The translations under genes were made by a program, and so were the position numbers. This document shows, one piece after another, positions 1-64,000 of a stretch of 64,000 nucleotides of DNA. The notes under the pieces were generated by a model. The model made no database searches and was not told the DNA's origin. It saw only the letters and a list, made by a program, of their open reading frames with translations. The stretch covers positions 9,224,169 to 9,288,168 of the forward strand of contig OX419336.1 of the NCBI GenBank assembly GCA_948470475.1, read 5' to 3'. The stretch's first letter is position 1, and each line of letters opens with the position of its first letter. Source of the DNA: Galaxea fascicularis (taxonomy: Eukaryota; Cnidaria; Anthozoa; Scleractinia; Euphylliidae).

Positions 1-124
1 AATATCATTTCTTAAACGTCGATTAACGGCGATTTCATACATGTAGTCAGTTGAAGAAAACATTTACTGCAATTTCTTAGCACTCATCCCGATTTCTAAA
101 CCGTATCAAGCTTGTTTTCGAGAA

Positions 125-294
125 ATTTGGTTTTATCAAGTTGTTAATGTAAATTGACCACAGTAAAGGGGTTCTAAAAGATGACGTTTCGAGCTTTAGA
201 CCTTGGCGAAGGGATAACACTCGAAACGTCAGCTTTTAGAATCCCAGTAGTGGTCAGTCAGTTTACAATATCAACTCCGTTGATAAAACCAAAT
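125..294. mobile_element. Penelope-like repeat fragment with inverted ends
   Basis: The ends are imperfect inverted repeats: a left arm reading TTTGGTTTTATCAA and a right arm reading TTGATAAAACCAAA, with further pairing inward (GTAAATTGACCAC against GTGGTCAGTCAGTTTAC). The middle (181-236) carries the tract CGAAGGGATAACACTCGAAACGTC. I associate this with the terminal repeats of Penelope-like retroelements, where it forms part of a hammerhead ribozyme. The neighbouring minus-strand tract (about 295-350, AAACTGTGGTGCTG family) recurs near 24,513-24,595 and 37,213-37,285 on the plus strand, so it is a dispersed repeat. No reverse transcriptase is visible here. The class assignment rests on the motif only. 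Confidence 0.45.
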
Positions 295-718
295 CTTTGT
301 GTACAACTCCCCCACTGACGCAGCACCACAGTTTCTTTAGGAACTACTCCCTTTATGCATTTTCGAGACACGCGTAACTCAGAAAATGAAGTCATGGCTA
401 TTTCTTTGAAGTTTACTGATTTTCTGTTGACACTGGCCAATCTCACGCCAGCTTCGGACCCTCGGTAAACATAAAATGCACAAGGTCTCCCATTCGAGTG
501 GCTTTATTTTTGAGAATTAAAAGATGGTCGAATACCGGCAATACGTTCCTGGTTCCGTTTCTTTTCTACAATTTGTGAAAAGTGTGATATTATCTAACAT
601 GTTTTTTCTTCAGTAACAGTACGAGATCATGAAACTTAAGCGAAGTTTAAAAAGGGCAAAAACTGTTTTGAAATAAATTTCTACAGAAATAATTAAGTGA
701 TTTTTACCGTAGAATGCT

Positions 719-1045
719 TTGGCCGCAGCTCAAGAACTTCATAGTACTTTCATAACATTTTTGGACTTTTTAGTGAAAGAAACATGTCAAGATTCATGCT
801 TCTCGCTACCTGAGCTAAGTGAAACAAGTCTCAAATACCCAGGAATTCTGAATTATTGCTATTTTGAAGTCCGTTTTGACGAGCCGTACGCACTAGAAGA
901 ATTTTTGTTTATTTTGCAAAAATATCTGTCATCAGTTCGGTTGTCCAGGTTTTTGTCAGAGCCAAACAAATCTTTTCAACCTAGTGCGTACGGGCCCTTA
1001 GTCGACAATGTCGTGTATTATGAAAACATTTTCATCACTTACTAG
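719..1045 (+). CDS. Unrecognised open reading frame, possible 3' exon
   Basis: This is an open frame of about 108 codons ending at a TAG stop, with mixed hydrophobic and charged composition and no low-complexity runs. The frame has no ATG near its 5' end. It opens beside GGCCGCAG (719-727), which could be a splice acceptor, so it may be a last coding exon. I recognise no domain. It could equally be the decayed C-terminal part of a transposon protein, given that the 700 bp upstream are repeat-derived. Codon content looks more protein-like than most chance frames here, but there is no independent support. Confidence 0.22.
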   Translation: MAAAQELHSTFITFLDFLVKETCQDSCFSLPELSETSLKYPGILNYCYFEVRFDEPYALEEFLFILQKYLSSVRLSRFLSEPNKSFQPSAYGPLVDNVVYYENIFITY

Positions 1046-3160
1046 TTTAAAAGAACTGACTCAAACAGCACCTTCGTCAGATAACTTCCGTATTTTTAAC
1101 TATTGGCATGACGTGCTCTTGAAAGGGTAATACATACGTGGGAAAATTCCCAGGAACATGCATAATAACTTCTCGTTCTAATCTAAACCGGATAAAGGAC
1201 TAAAATGATATTTTGAAATGTAGTGCGTTTATGCTTCATGATATTGCGACGTTTATGCCTCAGTTGAAACGATTCCAAATAATCTTATAACTACGCCGCG
1301 GTTGACATTACTACTAGTCACTGTACATAGCATGCATAAGTTTAACGGGCCGGCTTCATTTATTAGACCTATTGACGTTCCAACCAATTTGTACCTTTTC
1401 ATTTAGTGAAATATGGCTGTGTTATAGAAAATAATTATACTCTGTTTTCAGCGCATACATGATGCCAAAACGGTAACTGAAACTGAACCCGACGGAAGTC
1501 AGATAGTTTTCAAGGGACCGTCCTTGGAACAACCCCCTGCCAATCACTTTCAACAAAACTGAAACTGGCCATCTTACGAAATGTTTTTTCCCGTGGTTCT
1601 TTCCATCAACTCATCCTGCAACATTTCCCTGTGTCACGCCGACATGAGGACGGGTCATTAAAAAAGGTGGGGGAAGAGGGTGGGGATTTTCAGCTGCATG
1701 GTTGTACAGGATTATTACTTTTCTTGCAGGTGCGTGAGTTTTTCCTTGCCTTCTTCCTTAATTTTCGCACGAATTTTTTTTCTCCCTCGCCATCGCTTTC
1801 TGATGATACATCCCTTGTGGCCTCCCTAGCTTCCACAACACTTTGTAGAGACAACAATAAAAGTGTTGGCGGCGTCAACCACAGCTCTCTTTCGGTTTGT
1901 TGAAAATATCTTTTTCAAGGAAAATATTACGGTTGAATCAGCAAAAAATATTTCTGGATTGTCTCTGTGAAGTTACATATTTGAACCAGCTGACCAATCC
2001 ACTCGAGAAATAAAGTATACTGCCTCCCGATCTATTTTTGGAAAGTGTACCGGCTTCTTTCAGAAAACACACTGCTGAGAAAAGTTTGCAGGATGTAATT
2101 CGATTGAAGTAACTACGTTTCCATAATGTTTCTAACACAGTTGACCTTCAGGACGAATAACAAACACACCATAACGGGCGGTTTATCTGTAGTTAATATC
2201 CGCTGTTAGCAGCTACCACGAGCCGACCTGTCTTGTATCCATATAAAAGTTCGATGTCTTGTGAAATATTCAAGGATCCTCAAGTTCTAGTAGTAGTTGA
2301 ATATTTTTAAATAACCGGCATAAATGAAAATGATGGCCCCTCCGCTCATGAGACGATTACGGAGACTGGAACCGAGTGTGACTTTCTCCGAACAAAGCGC
2401 CTAAACCTGTTTATTTTGGCTGGAGTTATACAAGAGACACGAAAGTCTCATTACGTTGAGATTGAAATCACCGAAGCTGGGAAGTAAGCACCTACAATAT
2501 CGCGTCGTTTACCAGCCTTATCATTGCAGCGTGTTGGAAAAAATAGCAAACGTCGTGGGGGGTGGGGGGGGGAAGGGGTGACCCCGTGTTCGCAGCCTTT
2601 CAAGATGCTTATTTATCATTTCTTTCTTAAAACACTAGTCTCTTTTAAGTTCTTTCTAAAACAGTGCTTTACCAGTTTAATTGTAGCCGAATTCAGTGAG
2701 GTTGCATGTGATTTAGCACTACTAGAATTGAATACACGCGGGAGCCCATCACTAGTGGTGCACGTTTGCTTTTTAAAACTCATAATACTACCAACTGTAT
2801 ACGGCTGTCTTGTCTGCACGATTCAGTTAGACGGTTTAGTTAGACCAACTCAAGCTTTGGCAGTGACTTGAATTGGGTAATCCGGAGCTTCGATTACAAA
2901 GCATACGTAACAGATACTCCAGCGCTTATAACTATTTCAGTGTAAATATGACCCCGGCAGTATTTCACATTCCCTCATCAAGAGATTGATACCTACTTTT
3001 TTAAATGCCAAAGAAAAATATGCATTCCATGGTCAATGTATGGCAGTCATACAGTAAAGCTTGAACAGAATAATCAGTGGCACTGTCCACTTAGCTTAAT
3101 TCAACCTTGGCTTAGGACGTCAGTTCTCGCCCAGTTTCAAGAGTGGGTGTTTTAGGAACA
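1046..3160. other. No gene seen
   Basis: This is AT-rich sequence with short chance frames on both strands. It includes a G-rich run near 2557-2580. I see no domain, tRNA or long inverted repeat. Confidence 0.5.
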
Positions 3161-3313
3161 TTAAAGCCCCGTCTACACGAGAAATGTTTATGTGACAATT
3201 TTTATGTGACAAATATACTTGATGGTGTAGATGGTACAGCATGAAATAATTGTCAACAGTTTGAAGTTTAGTGCGCCAGTAATGACTTTGGACAGCTGAG
3301 ATACCCAGCCGGA

Positions 3314-3508
3314 ATGAGGGCGAGACTGTGTAATCACCCACGAAATAAGGCGCTTACGAACAAACAAACAAACACTTGAGGCTGCTGCGATTATAGCGTT
3401 TCTCGTATTATATAAACAACAAAGAATGAAGAAAAAGAAGCGTGGGTGTTGAGTAAAGCCCTCAGCAGTGCGAGAGACTGACCATGACGAATTCAAATTT
3501 TTTTTTCG
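3314..3508 (+). pseudogene. Harbinger transposase exon 1 (left arm, broken)
   Basis: This is a plus-strand counterpart of the right-arm exon. It has an ATG, the same N-H-P-R-N and A-L-T-N-K-Q-T segments, and the same terminal TTTCG followed by GTGAGTAC. A shift in the CAAA repeat near 3360-3375 introduces a stop soon after the start, so it cannot encode the full exon. Confidence 0.5.
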
Positions 3509-4115
3509 GTGAGTACAATTTATTACGACCTTCAGATTTGAGTACAAGTATGAATTTCAAATCATGTTCAAACCAGTCTCCTCCCCTGAACTCTCACTGT
3601 TCCTTGTTGCTTACCAGCAGACCAGGAGATTGTTGAAACAAGATTGATGCCATTAGTGATTGCGTTCGCAGTGGGAGATTAGGGACCAGCAATATTTGCC
3701 ACATTTTATGTGACAAGTCGTCTACACGAGCAATTTTTTTGTATGACAATTTTCATTTGTCACATAAAAGCTAACACGCCAGCTTTTCAGCAAATGTATT
3801 TGTCACATAAAAATTGGCCAACTTCCCTCGTCTACACGAGCAAATAAAAATTATCACATAAAAATTGCTCGTGTAGACGAGGCTTAAGCCTCGTCTACAC
3901 AAGCAATTTAGCCTCGTCTACACGAGCAATTTTTATGTGACAACTTCTCTCACTGAGAACGCGATCACTAGTGGCATCAATCTTGTTTCAACAATCCCAT
4001 GGTCTGCTGGTAAGCAACAAGGAACAGTGAGAGTTCAGGAGAGGAGACTGGTTTCAACATGATTTGAAATTCATACTTGTACTCAAATCTGAGGGTCGTA
4101 ATAAATTGTACTCAC

Positions 4116-4351
4116 CGAAAAAAAAATTTGAATTCGTCATGGTCAGTGTCTCGCAGGTCTTTTACTAAATGTTGGGCCAAACCCTGGGCTTCTTGCCGCT
4201 GCTGAGTTTTCCAGGGCTTTACCCAACACCCACGCTTCTTTTTCTTCATTCCTTGTTGTTTATATAATACGAGAAACACTGCAGCACCCTCAAGTGTTTG
4301 CTTGTTCGTAAGCGCCATATTTCGTGGGTGATTACACGGCCTCGCCTTCAT
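4116..4351 (-). pseudogene. Harbinger transposase exon 1 (right arm)
   Basis: This minus-strand frame of up to 79 codons has an internal ATG at codon 12 that may be the real start. It contains a W-V-K-P-W block followed by a Gln/Arg-rich stretch and H-L-V-x-x-L-R-D-T-D, then F-K-F-F-F-R. This resembles the conserved N-terminal block of PIF/Harbinger nucleases (W-x-x-P-W, a leucine-rich stretch, D-x-x-x-F-x-x-F-x-R). The frame runs straight into a consensus donor (GTGAGT; exon edge at 4116), so it is exon 1 of a spliced transposase. The catalytic DDE exons are absent here. A mirror copy on the plus strand (3314-3508) keeps the same donor but has an early stop. Confidence 0.6.
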
Positions 4352-4482
4352 TCTGGGTATTTCAGCTGTTCAAAGTCATTACTGGCGCACTAAACTTCAA
4401 ACTGTTGACAATTATTTGCTTTTTCATCTACACTATCAAGTATATTTGTCACATAAAAATTGCTCGTGTAGACAAGGTTTTA

Positions 4483-7170
4483 GATGTTGGCCATTCAAAT
4501 GGCACTGAAATTGAACAGTGATTTCGTCAAAGTGGTTCTCAAATCAGTGAAACATAATAAGATGTCTAATAACAACAACAATGTCCTGTACGTTGAGTTT
4601 TCTTCTTGGTAATACAAAAGTTATATAAACTAATAAACAAGAAAAGGTACGGACCTTCAGAATAAATATTTATTTGTGCTTTAATTTTTCCGGTTACTGG
4701 TTTGAATTTCACATCAGTACCCCACCGAAGACGCTTGTCATCTGTCTGGTACACAAACCGCATTCAACTGCTAAACCGGGCTGTTATCTATTATTTATAT
4801 TGTTTTTCCTGCCCAGTCTTAATATTCTTAATTTTCTGCCGATTTTAGGCTGGAAATATTCTTGAGTAATTCTTTGACAACGACAAAAAAACTGCGATAA
4901 AATATATTTTTTAAAAAACATATTAAGAAAGAAAGAACATTCCAACATTTCGACTGATTTATTGTTCTATTGTTTTATCTAGTACATTAACACCATCATT
5001 TTGACTTGATAATGACGTTCGCTAAACGTCGTCGTTTTTTCTTGATATGGTTTTAAAAAATATTGTCGCAGTTTTTTTTATAGTTAAATGTTTTAAAAAA
5101 TCGCTTCCTATTCGAATTCTTAGATTACAGCGTATGAAACCTGATATGAAGCCTGGTATGACACACCTAACTTCTTCCAGAAATGTTATTAGCATCATCC
5201 GCGAACATACGGCTACTAATGTTGTTTTTGTTTTTGTGTTTATGGCTAGCCTTGCCGTTTAGAAAAAGGATGAATTTGATACGGTTTAGTTAAAAACATA
5301 TATTGTATTGTATTTACCAATCTGCACCAGACAAAATTATATTCTTTTCCACATATCAGTCTCGGGTTTATTCTTAAAATATTCCAGATAAAGTCAAAGT
5401 CATAAAGATAACTTGAGGTGTCAAGAGTAATATGCTCCACTGCATGACTTCTGGCGTCTAGTTTAACTTCTCCTGTAGTTTCTATTGCTGTGTCATTTTA
5501 GCTTCTGAAGGGATGTGACTGTACGTGTGTGCTTGAAATAAAGAGGTTACTATAAAAACGAAGAGGAACTTGGAGAGAACAATGTTTATACTATTCAACG
5601 TAAAAAAAAGCTTCGCACTAAGCAGTGCTCTCCAAGATACTATTTATCCTGCTGGTTTGAGCGTACCTCCTTATAATTAAGTAGTCTTCGAAAGGGAACG
5701 CTTTAAGGGAGAGTAATTGGTTTATATCACGCTTCGTTCTATTAAATCATTGCTATGCTGCTGTTTGTCATGATGGTTGGCTCTACCTCTTAGTTGTTCC
5801 AAAACCAATAACTTTGAAGAGCTGATTTCTGCGCAAGAGGTCTAAGTTTTCAATTTGTCAACGGAACGGAAACACATGCATATCTATCTGAATTGTTCGA
5901 TTTCCTAGCTGCTAGAGTAGCATCTGAGCAAAATCTGGTTGAGAGCCGTCTCAAAATATGGACGTTTGAATTTTGCCCTTGCCAATGTCCTTGCATTTTA
6001 CAAGATTATGTTGGGTTGTGTGCAAGATTCCCACCTGGCGGAATTGATTAATTCACTTCCAACACTATCACGTTATTTTGTGCATTTTTAAACATTTCCC
6101 ACCCAGCAGAATCGATGAATTCACTTGCAACACTATCAGAAGTTATTTGTTCATTTATTTGCTCTGTTATATGTTTTTGTTTAAGAAAGGCGAGACACAG
6201 TGGCTTAAGTACCCGTTCGAAGGGATAGCAGAAATATCGCCAAATGCGAATAAAACTAAGCATAAATGACTTTCACAAATTTCCCCGCGACAGACTGCCT
6301 TCTCTTAAATTTGAAAATCTCGGCGAACGAGGAAAAAGGTGACTTAGAGGTCTTATATATCAAATTCACAAGGGCGACATCTTGTTCACCAGGAAACTTG
6401 ACGTGATCACCTTCATAATTTGGCATTGTATTTGTTGCTGCTCGATTCCTGCGTTCTGAACTATGTATAAATGTCATGAGGGTTAACTTTGTAAACTCCT
6501 AGTACTTATTATAAGGACTCAGAGTCGAAAACGGAGTGGTAAGATGAGTACATACCTTAAATACCGAATAAAAAAACGCTTGCATTTAAATTAAAACAAC
6601 TAAACGGGTTTGGCTTACCGGCGCACGGCCTGACGAGTAACTCAGAAGCTGTCTTATCTATCCTCGAGAAACAACATGAACATGAGTCTTTGTTGATGAA
6701 CGGAAAGCGGTAAACACAAAATGGTGCCCAGTTGAAAAAATTGCACAACAACTACTCTGTATGAAGGACTCAGTGCTGCAATTTTTCGCTTGAGGAAATG
6801 GACCAATGAGGAAACAAAGAAAATGATTTCTTAGAAAAAGAAGGCTGACTTCCGGTCTCTTCACTTCTAGGAATTCTAATTTTCGTTTTTTTTTTTTCTT
6901 TTGAGTATAAAAATCACCGTTCAAGACCGTGACCTTACGTTTTGGATCAGTGTTGGAATTGTATTTTTAACTATGTAGTCTGTGCAGAGAAGTCAACGTT
7001 TCTCGGACAGATTTCCAAGCATGCAATCTTTCTCAGAAGCATTCTACAATTTTTTTCAAGACGGAAAGCATACCACAGGGGGCCCGAGCGCTTCATGGCT
7101 GTTTAAAAGCTTCATTGGTTACTGATACCACATGAGGCCCGAGAGCTTTATAGCTTCTTAAAAGCTTCAT
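4483..7170. other. No gene seen
   Basis: This is AT-rich intergenic sequence. The only structured item is a diverged direct duplication at 6028-6138. All open frames are under about 90 codons and look like chance. Confidence 0.5.
6028..6138. repeat. Diverged tandem duplication (68-bp offset)
   Basis: A segment of about 43 bp starting TTCCCACC and ending AACACTATCA occurs at 6028-6070 and again at 6096-6138. The copies differ at several positions. No coding function is evident. Confidence 0.6.
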
Positions 7171-7554
7171 TGGTTACTGATACGATTATAATAAAAAAAG
7201 AAAAGACTGATTTACCCACGTGTCTGTGTCTTTCTTTGGGCGTTTTGAAAGCTACATCAGCGCGACTTCGATACAAAACACATCACTTCAGGCGCGTTGG
7301 AAACTGAAGACGACATTAACGGCTCCTGTTCACCATCAACTATCAACGGAAGTGATTTTCGGGTTACAAATCTTAAGTTTTAACGGTAGAGATGGCCCGG
7401 TTCAGACGCCGTACTTCAGCCGAACCGAATCAAATTCAACGATTAGGCTGGACTAAATAATTAATCCCGGCTGAATTGATTCAGACGCCGAACTTTATTC
7501 GGCCGAAAATAATTCACTGAAGAAAATCAAGATTCGGTCAACGAATTAGCATAC

Positions 7555-7836
7555 ACAAGTGGTGGAACAGAGAATTAACTCTGAAGTGTAAATTAAAGTG
7601 CTAAGATAAACCCATAAAAAACCCACTGGGCGTTAGCCCTAGTAAAGGGTATCAGGGAACCACACGAGGCAAAGAAAAAGATTCTTATGACCTCGGTGGG
7701 AATCGAACCCATGACCTCCGGATTAGATCTACCGTTGCTCTGCCGACTAAGCTACGAGGTCGGGCACTTACACTTCAGAGTTAATTCTCTGTTCCACCAC
7801 TTGTATGTGTTTATAGTGCTACGCGGCACAACATAT
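7555..7836 (-). mobile_element. tRNA-derived SINE-like insertion with internal inverted repeat
   Basis: The insertion is bounded by a 12-bp direct repeat, GAATTAGCATAC, at 7543-7554 and 7837-7848, the type of variable-length target duplication left by retroposons. On the minus strand it contains a tRNA-like Pol III promoter unit (7689-7761). A 37-bp inverted repeat, mirrored at 7555-7591 and 7768-7804, brackets the tRNA-like unit. A retroposed SINE does not normally carry such a repeat, so this may be a composite of a SINE and a MITE. Confidence 0.6.
7689..7761 (-). promoter_or_regulatory. tRNA-like Pol III promoter (A and B boxes)
   Basis: This 73-nt unit has a perfect 7-bp acceptor stem (GACCTCG with CGAGGTC), an A box TAGCTTAGTCGG (7743-7754 on the complement) and a B box GGTTCGATTCC (7699-7709). 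The anticodon stem is badly paired and the residue at position 33 is G rather than U, so it is a tRNA-derived promoter rather than a working tRNA gene. Confidence 0.65.
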
Positions 7837-8995
7837 GAATTAGCATACAGCTGTTAACATGGCGCACGCCGAGATCTGCAAACAAGAGCCTTTCTTCGGC
7901 TCAAAATGCTAGAAAAGATTACAAAAAGAAGAATGATGCAAACCATCTCAGGGCTTGAAATAATTTCCTGGCAGAGTTACAAAAAAAAAAAAAAAAAACT
8001 CTGTTTCCCGGCTAGCGCCGCTCAAGTTGTCCGGTCAAGGGGGATCTGTTTTTGCTCGCTTTATGTTCAAGGAAATCGCGATGATATTGAAATGCAAATA
8101 TACAACTTGAATTTCAAAACAGAGTAGACCGTTTTGAGCTGTCCAGGTTTAGTATGTTACAGTTTAAAATTTCACTCGGGATTTCACTTCGAGAACGCGG
8201 TCAACGGTCGTCATGCTTCTGTAAGTTCTCTTTTCATGCATTAAATCTCATTTTTACAGCCAAGGAAATACGGACAAATCCGGACTTTTGTCCGTATTTC
8301 CATACATTTCTTTGTAATTTTTTTACGTTTTTAAATGCTTGTATCTCAGTCAAAACTAGCCCGATTAACCTCAAACTTGGGGATTTTGTGAATCTCGGTG
8401 TGCTCTTTCTGACTATGTGGATCAATAGTTGCTAATCCCATAATTTACCGACTCGTACCTAGTCCTTCACGGTATGAAACAGGCAATAAGCGCCGTTATA
8501 CTGAAAAATACGTTAACATAATTTATGCATTTAGTTCGGCGCATGTAAAGTACGGCGTCTGATCAAAGCCGGTCTACAGCCGTTCTTCTCGGCTGAGCCA
8601 GGCGGGATTAATTGACTCAGCCGATCTAAATTAAACCAGCCGTTCCCAATTGATTCAGACGCCGTACTTCACATGAACTTAATTCGTTGAATTCGATTCG
8701 GCTCGGCTTGAAGTAAGGCGTCTGAACCGGGCCTTAACTCACTTGCAACATGAGACGTTAGTGTCGCCTGAGGAGAAACCGTCTTCGCGCTGATGCATAT
8801 CCCTTCCAAAACGACAAAAGAAAGGCACAGACACGTAGGTAAATCTTTTCTTTTTCATTGTAATCGTATCAGTAAGTTAAACCAATAAAGCAGTATGTAG
8901 ATTTTCAGGTAACTGAAAACTTAAAGCTTAACCGTGACTCATGCAAAACTGTCTCGAATTCTCCCAACCCCTATCGTGTTTATATCAGGCTATGC

Positions 8996-9026
<31 letters not shown>

Positions 9027-9501
9027 ACGGCAGCTGCTCGGCTTACAAATTATCAGAGGACAGCGCGTGATTACAAATTACGATAGCTTCGCTGGTTATT
9101 ACACTTTCGGCTTTTTTATTACAATTTACAGCAAGTATTACAATTCACGACAGAGTACACGCTCCGCTTTTCGCGAAATTTGTTTCCTTAACCGGCTTTC
9201 TTTTCTACAACCCATGACTTTTAAATTCTTTCACTTTTGAAGAGTTTTTGCAATTCTAAAAACCAATTAGATTTCTGATTCAGAGCGAAGATAAGGTGTC
9301 GTTAAAGTAATTTATTTGGCCAATGGCGAAATCGTAATGAACCAATCAGAATTCAAAGCAAATGTATGTGGCCGGCCCTTGCCTAGTTCCTGTAGGGCTT
9401 TCTCCCAGGCCCTCACGATCAATCCGTTTCGGTGACTTAGCGGAGGAGCCTAGACAAAACTCGAGCTGCGCATGCGCATGCTTTATCATCAAGATTCTAA
9501 A

Positions 9502-9911
9502 ATGGCGGACTTCCGGAGCTTTATGAAATGCTACAAACAGGGGCAAGTTATGGCTTTAAACCCTCGCGGATCTATTAATGATTATAGGCCGGTTATCACA
9601 GCACATGCAAGTTCCCGGAAATTTCACTCATTCACTACTTGCAATTGATTTTAGCTCCTGTGAGCTACAATGCAATTCCGACGGAACATGTGTCAGAGTT
9701 CGTAGCGCTTAACTGACCTTTGGTGATGGAAACTGTTGTTTCAGGGCAGCCTCGTTGGTGCTCTTTAGAAATGAAGACCATCACTTAGAACTCAAATTCC
9801 GAAATATTGTTGAACTGGCCAAATATTTTTTAAATTAAAATTTAGCTGAGGATGAGGTAATAGCTAGGATGGAAGCTGAGATGGCAATTTTGAATGGCAA
9901 AGCTGTCCCAG
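9502..9911 (+). CDS. Candidate small exons of an unidentified gene
   Basis: An ATG in good context (AAAATGGCGG at 9502) opens a short frame. Further on, a pyrimidine-poor acceptor TTTAG precedes a 66-nt stretch (9846-9911) that reads as an acidic helical peptide (E-D-E-V-I-A-R-M-E-A-E-M) and ends at CCAG before GT. Joining the two directly does not give a continuous frame, so this is at most a partial gene or the remains of one. No family is recognised. Confidence 0.15.
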
Positions 9912-10351
9912 GTTAGAATTCGTTTTACATTAGAAGTACCAGGAGAAGACTTTGATGTACTTTTATGTCTGTAACGACTACTTGGCATAATTCGTCACAG
10001 TTGACTCGGGATGTGAATGTATCATTTACGTTCTTCAATATTAATTAAAGAATCGTGAACTGAAGCTTTCAGTCTTCGTTTTGCCTTCTTGTTCGTATTA
10101 ATTCAGTGTTTGCAGACTGTTGTGGTTCAGTTTTGTCCTTGATTCAAATGTTTACCTTCCAATTCTACATTAAGCTTACTTTCCGCAAACAATCGTTTCG
10201 ATATGGTTCGGTTTCCAACCTATAAAAAGAAGCAATCTAATCATAAAAACCGAAGCGGCCTTCAAACAACAAAGATTCACCAAAAAACTAAAAATTTTCA
10301 GAGAAAAAGACATGGAAGTACGCTTTACCTCACCGCCCTCCTTCGCCGCCA

Positions 10352-10694
10352 TAGCGGGTAAATTGTTTTCATCGTTCGTACGTGAAAGTGATCGACAGCT
10401 CTCAGGAACTAGCCAAAGCTCCGTCCAAAGTGAGACAGTTTGTGTCACCTGTCGTGAGTTTGTCTAGGCCTCACTTTTTTGCTCGGACTACGTGACCCGG
10501 AACGGATCGACCGCGGCGAAATACAGAGGCCTAGGAAATAGGCAAGCCGGCGCTAGGCCGGTTTGGCGCAAGGAAATACAAGTCAAGATATAAGATTGGA
10601 GTTGGAGGAGTTGCTTTTTATCGGCTGAAAATGTGCCGCTAGTTTTGAACACCAGTCAGATAGCATAGCGAAGAAGAACCAAAGCAATGCAAAG
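10352..10694. promoter_or_regulatory. Possible divergent promoter with short first exons
   Basis: A CpG-richer stretch (about 10,450-10,600) separates two outward-facing candidate start exons. On the minus strand an ATG at about 10,352 opens M-A-A-K-E-G-G and meets GTGAGG. On the plus strand the ATG at 10,687 encodes M-Q and two more bases, then a GTGAGT donor at 10,695. Neither gene could be followed to a second exon inside the window. Confidence 0.2.
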
Positions 10695-10699
10695 GTGAG

Positions 10700-12430
10700 T
10701 CACTTTTGATACTAAATTGGTCATGGCGCTCGATTCCCCTCAAACGTTAAGTCTTTGATCTTGTGATTCTATGAAGGAAGAATTCTGCAATAAATAGGGT
10801 ACCTGGGCTGTGCAGCAGGCGGTTGAACATGCGTATTGATCGACAAGTTCTTTGCTTTTCTTTTACTGATTAACAAAAGTTCCCTTAGCTTGAATTTTTT
10901 TTTTTGAAAGAACAATTCCATTAAATATCAGTTGTATGTATATCAGATGGCAAAGACATGGGAATGAGGTTCCGTAGCTCTTTGAAAACCATCCTTGTCA
11001 AGTCGTACACATGACCAGTTCTGGCTCCTCGACAAGTTTCATGATATCTATCGTTTCGACGGAAGAAGCGTTGTTCCTTTTCATAATAATCAAGTCTCGA
11101 ACTGGCAGAACATTTGCGGACTGTACGTCTGAGTCCATTAAACTGAGCAGTGCGTGTACACTTATTCCCACAGATCACGAACGTGGTGATGAAAATGACA
11201 TTATATTAAAAAGGTTGGACGCATAAGGAGTCTCGAAAGGGTTTTTCGCTGCTGTAGTATTCGTGAAACGATGAAAGATTTCAAAGAAGGATATTTGATG
11301 GTGTGGGCAAACTATGAGTCTCTTTGCAACTCTATTGTATACTTTAAGGGTGCTTGTGACGTTACATCAGTTACCATGGCAACGCGCCAGGTCCACAAAA
11401 AGGTCCTCTAAATGTCAGTTTTGTAAATTATCTTAAACACTAATTCGGTGACCTACCGTTTTCATTTCTTTGTTTGAAAGTTCCCTAAATTCTTTAACTT
11501 TTCAGACAGTTTGGCAAAAAGTTATCTAGTAGAATTCAATACACATGAAAAAAAAAAAACGCGTTTTATGGTTTACTGAAAATTCTACTGCATAATTTCC
11601 CCCGAAATTTATATTTGAAGTGTCGTCATGAATGGTGCGTGCATGCATGCGAAAAATCAAGGTAGGTCACCGAGCAAAATTTCGAGCCAAACACAAATGT
11701 TTTCCGCAGATTTCCTCTCCGGTTCGTGCGATTTTAGTTTCTCTGATATTTTTACCTCGAAATCAACGTAGCTTAAGAGTCCAACGAGGAAAAGACATTG
11801 GTAGCACGTATATAAACGTTTGGCAGTTCTTTGTTCTTCTTTATAAGTATACGAACTGACCACCTTTAGCTACTTGTAAACTTTACAGTTATTTTACCAT
11901 TTGCCATGGTTTATGTTATGTGTTTTCTATCATCAATCCAACGAAATCAAGTTAAATCATTTCAGAGAAAACAAGCCATAGACACTAAACTTTTTTCCAA
12001 TTTTATCCAAGAGATAAGGGATGACCCTGGCAACGTTGGGCCGACGTTTTCAAGTTGGTGATCTCATTTCCGTTCGAACCAGTTGTGAATTGCTTACGTT
12101 CACTGGATAGCTTTGTCAGTTTTGTTACTGTACGTGTGGTCTAGTGAAGACGACGGTTTGTAAAACCCTGTGCAAACGAACTCAACATGTTAGCCGAGTG
12201 TGTGCATACGATCGCAACATTCCTGGCAGCATTGCGTGAAACTTACTCCGCAAGGGATTTCTTGGATCGATATTTAGCCAGAAACAACGTGTGCCATGGT
12301 TACTAGCATTCAGTGCGCAAGCGCCAGCCCAACGTTGTTTGAACCGTGCAAACGAACGCAACATTTTGCGACACGCTTTATTAATTACGACAACAAAGGA
12401 AATGTTCTAAACGTTTTAGTGTTAGTATGC
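10700..12430. other. No gene seen downstream of the GPCR
   Basis: This sequence lies 3' of the minus-strand GPCR. It contains a poly-A run near 11,550 and chance frames only. Any 3' UTR of the receptor would lie in the upper part of this interval. Confidence 0.45.
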
Positions 12431-12434
12431 AAAG

Positions 12435-15272
12435 TTATTGACGGCTTAAGTTAGGTGGCGGCAAAATCCTTTGGCCAATACTAACTGCTGACATTCTCCC
12501 ATCATCGGCTGTGACCGTGTCGGGTGAATTCCGCCTGGACAAAACAGGGGATGGGACGGGTGTTATCCGAGGAGGAGTACCACTGTTCGAAGATGCTACA
12601 ACTCCAGCTTTCTTCATGGCGACCATTGTTGCTGCTCTGAAAGCCTCTGTGGTGTTGCTCTCGGGGTGAAGGAGTATTACACGTAATTTAGGAGCGTACA
12701 TTATGCACAGCACGGCATACCCCGAGCCGAGGACGGCTACGCAAAACACGAAATTTCGCGTAGAACCAGTGCTGTCGTAAAACGCGGGAAAGAAGCTCAG
12801 CCAGAAGACAGAGAATGCGAACATGGCGAAGCAGATGTACTTGGCCTCGTTGAAGTTTTCAGGAAGTTTCCTAGCTTTGAAAGCAAAGTATGTGCACAGC
12901 AGTGCCAAGACCATCACGTATGCTAGAATTACAATGTTAAGTAGTTCGTTTGAAGAGCCGCAGCTGACTAACTGCCACCCCTCTCTTGAAGGGTCAGCTT
13001 TACGTGTGACTTCTGGTCCATGGACAATAAACCAGACTGTTGTTAGGGTAATGGGAACTAGCGTCATAGCAGCTGCAACGATAGCCTGTATCTTGTTACT
13101 GATAAGGTAACTGCCACCGGCAGTCAGCCGAGACCTGGCTTTAAATATGCGCAGGAGTCGATCCGTTTTTAACAGCATGATGGCAGTGCAGAGAGTGAAG
13201 GGGATGCCAAAGAAAAGCGGAAGCACGGTGCAGCCAGCTACTGTCGGCTTTCCGATCATCAAAAACGGAAGCACGAAGATTGCTACAATACATACCAGGT
13301 GCACGAACGAGAGTTCGCGATTGGACGCTTTCACCAAAGCCGTATCGCGATATTTGTAGAACACTGCCAGAACGCCGTTTGAAATGATCAAGCCAATGAC
13401 AGCGAGAATGGTCGTGCTAATGCCCTCTGCATTTTCCCACTTTAGGTAGTCTGATTTCAATTTCACGCAGATCGTTCTAGGAGCGTTCGACACAAACCCC
13501 TCTTCGCATTTCTGGCAAGGGTTTTGTCCGGGGGCAGCTTTTACAGAGCCTTTTGCGCACTTTACACATTTCCAGCAACAAGGTACGCTGCCCTGGACAG
13601 GGTAATGTCCCGGATCACAGGGATCGGCACAAATTGACTTCGGTTTTTCTAAAGTCCATCCGTTCCAGACAATCTTGGATTTATTTTCCAGTGAAAGTTT
13701 CCCATCATTGCCATTCCATATGCCGATCTCCTCAAACTTCATTCCATTCCCCTCATCTTGTTGAAGGTTTTTGATGGTGTATGATCCATATCGGAGGTCA
13801 CCATTCTCGTTGAACATGATTTCGGACCCAGACCTTCCCGGGAATGACACATTCCTCAAGAACTGCCCAATAACGCTTGGTTTTATTAATGACTCATTAA
13901 CAGAAGGACATTTCCCTCCCTGTAAGAGACTTTCTCCATCTTTGCAGCTGAGAATATTTTTCACGGCATGAAAGACCGCGTATATCGCATCCATGACATT
14001 CGTGTACTTGTTACGAGGCAGCAAGTTTGCACTTGGCCTGGAGAAGTTTCTAGAACATAATATATTTACATTCGGCCGCTTGGTCGTGTAGAAGTAATAA
14101 TTTTCCTCTAAAATCTTCCGGTTGGATAATGTAAGATTACTCATGTCCTGTTTGAAACAACTAAACCTACTCTCCCAGTATTCCCACATCCACGGATTAT
14201 GCTCGGTATTATTTGGCAGTAACCGTATTAAGTGCTCCTCATAAGCTGCATGTTTCTTCAGCAAAGGCAGTACTCCAAGCATTCCTCCGACAACGTTTTC
14301 ATCCAGCGTTTTAAGCTGGTACGCGTCCCCCCAGGTTTCTGTTCCGATCCAAGTCTTGCCACTAAGCTTTTGACGCGATGCTTCGTTCAAGAAACCCAAA
14401 GCGTTTGGCCGTTCACACCATAAAATGATCACCCTGGCTTTTGGCTCATTCTTAAGAGAGTCTATCACCTGCCGTAACTCCTCTTGAGATAACGAAGGAT
14501 TGAAAATCATTTCCAAGGCAATGCAAATATCCCGCTTTTTCAGTTCCGTTCGCAGAGAATCGACGCCAGCGCGGCCGTAGGCATTGTCAGATGCAATTAC
14601 GGACACATAGGTCCAACCAAAATGCTTCAACAAATCGGCCAGAGCTTGAGCTTGGTATGTATCGGAAGGTAGCGTCCTGAAAAACGAGGGATAAACGCTT
14701 TTGTCGCTAAGCAGTACACTAGTCGACGAGTAGCTAATCTGCGGGGTATCGTCCACCCCTAAGAGGTTCGCCACGCTTATAGATATTGGTGACGAAGCTG
14801 CCCCAATGACGGCCGATATGAATGTCTGTTTTTCCTTGCATTTACAATAGCGAGTAGAACAGTTCTTCCCAGTAGTGTTATTGCTACCACTAGAATTGCC
14901 CGCGTCGAGAACAAAATCCAACGCAGCCTTTAATGCCACAGGGACATCGTTGCAGGAATCTCTAATGTCATAACCGAAAGTAAAATTGGGCTTTGTTAAA
15001 GTATGGTTGCGGTTGATTTCTTGGATTGTAAACAACATGGCTTCCACCCAGTTCAGTCCGTAGAGGTTAATGTCGTAGGACAGTTTTGTCCCTTCGGTAG
15101 GTTTTATTATGTGGACGGGAAAAAACCCACCGAGTATCAAGTCACCACGAAGGTTTGAGATCCGGCCGGGATTGGCACAATGTAGCGAGTGATTTGTTTT
15201 CGCCGAACAGCCATTGTTCAAAATGATCAGTAGAATCCAAAAGGTAAATATGAAGAGCGACATGTTGTACAT
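12435..15272 (-). CDS. Class C GPCR, metabotropic glutamate receptor-like
   Basis: This is an intact single-exon frame of 945 aa. Residues 1-24 form a hydrophobic signal peptide. A Venus-flytrap ligand-binding domain spans about 40-500; it includes A-S-S-P-I-S-I-S near 159 and S-Y-S-S-T-S near 180, the Ser/Thr positions that hold the amino-acid ligand in mGluRs, then F-R-T-L-P-S-D-T-Y-Q-A-Q-A. A nine-cysteine-type linker domain (about 548-602) follows, then seven membrane helices (about 616-861). The sixth region carries P-E-N-F-N-E-A-K and the end of the seventh A-P-K-L, both mGluR hallmarks. The Ser/Pro-rich tail has about 80 residues. The start ATG is followed by another at codon 4; either would keep the signal peptide. 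It probably senses glutamate or another amino acid at the plasma membrane and couples to G proteins. Vertebrate mGluR genes have many introns, so an intronless copy suggests a retroposed or secondarily intronless lineage. Confidence 0.93.
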   Translation of the reverse strand: MYNMSLFIFTFWILLIILNNGCSAKTNHSLHCANPGRISNLRGDLILGGFFPVHIIKPTEGTKLSYDINLYGLNWVEAMLFTIQEINRNHTLTKPNFTFGYDIRDSCNDVPVALKAALDFVLDAGNSSGSNNTTGKNCSTRYCKCKEKQTFISAVIGAASSPISISVANLLGVDDTPQISYSSTSVLLSDKSVYPSFFRTLPSDTYQAQALADLLKHFGWTYVSVIASDNAYGRAGVDSLRTELKKRDICIALEMIFNPSLSQEELRQVIDSLKNEPKARVIILWCERPNALGFLNEASRQKLSGKTWIGTETWGDAYQLKTLDENVVGGMLGVLPLLKKHAAYEEHLIRLLPNNTEHNPWMWEYWESRFSCFKQDMSNLTLSNRKILEENYYFYTTKRPNVNILCSRNFSRPSANLLPRNKYTNVMDAIYAVFHAVKNILSCKDGESLLQGGKCPSVNESLIKPSVIGQFLRNVSFPGRSGSEIMFNENGDLRYGSYTIKNLQQDEGNGMKFEEIGIWNGNDGKLSLENKSKIVWNGWTLEKPKSICADPCDPGHYPVQGSVPCCWKCVKCAKGSVKAAPGQNPCQKCEEGFVSNAPRTICVKLKSDYLKWENAEGISTTILAVIGLIISNGVLAVFYKYRDTALVKASNRELSFVHLVCIVAIFVLPFLMIGKPTVAGCTVLPLFFGIPFTLCTAIMLLKTDRLLRIFKARSRLTAGGSYLISNKIQAIVAAAMTLVPITLTTVWFIVHGPEVTRKADPSREGWQLVSCGSSNELLNIVILAYVMVLALLCTYFAFKARKLPENFNEAKYICFAMFAFSVFWLSFFPAFYDSTGSTRNFVFCVAVLGSGYAVLCIMYAPKLRVILLHPESNTTEAFRAATMVAMKKAGVVASSNSGTPPRITPVPSPVLSRRNSPDTVTADDGRMSAVSIGQRILPPPNLSRQ

Positions 15273-16490
15273 GATAACCCGTAGTGTTCTTTTCCACCAA
15301 GGCTAAACGGCAGTTGATGTTAAGCCTTAAATTGACGCGATGAAATCAGGAACCGGTGTCATATGTTAGGTCTCACTAGCGGCAGAAACATCAGTCACAG
15401 AAAAAGATCAACAATGCTTCCCACCAGCCTCATTAAACATCTTTTCAATAACGATGTAAGCGAAAACATTTATTATTAGCTCCAACAGTGACTGACGTCT
15501 CAATCGGCTAACACAAACGTCAAAGGATTATAAATAACGACAGCACAACCGAGCAGATTTTCCTACCTTGAGCAAATTGTACTCATTGTACCGAATGAAT
15601 TCTCTGAAAGTATCACTTTCGGCTCCAGCAGTTATTATTATTATTTTGACCGTGGGCCTTTTGCGAGTCGCAAATCGGGAGCTTTCCACGCACTGTTTAT
15701 TTCACAAGTTTGTTTGAACAGGCAACAAGGAATATCATTTAACCGCGTTCTTTCCACGAAATTCCCGATTTTGACCATAAAGCAGTCGTTTCTTGCCTTC
15801 CACATCTTGCAGAGGCAATGATGTCACGGAAAATTACTCGAGATAGCCTTCATTATTTCAGTTAGGCATCTAAGAGGAATTATTTAGGCGGCAGAGACCG
15901 ACGTCATTGGTAAGTAAACAAATCCTGAAATCATAGATTCGTTTGAACAAACGCATATTGAAAGGTCCGGCTTCGCACCAATCGGACGCACGGAAAATTG
16001 ACATTGTGTTTTTACTACAAACGCATTCAGTTTGTCACGCGAAAAGGGCATTTCAAACGAATAGCTCATTCATAAATGGATGAGGGCTTTTTCTGCTACA
16101 GTTTCGTTAAACATCTGAAAAGGTACAGTATTGTATTGAAGGAATGTCTGGCAGTTAAAGCCAAGGATCCTCCTAAAACGAACGTGCAATAAATGATCCG
16201 TGTAATAAATGATCCAGTTGACAAATGGTAAAGTGTCACTGACGTTCAAAGAGTGCATTTTGCACAAAAGAACTAATGTCTATGCAAATCGCACATAACT
16301 TTAATAGTTGTTATCGGTGGTTATCTTTTATTTGCATCTGCTCTTGAAAACGTCCGAAAAGACAGCCTGTCGGGAGGATCCAAATTGCATGTTGTGGTTC
16401 ACGTTTATTCTTGCCGTTTGGTTTCGTTTTCCTGTGTTTCAAACTCATTGACATACATTACCATATCCCAAAACAAAGAAAATAAGTTTT
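15273..16490. other. 5' flank of the GPCR, no gene seen
   Basis: This region should hold the receptor promoter and 5' UTR. I see no clear TATA box. A short ATT microsatellite lies near 15,635. Frames are short and unconvincing. Confidence 0.4.
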
Positions 16491-16491
16491 A

Positions 16492-17086
16492 AGGGACCGT
16501 TCATTTTTTAAGGGATAGGGGGGGGCTGGTGGGATTTGGGGGGGGGGGGGGCACGCGAAAAAATATGGCTTTAAAGGGGGGGCTGCCCCAAAAAAAAAGA
16601 AGGAAAGGGGGGGTCAGGCGAAATTCTGAGATAAAAAAAAGTGGAATGAAGTTTTCACAAATTGATAAGAAATTCTGCTTTATTCACGAAATATGAACAT
16701 CTGTTCTATGCTAGAGTGATTTTACATAACCCGTGAAATAGATACTATACAATTACAATTAATAATACACATTAATTCTGTTGTTTTCTTTTGTTTAATT
16801 ATAACTTTTTCGCACTGATAGTTAGATACTGTTTCACAGGTTAAGTAAAATCACTCTAAAACAGTTCCAAAGTAACAAACTCCTTTATAACAACGTTTAT
16901 TAAAATACCAGGTGCAGCTTTTTTTGGAGGAGGGAGGGAGGGGGGGGGGGTCAACGCAAAAAAATTCCTTTTGAGGGGGGGTCATGTTAGAAAATTGGCA
17001 AGCTGAGGGGGGGTCATACAATTGCTACATGGCATTCCCCCAAATCCCACCAGCCCCCCCTATCCCTTAAAAAATGAACGGTCCCT
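16492..17086. mobile_element. MITE with G-tract inverted ends
   Basis: The ends AGGGACCGTTCATTTTTTAA and TTAAAAAATGAACGGTCCCT are perfect inverted repeats. The similarity continues for about 55 bp through a G-run and GCTGGTGGGATTTGGGG. A second internal inverted repeat (AGTGATTTTAC against GTAAAATCACT, about 16,711 and 16,845) makes the whole 595-bp unit foldable. It is non-coding. Confidence 0.75.
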
Positions 17087-17697
17087 AAACCAAGGATAAA
17101 ATTGAAACACAACATATTTATATCATTAGCTTCTCTTTCATATGTCGCTTAGCTACAGTTTTTGATAGCGCATCAAAAACCTCTTTCAGTGCACCAGTGT
17201 CTTGGTCTGAGGAAACTTTGTAACAAGGTTTGGCCTTCAGTCCTTTCGCTCACACAGTGCAGCACATTCGACAAAAAGCATACGGGACATCGCGAAACCC
17301 CCTCTATGATCCCTAAAAAAAGTCCTGTTTTGGCGAAAGAAAACGCATTTTTGGTGTGGATGCAAGACCAAAACGTTGAAACATTTTCAGATTAGTATAG
17401 GCGATATCATTGAATTTGCTCGAGTACAATTCAGTACAGCCAGTTTGAATTGGTAATAGGCACCTTGAGCGAAGCCATTTGTAGAATGGAAACCCGTCAA
17501 GATAATCATCAATTTGCGTCGATGATTGGCAGCCAATTATATTATTCCTATTATTTCTATTTTTATGGAAGGAATATTTTGAATATATTTACCGTAAATG
17601 TATACCAACTGTCTAAAAAGTCGGCCCTCCTGTGGCGGCTTCATTGATTTTGTGTGTGTGTGCGGCGTCAACTATGGTGGCCGAGCGCTCAACGATG

Positions 17698-17799
17698 ATA
17701 TGGCGGGCTATGAGAATGCTCGGCTGGCTTCAAACAATTCATTTCGAAATTCGAAATGAAATGTTTGATGCGCCCTAGCGCTCTCATAGCCCGCTATAT
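17698..17799. repeat. Hairpin-forming inverted repeat
   Basis: The arms are ATATGGCGGGCTATGAGA and TCTCATAGCCCGCTATAT, converging on the palindromic centre TTTCGAAATTCGAAA. A small MITE is the likeliest origin. Confidence 0.6.
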
Positions 17800-19340
17800 C
17801 CTTGGTCAGTGGTTCTGTAAACAAGAACAACAGTTGACTCCCGCGCGCTTTTAACGAGAATACTAAGAGAATGCTTCTAACGAGAATCCTTGTCAACTGG
17901 TTTGCCTCCCGCCAGTTGGGATTCTTATCATGTTATGTTTATTTGAATTATCTGTTTCTTTGGATTTAAGTGGAGTGCCTGTAAACTAACTTAGATAGCT
18001 AAGTGCACTTCCACTGTAACGAGATGGCCGGACGTTCTCACAAGCTTTTCTAAGTTAAACTGCTTTTAAAATCGTAATGTCCACCGGTCTTTTCTCTCCT
18101 GTTTAATTTTTGATTTTTTAATGTTTTTGCTTCTTTCTACTGTTTTTTTTTTTTTATTTTCGTTTTTTATTACCCCGATTCTAGTTTCCGTCTTTTTTTT
18201 ACTGAAAAGAAAAAAAAAATTTCACAACAGAAAAAGGAAAAAGAAGTATTTTTACAAGCGGACAACCTTGGCTCCCCATGCCCGCGTTAAAAATGAATAT
18301 CCTTGAAACACCAAACGGGCTTCTGGTCGCAATGCAAGAGCCGAGAGATTCATTTCCATGCCATCAAATTTCCCTCCGGCAACAGAAAATAATAACCTCT
18401 GGCACCCAGGTGGTAGAAGCGGGCAGAAAAGTTGATAACAGCAAAACAGCAAGAAATTGCATTTCATTAGAATGGCTCGGCATATTTCCCCGACGTCGTC
18501 ACCGCATAGGTCTTTTGACCAATAACAAACTCATAACAGCAGACGAGCAGTGAATACAATAGTTCCTGTGGTTTGAAGACAGCTCGATATCCCGGAATCT
18601 CTTTGTTAAATATCCCGTAACCCGATGACGCCTTATGGGGCCTCATGACTGTGTGGCCGTGAATGTAGATACGTTTGCCTTTGTTGCAGCTTATCTAGTA
18701 TCCAGATCTCCTGGGTACGACGCCGAAGAAGAGATCTGGTCAAGTAAGAAAATACAGATCTCGCTTTCGGCTTCGTCCACAAGAGATCTGTTTACGAGGT
18801 TAGTTCGTGTGTCGATACCCTCGGGACCGAAGTGTGCGCCTTACTGGCGGATATAAGCGTGGTAGTTTCGGCGGAGAAATTTGCTGGGACCCTGCTTTCG
18901 TGGGGTCTACGCACTAACGAGAGGAGCATACTTCTGGGAGGTGTCCACACGCGGAAGTACCATTGTACCACTGATCAGTACATGTGACCAGAAATAGAAA
19001 ATGAAGAGACATGGAAAAAATTAAACGAGTCGACAACTTGTCTGTAAAATACCAAGCTCATCAGGTTGGCTTGCACCACAGTAACTGGAATGAGAACTAG
19101 CTCTTTTCATGCACGGTCAATGATTACATGCACTCTAGTTAACGGCTGTCAGTTTGTTCAGTTTTATTTTTTTTCCACATTACTGCACCTGTTGAAACAT
19201 CTCACCAGTATCCAAACCTTCACAATTATCACACAAAGTTCATTGCCAATAAATAACGTTGTACCGCTCGAAGCCATAAATAAATAAATACTGCGCATGC
19301 ATTCGTCTTACATGTTTACATTGAATCACTAACCTAGTAG
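17800..19340. other. No gene seen
   Basis: T-rich and A-rich runs at 18,110-18,245 are followed by moderately GC-richer sequence (18,250-18,960) with overlapping short frames on both strands. No domain or RNA family is recognised. Confidence 0.4.
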
Positions 19341-19551
19341 AGAAGTTTTCAATTGAGTGTCGTAAAATTACTTCAGCCAATCACAACTAACCGACACTGC
19401 GCAAATGGGGCAATCAGAATTCGAAGTAAATGCATGTAACAGGAGGGAAAACGCGCGCATGCGAATGATTTTGGTTTTGCCTCCGAATGGTTCAGAGGGT
19501 AGCAAAACCAAAGCAAACGCAATTTACTTTGAAAAGTTGATTGAAAAGCGC
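19341..19551. mobile_element. MITE, AGTTTTCAATTGAGTG family copy 1
   Basis: The left end reads AGTTTTCAATTGAGTG and the right end carries the diverged complement. The interior contains CAATCACAA and CAATCAGAATT segments shared with the copy at 23,332-23,594. It is non-coding. Confidence 0.5.
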
Positions 19552-19799
19552 TCCAGTAAATACAGTGTATATACAAAGGACTTCCTTTTTTTGTGGTACC
19601 AATAATCTTACTGGCATGTAGAGTAAAAAATGGCAGTTAAGTTAAATACACGTATCTGGCTGCTAACATATAATTAGTAGCATGGACATTTTAACAACCC
19701 TATTATTCTCAAGAAATTGCTCCAACATGCAATCATTTATCAGAACCCTTCTTTGGGAACAAAGCTTCAATGTGGACAGGCCGGCGCTGCCAGCAACTA

Positions 19800-20173
19800 G
19801 AGAGTTTTAGCAGTGACCACGGCGACGGCAACGGCAACGAAACCTTCAGTTCAAAATATAACTTTTTTTGTATCTCTTTCGCGATTACTGAAATTTGTTT
19901 AACTTGGAAAATGCTGGCGACCTGTCCAGCAACTACATACTATAAACGGCGTTAAATTAGGGAAAAACAAAGAAAACTGAGTTTGCTGTCACTCGCTCAG
20001 GTTCTCAAGAGAACATAAAACTTGGCAATTTCGCGTTGTTGTTTTGCAGAGGACGGCAAAGAAATGTACCAAAATGTAAAATGCACGTGCAGAGCGATTG
20101 CTTTCGCTCATTAAACCATCATTTTGTTTTGTCGCGTTCTCGTTGCCGTTACCGTCCTAGTCCTAGACTCCCT
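19800..20173. mobile_element. Diverged MITE with CGGCAACGGCAACGA ends
   Basis: A left arm containing GACGGCAACGGCAACGA faces a right arm containing TCGTTGCCGTTACCGTCCTAG. The termini are imperfect (AGAGAGTTT against AGACTCCCT). It is non-coding. Confidence 0.45.
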
Positions 20174-20336
20174 ATTAACTGTGCAATGACTGCCAATAAA
20201 GAAAAAAAAATGTGACCAATATGTTACATTTCATCAATAAAGGACGACACAGCCACGTATTATAGTCACACGTTACTGTTTATAATCCTTCATGGAAGGA
20301 CTACAGCTGTCTTAACGAACTCCTTAAAATTAAATT

Positions 20337-21144
20337 AGAGACCTTAAGCAACAGGACGGGAAGAGACGCCGGCGACGGGAAATCCGGGAAGTCTGGGGCG
20401 AGACCGGCGTCGTGTTCTTCTCGCTTGAGCTCGTTAAGCAACATCGCGACGGTGACTTCCCGTCAAAATATTAAAACTAAACAAGCAAAGCAAAAGGAAC
20501 AACAAAGTAAATAAAGGCAAGAGAAAAAAGGTTTACGACTAGAGAAATGCTAACTCAGTTGTGGCATGAAGGAGACCATACTCGTTGCATCCGGAATTAA
20601 TTTCAAAGCAAAGAGCGCTTGAAAATTCATGCATGGCCTTAGAAAGCATAAAAATACCGGCTTTGTACATCAACGAGAATTTGCTTGAAAGCCACTCATC
20701 ACCCTACAAGCTTCTTGTCATTGCTCTGGTAAGTGAACTAAACATCCCTTTCAAGATTTCTGACGGTAGAAGACGGCATAGAAAATGCACACATTGGAGG
20801 TCTTGGCATACCGAAACGATTTCTTTGAGCTTGAGGATTTGTCTGCTTCAGGGACGACGTTCATCTTAAATTTTCTCTAAAAATGCTGTAAAACGGGACA
20901 CCGGAAAGATGATTCTTTACGATTCTTGTGAACTGAAATCTAAGTAAGTCGTAGCACAAGACGAAAAAGTTTGGCATGGAAAGCGACCTTGTCCGCACAA
21001 CGTGAAAACAGTGAAAATGGCGTTGTCGACATGAGGACGACGGGAGACTGCTGACCACTTCTTTACTTCTGCGTATGACTGAACCATAAAATGGACTTCC
21101 GGTACGCTGTCCTCGTGTCTCCCGTCCTGTTGCTTAAGGTCTCT
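20337..21144. mobile_element. MITE-like element with AGAGACCTTAAGCAACAGG ends
   Basis: The terminal repeats AGAGACCTTAAGCAACAGG and CCTGTTGCTTAAGGTCTCT are perfect complements. They are flanked by ATT on both sides, consistent with a 3-bp target duplication. The 808-bp body has two weak overlapping frames but no recognised transposase. Confidence 0.7.
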
Positions 21145-22708
21145 ATTATTTAGCAAAACTATAACGTATTGCGTTATTATGACTGGAATGACTGTATAAA
21201 ATTTACTTATGATGCCGCACTTTAATACAAACCTGGAAAAGGAAGGCATTCTCTGACAAATAAGTGCGATCAACAAGTTAGGATGAGTTAGGTTCTGTCC
21301 GATATTCTACCCTTGGGTCTCCTAGTTTGGGAATCCCATCCCAAGCTTTAGAATGACAATAAAAATTTAGGAAGAACCATCAACAGCAAATAAAGATAGA
21401 AAAGCATTAGCAAGTAATTAAATCCCCTTGAGACAAAACGTTCTTTTTTCTTTCAATTCCCTGACGCTGAAAATTGTGTCCCCTAAATACAAACTACAGG
21501 TTCCACTGCTATCGCTGAAAACGCTGGCTTTCCTGTTTTTTCCCATCCCCGACCCGTTACTTTCCCCATAGCCCAACGACCCCCTCTGCTAAACCCTCTC
21601 CTATTTCGCCCCTTCGTCCCTTTAGATACTGTAGACCACCAACATACACGCACTGACGTATTGGCTATTATAGTGCTTAAAACTTGCCGTTTCACAGAAT
21701 AACTCACAATTCTTAGTTTTCAGGTATAAAATTAGTAAAGTTGTTGCTATTGTTCTGTTACTTTGAGGCTTATTTGTATATATTACGGTTTTGCTCAAAC
21801 AGTTTTATACAGCTTAGACTTTCGAAAATCTTAATAACACGATATCACCATCAAACGCTCCATCTATCTCTTCTCCATCCCGTTCTCAGTTTTTCAAACA
21901 ATTTAATGATACTTCCCACTTGGGGAGGGCTTAATTGATGGCTTATCATAATGAGAGAAGCGTTTCGTTAACGTTACTGTACACACACAATAAGATATTA
22001 TTTGTAACAGTAATTAAAATTGTTTAGACATTATTTTAAGTGGAATCCACATTTTGTTGTCTCTTTATCTGTTTACCTAACAGAATCAAACATTGCCAAA
22101 CTCTGTTTGATTGATTCGTCCTGAAAGGAAAGATTAAACTAAATAAATAACAAATAATTATTTATTTCGCTTTATCTTTCAGGTTAGATTACTCATTTTG
22201 TTCAAAGCCGAACTTACATTTAGGCTAGATCATTCGTTTTGTATAAAAATTGCAAAAACGCAAACACCAAACATGAAAGAATTAATTATTATAGATAAAT
22301 TCAGAGCACCTTTTAAGCTGTTAGATTTTATCGAGTACATTTTCAATTTTACCAGGGTTACACCAATGGCCTCTGAGCTGCGCAAGCCATTGTTCTCTGC
22401 TAGTTAATAACTTATGCTTAGAAGAAATTCGTCTAATCCTTTAAACCGACTGAGATCAAAATGTTAATTCCCTTTGGTTGCCCCTATACGTGTACATTTC
22501 CTATAGAAGTACAGGGAGAAATTGTTAAAATATCAAGCAAGTAAGTTCATCTTGTGTGATCCTGACATTAATTCTCCTGACCACTTTGTTTTATTAAGTG
22601 CTGATATTACAGAGAGAAATTTGATGCTGATCACTGTTAGGCTATAAAGGGTTGACTGAATTAGAGTTAAAGTTTGCTTTTAAAGACACTTGTTAGAAAA
22701 ATGTTTGT
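21145..22708. other. No gene seen; may hold the 3' end of the calcium-sensor gene
   Basis: This is AT-rich sequence downstream of the minus-strand EF-hand gene. The missing last coding exon (about 12-16 codons in related genes) may lie here or in 22,709-23,193, but I could not identify it with confidence. Confidence 0.35.
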
Positions 22709-23051
22709 ACCGTATTTATTCGAATAAGCGCCCACCCTAAGAGCTCAAAATCTTTATAAGTGCCCAACACCATCATCCTCCCAACAAAATACACTTCTGT
22801 ACAAGCCACGTGTAAAGTAAGAGGAGCATCGGTTCTGTTGTAATAAACTTTTATATTGTTTATGGCTTGTTCGTGTTGGCTTTTGCACTTTGTTTTGTTT
22901 TGTTGAAGCAAAATGAACTTCAATCTCTTGTTTAGCTATTCTCTAAAAATCGGTGCCCTCGCTTGCTGAAAATGTTGGAAAAATAACAAACACCCACTCG
23001 CGAAAAAGCATCCACATAAGTGCCAATGGCGGTTATTTGAATAAATATGGT
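22709..23051. mobile_element. MITE with ACCGTATTTATTCGAATAA ends
   Basis: The left end ACCGTATTTATTCGAATAA mirrors the right end TTATTTGAATAAATATGGT with a few mismatches, and AAGCGCC faces GGCG just inside. It is 343 bp and non-coding. Confidence 0.6.
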
Positions 23052-23193
23052 TAAGTCTATAAAAGCCATGCGGAATGGCCGTAACAGGACATGCAAACTT
23101 ATCTGCACACACATGTTCTGGGCCACGATCATTTCGCCACGGTCAATTCCACGACTTACCTTCAAATATGCACACACCCCTTTTTTTCCTTAC

Positions 23194-26149
23194 CTTTTCA
23201 CAGCCCTCTAAGAATTCTTCTTCCGAGATAACCCCATCCTGGTTCTTGTCCATTAGCTGACAAAAAATTGTAAAAACCAAGATTTCAGTTTTGGGATAAA
23301 GATGCGCTGTTATACAGTAATGTCTAAGTAAAGTGGTTTTCAATTGAGTATCATAACACCAAAACCGAAACAATTACTCTGACCAATCACAAGAGACGTG
23401 GGCAGTTCCGTGAACCAATCAGAATTTGAAGTAATTACATCCAACCGGGGCCAAGGGCGGGAAAATGCGCGCGCGCAACCAGCAATTGGTTTCGATTTTG
23501 CTTCTCATTGGATCAGAAAGTGGCGCGAGTTTTGTAAACCAATCAGGGCAAAGTAAAGGAAAACCAATTACTTTACACTCAATTGAAAACTGCTTCAGCA
23601 ATATTTATTTCCTTTTGCACCTTTTTTTTTTTCTGTTTTACGCCATGTAATTGTACAGACAATGTAGCTGGCAGTGACCAACTCTAGAGCCTTATATACT
23701 TTGCTCATTGTATGCGTTTCCTTTCTCGCCAAGTGTATTTTTTGTTGTGGTTGTTGCTGTGCATAACGGATTGTAACGTTTCTAGTTGGACTGCTAACAA
23801 CCGTAAAGTAAATAGTGCAGAGCAATAAAAATCTAATCTTATCTTACCAACACTTTTCTTTGACACTGTCAGCTTGTTTGCAACATGTTTTAAAACAACA
23901 TAACGATGTTTTGAGTCCAGTTTGACATGCTTCTACCTCTACAACAGCTATTTCAAAACAACGGACTCACCGCAAACAGTCTTTCGACTTGTTCCTCTAC
24001 ACTAATTTCCCCACCAATTGATTGCAGAGAATCAAGTCCCATCATACAGTGAACCGAATGGACAACAGTGGCCAACTCCTGCAAATATGAAATCGAATAC
24101 AGAAAAACCCGCGTAAAAGAACCTAGATTTTTCCACCTTCGCCTACATAGGTTCTTATGGAAATGGTATTTAGTGCGATTTTAGGCTATTTAGGTTCTTA
24201 AATAAGTTCTTAATTTGATAGTGACACTAGCAATAAGCACAGATAACTACGGTGGCCCAGAAGCTATATTTCATAGGAACGGTCGCAGATTTACAAGGAA
24301 CGATTGCAGAATTCTAAGGAAAGATGTTTAATTCTAAAAATAACAGTGTATTTTTACAGAAATGCTGTCACCCCACCTCTCTGGTTATGCAGCCATCACC
24401 ATCCAAGTCATAAAGCTGAAAGGCCCACTTCACCTTTTCCTCTCTATTGCCATAAAGAGACACTGACAGACCTGTCACAAAGTCCTGAAAGACAATGGTG
24501 CAATTATGAATCAAGGAGTTCTTCTAAAAAAACCGCGGTACTGATTCAATGGGGAAATTGTACACGAAAAATTGGTTTTTTTCTCCAGGGTTGATAATTA
24601 ACAATTAGACCTGTGGCCTGGAAGGGCTATGGGTCAATATAGCCCATGAGGCAAAGCCTGATATGCATGGGGTATGCATGTTCCACCATATTCAGTGATG
24701 GCTTTTAGTCTTTCATTGGATTCACATTGTTCAGATTATACATGTAATTACGATCATACCTCAAATGAGACTTTTCCATCTCTATCCTGGTCGAACACAT
24801 TAAAAACATGATTGGCATAAAGACTTGAATCTAATCAAACAGAGATAACATTAATGACAATATTATTCATGTACAAAGGACTAATAATATGAACTAGCTA
24901 TTAACAAGTCACTTCACACTTTAGGACAGTACAAACATAGTAAACTATGATGTGAAAGAACAAAAAGGCATAACGACACTTTTGCAAGGATTTTCTTGAG
25001 ATTTAACACAGAAGGCCAGCAGTAATTTTTTTTTTAACAAACTGTACTGTACCTGTAGGTAAGTTGAATAGTGTGCTCAAAAGCATATTAGATTGTGCAG
25101 TAAATGCTTCCACTTATGTGACCATGTGATTATTAAAGTGCTGATGAGGATTTCAAACATTTATAATAACTTACAATAATATTATAATTTTATCTATCAC
25201 CATTTTCGTATTGTTTGCATCTTTACTTCATAGTTCAGTTGTGGTGGTCTTTGTTTTGTTAACTACACTGTAGGCGTGTAGCTACATGTACATTTGCACT
25301 GTACATATAAAATACATTAATTTTAATGTTACTACTACTTACTTGTACAGCCCCATTTGCACTGTACATGTAAAACACATTAATTTTAATGTTATTAATA
25401 TTTACTTGTAGCTGTCATCATTACATTATTGAGAATTATAAAATTTCGATGTCAAAGATTGCAGATTTCAACTGAAAATTTATTCTCGATGAGAATTTAA
25501 AACATTTAAATAACTTACTAAATCTAAATTGTAAATATCAACATAATTTGCTTATTTTTTTGTACTGTTTACATTAATTTTCTTTACTTCACAGGTCACA
25601 AGTCATGCTTTTTGTATTTTAATATTGGTCAAAGTCTTTTTTTTTTTCCTAATAAACACAGAACAATATAAACAATAAATAGTGTTCATTTAGCTTTGGG
25701 CAAATACTGGACACTAATTCTGACATACCTCCATAAGGAAAAAACTGGGCATAAATTTTCTTAAATGTCTCTTTGTCAACTGTTCCGTTCGGGCATTCCT
25801 GACAATGCAAAAAACTTATTTCACAGTACGAACGTACCTCAATTTAAAAAATTAATAAAAAATACTTCTACAGAATAATGTTGCAATAAAGCCGGATATG
25901 CCATGTCGCAAAAAATTAGAGACAAATATACATACACTGTACGTTCAGCATTGCATGAGTATAGACCACAACAACTACATGTATATTGTGTTTATGGCAA
26001 TTACTAAAATGTTGTTGCTGTTCTTACATTTTTAAAACCTCTGTACATTCTTTGTAATTCCTGTCTTGAGAATTTGGTGTTTGTCATTAACTCATCAATG
26101 CCCTCAACCCTAACACCAAAATGAAGGCTAGATTCCTGGCTGCTGTGAT
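23194..26149 (-). CDS. KCNIP-like: KChIP/neuronal calcium sensor EF-hand protein (six exons, incomplete)
   Basis: Reading the minus strand, six exons splice in one frame with GT-AG borders: 26028-26149, 25729-25798, 24760-24830, 24377-24484, 23971-24078 and 23194-23256. Exon sizes (122, 70, 71, 108, 108, 63 nt) and phases join exactly. The product has the family's degenerate first EF-hand (R-G-F-K-N-E-C-P-N-G, then I-Y-A-Q-F-F-P-Y-G-D). Three canonical calcium loops follow: D-Q-D-R-D-G, D-L-D-G-D-G (split by an intron) and D-K-N-Q-D-G. The phrase F-E-D-F-V-T-G-L-S and the exon borders match vertebrate KChIPs best, though NCS-1 is close. Such proteins bind Kv4 channel N-termini and tune A-type currents. 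The exon with the start codon (must end in phase 1) and the short last exon were not found. Introns carry MITEs. Confidence 0.88.
23332..23594. mobile_element. MITE, AGTTTTCAATTGAGTG family copy 2 (intronic)
   Basis: The left end AGTGGTTTTCAATTGAGTA faces the right end CACTCAATTGAAAACTGCT. The interior contains two CCAATCA segments and a GCGCGCGC run. It lies in the last identified intron of the calcium-sensor gene. Confidence 0.6.
24513..24595 (+). repeat. Dispersed repeat shared with positions 295-350 and 37,213-37,285
   Basis: This is a diverged copy of a sequence containing a GG(T)ACTG-type core followed by GGGGAAATTGTACAC. The same phrase order occurs on the minus strand at about 350-295 and on the plus strand at about 37,213. 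It probably belongs to the Penelope-like family seen at the window start. Confidence 0.4.
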
Positions 26150-26160
26150 CTAAAAAAGGT

Positions 26161-26186
26161 AAAAAAAAAAAAAAAAAAAAAAAAAA
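26161..26186. repeat. Poly(A) tract
   Basis: A run of 26 A (plus strand) just upstream, in gene orientation, of the 26028-26149 calcium-sensor exon. Read on the minus strand it is a T-run that partly serves as polypyrimidine sequence. Confidence 0.7.
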
Positions 26187-26229
26187 CAGAGCTAGGTTAA
26201 AATAGAGGCATGGGAAATCCCACTTACAC

Positions 26230-26802
26230 TACTGCCATCTTCATCTAGGTGTGGAAACATGACAGAAAATATGTTTTAATTGGGTGCAAACATGACATGC
26301 TTGGTAACCAAACATTTGAAGTTTTACAGCTGTTAAGCAAACTTTTGTGCCAAATTAATTTGAAAGTTTTCGAATCTATTGATATGTTTTCGATAAACAA
26401 ATACGGCCAAAACTTCAAGCCCGGTATTCCTTTGTCCAAGGATTTCAGAAATGAGGTGATTCAGATGGTGGCTACGCATCCAATAAGTGAAACATGTGAA
26501 AGCTAAACTGTTCAACTGTACACAAATACAACCACTTATAAGTTTTGGAAATCCTGTTCACGGCAATACTTCAGTGCTGATGAGAACCCACATTTAAGAA
26601 AAGCTGAAGCATACTTAAACAGGTCTGGATCAATTTCCTCGAAGAAGTCTTCGATATCTATTCTTTCTGCCATTTTGGTAAAACGTGCTCAAACACCCTT
26701 CAAACTTCAAATGTTTGGTTACCAAGTATGTCATGTTTGCACCCAATTAGAACATGTTTTTTCTGTCATGTGTCCAATATTGCTTAGATGAAAATGACAG
26801 TA
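26230..26802. mobile_element. Inverted-repeat element carrying a small ORF
   Basis: The terminal inverted repeats are about 85 bp: TACTGCCATCTTCATCTA on the left faces TAGATGAAAATGACAGTA on the right. The match continues through CATGACAGAAAA, AATTGGGTGCAAACATGACA and TTGGTAACCAAACATTTGAA. The 573-bp unit sits about 80 bp 5' of a calcium-sensor exon, inside its upstream intron. It contains a 45-codon minus-strand frame starting just inside the right repeat. Confidence 0.7.
26536..26673 (-). CDS. 45-aa ORF inside the inverted-repeat element
   Basis: The frame runs from ATG (26,671-26,673) to TAA (26,536) and starts 30-40 bp inside the right terminal repeat, where the first gene of a DNA transposon would begin. 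The peptide opens M-A-E-R-I-D-I-E-D-F-F and is amphipathic and acidic, like the first helices of a SAM-type or other small helical domain. It may be the truncated N-terminus of the parent element's transposase. I do not recognise the family. Confidence 0.3.
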   Translation of the reverse strand: MAERIDIEDFFEEIDPDLFKYASAFLKCGFSSALKYCREQDFQNL

Positions 26803-29219
26803 TATGCATCATATTTATTTAGTACTGTAGGTAGTGTATGTCCACTGAGATGCCAGCATAATATGAGTGACAACACATACACTGTAAATCAGTATGCAAA
26901 TATAAAAAAAAATGTTCTTATAATAATGTCAGATCTACAGAATTAACTGAGTGTACAGGTCTTGACCAACTGACAGCACAGGGTAATACAAGTTACATCA
27001 TCTATCCTAGATACAGCACATGTACTACAAGTACTGTACAAACTGACAGAATGTACATCCAGGCACACCTCACATAATTCACTCTTACTATTACAACTGA
27101 AGCCTTGAGCTACCACAAATCTTTCAATCCACTGGTTTAACTTACCCACAAAATTATCATTGGTGGTCAAGTGACTGATTAAGTTTCAAATAAACAGTCG
27201 TGTAGAAAGCAAGGGCTTGCATTAATTAGAAACAATGAAATTACATTACATGACAAGTGTATGTGTTCATTTACGAAAGGTTACAAATTCTAGGAAGTTC
27301 CATAATTCTACAAAGTTTTCAAACACATGCCTTTCCAGGTCATTATTATTATTAAATATTTTTTGTCTTTCCTGGTAACTGTTTTCAGTGATTCAAACTA
27401 ATTTAAACAGTGTTTGGAAATCTCTCTCTTCCTTAACATACACTGTAGTTGCACAGGAATTTACATCTGTACACAGAAACTTAAAGCTAAACAAATTCAG
27501 TTACTTCATTTGTTCTAAATAATCAATCAGTCTTTTATCCCTTGATCAAACCATTTTTCATAATTGTTTTTTTTTCTTCTTTTGACAGTGATGATTAAGA
27601 ATTTAAAATGATGTAAACTGCATTAGTTCTCTAAAAATTAATAAACACTGTGCTCTTAGAGCAAATGCTGAGAACAAAATATTGCTTATAAATAAATAAA
27701 AAAAATTATTTTGCAATGGAATGTACACTGTATTGTTGAACTTAAAGATACTTAAAGCAACCAAGCATGTAATACAGCTGACCCTACAGTCTGATTTTAC
27801 AATTTAAATTTCTGTATGTACACCTGAACTGGTACACTGTACATGTAGATACACTGTAGCCATTGGCTTCAACAGACAAGTCTGCCTCTCATCAATGTTT
27901 TATATTGATCATTTGTTTTGCTCATTAGCTCTTTAAAATTACTTTTTCTCTCCCGCTGGATTATTAAATGGATACCAATTTGACATAGAATGTCTTCAAA
28001 TTCTTGATTTTCTCACCATGACAAAAACTGGCTGCAGTTTCATTGGAGAGTCAAGACAGACTGCAGTTCACAATTCTATAAAATACCATAAAACAATATA
28101 ATTTAATGAAAATGCAGTGTTATTTGTTTGAGTGAATAAGATCTGATAGCCAAAGTGCCAGCTCCCATAGGCTTACATGTAATTAAACTCCTCTTAATAC
28201 ATGTAGGTGAATACATGATAACAAAATAACAACAGAAGAACACTGGATGCAGTTACTATTGACTGATATTTTCAGATAAACAATAATACAGATAGCAAAA
28301 ATTAGGGCCTAACATGTACAGTACATTGCCAAAGAGAGCAAAGACACATACTTAACCTACGTAGAAGAAGAGATTTGTTGAACAATTTGACTACAAAGAA
28401 TTGCGATAAAATTGAAAAGTTTAAAACCATCTTGGTTCAAAGTTAAAAATTAAAAATGTGACGATGTTTCGCCGTTCACTTAACGTCATTCTCAAGTCAA
28501 TAATGAGGGAAATGAGACTGAATATAAATGTAAAAAGAAATCCTAAGGCACACAAATAACAACGTGAAGTTACTGTATGCAAATAACAAAGTATTTGCAT
28601 GTAGAGTTAACGTAAAATGTTGCGTAGTCACCGCCCGACATTTACACCAGCACATCAATGAACACAAAGACTCTCAATCGGGAGGCACCTTGAGTAACAC
28701 AGTTTATTGAAGACTGATTTGGCTGACAAGCAACTTTCTGTTGTAAAGAAGTGTAGATTAAACTTTGATTGTCTAAAATTGAGATGTTATTCATTAAGGA
28801 ACTGAACCAAACTCATTACGTACGGTTTATGAGACAAGTGCAATCTCTCCCTCTCCCTCTCCCTCTCTCTTCCTCATCCCTGGAGAGAGCTTGCTTGCAG
28901 GCTATCCCGTGACAGGTGATTGTGAAATAATGTTGAGGTTCAGTGGAAAAATCACTGAGACGGCGTGATGGTGTACGTTTATGAAGTGTTCACTTGGGTT
29001 AGGTGTCCATAAGTAGAGGTTTCCTATACCGTGGTAAATGTAATTAAACTGCACAAGGCTGTGCTCTAACAAAAGAAGTTGGGTGCCCAAAATCCCTAAA
29101 TCCTTGAAATCCATGATGTCCAACATACACATTTGGTGCAAAAACTGTTTCCTGGTCATCCAAAGGCAAAAGTAAGTAGCCTGGTGGGAGTGGGCACTGC
29201 TAGAACACAGCCCTGCTAC
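26803..29219. other. Intron or intergenic, no gene seen
   Basis: This is AT-rich sequence upstream of the calcium-sensor exons. The missing 5' exon could be here; one candidate donor (GTAAGT on the minus strand near 27,147) would give the right phase but has no start codon attached. A CTCTCC microsatellite lies at about 28,845-28,870. A minus-strand ACGTTAAGTGAACGGCGAAAC tract (about 28,466-28,490) resembles retroelement terminal motifs. Confidence 0.4.
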
Positions 29220-29230
29220 CCCTGGTGAAA

Positions 29231-30240
29231 ATCTTCACAGGATCTTCAAGGATCTTTGAAGATCTTCAAAGACCTGCCAAGGATCCTCAAAGATAAAGAT
29301 CTTTTAAGGATCCTGTGAGGAACCTTGAAAGATCTTCAAAGATCCTGCATCTGCAAGATCTTGTGTTTCTATCTATAAAGATCCTTGAGGAATTGCTAAG
29401 GATCTTGGAAGGATCTTGCAAAGATCCTGGCTAAGATTCCGGCAAAGATCTTTACAAGGATCCTTGACGATCCTCAAGGATCTAATGAGGATCTTTGAAG
29501 AATTCTAAAAAGATCCTTTAAAAGATCTTACAAAGATCTTTGCTAGGATCTTCAAGGATTTAATGAGGATCTTTCAAGAATCTTGCAAAGATCCTTTAAA
29601 AGATCTTACAAAGATCTTAGGCAGGATCCTTGACAATCCTCAAGGATCTAATGAGGATCTTTGAAGAATTCTAAAAAGATCCTTTAAAAGATCTTGCAAA
29701 GATCTTTGCTAGGATCTTCAAGGATTTAATGAGGATCTTTTAAGAATCTTGGAAAGATCCTTTAAAAGATCTTTGCCAGGATCCTTCAGATTCCTCAAAG
29801 ATGTCATGAGGATCTTTGAATAATCGTAAAAAGATCCTTTATAAGATCTTGCCAAGATCTTTGCCAGGATCCTCAAGGATTTAATGAAGATCTTTGGCAT
29901 GATCCTTAAGAATGTAAGAAGGATCTTTATGGAATCTTAAGAAAATCCTTGCTAGAATCCTTCAGGATCCTCAAGGTTTAATGAGGATGTTCAAAGACTC
30001 TTCAAAAAGATCTTGCAAAGATCTTTCCCATGATCCATCAGGATTATCAAGGACTTTTAAATAAAAAATGAGTATCTTGGAAGGATCTAAAAAAGATTCC
30101 ACTAACAATCTTGCAAGGATCTCTATTAGGATTCAATGAAAATCTTTGCAAGATCCTTTGAGGGAACTTACAAAGATCTTTGCCTGTCAATCCTTGAAGA
30201 TTTTATGACGAACTTACAAGGCTCCTTACTAAGATCTTGG
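29231..30240. repeat. Left GATC-rich repeat array (about 78-bp period)
   Basis: Variants of GGATCTTCAAGGATCTTTGA run for about 1 kb. The phrase TAATGAGGATCTTT (with variants) recurs at 29,483, 29,561, 29,649, 29,727, 29,804 and 29,882, a spacing of about 78 bp made of shorter GATC-centred subunits. Because GATC is palindromic the array pairs both with itself and with the right array. Confidence 0.8.
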
Positions 30241-30754
30241 CAACTGTAACTATACAGATGTTTTTTTTTATTTCCTGTATTTGTTTTGCTTCATTTTATT
30301 TGCATTTTTCAGAAGTATTATGAAATAGTTGCAAGGCATAACCAGAAAATAGTAACAATTAGTTCTGATAATAAATTGATTATTACACCATGTTGCAATG
30401 CAAAGGACAAAAATTGGAACTAATTCAAACACAAACGTCAGTGAGATAGTAATACATTAAGATGATTACACTTAACAAGGCAAGCTTTAAACTTTGAGTG
30501 ATTACAGCTGACTGATCAAATGAAAGGCTCAAAATTAAATTAAAACCAAGTGTACTAATTGTTGAGAAGACAAAGATTAAAAGCCAAAAAAGTCATCTAA
30601 ATCATTAAATTTTTCTGAACATGGTAAGTCGACGAATCCTCACTTCTTTCATATTCAGTTTTTCTCGTCCTTCGCTTGCGTTTTTTGTGAATTCTAATTT
30701 TCTACTCGTTCTTCCCGTCTTCTACGTTTCTGTCTGGCCTTGTCAGTTTTTTTT

Positions 30755-31042
30755 TCAAAGAAGAGTTAGAGCTAGTATCGGAGCTGGAATCTTCGGTTGA
30801 ACACTCCGATAATGTAATTTTACAGTTCTTCGTATTCTTTTTTTGGGAGACATCTCTCCTTCATGTGAACTCTCATCTTGATCATCCGTCCACTCATCCG
30901 AACTCTCATCATCTTTATCTGACTCTTTATCGGAGGTAAGTTGCTCCTGAACATGGAAGATTGGGGAATACGAGCTGCTAGACGAATCTGAACTGTTAGA
31001 GTTTGTACTCGCCAGTTCATCTGATGAGTCGTTTCCCGACAT
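30755..31042 (-). CDS. Acidic Ser-rich ORF within the GATC-array element
   Basis: A 95-codon frame starts with ATG at 31,042. Residues 1-70 are Ser/Asp/Glu-rich with repeated D-E-S-S and S-D-E-W phrases, followed by a basic patch K-K-R-I-R-R that could be a nuclear signal. Such acidic disordered N-termini are common at the start of transposases and nuclear proteins. The real reading frame may splice out soon after the basic patch. A second, broken copy of its first exon lies just upstream (31,121-31,208) and has an in-frame TGA after five codons. Confidence 0.35.
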   Translation of the reverse strand: MSGNDSSDELASTNSNSSDSSSSSYSPIFHVQEQLTSDKESDKDDESSDEWTDDQDESSHEGEMSPKKRIRRTVKLHYRSVQPKIPAPILALTLL

Positions 31043-31208
31043 GATGAATACGTGTGTATTGGTTTTTCAATGAAATCGTGGGAAAATTAACCATGAGGAG
31101 GAAAACGAATCCAAGCTGTTAGAGTTTGTACTCGCCAGTTCATCTGATCAGTCGTTTCCCGACATGATGAATACGTGTGTATTGGTTTTTCAATGAAATC
31201 GTGGGAAA
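31003..31208. repeat. Tandem duplication of the acidic ORF start
   Basis: About 85 bp from AGTTTGTACTCGCCAGTTCA through ATCGTGGGAAA is present at about 31,003-31,086 and again at about 31,121-31,208. The upstream copy (in gene orientation) carries a G-to-C change that converts a Glu/Ser context into a stop. Confidence 0.75.
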
Positions 31209-33889
31209 CCATGAAGAGGAAAATGTCACACTGAGTTGCAGTCGCTTCACGCGTGTCACATCTAACAGTCACGCGCTCATTACTAGTAACGACCAATAGC
31301 ATAAACGATACGTCACGGCGTAGGTGCGAACACGTGTTACGGCCGATCGAATTTCTTACAAAACTAAAGGTCACTTGCTGGTTGTCACTGCAGTGCGTCG
31401 ATTATTACGGGATTTGCGAGGCCCAAGATTAGAAGTCGTTTAAGTTCAGAAGCTCCTCGACTTCATTTTGAAGAAAATGACAAAAAGCGAAAGGTTGCAG
31501 ATTCAGAAGCTAAGGGAGGATCAAGGTAAGTAGGAAATGCTCAAGATTATTTAAATTTACGGTCGTTATAAAAGGTTATGTTTACAAATTGGAAGCGATT
31601 AATGCCTATTGTTTATTAAGTAGTCAGATATTCTTGGTCAATTACAAAGTCGAGGGGGATAAAGTGGAACGAATTCTTTCAAGAGTACAGTGGCTGCGGT
31701 ATTGTTGTGCGATCTTTTGCCGATCTAGGTAACAAATACTGGGAAGTTCACAATGGACCGTCGAATAAGAAAATAATGCCTCGTTCTTGCAAAGAACACC
31801 GACCAAGGCGGGCTATTCTGACACACTGTAAGGCAGCTAAAAAGAGGCTGATTTCCAGCATTTGCCACAACTTTAAATAGTTTTATTGATATCATTAATT
31901 CAACTGAAAATAAGGCCATTAAATAAGCAACGACGTCCGTAAATTCTATTCAAATATTCTCATCCCGGTCATTTCGCGTCGTTTACATAATTTTGGTGAC
32001 AAGTAGGGGGGTTTGTTTGTTTCGTTGTAGCCTAAATCTGTTCTTTTTACTTCATGAAAATAATCTCAGTTCAAATGTCTTTTACAAGACATTTTCGATT
32101 TTGAAATTTTGATTCACATCTATAAATAATTTGAGGGTTTTTACTTCACCCATGAATTAGAAGTTAATTTGTAACAGACTAACTACTACTACTACCTATT
32201 GTGCCCAGGATTTCCTTTGTGTTCTTTTGTGTGTACTGACTATTTGCTGACTATAGGCTATATTACCAGTTGTCTAATAAAAATCATTTCACTGGTTAAA
32301 CACTCTAAGAAGCACAAATCATTTCCACAATTACTTTTGTAGTCATTTTACTTTCTCACAAATGAGACTCTCAGATGAGTCATCAGTTGCTGTATTTAAT
32401 GTCCCAGGCGCAAATGTAACAATAAAGGCTTATAGCAGGTTTTGGTATAAATCAGATAATGCTAGTTCACTTTGACTGGCAAACTTTGAAAAGAAACTGA
32501 GCTCAATCATATGACAAATTTTCTGTTTATTTTAAGGGCCTAAAGAAGATTGTGAAAAGGAGGCCATTGAAAATCTTGTTAATTAAAAGTAAGTATCATC
32601 ATAGTGGCTTTAACAGGCGTATTATAGACATCTGTGTTGTCGAGTCTCGAGACCTACAATTTAGTCTCAATGAAAACTCAATTTACTGAGAGGAATTTGA
32701 AGTTTGTTACCACACGAGAATCCATCTTTTCACCAAAATTTCTGAGATTGTAAGGAAACAGTTGAAACGTAGTGTCAATATCTTCATTCCAACTAACCTG
32801 TACATGTAAGCTATAAGTCGCTGTTTACGCATGACATATGTAGTTTGCCTTTAAAGTATTTTAAGCAAGAGATTTGTTCAAGAGGTTAATAAAGTAACAA
32901 TAATTGTTATTGTGACATGTCTATAAAGATTTATTATTAGTTTTATTGTCATTGCCTATGACAAATTCAAATTCTTTAATTTGTCTAACATTTTGTTTTA
33001 TCTTTTTCTAGGATGCATTGTCAAGAAATATTCCCAGAAAACTGTCGATAGACACTGGAATGAAATAAGAAGGGCTATAAACCAAAAGTGCAATGATTTA
33101 AGAAAAAAGCATGTACATGTAAATTAATTTTGTATTACAAGATCACTGAATAATCTTGGTATAAAAGTAAAGATTTATTACTGCGTATTTCAATAACATG
33201 CGGACTCAAAAATTCAAACCACAACTGACAAATGCGTTTTTCACTACTGTCAATCAAATGTTCAGCAGCGCCTTCCAGCTTCCAACCACTGTTAACACTG
33301 TTTTGTTGGCTGAGCTATGCTCAATGAGTTGATTACCGTGCCCTCGGCTGTAGTTGGAAGCTAGGAAGAACCGCTGAGCACTTGATTGATGGTAACGAAA
33401 AACACATTTGTCAGTTGAGCTTTGAATTGTAGAGTCTGCATGTTATTGAAAGGCACAGTAATCTACAAACCTTTTCTCTTACATGTAGGTTTTTTTGTTT
33501 GTAGAGATGTTTCTGTTAACATTCCAGAACGAATGTGGCTCAATTATTTATATATTGTATTGTTACATAATTGTTACATAATCCAATTCATTCTGTCGGC
33601 TTTTAGGTGTTTCGCAGCATAGTTTAGAGTGTTGTTCATTAGTCTGCATTGTCCTAAATCCGTAATATATGCAGAGACGCTTTTGGAACTTTCTAGATTT
33701 ACATAAGTATATAAGCGTGTGAGTTTAGCTTGATATAATTGCTCAGAGAATATTGAATGTGTGTTGAACAAGGAATAAACGTTTTGCAAACTGGAGTAGT
33801 TGACAGTATGATGATTGGTAAATGAAGGGTGAGAATATTAATGCAGACAAGTGACTGTCCTAAATAAATTGACAGGACCATTGGAGATC

Positions 33890-34722
33890 GTTGAGGAGCT
33901 TTTAATGAAAATTAAAGGAACTGTGAGGATCTTCAAGGGTGGCAGGGAATAGACAGAGATCTTTGTAAGACCGTCAAGGATCCTATTGGGTTTTGAAGAT
34001 CTTAGCAGGAATAAATAGGGATCTTGTTCTGATCCTCAAGGATTTGTAAATATCGATCTTGGCAAAAAGTTTGAGGATTTTGGCAAGAATATTGGGGATG
34101 TTGAAAGATCTTTGAGGATACTGACAAGAAATTATAAGGATCCTTGAAGATCTGTGTAGGACTTTGGCTTTCTCCTTAAGGATCCTTGAAGATCTTGAAA
34201 GGAATAGATAAAGATCTTTGAAAGACCTTCAAGGATCCCTCAAGAACCTTGAAGATCTTGGCAGGATCTTTTTAGGATCCATGAAGATCCTTGAGCATCT
34301 TGGCAAGAAGATTGAGGATCCTTGAGGATCTTGGCAAAAATATTGGGATCTTGAAAGATCTGTGAGGATACTGACAAGAAATTATAAGGATCCATGAAGA
34401 TCTGTGTGGGACATTGGCTTTCTCCTTAAGGATCCTTGAGGATCTTGATGGGAATAAATAAAGATCTTTGAAAGACCTTTAAGGATCCTTCAAGAACCTT
34501 GAAGATCTTGGAAGGATCTTTTTAGGATCCTCAAGGATCCATGAAGATCCTTGAGGATCTTGGCAAGAAGTTTGAGGATCCTTGAAGATCTTGGCAAGAA
34601 TGTTGAAGATCCTCAAAGATCTTTGAGGATCTTTGCAAAGATCCTTGAGGATCTTGCTGAAGATCCACAGTAAGATCTTAAAAGATCCTCATGGAGATCT
34701 TCAAGGATCTTTGAGGATCTTA
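33890..34722. repeat. Right GATC-rich repeat array (250-bp duplication)
   Basis: This is the same class of GATC-centred repeat as the left array. The phrase ATTATAAGGATCC occurs at 34,131 and 34,381, exactly 250 bp apart, and the sequence following both copies matches closely, so a 250-bp block was tandemly duplicated. Confidence 0.8.
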
Positions 34723-34786
34723 CAAAGTTTTTCACCAGGGACAGATACTATATTTGTGACCAAAATTCTCATGTGACTTTTCAGTC

Positions 34787-34999
34787 ACAGTGCGACATGC
34801 CTTAGCGACCACCCAACAAACATTTTTACAAGTTTGTCACTGATTAAGGTACGCGAATTTGATTGACAGACACGCCTCTGTAAAAAGTTTCAACACGCAA
34901 CAACCAAATGGAGGCATGTCTGTCAATCAAATTTGCGTACCATGATTGGCTAACTTAAATATGTTTGTTGGGTGGCCACGGTAAGGCGTGTTGCACTGT
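34787..34999. mobile_element. Palindromic MITE, ACAGTGCGACA ends
   Basis: The left end ACAGTGCGACATGCCTTAGC faces the right end GTAAGGCGTGTTGCACTGT. The inner arms are ACCACCCAACAAACA and TGTTTGTTGGGTGG, and GATTGACAGACACGCC faces GGCATGTCTGTCAATC. Almost all of the 213 bp can fold. Confidence 0.7.
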
Positions 35000-35140
35000 A
35001 AAGGTTTTCCGTACTTCTTTAAAAAAAACAAAACCTATGGAATTGTTTGCTTGAATACCATGAAGAATTTAATTGAGGGCTTCACTGCAGAATTGTGAGT
35101 ACAATATTTTTTAATACAAGGTTTCAAGGAAACAGTGCTA

Positions 35141-35730
35141 CAAAGATTTCCACACAGCCCCATTCATTAATCATAAATGTACATTGCATTTTGCACAGGC
35201 GTCTCAAGCTCATGTTTAGAGAAAACGAAGAATTAATTATCTATTAAATTTTATTCATTTAGGCATCACGGCTGTGCGAGTTGGAACGTGACCTTTCAGG
35301 CCGACTTATGAAGGGAAGAACAGTGGTGGCATAAAAAGCCCAAAACAGCGAAAATAACGAAAAAGCACAACGGACACACAAGAGGTGAGTTTGTTTTAAT
35401 CATCTTACTTAAAAAATGTGGATATTTCAAAGTATTTAGTGTTGTAAATCAACAATAATTATTTTATTACCCATACCACGCCTTACAAAGTGCTCAAATT
35501 CTCAATGGTTCTCATGTAACCTAAAACCATGTAAGATGAAAGGTCACGTTCCAACTCGCACAGCCGTGACGCCTAAATGAATAAATAGATCATTAATTCT
35601 TCGCTTTCTCTAAATGTGAGCTTGGGACGCCTGTGTATTTTGTGACTCTAGTGGAACAGGGTTTAAAGTATGACAGTGATGCATGACATTGTACTGTAGT
35701 ATTGATCCATGGGGCTGTGTGGAAATCTTG
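35141..35730. mobile_element. Fold-back element, long arms
   Basis: CAAAGATTTCCACACAGCCCC at the left faces GGGGCTGTGTGGAAATCTTG at the right. The arms continue through the GCGTCTCAAGCTCA region and GGCATCACGGCTGTGCGAGT with its complement. Arm length is about 240 bp. It is non-coding. Confidence 0.65.
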
Positions 35731-36758
35731 CATACAATCTTTACAGATGCATTTGTGAAAGCCATGTAAGCTTAAGTAAACTAACATGAACTTATTAGTA
35801 GCCTTAACTCAAAACTCTCAGTTTACTTTATACCGCTCAAAGGCCTTAGTAAAAATGACACGAATTTCCAAAGTTAACCTATACAACTGGTGAACAGGCG
35901 AAAAATACCGAGGATCCATATTATTATGTACTGTAACAATACGATGTTATCAGACTATAATACTTAGGGTTATACTCATTCAGGAAGATTCGTTTCCAAC
36001 GAACAACAATGTTTAAATTCGTGTTAGACACAAACTTTGAAGGACGCACTGACAAGCCATGCAGAAATTAGGCTTAAGCTCAATTACGGTGATGAGCGTA
36101 CAGTGTAACTCTTCCGACAAATATAGGAGTGACGCCAGTGCAAATAAAAACAAGTGACAAGACACTGGTAGTAGGAGTATGGTGATTACGGCAGATTAAT
36201 TCGAAGACGACAAGATGTTTCAGAGCTACAGTGTAAGCCCATTATTTTATAGAAACAAAACTTGCTTTCTACACTGTATAGCACCTCCTGGCACAGGCCT
36301 TAAAACATTTACCGATAAACTTGAAGTGCAAGGCAACTTTCTCTCAAAACTCAAAATAAAGTATAGTTTGCGGATTTATGTGGTTAAAAGATTCGCTTAC
36401 CCGGAGAAGATACGAATTCGTTCTTTGGTTCGAGTCCTCGCCTTCTACCTTTACGACGAATACCTGCAACGACACAAGAACAGCGACTGAGCTACGCCAT
36501 TTCAAACAAGCCAAATTCAAAGAGACGTCTTACTCAACAGCCTGCTGGTTTTGCCTAAGTCTTGACCCATTTCTCAAGGCATTCCCAATTAGATTTGAAG
36601 CGAAGCAGACAGCGAAATTCAGCAAAAGTCTTCGCCGCTTTGCTAATAATAATCAATTTCTTAACAGGTGAAATCCGCAGCCACCACAATGCGCATGACA
36701 TTGTTATGTTTTGAAAAAGTCCACTCGTCCCCGGGCCCCCAGGTAACCTGCCAGGCCC
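35731..36758. other. No convincing gene
   Basis: Two overlapping plus-strand frames of about 90 codons (36,215-36,490 and 36,378-36,671) are present but show no recognised domain or splice support. Confidence 0.35.
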
Positions 36759-37147
36759 AAGTGTGACGTCACAAAAAAATTAAATTTGTGAAATTATGGG
36801 ATTGGGCGCCATTTTCGAATGGAGTATCCTCAAAAAAAGGTTCCTTGCCAAAACTTAGCTCTTAATTGTAATTCCCAGCTGAAATATGAAGGATTGAAAT
36901 TTGATACTGCTCCATTTAAATCTCTCTAATTTTGAGTCAGTTCTAAACTGAAGGAACTGAAACAATTTTGAAGGGTTTGTATGGAATGCCATCAAACTTT
37001 GATCCCTTATATCTCTACCGGGAATTGCGATTCGGAGCTAATTTTTGGGAGGAGGGCGTCTTTTAAGGGTGCTCTATAAGAATGTGACATCATATCCCAT
37101 AATTTCAAAGATTTTATTTTTGTGACGTCATCACTTTAGAACTCTAT
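36759..37147. mobile_element. MITE, AGTGTGACGTCACAAAA family copy 1
   Basis: This is nearly identical over about 390 bp to 62,429-62,826. It ends in the complement TTTTGTGACGTCATCACTTT followed by AGAACTCTAT. The left terminus of this copy lacks the outermost AGAGTTCTA. It is non-coding. Confidence 0.75.
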
Positions 37148-37376
37148 TCACCGACTGATCAAGTGAGAACATTTGTTCGTGTCGGGACGCGCTGAACGCT
37201 TTCTCGTTTAAGAGGGGTAGTTTCTAAAGAAACTGTGGTGCTGTTTCGATGGGGAATTGTGAACAAGATTTAAATTAAAGGTATTTATACAAGCCAAACA
37301 TAGTATTTTTTTAGATCAAAGAAACTTCTTATACCGACGCTGATATCTTATGTACTTGATTTTTCAAATTTATATT

Positions 37377-37431
37377 TAGCCTGCAAACAGGCTCTCCGTA
37401 TGGGTTATTCCGAGGGCCTGTTTGCAGGGTA
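37377..37431. mobile_element. 55-bp minimal copy of the 9-bp-TSD DNA transposon
   Basis: The left 38 bases (TAGCCTGCAAACAGGC...) match the left end of the element at 40,529 exactly, and the right 17 bases are its right end with one change (CAGGGTA for CAGGCTA). The copy is flanked by perfect 9-bp direct repeats ATTTATATT (37,368-37,376 and 37,432-37,440). Everything between the two ends is deleted. Confidence 0.85.
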
Positions 37432-37483
37432 ATTTATATTATAATCTAAATACAATCTAGTTGTGAAGTTTTTGAAGCAATTA

Positions 37484-37908
37484 AAGGCTGGTTTTCACTA
37501 GCGACGGACGGAGTCGGAGTCGTAAGGGCCCTTATGACCTGGTGAAAATCAAAGATCGGAGTCGTGAGCGGAGTCATACTCGACGGAATCGGAGTCGGAA
37601 AAATCAGGACGTTTCCATTTTCTTCCGACTCCGCTTATGACTCCAGTGAAAACTATGTGGTCGGAGTCGGAAGCAGAAGTGGAAGAACCAACCAGTCACA
37701 ATGCTTGTTCTCATGCTCTCCGATTACAGTTCAACGGATGCCAAAATAGCGTTTGCGACTCCGACAATCTAGTTCATAAGCGACGGAGTCATAAGCGGAA
37801 TAACCCTCTGCTTCCGTCGGTTTGATTTTCACTAGATCACAACGCTCTACGCTTCTGATTACGACTGCGACTCCGACTCCGACTCCGTTGCTGGTGAAAA
37901 CCATCCTT
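37484..37908. mobile_element. MITE with GGAGTCGGAGTCG subterminal repeats
   Basis: The left end AAGGCTGGTTTTCACTAGCG faces the right end TTGCTGGTGAAAACCATCCTT. Between them, motifs of the form CGGAGTCGGAGTCG and their complements recur many times. It is 425 bp and non-coding. Confidence 0.65.
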
Positions 37909-39430
37909 AAAAAGCACCATAAGGTAATTTTCAACATAATTGAGTGCTGCAAAACCAAAAACAACGCAAGTAGTCTGGCCAATCCCAGCAGATGTAAGAA
38001 GCGCAACCAGCCAATTAAAATTCAAGAACTCACGTCGCTGGCACGAAGCGCGGGAGAATGCGAGGAAATACGATTGGTTTTGGTTTTACTGTTCTTTAAA
38101 TAAATGGTGCAAGTTTTGTCAACAAATCACATAGCGAGGTAAAACTAAACCACATGAACGGGAATAACTTTTCCATTTGCAGGGATCGAGGATGCCAACG
38201 AATGTCTCAGTGTTATCTGTAACCAGCGAACAACACCTTCCTGCAAACATTTTTTTTCCCGATCTTTTTTAACCACGTTCTGACAAAAAGGAGGTTCCCT
38301 TTTTGCTGCCGTCCATCATTATTTAATCAGTTTATATTTTACGGCGGCGACCAACGGATTGGAAAAAAAGAAATCTACAAAGCGGATCGAAATCCACCAA
38401 TCACTGCCCGCGAAAGTTACCTTTTGCCATCTGAACTCATGTAAAATGGGGCTGAAAGGCCTAGACTACTCCTGTTCGCATGTTTGCCGCTTCTATCTCG
38501 GTTCTATTGACCGATTTAGCTTCTTGTTTGACTTCTTTCATTGAAGTTTAATTCAATGAAATGAATAATGTTCATATTTAATTACTGCATTAAGTTACTG
38601 TTTTTGAGAAAAGGATCAGCTATTTACTGATTTATTATTTGATTTTATTGCCAACATGACCACTTCAGTTTAAATTGAATGCCCTGCTTGGGTTTATTTT
38701 TGTGCATGGTCAATTTGAAGATCCAATTTGTTACTTTTGTTTGTTTCAATTATTTTTTTCATGCAATATTTAATGTTCCAATTTGGTCAAATAAAATGTT
38801 GATTTTAATAGAGCCCTGTATCCTGTCTACAAACAACTACATACTATTAGTCTAAATTTCAGTTTTGAATTTCTTTTTTTTTTTCATTAATAGGTTACAA
38901 GTTTCTCTGACTTCTATGCATTTTTTTTATATACATATCATGTTTGCAAGCAATATATTTTGTCTTTTTCTAAGGCCCTGCAAACAATGTTTTCAATACT
39001 TTCCATACCCTCCTCCAGAAAAATAATGGTCCGTGCCTAAGGTTGTTGAATTGGGGCGACGTTTGCACACAGCGATGTTTTTTTTTTTTATTCAGCTTTC
39101 GATAACTTTGACATAGTTCTACCAACTTGCAAAGTTTGACCCTATTGTGCAGATCAAACGAGTTGTAATAATAGCCAAATAGTTACAAAAGGACCGGTTA
39201 AGGTTGTTTCTTTATAATGAGACTTTCTTAATTTGGCGTTTTTCGTTTTTGAATTCTTTGACGCAATCTTAATCCATGATAAAAGCTATTACCCGAAAGC
39301 TGAACATTCGATATTGGCATGGTCTTCGCCCTCACCAAGATCAGAGTGGTTTACTGAGATCATGGCCATCCATTTTATAGATCTTCCCTCTTCATAATCA
39401 CTTTATTTTCATAATTGATAAGTTTCTTAC
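37909..39430. other. No gene seen; possible diverged MITE
   Basis: A segment at about 37,975-38,160 shares CCAATTA, GATTGGTTTTGGTTTT and AAGTTTTGTCAAC phrases with the AGTTTTCAATTGAGTG family. The rest is AT-rich. Confidence 0.35.
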
Positions 39431-39580
39431 CGTTGACGACGTCCTTAAGATGTGCCAACTTAGAATGTGGTGCCTGAGAATCGTGGGATGGATCGCTTTT
39501 CCGACTTGGTGTGGGACTCTTCTTTGGTAACATGCCCTTATTCTCTTCAGAAGGCGGCGATAATGTGGAATGCTTTGCTA
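39431..39580 (-). CDS. Candidate internal exon of an unidentified gene
   Basis: This 150-nt open stretch lies between a good acceptor (TTTCTTTGCAG on the minus strand) and a GTAAG donor, in phase 1 at both ends. It reads as a hydrophilic Ser/Pro/Lys-rich peptide (P-K-K-S-P-T-P-S-R-K-S-D-P) ending S-K-L-A-H-L-K-D-V-V-N. Neighbouring exons were not found, and no family is recognised. Confidence 0.35.
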
Positions 39581-40753
39581 CTGCAAAGAAATGATAGAAG
39601 AAAAAAGTCGAAATAGCATGAAGATTAGAAAATAAGATTCCAATGGTAGTGCAAATTTTGTTGTTGTACAAACAAACAAAACAAACAACAACAAGTTTTT
39701 CCCCCCACAAATAGCTTATAAACTAATCGAGGCGGGGAGATCTGAGGACATATTACAAGTACAAGGTTTAACCATAGATGGACTAAATAACAGTTTAGAC
39801 ACTACTATACGGTAAATAGAATAAACTAACATAAAAGAAACAAGTACAATAAGATTACGAAGAGAGGCTAACCTAAAGTTAAATAACTTTATAAGACGGG
39901 AGACTTCGACATAATCATCTTCTGACCGCAAGAAATTTAGTAATCATTCCTTTATTTTTTTTTCGAAAGGACGAACGTTTAAGTAATTTAATCGAATAAG
40001 GAATAGAATTCCAAGATTTGAACACCGATTGTAGAGAAAAAGGCACACATTTTATCAGTTCTAGAGAACTTAACATAAAACGAATTGCTGGAAACAGATC
40101 TTTGTCTGTAGTTTTGAATCTGACTTGCTTTAACAAACTGATTGAGTATACTAACTGGTACTGTCTGTCTGTCTGTCTGTTGATATCATACAATAAATAC
40201 TGAGCTACAATCTCTGAAAAATAAGCTAGGTAGGGGAAGGCAATTCGATTTGAGAAAGAAGGGTACGGTGTGTTCCTTAGCCGTTACTGAAGTAAATAAG
40301 ACACAAGGCCCATTTTTGTAAAGTTAGGATCTTTCTTTGAAATGTCAAGGCACAGTTTCCCCAACCACAAATACCATAAGTTAAGGAAGGGACGATTAAT
40401 GAGTTGTAAACTGAAAGTAAAACACGACACGGGACATAATGTCGAATCTTAGCTATAATTTCTATCGACTTGCTGATTTACGTGTTGATCTGGTTATTGC
40501 TTATTGCTTATTGTTATTGTTATTCCTTTAGCCTGCAAACAGGCTCTCCGTATGGGTTATTCCGAGATTTGCTTTCTAATGGCGCGCGTTCAAAAGCTAG
40601 GGGATTGGGGCGGGTGTGAGAGAGGAGAGCCTGCAATGGTCCTTGTACGATTTGAGTATTTACGTTCAGATTCTGAACGTAAATTGCTGATTGGCCACTT
40701 CGACTTGACACATGTCAAATAAGTGAGCAGAGGTATTTCAGTCAATCGTCGAC

Positions 40754-41005
40754 ATGGCGACCGTGAACGCGGATAATATGGATTATCAGCTGAATGAAGC
40801 TATCTCGTCTTTGAATTTAACGGATCTTCAAAGCGAATTGATTTGAAGAAAGAGCAATACCTGGCAATTAAGAGTCTCCTTAATGAAAAGGATGTACTAA
40901 CCGTGTTGACTACAAGCATTGGAAAAAGCTTTGTGTTTCAAGTTTTCGCTGTAGTGCCGTCGTTGGACTCCTCGAGAACACCACTGCAGATCAGATGGAA
41001 GAAGA
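40754..41005 (+). pseudogene. RecQ-like helicase N-terminus (frameshifted)
   Basis: The ATG at 40,754 opens M-A-T-V-N-A-D; the frame stops at TGA near 40,843. A shift of frame there continues as L-K-K-E-Q-Y-L-A-I-K-S-L-L, then L-T-T-S-I-G-K-S-F-V-F-Q. This is the Q motif and Walker A region of RecQ-type SF2 helicases, with G-x-G-K-S degraded to S-I-G-K-S. Homology ends after about 80 codons, so the copy is frameshifted, mutated in the ATP-binding loop and truncated. It begins about 225 bp inside the left terminus, so it is the transposon's own gene. Confidence 0.65.
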
Positions 41006-41085
41006 TGCGAATTCTCTGAGGATTGAAAGCAGTGGAACTCGAAAGCTCAGACGTGTTTGGAAACCTCCCTCAGTTGCCTGATTTT

Positions 41086-41510
41086 TTACTTGCCTTGGCC
41101 GAAGCGGTGTGCCCTCAACCCACGAATGCAGGCGTTCCATAGCAGCAAATACACTTCATTGTTCTTCACAACCAGTTTGTTCGAGAACGCTGCGAGCTCG
41201 TCAACGTCTTTACATTTCAAAATACATGTAGTGTCAAACTCTTTGTCTACAGTCTTAACTGGTGCGATAAGTGCGCATAACTTTGTGTGCACTAAAAGCA
41301 CTTGCGGCTGCTTTCCCCCTCTTAAGCGCCCGATTCTTTATTAGGCAAATTGTAGCTTTATCTTCAGGTGTGGTAATCATCACATCCCCATTCGAAGACA
41401 AAACTAAGACTTTCACGCTTGCGGTGTTGTCCGGAAGGTCGTCGATATTGAGATGTGCCAGGAGATTCGAATCGGATAATTGTGCTCCACTCTGACAAGG
41501 TTGATCGTTT
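41086..41510 (-). pseudogene. Second transposon gene remnant, opposite strand
   Basis: Two adjoining minus-strand frames appear to be one gene split by a frameshift near 41,290. The upstream part reads N-I-D-D-L-P-D-N-T-A-S-V-K-V and T-T-P-E-D-K-A-T-I-C. The downstream part reads V-K-T-V-D-K-E-F-D and N-K-L-V-V-K-N-N-E-V-Y-L, ending at a stop. It points away from the right terminus, towards the helicase fragment. I do not recognise the family; it may be the element's transposase or accessory protein. Confidence 0.4.
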
Positions 41511-41712
41511 TACTTGCCAAGGAAAATTCAAAAACTACATTTTAAAATCCCTCTCTGGTACAAGGTTTGAAAACGTTCACAAAAGACCCCAGAAAGCCTT
41601 ATTTTGTCCTCAACGAACACTTGCGAATTCTGCAAAATTCGTCAACCGATTTGACGCTTTGTGGTTTCCTTCCAGTTTTGCGTCGATATGTTTCGTTGGA
41701 GTTTCTGGATTC

Positions 41713-41900
41713 TGTAGTGTTGATTAACCCCGTGGGGGTTACGTAACTCGAAGTGTCATGTACGTAATTAATATTCGTGTTTTATAAGTTCGCGTCCTGG
41801 TAAATTTTAGGTGTGTGTGTGTTAGTGTTTAAGTCCTGTTCGTGTGTGAAATAAAGTTTATATCAGTTACTGTGTCGTTCCACGTTTGAAGAACACAACA
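41713..41900 (+). repeat. 5' LTR
   Basis: 188 bp, starting TGTAGTGTTG and ending GAACACAACA. It contains a TATA-like TTTATAAG (about 41,782) and a polyadenylation signal AATAAA (41,850-41,855). The base at 41,808 is T; the 3' copy has C at 46,218. Confidence 0.97.
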
Positions 41901-41902
41901 GT

Positions 41903-41912
41903 TGGCGACGAG
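41903..41912 (+). promoter_or_regulatory. Primer-binding site, tRNA-Ser(GCU)-type
   Basis: TGGCGACGAG lies two bases after the 5' LTR. It is complementary to a tRNA 3' end CTCGTCG-CCA, which I recall as the acceptor end of tRNA-Ser(GCU). The gag ATG follows immediately. Confidence 0.7.
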
Positions 41913-44900
41913 ATGCCGGACTCACCAGAAGGCTCAGCACAACCAAGTGTCGTGGTTCATCCATCGTTTTTGGGGCGTATGGAAGAGTTTACGCCGGGCA
42001 GTGACTGGAAGCATTACGTGGAGCGACTCGAAATGTTCTTCGCAGTTAACAGTATTCCGACGGAAAAGCAAGTACCAAGCATACTTACCTTAATGGGTAG
42101 TAAAATGTATGCTTTGTTGAGGTCCATTTCAGCGCCGAGGAAACCGAAAGAATTAAGTTTTACGGAAATTGTGGATACTCTGGCTCAGCATGTGGACCCC
42201 AAGCCGATAATTATCGCTGAAAGATACAAGTTTCACAAAGCCGAACAGGAAGAGTCGGAAACCATTAGGCAGTACCTAGCCAAGCTACAAAAGTTAGCGG
42301 AGACTTGCGAATTTGGTCTGTATCGCGAGGAAGCCATTCGTGACCGGTTTGTTTGTGGTTTGCGTTCTCAGCCAACTCAGCGCAAGTTACTGGCCGAAGC
42401 GACGTTGTCTTTACAAACTGCCGTGGAGAAAGCCTGTGCCGTCGAGTTAACGGAAAAGGAAGCCTCAGGATTTCATGGTGTTGCCCACCACGATGTTAAG
42501 AAAGTGGAAGGAACTTTTCCCGAGTGTTTTAGGTGTGGGAAAGTCAACCATTCTCCGGAAAAATGTTTTCATCGGAAAGCACAATGTCATGGATGCCAGA
42601 AGTTTGGCCACATTGTAGCCAAGTGTCCGGAGAAACGTGCACCTCGCAAACCAAGGGCCAAGAGCGGGGAGACTAAGAAGAAGAAGAAGAAACCTGGTGG
42701 AATTCATAATGTTGAAGAATCGGAGTCGATGGCGCCACCGGTGGATAAAACCGCCTGGCCGATGTTTACTATAGTCCATAATCAGGGGAGAAGCAAGGAG
42801 TTAATAGTGCCAGTCCTGATTGATGGAAAGCCTGTGGATATGGAGGTGGACACTGGTGCCTCTGTGACGATCATACCGAACAGTGTATGGACTGATGTAC
42901 TGGCAGCGAAGTCCTTACAGCACACTGACGTGAAATTGCGCAGTTATTCAGGGCATGAAATCCCAGTTCTTGGAGAGACCAAGGTTCAGGTGTCGTATGG
43001 TGATCAACAAGCCTGCCTTCCAGTTTTTGTCACTGCAAGTGATGGTCCAACACTTCTGGGACGAAATTGGCTGTCCGTTCTTAAGCTGGACTGGAAGCAG
43101 ATCGGACAGATTTCTCTGGCGTCGGTGGACCAAGTGGATAACCTGGTATCGAAGTATGCATCGTTGTTTGATGGAGGTCTGGGGACTATCAAGGGTGTGA
43201 CCGCTCACCTCAAGCTAAAAGAAAATTCCACCCCGCAGTTCTTTAAACCAAGACCTGTTCCTTTTGCCTTGAAAGAGAAGATTGCGGAGGAGCTCAAGAG
43301 GTTGCAAAGAATTGGTGTATTGGAAAAGGTGGAATTCTCAGACTGGGCCACTCCTATTGTCCCAGTTTTAAAACCAGATGGCACCGTGAGGATCTGTGGC
43401 GATTATAAAGTCACTATCAACCCTGTTTTGGACGTGCCTGAGTACCCCATGCCAACGGCTGAAGAGTTATTTACGCAGCTGAATGGTGGTGAGAAGTTCT
43501 CCAAACTTGATTTGTCTTCGGCATATCAACAAGTGCTGTTGGACGAGGAATCCCGGCAGTATGTCACGATTAACACTCATCTGGGACTGTTTCGTTATAC
43601 ACGCCTTCCCTTTGGAGTGTCGGCAAGTCCAGCCATTTTCCAGCAAACAATGGACTCTATCATGAGTGGCCTTAATGGAGTCGGTGGTATTCTGGATGAT
43701 TTAATCGTTACTGGTTCCGATGACAAAGAGCATCTTCTCAATTTGGAGAATACGCTGAAACGCTTAGACAGTATGGGGGTGAAATTGAAGCAGTCCAAGT
43801 GCGTGTTTATGAAGTCCTCAGTGGAGTATTTCGCGTTCGTAGTGGATCGACGTGGAATTCATCCTTCTCCGCGTAAAGTACAAGCAATTCAAGAAGTTCC
43901 TGTGCCGAAGAATGCAACGGAACTGAAATCTTTCTTAGGGTTGGTGAATTATTATCGTAAATTTATTCCTGATATGTCAACCATTGTCCACCCACTGAAT
44001 TGCTTGTTGACGTTTGATGCTCCCTGGGTCTGGACGAAAATCTGTCAAGAAGCCTTCAAGAAGTTGAAAGAATTGCTCCTTAAGACACCTTTGTTGGCTC
44101 ACTATGACCCGAATCAACCAATTCGGTTAGCTGTTGACGCCTCATCATATGGTTTGGGAGCAGTCTTGTCGCATGTTTCCGATGACGGAGAAGAAAGACC
44201 AATCGCGTATGCATCCCGCACCCTCTCAGCAAGTGAGCAGAATTATTCCATGATCGAGAAAGAAGCTCTGGCGATTGTGTTTGGCATAAAGAAGTTCCAT
44301 CAGTATCTCTATGGAAGACGCTTTTCACTGTTGACGGACCACAGACCTCTCACCCTGCTGTTAGGTCCTAAGCGTGGTATTCCTGTGCTGGCCGCGTCCC
44401 GCTTGCAACGTTGGGCTATTCAATTGTCAGCTTATCAGTATGACATTGAATATCGAGCTTCCAAAGATCATGCCAACGCTGATGCACTGTCTCGATTGCC
44501 AAGGAAGATCGTGGAAGAGCCAGGGGATTGGAGTATCGAAGCTGATCAAGTTAACCGTGTTCAAATGGAACGAGCTCCAATCACGGTGTCTAAAATCCGC
44601 GAGGTTACGCGTGGGGATCCAGTTCTTTCACGTGCGATGTACAGTATTTTGCATGGTTGGCCAGCGGAAAACTGTGTCCCAGAAGAGTTGAAGATTTATT
44701 ACAGTAAACAAGATGAGTTTACCATTGAAGATGGCTGTATCCTTCGTGGTACCAGAGTAGTGATTCCTGCTAAATATCAAGATGCTGTTTTGTCGGAGTT
44801 GCATTTGAACCATCCTGGAATGGTCCGCATGAAGTCTTTAGCCAGATTGCATGTGTGGTGGCCCAGCCTTGACCAAGATGTAGAGCAAATGGTGCGAGAT

Positions 44901-45992
44901 TGTGACGCCTGCCAGGCAAATCGCAGTAAGAGCCCTCTCAAAGTCAGCAATCCTTGGATCTGGCCCACACGCCCTTGGCAGAGAATACATGTCGACTTCG
45001 CGGGTCCGTTTAATGGTCAGATGTTTCTTCTTGCAGTGGATGCAAAATCGAAGTGGATTGAAGTATTCCCTATGTCCTCAACCACTGCATCAGCAACCAT
45101 TCAAGCTTTACGTTTCCTGTTTGCAACACACGGCTTACCAGAGGAGATAGTTTCGGATAACGGTCCCCAGTTCGTGGCACAAGAAATGAAGGACTTTTTA
45201 AAGTCAAATGGAATTGGTCAATGCCTGTCCTCGCCTTATCATCCTGCGTCAAATGGCGAAGTCGAACGAGCTGTGAGAACTTTCAAAGAGTCCATGAAGA
45301 CCATGAAAGATGAGCCGGGAACCCAAACAGAGAAGTTAGCGCGTTTTCTTCTGGGCTATCGAACTACTCCTCACACGGCCACTGGATGCACACCTGCTGA
45401 GATCTTGATGGGAAGAAGAATCCGCACTCGGTTGGACCTTATGCATCCAGATATGTCGGCTAGAATTTCTGAGAAAACCAAGTTGGGAAACCATACCACT
45501 CGTCGTAATCTACAACCTGGTGATCCAGTGATGGTTAGAGATTATCGGGATCGTAAGCGACCGTGGATCAAAGGTGTCGTTCAAGATCGGCTTGGTCCTG
45601 TTACTTACAGAGTTATGGTGAAGAATTTGTTTTGGAAACGACACATTGATCAACTGCGGTCCATAGCTGGTTCAAAAGTCGCAGATGCCGAACCAACGGC
45701 TGTACTTCCAGAAGATGATGGTTATCCAGAAGTGATTCCTTTGCGACAACCCGTACACCCACAGGCTGTAACGTCAGATTCGCAGGCCGACGTGAAACAC
45801 GATTTCCTACCAAGTCCTAACAGTACGCAAAATTTGGTACCAGTTCCTGCATCAGAGGCCAGTTTATCTTCTATGTCACAAACGCAGATGCTAGATGAGT
45901 CCAAAACCGAAGAACCTGCCGAAGTTCCAGTTCCAAAGCGTTATCCGTCCCGAGTTCGTAGTAAACCCAAACGATTAATTGAAGAAATATAA
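41913..45992 (+). CDS. gag-pol: Gag-Pol polyprotein, Ty3/gypsy
   Basis: A single frame of 1,359 aa from the ATG just after the primer site; an apparent earlier TTG start lies in the LTR and is not used. In order: capsid-like region (about 1-190); two CCHC zinc knuckles (about 204-240); a K/R-rich linker; protease with V-D-T-G-A-S (D at 313); reverse transcriptase (about 440-640) with L-P-F-G-V-S and an I-L-D-D catalytic box (595-596); RNase H (D742, then E and D further on); integrase with an H-H-C-C finger (about 964-1005) and catalytic D1028, D1082 and E1118 (D-x35-E); a G-P-x-x-Y-type C-terminal module; and a Ser/Pro-rich tail. Gag and Pol are fused without a shift or stop. RT usually has Tyr or Phe two residues before DD; here it is Ile. 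Confidence 0.96.
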   Translation: MPDSPEGSAQPSVVVHPSFLGRMEEFTPGSDWKHYVERLEMFFAVNSIPTEKQVPSILTLMGSKMYALLRSISAPRKPKELSFTEIVDTLAQHVDPKPIIIAERYKFHKAEQEESETIRQYLAKLQKLAETCEFGLYREEAIRDRFVCGLRSQPTQRKLLAEATLSLQTAVEKACAVELTEKEASGFHGVAHHDVKKVEGTFPECFRCGKVNHSPEKCFHRKAQCHGCQKFGHIVAKCPEKRAPRKPRAKSGETKKKKKKPGGIHNVEESESMAPPVDKTAWPMFTIVHNQGRSKELIVPVLIDGKPVDMEVDTGASVTIIPNSVWTDVLAAKSLQHTDVKLRSYSGHEIPVLGETKVQVSYGDQQACLPVFVTASDGPTLLGRNWLSVLKLDWKQIGQISLASVDQVDNLVSKYASLFDGGLGTIKGVTAHLKLKENSTPQFFKPRPVPFALKEKIAEELKRLQRIGVLEKVEFSDWATPIVPVLKPDGTVRICGDYKVTINPVLDVPEYPMPTAEELFTQLNGGEKFSKLDLSSAYQQVLLDEESRQYVTINTHLGLFRYTRLPFGVSASPAIFQQTMDSIMSGLNGVGGILDDLIVTGSDDKEHLLNLENTLKRLDSMGVKLKQSKCVFMKSSVEYFAFVVDRRGIHPSPRKVQAIQEVPVPKNATELKSFLGLVNYYRKFIPDMSTIVHPLNCLLTFDAPWVWTKICQEAFKKLKELLLKTPLLAHYDPNQPIRLAVDASSYGLGAVLSHVSDDGEERPIAYASRTLSASEQNYSMIEKEALAIVFGIKKFHQYLYGRRFSLLTDHRPLTLLLGPKRGIPVLAASRLQRWAIQLSAYQYDIEYRASKDHANADALSRLPRKIVEEPGDWSIEADQVNRVQMERAPITVSKIREVTRGDPVLSRAMYSILHGWPAENCVPEELKIYYSKQDEFTIEDGCILRGTRVVIPAKYQDAVLSELHLNHPGMVRMKSLARLHVWWPSLDQDVEQMVRDCDACQANRSKSPLKVSNPWIWPTRPWQRIHVDFAGPFNGQMFLLAVDAKSKWIEVFPMSSTTASATIQALRFLFATHGLPEEIVSDNGPQFVAQEMKDFLKSNGIGQCLSSPYHPASNGEVERAVRTFKESMKTMKDEPGTQTEKLARFLLGYRTTPHTATGCTPAEILMGRRIRTRLDLMHPDMSARISEKTKLGNHTTRRNLQPGDPVMVRDYRDRKRPWIKGVVQDRLGPVTYRVMVKNLFWKRHIDQLRSIAGSKVADAEPTAVLPEDDGYPEVIPLRQPVHPQAVTSDSQADVKHDFLPSPNSTQNLVPVPASEASLSSMSQTQMLDESKTEEPAEVPVPKRYPSRVRSKPKRLIEEI

Positions 45993-46113
45993 TTTTGAAG
46001 AGTGCGCGATAAACTGAAAAGGTTCCATCGAATTAATGTACTTAAGATGACATTGTTTCAGTAAGGACGTTTCGCACTTTGTTCCTGTAATTTCACTTAA
46101 GTCGCATTTGTGT

Positions 46114-46122
46114 GGGAGGAAG
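46114..46122 (+). other. Polypurine tract
   Basis: GGGAGGAAG directly abuts the 3' LTR and is the expected plus-strand primer for reverse transcription. Confidence 0.8.
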
Positions 46123-46310
46123 TGTAGTGTTGATTAACCCCGTGGGGGTTACGTAACTCGAAGTGTCATGTACGTAATTAATATTCGTGTTTTATAAGTT
46201 CGCGTCCTGGTAAATTTCAGGTGTGTGTGTGTTAGTGTTTAAGTCCTGTTCGTGTGTGAAATAAAGTTTATATCAGTTACTGTGTCGTTCCACGTTTGAA
46301 GAACACAACA
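46123..46310 (+). repeat. 3' LTR
   Basis: 188 bp, identical to the 5' LTR except C for T at 46,218. AATAAA at 46,260-46,265. Followed directly by the GATTC target duplicate. Confidence 0.97.
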
Positions 46311-46623
46311 GATTCGAGTTCATAACATAACAACTTACGCGTAAACGAGCGGACGTGTCGCAGAAAAGTTTTTTGACAGCCGCCTTGACCCAAAAGGTCA
46401 TTTCCGGTTCGTTCTGATTGGTTCATTTCACTTTGATAATTTGACAGATCAGTCAAGCGGAAAAGGGGGCAGAACTCAAATCTTACAAAGACCATGGCAG
46501 GCTCTCCCTTCTCTTGCCCGCCCCAATCCCCAAGCTTTGGCCGCGTGCCATTTAAGAGCAAGTCAACACGACCATCTCTCGGAATACCCAAATGGAGAGC
46601 CTGTTTGCAGGCTATTATTCCTT

Positions 46624-49600
46624 ATTCTTATCGTATTTTTTAAGGCAATTTTATTGAACTGTGTAGTATTTGCCTCTTCAATAGGATCTTTTTAAATGTA
46701 GATCAGTTCTTGACGTTAATCTTTTCTAACTAGCTATTTCTCGAGGGCCACAACTTTATTAGCACTGCTCGGTATTACGTGCCACCCTCGTTAAATAAAG
46801 ACGTTCGTTTGCAATCTTGGCGAGATCCTTCAAGGTAACATTTATAATAACTTCATTCAACACACTTTTTTAAAACGTGTAGTCGTATTTAAGTCTCCTG
46901 AGTGAGAAAAGACAATCCGACAGTGGAGTATATAGCCCAGAAACCTTGTTTTTGTCGGTGGATAGAGACTGTCATTCGAGTAAAATGGTCTCTCTCTCTC
47001 TTTTTCTAATTAACCTGTAAAACAAGTTTCTGAGATCAATAAAATGTGAGGGTCGTACTGTCTATACTGAAGCACAACACTGGACGCCCGTACAATTGCA
47101 AACGGCGTATTCTTGAATGAAATGAAAGAGACGGTCGCAGCCGTTCGGCGCTTCAATCGCATAAATCAGACAACTCAGTACCAAAAAAAATGTGTTTACA
47201 CGCTTGTGTGGTGGATCGCGATGGCAGATGATCGCAGAAATCACAGAAGCTATCGCCTGCGTTTTTTTGCGATCAGGCGTTATAGTAATCCTTTGCGATC
47301 ATATGGAATGATACCATATGAAACATACATAACTGTCTTTGCGACCATTTGCTATTTATCGAGTGGACATAAACTGCAAAGAAGCTTTGGTCATTTGCGA
47401 TCACAAAGAAAAGGGAAAAAAATGAAAGAATGATATTAGCTATAGAAAAGAATGACATCCGCGGAACAAACACTAAGCCCTTCGCATTCAAAGAGCTGAG
47501 CCTCTCGCTGAAGTTGTCTATTTTACAGAGGTAAGTTAATTTGCATCACATTCGATCTCTGTTGGGTAACTCGCCATCTGTTACAGGTTTGTGTTTGTGA
47601 GTTCAAAACTTTGAGATTGACTGAAAACATTCAGTAAGTGTACGAAAGGACTATTTCTTGTTAATTCACGCCTGACACTAGCCCAGTAGAGTTGATCTCT
47701 GGAGGAAATTTAACGTTAACCCAAACTGATTTCAATAATAGTACAAGCCCTCACAGGAGCTCCGTTATGCCCTCTCACCTAACTAATCCATGGTCGTCTT
47801 GAGATGTGCTACCTCTTTAGCGACTCCTGTACTAATCTAATATTCTTCTATAGTTTGAAATAAAATTAATTGGTTTTGTCTTGTTTGAGCTGTTTTGAAA
47901 AGGTCTCTTGCTGCGGGGCCAGAGTCATCGTCCGTTGGCGAAGGATCTTTATTGTTCAAAGAAAACGAAAAGATGTTTCACACGAATATTATTCTGAAAA
48001 TAGGAGATATTTAAATTCGTAATATTTGGCCCAGGCAAACAGACAAATTTTCGAACACAAACAAAAAACAATGCGCACCTCTGACATATGTCGACATACG
48101 GTAGAAACAGATGTTCAACTGAGACGTCTTATTGAACAAGAGAGGTGCAACAAAATATATCGTATTTAACCGAAAGCGGCATTACCCGAAAAAGTGAAAT
48201 TTACCCGAATGCAAAATGATGTTAAGTAGTTAAGTATATATGTGAAGTCACTCCAAATGATTATTTCTCACCTTTAATATGACTTTACTTGGGAAAAACA
48301 TTCGTATTTGCATACAGGTGATTTATTCGATAAACGTTTTGCTGGAGATGTTAGATATCAGAATAATATAATATTGCAATTGAAATCGTCTTTAACTCTT
48401 CTTTTTTTCTGCGAGAAGATAAGTGAAAAACGCTACTTATACACCAACCACATGGAATAAAGTTAGGAGTTCAAAGTGCTTTAATTAAACCCAAGAGGAA
48501 AAAGCTATAACTAAGAATTGTATTGTTATTCATAAGGTATAAAACTAGACAATTAACTAACTGTCAAAAAACATTTCTTGTGCCGAAGGATTTGGAATCA
48601 CTTCAAGTAAAGTTTTCCTCCCTTAAAAAGTGAGCACACTTTGCCTATTTCGAGCTTTTGAGATTATGTGATTCAAAAGTGAGATCAAGGAAAGAGATCT
48701 AACTGATTTGGCAACAAGAATTTGCCGCAGCGGAATTGTAAAAACCTCCTGATAATTCCGTAGCCTCAGATCAAATCTAGGACATGTTTCGCTGCTTTGC
48801 TTATGTTTTGCTTGTTCGGAGAAAATCTTACCGTGAAACATTGTTTTGTTGGAGCTTTCAGTGCCACCCATGCCTATCCATGTTGTTCGAATGTCTCACT
48901 AACACCTCGCTAATCCAGCTCCCATTAACGTTTCGCTGGCTCTATTTTCGTTCTCATCGTTGGACTCTCTCGGTATTGAATAAATAATTAACGATTTTCG
49001 AGCAGGTACTCACGAATAGATTTTAACATAATTAGCGCGATAGGCAGCCATGGAGACTGACAGCTGTCCCGCCTTGTCGATGGATGTCGCTGCGCTGCCT
49101 GGCATGATATAATCCAATAATTTCCAGAGCAATTAGGAGAGAATGTGGCATATAGCTGCAATTTTCGCCACTTAGTTTGCAATCATGATCAAACAGTTCA
49201 AATCGTCCATTTGACTTCAGTGTGCTTAACATATCCTCGGATTGTATTTGCCAACATCGTCGTTCTTAATTCTTTGCGGGCGAGAATCTTAGCTTCGGAA
49301 ACTATATATACATTATTTTTTTCTCAATGTAGAATACTATTGTTTTGTAAGCTATCTAACCACTCCTCCAGTAGTTTTACAGGAGACGTTTTGGGAAGAC
49401 CATGTGCTTGTTAATGGAGCATTGATTAAACGACTGAGCCACAGTTATATTGGATTTGGTTCAATGGTGCAGGAATATTACACTCAGTGCACGGAATATT
49501 TGTACTAAGTAAAAACCTTTACCATGTTGTTTGGAACTGAAAAAGCATATCACGTTACTAAATTTAAATCCTCTGAATAACAATCATCAGAACAGCTTTG

Positions 49601-49671
49601 AAGCATCTTAATGAAGAGCCCTACAATGATACAATCAAACTCACTCACAAGCACATACAAACTCACTCAAA
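46624..49671. other. No gene seen
   Basis: This is AT-rich sequence with only short frames. A TTTGCGATCA-rich stretch at 47,215-47,405 contains a small palindrome (ATATGGAATGATACCATAT at about 47,300) and may be a decayed MITE. Confidence 0.4.
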
Positions 49672-49676
49672 ACTAT

Positions 49677-49923
49677 CAGGGCCGTAGCCAGACTTCAGAA
49701 GAAGACGAGGCAAGTTTCGAGCGCCGAAGGCGCGAGCAGCTAGAGGCTCAGAAATGCTCTTTAAGCATTTTCCGTGGCATTTTTCTTCAGAAAAGTCAAT
49801 GTTGGGCAAGTGTAGAAGCTCACTTTTTTATTGCTGAGCGATACTGGTGCCAAAAGAAAAACAAAAGGCGAAAATTAAGACGAGGCAATTGCCTCGTCTT
49901 GCCTCATGCTAGCTACGGCGCTG
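49677..49923. mobile_element. MITE with CAGGGCCGTAGC ends, 5-bp TSD
   Basis: The left end CAGGGCCGTAGCCAGACTTC faces the right end GCTAGCTACGGCGCTG. AGACGAGGCAA and TTGCCTCGTCTT are the inner arms. ACTAT flanks both sides exactly (49,672-49,676 and 49,924-49,928). The CAG...CTG termini resemble hAT-like elements, some of which make 5-bp duplications. Confidence 0.65.
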
Positions 49924-50151
49924 ACTATAGTGGCCTATTGCCATCACTTGACTGAAATTTGTCCGGCAACGATTTTCCAAGAATTTTAAAACAAAAATCA
50001 AGTAATACTTCAATCAAAACTTTATTCATTGAAAATCAAAGTGAAATTGAAAGAAACGATAAAAAACACTGACAAACTGTAACCAAAGTCAAATGAAAAC
50101 ATCAAACAAAAACAGTAAGAAGTATGAAACAACAGTAGTACGAAATTTTGC

Positions 50152-50454
50152 ATGAGCCAGGGCTATTATGGTATACCAGAATGCTTTGCCCGGTGTCAAG
50201 AAACAAAATGGCGGTGGAATGAAGAAATTTTAAGGCGAAAATGGAAGAGAAAAAAATCGGCAAACAAAAGAAAGGGAAAGAAGAAGGACACCATTTTAGT
50301 AGTGGCTTGGAACGACGACAATGGCACTTTAGTCGTGCAGCGATTAAGCGCAGAGGTCTCTGATAAAGCCCTGAAGTTACCTAGAGTTTCTTATGGATCA
50401 AATCGAAATGTAGAGTTTGAACTTGTGGAGCATTATTACACTCAGAAGGGCTAA
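50152..50454 (+). CDS. Unrecognised ORF, doubtful
   Basis: A 100-codon frame with a very basic middle (R-K-W-K-R-K-K and K-R-K-G-K-K-K) and an ordinary-looking C-terminal half (V-V-A-W-N-D-D-N-G-T-L-V-V-Q). It lies just 3' of the first secreted-helical gene and on the opposite strand. No domain recognised; it may be a transposon fragment or chance. Confidence 0.15.
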   Translation: MSQGYYGIPECFARCQETKWRWNEEILRRKWKRKKSANKRKGKKKDTILVVAWNDDNGTLVVQRLSAEVSDKALKLPRVSYGSNRNVEFELVEHYYTQKG

Positions 50455-50728
50455 CTTCATAACCAAAATAAGACAACACAGCCGGGCTGTTTACAGTCGC
50501 TTCAATTTTAATAAATACTTCAGCTGGAGATAAATCTTTACTGAATACAAGTCAAAATCAAAGAATCAGTTATCAATATTTTCACTCTAAAAGACATATA
50601 CACTAGGTAATATTCCTAACTAGGTTATCTTGAAACACAAAAACTCTCATCATTTCTTTGAAGTAGATAGAACTAATTTTGCTTTCATTTCATGAGCAAA
50701 AGTTCTTAATTTGAGTACATTCTTCTAT

Positions 50729-53700
50729 TCACAAACTGTTTCTTATTTGGTTGAAATCTATGATCATTTGATAAGTCTCGATGAGCAAATTCTCCAAAAC
50801 ACATCCTGAAAAATGGCACGCTAGGCTGCTGAGGGACTGGGATTGGGTTGTACTCGTCAAGGTTGCATTGCGTGTGCCTGTAGAAGAAGACTGCTGGCCA
50901 GATGTAGGGTTGAGTAGAGTAAGGCCCTTGAGTTTTCTGTCCTGAAAGAAAATTATGAGCGTCAATACGATGACGACGATTTGAATCAAAGAAGAGTACA
51001 GCGCCAACGAAAATAATCAAAACAGAGAAGGAAATTATTGTTTCTAAAAATCCATGCCAGAAATTCCTTTAAGAAGGTACATGGAAAGCGGCTATTTTGG
51101 TACGTTTTAAAGAAACAGTCTCATCCTCATGGTTGCCGGGAATGTTCCAAAGCGAAATTCCTGCTTCCTTTACTTTGTACCAGTTGCGGTCCTCTCAGCG
51201 CCCAGTTCCAAACTCTCTCTGTGCAATGATTTGGAGTAAATTGTGCAAGTCATAAACGCCAGTCTCGAGTTAAATTTTCCCGATCAGTTCAGAGGTCTGT
51301 TTGTAAATGGTAAAGTATCCTGAGCAAATCACCCACTAGCTGACAAAGAACATGAAATGTACTGAGAAAACTACAAAATAATCAGTAAACTGATTATATC
51401 CAAATCGCTAAATACGGATGGTGCATCGCATGGATTATGGATACTTACGATATTCACTACCCTTGGAACTAGGCGTTTCATCTGGTCCATCATATCTTGA
51501 AAATTTTTCAGATATACGGGAGGCGATGACTTGTTCTGTGCACGGGCCAGCTCTGCTAATGAGTTTGTTACTTGCTGGTTGAAATCGAGGAAAACTCTCC
51601 TATGAAATTCCAGAAGATCGCTTCTCTGGGTAAAAATAAAATAAATATTGTTAGATTCTGCTAATTTTGTTTCAGTTAATGGGACCAACTTTTTCTCCAT
51701 GAAACGAAAATGCTGGGGTCGAAAATTGCTGCACTCATCAGAGTGCCGAATGACTGAAAAAAAAAAAATGTCACACAACAGAACGATCTGGAAACATTAC
51801 TAGCGACAGTAAAATGTTCTAAATCTATCAGCCTGATAATATATATTCTCCACAGACATTCCACAGACACTCCAGTTGAGCTTTTCTAGTCCTTCCCCAA
51901 AGCTTTCTTCTCAAAGCCGCATCCTTTCACGTTGAAGTTATAATTTACTTTTGAATAATAATAATAATAAAAAAAAAACACTAATTAGGGCGGGTTTCGC
52001 TCGCGTTTCGAAAGTCATTCTCATCTGCTTTACTTTAGCCGTACATTACTCTGCCATATTTCTGAACCCGGCACCGAAACACAAAATGAAAACTTATCAT
52101 AACTTGCTCTCTTGAATGAACTGATTTTCCTGCGCTCGGCATTGGGTACAAGCTTCGAGGTAATGGCGTCGAATTCTGATTGGTTCATTGTGCCGTTTGT
52201 GTCTGTTGCAGTCGTGGTATGCCAGAGCTATTGTTTTGGTTTTAGTTTTAAGTCAATCACTTGAAAGCAGTCCTAAACCGATTGATATTAGTAGAAGCAG
52301 CAGGAAGTTACCGATGTGTTGCTCCAGTTGGTTCTTTTCAAGTTCATATCTTTCATCACCACGTCAGCTGGAGAAGTACAGGTTGGGCTGCAAAAGTCAC
52401 TTACGCCGTAATCAACTTTCTGCAAAAAGAATACATTTGTAAGTCCGTGTTTCCCTTCCTTTTTTAAAATTCTTATAAGCTAACTTGTAATACGGACGTC
52501 TTGAGTTTAATTCGCATCAATCAGGATGGATTTTGTTTAACGCAGTTTTAGCTTTCCCCTCTCCCGTTCTAATTCTCGACAACTCTTCCTTTGTAAACAG
52601 CCAAATGATAAACCTCTCTTCCAGATGGCAATGTGTATTTCATTTTTTAGTACGAATCTTCCTTCATACCCTGGAACAACAGTCATTCTTGTCATTTACG
52701 ATTGTATGGGGTATGATAAAAAGGACAACTATTGCCTTGAGCTTGTTACATTTCCCATTGAGAAAAGTGAGGAGGAAACAATTATGCAAACAGAGAAGTG
52801 ATAAATAGTTAGAAAATACACAAACAAAAGACATATACGATAAGTAAAAACTTGGGAATATTACTGCAGGAGAAAACCTTTATTCCCATATAAAAATTGT
52901 TGTCTAACACTAAGAGCTAAAACCTCTGAAAATAATAATTCTGACATTTCTCTAAAGCCGTTGTTGATACCGCATTTGGACAAATCTTGTTTCCGCGCTT
53001 TTTATTTTTAAGGGTTACAAAACGAGACGAACAGACGTCAAATCACCACTGTGATAACATCGATCACGATATATTTACCACCTGGATAAAAGCACAAAGT
53101 GTACAACTTACTGTATGGTTTATGGCCCGAACTGTTAAGGGAGCCAGAAGTCGCGACAACGATGACAGCAAGTCAACGTTTCTTCGAAAATCCCGACGAA
53201 GCCCTGTCGTTCCTGAGCATCGAGTTCGGGGACAGCCAGCATAAGAAGGGGACTTGTTAAACACGATCACAAGACACAGCAATGTAAAATAGAGGCTTCG
53301 CAGAAATTTAATGGTGGTGTCTGCAAAAAGATCAGATGGTTAGTTAATACCCCGGGGCAATTTAAGATTGCCCTCAGGGCTGATATTGTCTCTCTTGCTT
53401 CTCTGGAAGATGAAGCTATCACAGTAAAGAATGGAAAGTGTCTAAATAGAGTGTTTTCACTCACGTGAATATCACCCATGTTGGTTTACTGAAACAAAGG
53501 AAGCTTTTTGCATAAGAATAGAATGCAATTCCCACTGAGAAGTTTATTTCGGGACACCAACATGGCCGCCGTTTCTTTGTTTTAGAACACCAATATGGCC
53601 ACTGTGACGTCATGTGAAAACACTCTGTTAGACCGTGAGTTCATACGCCGAAGGAACGACGTCATAACTTCTGCTAAGTGTCCATCTTGAATTATTCCAA

Positions 53701-54793
53701 TTCATTGAGAAATCTCAGGAAATGGTCAGTTGATTAAAACAATACCAGACACAATAGAGGAAAACTACAGCAATGGTTGTGTAAAAAGGCAAAAGCTGCC
53801 TCGATGACTCTAACAGTTCTCAAGGAAAGATTTAACAAAAAAAAAGCATGGCTGTCAGAATCTCAGCCATAAAGCAAACTATCAAACCAAGTGATGAATG
53901 TAATAGCTGTATCATATCAATTTCTTGCATGTTCCAAAGTATAGAGGAGGTTATTCTATTATTTAAAAATCGTAGCAAAGTTTGGAAAATGTTTGAGAGA
54001 AGTTTTTAAATAAACCACTGCCCTTTCGTATCCTACAGTAAATTTTCCAAGTTATTCCCATGATAAAATTCAGTTTTAGTAATAAAAGAAAAAGGATGAA
54101 CTAAGTCCTTGCAAGTTGCAGAAAATTGATTGTCCAGAAAGGTCTGTGCGTGCCAGGCCAGGGTTTGAAATGTCTATGTCATGGCAAGTGATAGTTTGTG
54201 TATTGGAGGTCAAATTTAAACCAGCAAATAGCCTACGACATCAAAAGAAATATATATCGCTGAAAAACTTGAAAAAGTTGTCCCTATTGTTTCAAGTTGC
54301 GATCCGTTTCAGTCCTTGGCGTCCTAAGCTAAAGAGGCTTATTCAACGTTTTGCTAATTGGTAAAAAAAATTTAAATAAAACCGCCATTACTTTTAGGTT
54401 TTCTTTGGTTCCAATATCGTTTTGACCCTCTCAAAGTAATATCAAAAATTCGCGTCACAGCTTCTTTAAGAAGGAAACGGAGAACGATTGCTGGAAAATT
54501 AAACCTTAGAAAATTGAGGTCACCAGACAAAACACTATGACAGTAAATAGTTAAACAAACACCCCACGCACGCCCTGGTGAGGTTATTTCAAACATCAAT
54601 AGGACGTGCCGTAAAGATAAGGCGAAGTAGAAGACAAAACAAAAGCTTAAGGAAATAAAGTGGTTATGTAAGTAAGCAGGTGATAGAGTAGCTGGAAAGT
54701 AAGGCAGCTAAGGTAGTGCTGGACTAAATTCTCAAATTCAATAAAAGAACAGGATAAGTAGCACTGTACTTAAACTGGCTACTCACCAGCCAT
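50729..54793 (-). CDS. Secreted helical protein B (five exons, 237 aa), putative cytokine-like
   Basis: Spliced on the minus strand from exons 54787-54793, 53112-53320, 52312-52419, 51449-51625 and 50729-50941 (7, 209, 108, 177, 213 nt), with GT-AG borders. Intron phases are 1, 0, 0, 0. Residues 1 to about 31 are a signal peptide (F-T-L-L-C-L-V-I-V-F core) split after codon 2. Exon 2 then gives a Cys pair and an amphipathic helix (D-F-R-R-N-V-D-L-L-S-S-L). Exon 3 is a loop with C-S-P-T-C and an N-T-S sequon. Exon 4 holds two helices around a K-S-S-P-P-V linker. Exon 5 is a Ser/Thr-rich linker, A-C-H-F-S-G-C and a last helix. The mature protein has six Cys. The exon 3 donor is GTAACT, slightly weak, and exon 5 has a second long frame. 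No known family is recognised; the layout resembles long-chain four-helix cytokines. It pairs with gene A at 59-63 kb. Confidence 0.6.
53448..53626. mobile_element. MITE in intron 1 of gene B
   Basis: AGAGTGTTTTCAC at the left faces GTGAAAACACTCT at the right, with CACGTGA and GACGTCATGTGA inside. It is 179 bp and non-coding. It includes ATGGCCGCC and ATGGCCAC phrases that resemble start-codon contexts by chance. Confidence 0.65.
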
Positions 54794-57285
54794 TGTAGAA
54801 AATACTTCTCTCTTCGATTTGCAGATTCTTGTTTCGAATGATTCGAGATTCGAAGTTTGATTGAGGAGTTTTCCAAGATGCCCATCCTTATATACCCATC
54901 TACAAGTTCCTGACCTGTCATTTCAAAATCTAATTTAAGCTTTTCACTCGCCAAACCAACAGACCTAGACTTTGGGAAACCCATTCTTCTGAGTCATGTA
55001 ACAGGTGGCAAAATTCTTCCCCGGTTCGACTTTCAATATATTTTTGCAAGTTAAAGTCACAGAATTTATTTGTCTTCTTCTTTTTTTTTTCTTTCAGTAA
55101 AACATTAAAGACACATACTTGAAAAAAACTTAACGAAAGGGTTTTTCATGTTCCTTTTTTTAAGTGTGCCCTTTGGGTGTTGTTTTGAGATGCTCTCGTA
55201 TTGTCCTTTATAACAACGTTGGAACAATTAACTTCCTATCATAACAAATCGAATTGTTTATAATTTTTTAATAAAATTCACCGGAAATTTCATAACACTG
55301 TTTTCAACTGTATTATCGGTAAATCTACGTCCGTTGTTGAAACGCGACAGGCGGGGTTTTATTATATTGTAATATATTTAGTAAAAGATATACTATAATT
55401 ATTTATAATTCACAGCATGAATGAAGTGTTCACATCATGTACACGTCGATTAACAATCTATCATTGAATTTTGAAGAGCTCAAATTTACAGAGAGACGGC
55501 CTTTCGTTCTGGAGATGCCATGGTTGGACAGTCAAAGCCGCTGAAATACTAACGGAGTAGAAGTTGAGAAGGATAAACATTCTTCCTGTTTGAGTTCACC
55601 GCATGGTCACAAGCTAAATTTGCGTGAAGTGCGCGAGCACCTAAAGTGGGCAAACGCTAGTTTTCTTTGCCAAGATTATTTTATCATTCAATATTCCGAC
55701 ATCCTGTTCCTGTAAATTCGTATTTCATGTTTATTTCAAATCGTTCACAAAATCTTCAACCAGTTGAGCTAAATACACCCGAAGCGTCCAACTACAGTTT
55801 GCTTCAAGTTATTCAGATGAAGACCTTAGCTCACTCTCGAACGTATGTTCAGTTTTTGGTTTCTATCTAACAGACAAAGGAATCGAGAACATTTCATGAG
55901 TTTGACAGCTTCGTTAAGAAGTGAGCGTGTGTATTAATTACCTCAGGCTTTACTGTATGTTCACGAGGCAATTATCGGGAAATTATGTTCTCATAGTGTT
56001 ATATGTACAGTCATATACTTCTCAAAGAGCATATTCTAAATGGTGGCAAGCAGATTTTTTGTGGGAAACTCGCAAAAGTCATGTTCATATATTTATTTAG
56101 CCCCTTCACATCAAAATCTAAACTGATGTGTTTAAATGTAATTTATAGTTTTAATTACATTTTTAGGCGCGGCGTGGACGTTTTATTCGCTTATTTCTAA
56201 GTTTTTCTTATCTTACTCTTTTGAGATCCATTTCATGAAGATTGGATTCCATGGCAATCGGGGATGTTTGAAGTGCTAGTGTTTTTAAAGTGTAAGGAGT
56301 ATGTGATGAGTAAACATATTACTCGACAATTTGTAAAACGGGATCCTTCAATCTTGTGGCAGGGTTAAGGGTGGGAGAGTGCTGAACAGTGTTGTTTCAA
56401 AGTTAACGAGAACGCAAGAGGCGGTGACGGCATCTGAGAGTGAAAATCGATTCGGTCGTAGCCTGTTGCTCTTGAAGCGTCCTGTCGAGTTCCAACAAAG
56501 TCTAGTGTATTATTTGTAAAGGTTTTCACATGGAATTCTTCTTGAACCGATTTCATATGCATTTGTGATAATAGTAAACAATAATATGTTAAGTTTGAAA
56601 CTTCGGATCAGCTTCGTGGATATGGAGATTACAGGCTGTCATCCTCCACATAGGAACAGTCAGTTAGTTGCAAGTTCTCAATAAGAACTCATCAACATTT
56701 ACTAAATGACACTGTACAAACGGTGCCATTAAGACACAACGGATATCTCAGAGGAGACAAAATAAAACACAACGAGGAAAGGTAATAGTGGAAGTGCCCT
56801 TATAACATTTGGCCTGACTTTTGTTAATAAACAAAACTGGATGCATAAACGAATACAATTTACAGATGTTCAATTGCGGTCTAAAGGCTCTATATAAAAT
56901 TATACCTCGTTAACTATTTTACAACTCGTCAAACAAGCTATGACATGTTATTTCTGAAAGATACACCACAAAGGAAGCGTTTAAAATAAAGAAAAAATCG
57001 CTTGTATAAAGGGGGAATTTTTTTATATCAGTTTTAAATGAAGCTAACATGTTAAATGGCATGGTGAAGACAAAGTTGCAATTATTGTTAATGAAAATGA
57101 TCTTGGCTGCATCGCCACCGGATTTCCACACTTCATGCAGGATACGTCCACTTGTTAAAACCAGTTAGAAACTAACACAAAACTGCGAATTGTGTCATGA
57201 TTCAGGTACGACTTTTGATTCTAGTTTTGTGACTAATCGTACTAAGATTGGTTTTTTTCAACAAATAAGAGTTTGACGTCACGTG

Positions 57286-57288
<3 letters not shown>
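54794..57288. other. 5' flank of gene B, no other gene seen
   Basis: The promoter and 5' UTR of gene B should begin here. The sequence is AT-rich with short frames. I looked for a third paralogue and saw no matching signal-peptide exon. Confidence 0.4.

Positions 57289-57325
<37 letters not shown>
57289..57325. repeat. (AT)n microsatellite
   Basis: Alternating AT for about 30 bp ending TGTATATAC. A GCGCGCGC-rich stretch lies at about 57,419-57,450. Confidence 0.85.
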
Positions 57326-57548
57326 CTTTGTGCCCCTATGGGCTTAATGACGATGATTTTTTTCTTTTGTTCAAAACAGGCGTTCAAGACGCGCGTAACT
57401 TATCGTGTTATTGTGTTGGCGCGCGCGGAAGTTAAGTCGCGCGCGCGCGTTTGTCAAGGTTGTTACTTTTAAGAGTAGAAAGACGCTTGCGGTTGAAACA
57501 GTATGTGATAGTATATAAGTGATTAAGTGATAAATTAGCCATATTGCT

Positions 57549-57975
57549 AGCATGGTTGTCCAGATAGTGAAGTGGTCATCACACCCGACTGGTGATCAGG
57601 GGGACTTGGATTCACTGAAATCGCAATCAGGGCAATTGCAGTTTTTCAATTTCTCCAGAGTTTGTCCAGCGTTGGGTTTCCCTTAACTCTCTTTCAAAAT
57701 TTATCCTCAACTTGGACTACGAATCCAGTTGCGATCCTCCTGGGGGTTCGAGGGACCTACTTAACTGACTCTTTTCATAATTGCCCTTGTCCACCTGTCA
57801 TTACATGTTGACCCAGTGTTTTCACATGGAAAAACTGGTCCTTGGGGAGTACCACGGAAAATGGCACACATTAAGTGATTAATCAGCCACGTTTCCAGCA
57901 TAGTTGTCCTGATATTGTAGTGGTCATTACAGCCGACTAGTGACCAGGGGGACGCTCTCCTTTACGTCGCTCCCG
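57549..57975 (+). mobile_element. tRNA-derived SINE, two heads in tandem
   Basis: A tRNA-like head (AGTGAAGTGGTCATCAC, then CCGACTGGTGATCAGGGGGAC) at about 57,549-57,615 is repeated with changes at about 57,897-57,955, roughly 348 bp later. The B-box region is degraded (GGATTCACTGA). The spacing suggests a SINE of about 340 bp followed by the start of another copy. Confidence 0.5.
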
Positions 57976-58619
57976 TGATTCGAATGAAGTCTGTATTTGC
58001 AAGACAGCAGATGACTTTAGAAATCGATTGATCAGTCTAAGAAACTCTTCGTTAGTTTCTGATCTTTAAGGCCGTTTGGATGCGTTCTGGTTTAAACGTA
58101 TACTCTTTAATGCGGCAATTTCGCGTATACGTTCTTTAATGAAGAATCGAAAGTTTCTACTAAAGTAACCAAGAGGCTATCGAAAACGTGTTCAATATCA
58201 GGATGGTTTAGAACAGGCATACTTTCAGTGTAGAAGTTTTAAAAAGAGAGATGATAACTGTTGGGATCCGCACACTGAAGAGCACACGGTAAATAACCCT
58301 TAGTGTGGATCTCCCTAAACAGAAACAAAATAATAATGGCCCTATTTAGATACATCTACCTTTTCATAGTTTTAGCACTCGGCTCGGCAAAGGCCACGTT
58401 GACTTATGGCTGTTTGTGTGTGTGACCTCATACACCATAAGCCTTTTTTGGGATGTCACGCCAAGCCGGCCACTTGCTGATCATAGAACAGATCAGAAGG
58501 GTGTCATTAGGGGTGGTCACAGTCAGGGTTCGTTACGTCCCTGCTAGTGGTTCTCTAACGTTCCCGACACAGAATCAATCATGAATGGTTGTGAGACGGG
58601 GCCTGTGGTTTATCTTCCT

Positions 58620-58912
58620 TAAGGGCGATTTACACGGTACGATTTTCGCTTACGACTGTCGCATGCAACTTCTGTAGCGCGCGCTGCTCGCGCCGTGCAA
58701 AAATTCGAATACGACACTTGTCATTCAATATTACCTATACCTACGACTGTCGTATGGTTTTAAAACATGATTCAAAATTTTACGACAAATTTTAGGCCGC
58801 GTACGTCTGTCGTAGAGAGGTTGTAGGAGCATTCACACGGCGCAACTTTGTTCTACGGTATGTCGCATGCAACAAGACGCGCGAGAAATCGTTCCGTCTA
58901 AATCGGCCCTTA
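58620..58912. mobile_element. MITE with AGGGCGATTTACACGG ends, TA-flanked
   Basis: The left end AGGGCGATTTACACGGTACG faces the right end CGTTCCGTCTAAATCGGCCCT. TA flanks both sides (58,620-58,621 and 58,911-58,912), as in mariner-like insertions. Repeated ACGACTGTCG phrases lie inside. It is non-coding. Confidence 0.65.
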
Positions 58913-59335
58913 GTCACAACACTTGATATCCTTTCCTCTCGGATAACGAGTATGTGGGCTCTTTTAACACTAACTTCAACTTTGTACAGACACCACCATC
59001 ATATCTGTTTTACTTTCCAACCATTCATTGAATGTACATGTATGCTCTTTAGCTTCATTTATTAAGCGCAAGTTTCCTATCATTCTGTAAAGTTATACAG
59101 ACAGTCTCACAGAGACTCAAACTTCTGGATCAGATACCCAGTATCATATAGCAATAAGCTAAACATAACACAATAAAATTCTTCTTGCGTAACACAAATA
59201 ACGGATGAAATCTCTGTATTCGTAAGAACTATGAAGTTCTCCCACGAAGAATGTTGCCCGAAACCAAAGAGTTAGTCGTTGAATCCCAATGTTCTGGCCC
59301 TGTGAACGACGCTCGATCCATTTAATTTGTTAAAA

Positions 59336-62300
59336 TTAACACAGTGTTTTAGCAAGAATGAAAGCGTCAACGAGGCTGCTGTGCAAGTCGCTCAACATGG
59401 CAAACGCTTGTAGAGCAACACTGTGAAGTGTTAAAGTTGTTGGTGAGGATATTGCTGTTACGGAGCTGTGGACACTGGCTCTGATAACGTGCAAGCTGCT
59501 TGAGGTGTTTACGACGGCGCTTGTTGTAAGACGGATGGATACTGTGCTTGTTTGGGTCGCCTGCGATACAGAGAAAAACGCATTGGATAGTTATACAGTT
59601 ATACAGTATGTATATAGTGGCGTGTTAGCTCATTTCAAGTACGGTAAGAAGTGAGTAAAAAATGTTTACAGCTTTGACAAGGTCCACACACGTCACAGCG
59701 AATTCAAGAATTCATTTTCCTAAGGGGAGTGGCGTTTTTAATGCATTGGCTGATGTTTTGTCTAGAATTTACATTTGTTGTGCATTTTTTTCTCATTTGA
59801 AGGTATTATTGCTTTAAACTCCTCAAAGACAGCTGTATTATGAACCTTGCTTGGTGACTATCTGCGTCATTGTTTATTGGTCTTCACAAGTTGTTACAGC
59901 CAAACTGTAGGGTTTGATAGTTCAAATGAACGCTTAAAGTCTTTTCAGTAACGCTGTCTGAGTTTAAACAAATGTGTTCAACTGGACTTACAAGCCATAC
60001 TGAACTCCTTTACCTTTCTCAACACGCTTTGAATTATTTGGATGGTGTTAACGATAGTCTCGGCTACCCATTTGACTTCCTGAAGGTGATCCGTCACATC
60101 TCTAGCAGGTGAAAAGGCACCGAGCTGCCTTTTGAACTTGGTTATATGTGGGATATATCCATTTAAAATGCGACGAATGACTTCTAATTTTGCCAGGGGC
60201 TGCAAAGAAAATAAGACACTGTCGAGTATCAGAAATAGTTGCGCCTAAATTCAATCACACGAAAGAGAATAAAGAATGATAAAATGATAACATCATCAAT
60301 TATATGGAATAACATTCAACTATTTGCATGTTACAAACTAGATGATCTAAGAACCCTGAGAAGGTGATGGCGTGCTCCACACCCACCCCCTCCCACCCCC
60401 CACCCCCCCTCGCAAAATGGAGTTAATTAGTCGCACCACTTTATAGTTACGTCACTAACTCTGAACAGCCGCGATCTTGGATCCCGGATATTCGACCTTT
60501 CTTAATCTTATCAGTACAGGCCTTAGGAAACCATCAAGATTCATTCTGAAGTAATCAAAATTAGTAGACCAAGACACGCAAATGAAATAATACGTACTTG
60601 CAAATTGTGATTACCACAGAAATATGAAGTAAGAACTGGTTTCTTATGGTTCCTTCCCAGTAATTTGATGCTGCAAAACGCCGAGGGGAGTATTCAAGTA
60701 AAGTATTCTATTCTATTCTAACTGATAGATCCAGTGGAAAGCGAGCGCCGGATACTATGTTACTAAATCTGTAATTTGTATATCATCAAGTACTGAAGAT
60801 ATACTGAAACAAAAAAATTCCATTTTTGTTCAACCTCGTCCCCAGGGCTTTCCCTAGAAAGAAAAATGGCGCCATTTTTCTTTCTAGGGAAAAGCCCTGG
60901 GAATGAGGTTGATTTTAGTTTACACAACGTAAGAAATATTGTCGCTCCAGGGCCCAGTTGTTCGGGAGCCGATTAACGGTAACCCATGCAAGATTAGAAA
61001 TTAACCAAAGGGTTTATTTCTCAGGATATCCCCAAACAATGTTCATCCCTGACTTTATGCAAAATCTCAGCCTCATTACAGTAAGTCATTTCTAAAAACT
61101 AAAAAGTTGACCCAAAAGTTAAAAAACTGAAACCTAAGTTTAGTGTAATCCTGGATAAAGTTAATGGCGGCTTTTGAATAGTCTTACCGTTGTTTTGTTT
61201 ATGTTTTGGAATGCTGTTGATACGGGTGTAATCTGTATATCTGATAATTCGTAAAGCTTGTTCTTAAGCCACTTTTCCACCTGCAATATACAGAAAGAAA
61301 ACGTGTTCCGTTATAACGCTGTTCAAAGTTAGTGCATCCCCAGTCATGATATAGACGCTAGTAGTGTAGATGATATAGTTTTATTAACAAAGTGACGGTT
61401 CTGTGTTAAATTATCTGAATAAAAAAGGTGAATGATGAGATCAAACATCAAATCTAGTGGTGAAAAATTACGTAAATAGTCGAAACTGTCCATTCAACAT
61501 TGGCGTCACATACAACGATATTAATAGTTAAAAAGATACTTACCATTCTGTCCTTTGTCTTAATAGTTTCTTTTATTAGCTTGGAAACCAATGGAGTTAA
61601 ACTTTTGAGCATCAATCTTGTGTTTTTATCGAGCTGGCATGTCTTTACAGCTCGAGCCGAAGAAACTAACACCAACAAAGAGATAATTGTCGCCAAAACT
61701 ACAGAAAGAAAGAGAACGAATGAATGAGGGAACGAACGAATGAACGAATGTATGCATGCATGAATTGATGAATTCCTGATATGGGATACCCACATTGCAA
61801 CAGTTTCAAAGAAAGTGTGGTCTGGAATCAGTATCATGAGAAAGATCAAACCTTTTATTCCATTATGTAGCCTAGTGGGCATTTATTAATCCATTGTGGA
61901 GCCTTACTTTGATTACTGTAGTATTGTTTGGAATGACATCAGTAATAACCTAGCCGACAAACTTAAAAAATTGCAAGATCGAGCGGCACGTGTGATTACT
62001 GGTGCTGATCTGATATGACTCCAACAAGCGAAATTTTAGATAAACTTGGCTGGACTAATTTAAAGGAGAGAAGAAATAAACAAAAAACCCTTACAATGTT
62101 CAAAATTATAAATGAAATGACACCATCCTATTTAAAGGATTTTTCCTCAGGGAACGTGGGAACCTCTGCTTACAACCTCAGAACCTCGAGAGATGACATT
62201 GCCACTCCGAGGGCCAGAACAGACTACTATAGAAAAAGGTTTGCGTTTACTGGAGCTAAGATCTGGAATGCCCTCCCAAATAATATGAAATCTGAGCTCT

Positions 62301-63420
62301 GCCTCGAAGTTTTTAGGAATAAACTGAAATCTCTCAATTTCGGTATTGATATCTAAACCAGCTTTTTTATCATTTTAAATAATTCTTGGGTTTAAAATGT
62401 ATCAGTTGTATTTTACTTAGTCTTTCGTATAGAGTTCTAAAGTGTGACGTCACAAAAATTTAAATTTGTGAAATTATGGGATCGGGCACCATTTTCGAAT
62501 GGAGTATCCTTAAAAAAGGTTCCTTGCCAAAAATTAGCTCTTAATTGTAATCCCCAGCCGAAATATAAAGGATTGAAATTTGATACTGCCCCATATAAAT
62601 CTCTCTAATTTTGAGTTAGTTCTAAACTGAAGGAACTGAAACAAATTTTGAAGGGTTTGTATGGGATGCCATCAAACTTTGATCCCTTATATCTCTACTG
62701 GGAATTACAATTCGGAGCTAATTTTTGGGACGAGGGCATCTTTCAGGATGCTCTATAAGAATATGGCATCATATTCCATAATTTCAAAACTTTTATTTTT
62801 GTGACGTCATCACTTTAGAACTCTATTTGCACGGCTTTTGTGAAGAACAGGAATTGTAAATTTTTGATCAAAACTATCGTGGTGAAATAAAGTTTTATAT
62901 CTATCTATCTATGGATGAATCGATAGGTGGGTGGGTGGATGGATGGATGGATGGGTGGGTGGGTGTGTGGGTGGATGGATGGATGAATAAATGAATGAAT
63001 GAACCAACGAACAAACGAATAACAAATTGTGGACAAACTAGCTATAAAATTCATAAACCTAAAATCATGTCATTCCATCTATGAAGTCGAAAATTCCCAT
63101 TAGATGATTGCTGTCAGTCTTCCCATACGCGCAAGTCTGATTTAGTATTGAATTGACAAAGTTCATTCTATTTTGCTTGGATTCGCGTAATAATATCTTA
63201 TCTAAATCAGACTGATGTGTCTTTAATATATATTTTTTCCTTCTTATTCATTATTATATTGTCCTTGTTAAGATACGTGCTTTTGCAATACGGTATGAAG
63301 TTATGGTCATGAAAATAAAGCTACTCAGTTGTTGTTGTTGATTTACTACAACTCATAGATTCTCTAAAAACCAGTCTTTTGCTTCTTAAGCTGCATCGTG
63401 GTTTTAATCTTACCTTTCAT
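59336..63420 (-). CDS. Secreted helical protein A (five exons, 221 aa), putative cytokine-like
   Basis: Spliced on the minus strand from exons 63414-63420, 61544-61698, 61188-61280, 60014-60199 and 59336-59560 (7, 155, 93, 186, 225 nt), with GT-AG borders and phases 1, 0, 0, 0, the same pattern as gene B. Residues 1-19 form a clean signal peptide ([13 protein letters not shown], cleavage after A-R-A). Exon 2 then gives a helix with C23. Exon 3 is a shorter segment with an N-K-T sequon. Exon 4 holds two amphipathic helices ([10 protein letters not shown] and [12 protein letters not shown]). Exon 5 is a Ser/Thr-rich linker and a final helix ending in C221. These are the only two cysteines, so they may pair and tie the ends together. 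An alternative exon 4 donor (GTAAGT, 22 bases further) would shift exon 5 into a different Cys-rich frame ending at 59,367. No known family is recognised. Confidence 0.62.
60831..60911. repeat. Near-perfect hairpin, small MITE
   Basis: CCCAGGGCTTTCCCTAGAAA at the left and TTTCTAGGGAAAAGCCCTGG at the right converge on ATGGCGCCAT. It lies in intron 3 of gene A. Confidence 0.7.
61890..62917 (+). mobile_element. LINE 3' end (CR1/L2-type) in intron 1 of gene A
   Basis: The plus-strand frame [15 protein letters not shown] followed by [11 protein letters not shown] is the C-terminal end of a non-LTR reverse transcriptase. A frameshift near 62,010 leads into the second part (62,015-62,356: [13 protein letters not shown], ending F-R-N-K-L-K-S-L). 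The 3' UTR ends in AATAAAG and a short ATCT repeat tail, as in CR1/L2 elements. A MITE (62,429-62,826) is inserted in the UTR. The copy is 5'-truncated and dead, and is antisense to gene A. Confidence 0.8.
62429..62826. mobile_element. MITE, AGTGTGACGTCACAAAA family copy 2
   Basis: The left end ATAGAGTTCTAAAGTG faces the right end CACTTTAGAACTCTAT. GTGACGTCACAAAA and TTTTTGTGACGTCA lie inside. It is about 90 per cent or more similar by eye to 36,759-37,147. It is nested in the LINE 3' UTR. Confidence 0.8.
62903..63020. repeat. Tetranucleotide microsatellite (ATCT, GGAT/GGGT, GAAT)
   Basis: Successive short runs of ATCT, GGGT, GGAT and GAAT units follow the LINE tail. A related GAAC/GAAT run lies at 61,708-61,765. 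Confidence 0.85.
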
Positions 63421-63685
63421 TGTGTTCAGTGAGGTTCCGTTGCTCCGATGTTACTTTAAGTCAATCTTTTCCTGAGCTTTGGAATTGCATTGAGATGAAC
63501 TTACCTTGTTCGTTTATATACTCACCGTAAAGCTGTAATTTTCAAAATTAGACATTTAATCTCGTCCTGTTGACTAGGATTTTGTTCCTCTTGCCATCCA
63601 TCTTTTGGCCCCCGATGTTGCATTGCCAGGGAAGACTATAGCGGGGATTTTCCTTAAGCTTTCGACCGGCCGCAGTTGCCCTCTT

Positions 63686-63715
63686 GTTACCTAGTGCACA
63701 GTTGCACTAGGTAAC
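63686..63715. terminator. Perfect 13-bp stem hairpin (not a proven terminator)
   Basis: GTTACCTAGTGCA and TGCACTAGGTAAC flank a 4-base loop CAGT. The stem is perfect. It lies about 270 bp upstream of the gene A start codon. Listed as a structure only; no terminator role is claimed. Confidence 0.3.
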
Positions 63716-63768
63716 GGGGGATGTTCCGATTCTACCGTAACCGGCGACGTTGATAGGCACATGGACAT

Positions 63769-63981
63769 GTGCCCCCTAACGTTTTGAAGGACTTCAATGA
63801 AATGATTGTTGAATTAGCTGAAACCAGTACGGGCAGGAAAGAGGCCGATAGAAAGGTTTTTCAACTCTCAAGACGAGCAGGCTTTATATCACAGCTCAGT
63901 CTTGTAAAGTGGGGAGATGTGGGGAGGGAAGGAGGGCATATTATTTGGTTTAAAAAGCAGGGGTGTAAATTGGGTAACTAA
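63769..63981 (+). CDS. Unrecognised ORF at window end
   Basis: A 70-codon frame without an ATG, mostly hydrophilic and helical (L-K-D-F-N-E-M-I-V-E-L-A-E-T, R-K-E-A-D-R-K-V-F-Q-L-S-R). It may be an exon continuing beyond a splice site or a chance frame. It lies divergent to gene A. Confidence 0.2.
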   Translation: MPPNVLKDFNEMIVELAETSTGRKEADRKVFQLSRRAGFISQLSLVKWGDVGREGGHIIWFKKQGCKLGN

Positions 63982-64000
63982 GGTCAGAGAAACTTTTTAC

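Follow-up and report, generated by a model that had tools for sequence, protein, structure and literature searches.

Two neighboring genes of the stony coral Galaxea fascicularis, here called A and B, raise the question of whether a cnidarian encodes secreted ligands comparable to the long-chain class I helical cytokines of vertebrates. Both lie in one 64,000-nucleotide stretch of contig OX419336.1, the whole of which was analyzed and is referred to below as the window. A and B are, at sequence level, genuine spliced genes coding for secreted proteins. That these proteins are four-helix ligands whose helices are distributed over the exons as in long-chain class I cytokines is, in our judgment, moderately probable.

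Gene Structure and Signal Peptides

The initial annotation described two minus-strand genes of five exons, each with a 7-nt first coding exon and intron phases 1-0-0-0, encoding products of 237 and 221 aa. Rebuilding the models confirmed this description, apart from the number of junctions, which is eight and not the nine given originally. Gene A (minus strand, 63420-59336) encodes 221 aa in five coding exons of 7/155/93/186/225 nt, and gene B (minus strand, 54793-50729) encodes 237 aa in five coding exons of 7/209/108/177/213 nt. All eight introns are bounded by GT and AG, and both genes have the phases 1-0-0-0. The coding exons are as follows.

63414..63420, minus strand: coding segment of gene A exon 1, ATGAAAG (7 nt), phase 1
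61544..61698, minus strand: gene A exon 2, 155 nt, remaining signal peptide, Cys23 and proposed helix A
61188..61280, minus strand: gene A exon 3, 93 nt encoding 31 aa, in which helix A is proposed to end and the AB loop to lie, sequon NKT
60014..60199, minus strand: gene A exon 4, 186 nt, 62 aa, two predicted helices (exon residues 2-27 and 35-61)
59336..59560, minus strand: gene A exon 5, 225 nt, 74 aa plus stop, Ser/Thr-rich linker, helix 45-73, then Cys221
54787..54793, minus strand: coding segment of gene B exon 1, ATGGCTG (7 nt), phase 1
53112..53320, minus strand: gene B exon 2, 209 nt, remaining signal peptide, Cys32, Cys37 and proposed amphipathic helix A
52312..52419, minus strand: gene B exon 3, 108 nt, 36 aa, proposed AB loop, Cys82-x3-Cys86, two N-glycosylation sequons
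51449..51625, minus strand: gene B exon 4, 177 nt, 59 aa, two proposed amphipathic helices
50729..50941, minus strand: gene B exon 5, 213 nt, 70 aa plus stop, Ser/Thr-rich linker, Cys209, Cys214 and proposed helix D

The signal peptides proposed for both proteins were borne out: scans found a hydrophobic core in each, and −3,−1 sites were read from the translations (ARA followed by V in A, SYA followed by G in B). By the −3,−1 rule, the signal peptide of A would be cleaved after ..SSARA.

Promoters, 3′ Ends, and Rarity of the Layout

Both genes have a TATATAA box at nearly the same distance from the start codon, and other candidate signals flank the coding regions.

63514..63520, minus strand: TATATAA box, 100 nt upstream of the gene A start codon
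54888..54894, minus strand: TATATAA box, 101 nt upstream of the gene B start codon
63718..63727, plus strand: NF-kB-type site GGGATGTTCC, 298-307 nt before the gene A ATG, suggestive only
63644..63653, plus strand: NF-kB-type site GGGATTTTCC, 224-233 nt before the gene A ATG, suggestive only
59058..59063, minus strand: AATAAA, a candidate polyadenylation signal for gene A, 272 nt past its stop codon
50021..50026, minus strand: AATAAA, a candidate polyadenylation signal for gene B, 702 nt past its stop codon

Gene A carries its two NF-kB-type sites within 310 nt upstream of its ATG. When 20,000 stretches of 580 nt were generated by a Markov model, at least two such sites occurred in 0.37% of them, a figure to be read against a motif screen that took in seven motif types and two genes. 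No NF-kB-type site was present in the 1000 nt before gene B, upstream of which an AP-1 site (−203) and a STAT-like site (−493) were found; a STAT-like site also lies at −381 of gene A. At 2.7 and 2.3 per kb, respectively, STAT-like and GATA sites are frequent across the window, and they were not counted as evidence. Downstream, ATTAAA occurs 9 nt after the stop of A and 216 nt after that of B. The count of the AU-rich motif ATTTA in the 800 nt after the stop was 1 for A and 2 for B, compared with 1.98 expected.

A short first exon of the form ATGNNNN followed directly by GTRAG occurs four times on the two strands of the window, and three of these sites (A, B, and one at +33822) have TATATAA 65-135 nt upstream, a combination averaging 0.01 per window in 100 first-order Markov windows. 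A scan for the fuller layout (TATA box, phase-1 first exon of 7-40 nt, and an exon 2 that encodes a signal peptide and has a phase-0 end), with settings fixed after A and B were known, returned A and B and no others from the entire window, at least one match in 7 and at least two in 1 of 100 second-order Markov windows, and none in the reversed window. The +33822 site (ATGAAGG followed by GTGAG, with TATATAA upstream) was considered as a third family member and rejected, a signal-peptide exon 2 being absent within 6 kb. Tandem GATCTT-rich repeats lie downstream of it. In tblastn searches of A and B against the window, no further paralogue appeared elsewhere with better than E 0.35 among the best 22 rows for each.

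Relationship of A to B and Metagenomic Relatives

We consider A and B most likely to be old tandem duplicates, which would share a common ancestor. Sequence identity between them is low, as originally reported: BLASTP gave no significant match, and the finer tests gave weak signals. Among the 16 pairings of an A exon with a B exon, exon 4 with exon 4 scored best (score 27, p 0.069 against shuffles) and the other 15 had p > 0.1. The exon 4 of B shows a weak ungapped similarity to that of A that begins at the exon start. When exons were anchored, two of six tests fell below 0.05 (exon 4 start, p 0.011; exon 3 end, p 0.025) and four did not.

Metagenomic relatives cover one exon per gene. P0001 matches exon 4 of A at 55/62 residues with no indel, compared with 20/29 for the intron residues of the same aligned piece (75/91 overall) and with 45/80 and 17/29 for two further intron pieces in other frames. 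P0002 matches all of exon 5 of B, ungapped, at 50/70. Both matches are taken as signs of constraint on the coding exons. A homology search with the whole of B confirmed none of 545 candidates, and pattern matches to exon 4 of A were confirmed neither in viral contigs (0 of 16) nor in bacterial and archaeal genome contigs (0 of 94).

Predicted Structure and Cysteines

AlphaFold2 was applied to exons 4 and 5 of A singly, while exons 2-3 of A and all of B were assessed by helix propensity and hydrophobic moment. Exon 4 of A was predicted as two helices (residues 2-27 and 35-61; mean pLDDT 72, pTM 0.43), and a Foldseek search with this model returned 69 matches, none at E ≤ 1e-3 and no cytokine among the best 50 of the 69. 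Exon 5 of A was predicted to end in a 29-residue helix (residues 45-73; best model pLDDT 76, other four 58-68), and its Ser/Thr-rich linker was unexpectedly modeled as two long strands. The helix order in the initial annotation, with a pair in exon 4 and a last helix in exon 5, is supported for those two exons of A and elsewhere corresponds to propensities.

Amphipathicity was compared with shuffles for 13 segments of A and B chosen by eye. The lowest values were for A helix C (p 0.0022), B helix A (p 0.0064), and B helix C (p 0.0088); p exceeded 0.05 in eight of the 13 segments, three of them loops, and helix D was among these in both genes (A 0.15, B 0.51).

Mature A contains just two cysteines: Cys23 precedes proposed helix A, Cys221 is the final residue, and a bond joining the two chain ends is a candidate. 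B has Cys32 and Cys37 (exon 2), Cys82-x3-Cys86 (exon 3), and Cys209 and Cys214 (exon 5).

Proposed Interpretation as Secreted Helical Ligands

If A and B are cytokine-like, the genes would be expressed and their products would fold as four-helix bundles homologous to vertebrate cytokines. In the proposed arrangement, the signal peptide would be cut by the phase-1 intron right after the tiny first coding exon, exon 2 would contribute helix A, exon 3 the AB loop, and exon 4 the B-C hairpin, and exon 5 would supply a long CD crossover followed by helix D. The proteins would then act as extracellular ligands joining receptor chains of class I (fibronectin/WSXWS) type, and would signal via JAK-STAT.

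A Pfam scan of A and B gave two weak irrelevant rows alone (E 0.053 and 0.072). In PDB sequence searches the best E for A was 0.63 (two chemokines and two chains of another protein), nothing for B fell below E 0.72, and a joint A and B profile retrieved two designed helical proteins (E 0.27 and 0.68). No match to a family profile or solved member of EPO_TPO, IL6, LIF_OSM, or Hormone_1 was found in Pfam or PDB. Families within the long-chain class I helical cytokines have little sequence in common with one another, so the missing match bars filing A and B under a named family and does not bar the fold. Of the cytokine proposal in the initial annotation, the gene models, signal peptides, and gene-structure resemblance held, and the step to a four-helix-bundle family stays putative, with no helical cytokine in Pfam or PDB sequence searches and weak A-B similarity.

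Alternatively, A and B may be lineage-restricted secreted helical proteins of another kind (e.g., mucus, gamete, lipid-binding, or defence proteins), with exon 1 and the phases common by A-B descent and the likeness to cytokines coincidental. We regard this as a serious possibility, short of probable. It agrees with the lack of significant similarity to known families in Pfam and PDB, the weak A-B similarity, and the strands that the exon 5 model of A places in the linker; moreover, secreted proteins often carry a phase-1 intron within the signal peptide and Ser/Thr-rich linkers. Against it, five long-chain class I features coincide, namely exon number, phases, lengths, helices per exon where tested, and the terminal cysteines of A.

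A further alternative is that the gene models are partly wrong, with the 7-nt exons or some junctions unused or one gene a pseudogene. In gene A, the frame of exon 2 is open upstream as far as an ATG at 61882, so that an unspliced start is possible by sequence, and an out-of-frame ATG lies at 63490, ∼30 nt after the TATA box; the restriction of relatives to one exon per gene points the same way. In gene B the frame opens at 53339, after a stop, and has no ATG from there to the signal peptide, so that the start must derive from an upstream exon. Given also the matching TATATAA positions, a layout found within the window in A and B alone and reaching two or more in one of 100 Markov windows, and the indel-free matches of P0001 to exon 4 of A and of P0002 to exon 5 of B, we consider such errors quite unlikely.

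Implications for Cytokine Evolution

Returning to the reading as four-helix ligands, a bolder version holds that a non-bilaterian possesses true long-chain class I cytokines, the layout of A being inherited from an ancestor of EPO/TPO/GH/IL-6, A being NF-kB-induced, and both proteins binding CRLF3-type receptors. This version we consider tentative and rather unlikely. CRLF3, a receptor of class I type, has been reported in animals ranging from cnidarians to mammals and has no known native ligand according to PMC6797617, and its status as a classical receptor is described as unconfirmed in PMC12026705. A 2026 survey (PMC13203501) traces IL6R no deeper than Mollusca and places IL6-family ligands in vertebrates only, so a cnidarian receptor of IL6R type is not on record in that account, which cites JAK and STAT together for sponges and cnidarians with inconsistent statements on coelenterate JAK. 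IL-17 cytokines have been placed in cnidarians (PMC13337447), and a limited search of open-licence PMC papers gave no report of a cnidarian class I helical cytokine among the matches listed. Tracing cytokine origins is hampered by low sequence similarity (PMC6797617), and gene structure and fold may therefore offer a way in. If A and B are four-helix ligands of this class, the ligand side of the pathway would reach back much further than has been reported, and the origin of the EPO-type family could lie deeper in animal history. A and B would then be candidate ligands for orphan receptors, ready for testing.

Comparison With Known Cytokines

Members of the IL-6/G-CSF/LIF family are, like A and B, secreted and helical, and the cysteines that B carries ahead of helix A and within the CD region resemble those of LIF. 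The Pfam scan gave no IL6 or LIF_OSM row for either protein. The G-CSF genes of carp, human, and mouse, as do A and B, have five exons and four introns (PMC6389648), and among invertebrates the insect Unpaired ligands (Upd1-3) are JAK-STAT ligands (PMC13203501).

A class II identity (interferon or IL-10 type) is highly improbable: fish type I interferons are likewise secreted, helical, and encoded with four introns, and coral interferon homologues have been listed by automatic KEGG annotation (PMC3750612), but the introns of these interferon genes in teleosts are described as all phase 0 (PMC4929537), in contrast to the phase-1 first intron and 1-0-0-0 pattern of A and B, and the Pfam scan showed no class II domain.

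EPO and TPO share five coding exons with A and B, whose exon 5 is longer and includes a Ser/Thr-rich linker, and sequence similarity is not significant. The exon lengths of EPO, GH1, PRL, and IL6 give phases 1-0-0-0 in all four; EPO has a first coding exon of 13 nt, compared with 7 nt in A and B, and an exon 4 of ∼180 nt holding the B-C hairpin. The CD loop of long-chain cytokines is unlike the linker of A exon 5, which was modeled as two strands, and we know of no EPO counterpart to Cys32, Cys37, Cys209, and Cys214 of B. Human EPO has five exons and four introns, and its exon 3 (87 nt, nucleotides 160 to 246) bears the AB loop (PMC5473850), compared with 93 nt for exon 3 of A, in which exons 1 and 2 sum to 162 nt. 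The EPO disulphides are Cys7-Cys161 and Cys29-Cys33 (PMC8391952): the second is matched in spacing by Cys82-x3-Cys86 in exon 3 of B, with no Cys-x3-Cys in A, and the first is paralleled by Cys23 and Cys221 of A, which occupy similarly terminal positions.

Gene Models and Start Layout

Models rebuilt from the window resolve two neighboring minus-strand genes, A and B, for predicted secreted helical proteins. They reproduce the coordinates and lengths in the initial annotation, with eight splice junctions in place of its nine. All eight introns have GT-AG borders, and both genes show the phase pattern 1-0-0-0. Judging from the sequence, the two genes are very probably real. They are listed here with other features noted in the window.

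63420-59336, minus strand: gene A, coding exons of 7, 155, 93, 186, and 225 nt, product of 221 aa
54793-50729, minus strand: gene B, coding exons of 7, 209, 108, 177, and 213 nt, product of 237 aa
12435-15302, minus strand: class C G-protein-coupled receptor, single open frame of 955 codons (ANF_receptor, NCD3G, 7tm_3), in keeping with an animal source
41850-45992, plus strand: retroelement polyprotein, open frame of 1380 codons, with domains (aspartyl protease, reverse transcriptase, RNase H, integrase) ordered as in Ty3/gypsy elements
62009-62356, plus strand: 115-codon open frame in intron 1 of A, resembling by eye the final part of a LINE reverse transcriptase, with no Pfam match
36759-37148 and 62440-62827, both plus strand: two direct copies, 93% alike, of a ∼390-base dispersed repeat
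7688-7761, minus strand: tRNA-Arg (TCT) gene predicted by ARAGORN

The ∼390-base repeat copies also match in inverted orientation (71%), so that each is largely palindromic, and one lies within intron 1 of A.

TATATAA lies 100 nt upstream of A's ATG and 101 nt upstream of B's. The start motif ATGNNNN/GTRAG (slash, exon border) occurs at four sites in total over the two strands of the window, three of them with TATATAA 65-135 nt upstream, compared with a mean of 0.01 such sites per window over 100 first-order Markov windows. When the whole window was scanned for a TATA element, a phase-1 first exon of 7-40 nt, and an exon 2 that encodes a signal peptide and ends in phase 0, only A and B were returned; second-order Markov windows gave at least one match in 7 of 100 and at least two in 1 of 100, a control rather than a blind test because the settings were picked after the genes had been seen. 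The plus-strand site at 33822 (ATGAAGG/GTGAG with TATATAA upstream) has the start layout of A and B and is followed by a repeat of ∼250-base period at 34071-34630. It was rejected as a third gene, given that no exon 2 with a signal peptide lies within 6 kb and that tandem repeats lie downstream.

As a possible alternative to the 7-nt exon, the sequence would also allow A to start unspliced at 61882; an ATG out of frame for A is present at 63490. The promoter of A holds two NF-kB-type sites (GGGRNNYYCC), GGGATTTTCC and GGGATGTTCC, 224-233 and 298-307 nt upstream of the ATG; the motif occurs at four distinct places in the whole window, these two included. Among 20,000 Markov sequences, each 580 nt long, 0.37% had at least two such sites, and none was found in the 1000 nt upstream of B. 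Since the motif search covered seven types and both genes, any meaning of these sites is suggestive only.

Relation of A to B and Relatives of Single Exons

BLASTP of A against B gave no significant match. The two fourth exons made the best-scoring of 16 exon pairs (score 27, p = 0.069; all others p > 0.1), and anchored ungapped tests gave p = 0.011 for exon 4 from its start and p = 0.025 for exon 3 from its end (remaining four tests, p ≥ 0.15). In a three-row alignment, exon 4 residues L5, E6, R9, R10, and T20 are common to A, B, and a metagenomic relative, P0001. Taken together, the similarity tests, the spacing of the promoters, the layout of the genes, and their head-to-tail arrangement make an old tandem duplication likely but not proven.

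P0001 (ENA contig, 8,822 bases) matches exon 4 of A at 55 of 62 residues with zero indels. The aligned piece containing this exon is identical at 75 of 91 residues, leaving 20/29 for the intron residues there; two other intron pieces, in other frames, gave 45/80 and 17/29. A second relative, the 79-aa P0002 from a 1,181-base JGI contig, scored E = 2.7e-4 with a composite profile. It aligns ungapped with exon 5 of B from the acceptor (..FQ/DRK) through the last residue (50/70), retaining Cys209 and Cys214; of the final 32 residues, 23 match exactly, and the count rises to 29 with conservative changes included. With whole B as query, none of 545 homology-search candidates was confirmed.

Predicted Protein Features

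Both products begin with a signal peptide, as originally proposed. AlphaFold2 models of single exons of A were partly consistent with the proposed helix order, with two helices in exon 4 (2-27 and 35-61; three-row alignment, mean pLDDT 72, pTM 0.43) and one in exon 5 (45-73; single sequence, best model, mean pLDDT 76), the latter preceded by unexpected strands at 4-18 and 23-37. The other four exon 5 models had pLDDT of 58-68. Hydrophobic moments reached p < 0.05 in 5 of 13 segments chosen by hand, three of which were loops. Among the proposed cytokine-type helices A-D, values were lowest for helix C (p = 0.0022 in A, 0.0088 in B) and helix A (0.0064 in B; 0.040 and 0.048 for its two halves in A), followed by helix B (0.052 and 0.093 in A and B) and helix D (0.15 and 0.51). 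There are two sequons in A and five in mature B.

Comparison With Known Cytokines

The likeness of A and B to cytokines is one of layout. Pfam searches with both returned only two weak, irrelevant rows (E = 0.053 and 0.072), PDB sequence searches returned no helical cytokine, and a PDB search with an A+B profile found two designed helical proteins (E = 0.27 and 0.68). Full exon lengths of the erythropoietin (EPO), GH1, PRL, and IL6 genes give phases 1-0-0-0, the same as in A and B. Membership among class II helical cytokines is argued against by fish type I interferons, whose four introns are all phase 0 (PMC4929537), in contrast to 1-0-0-0.

We lean, with some reserve, toward A and B as putative secreted four-helix ligands with a long-chain class I cytokine layout. 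As such they would most likely be secreted, probably glycosylated molecules that bridge class I type receptor chains and signal through JAK-STAT. PMC13203501 cites JAK and STAT for Porifera and Cnidaria, found IL6-family ligands in vertebrates only, and traced IL6R back no further than Mollusca. Cnidarians are reported to have CRLF3, which has no known ligand (PMC6797617); according to PMC12026705, a classical receptor function of CRLF3 is unconfirmed. Common ancestry with vertebrate cytokine genes, in a non-bilaterian, is less likely than not.

A and B can be compared in layout with EPO. Exon 3 of A spans nucleotides 163-255 (93 nt), compared with 160-246 (87 nt) for human EPO exon 3, which bears the AB loop (PMC5473850). 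EPO disulphides are given as Cys7-Cys161 and Cys29-Cys33 in PMC8391952 (Cys171 is printed in one sentence); the former may be set beside the only two cysteines of mature A, Cys23 immediately ahead of helix A and Cys221 as the final residue, and the latter beside Cys82-x3-Cys86 of B, encoded in exon 3.
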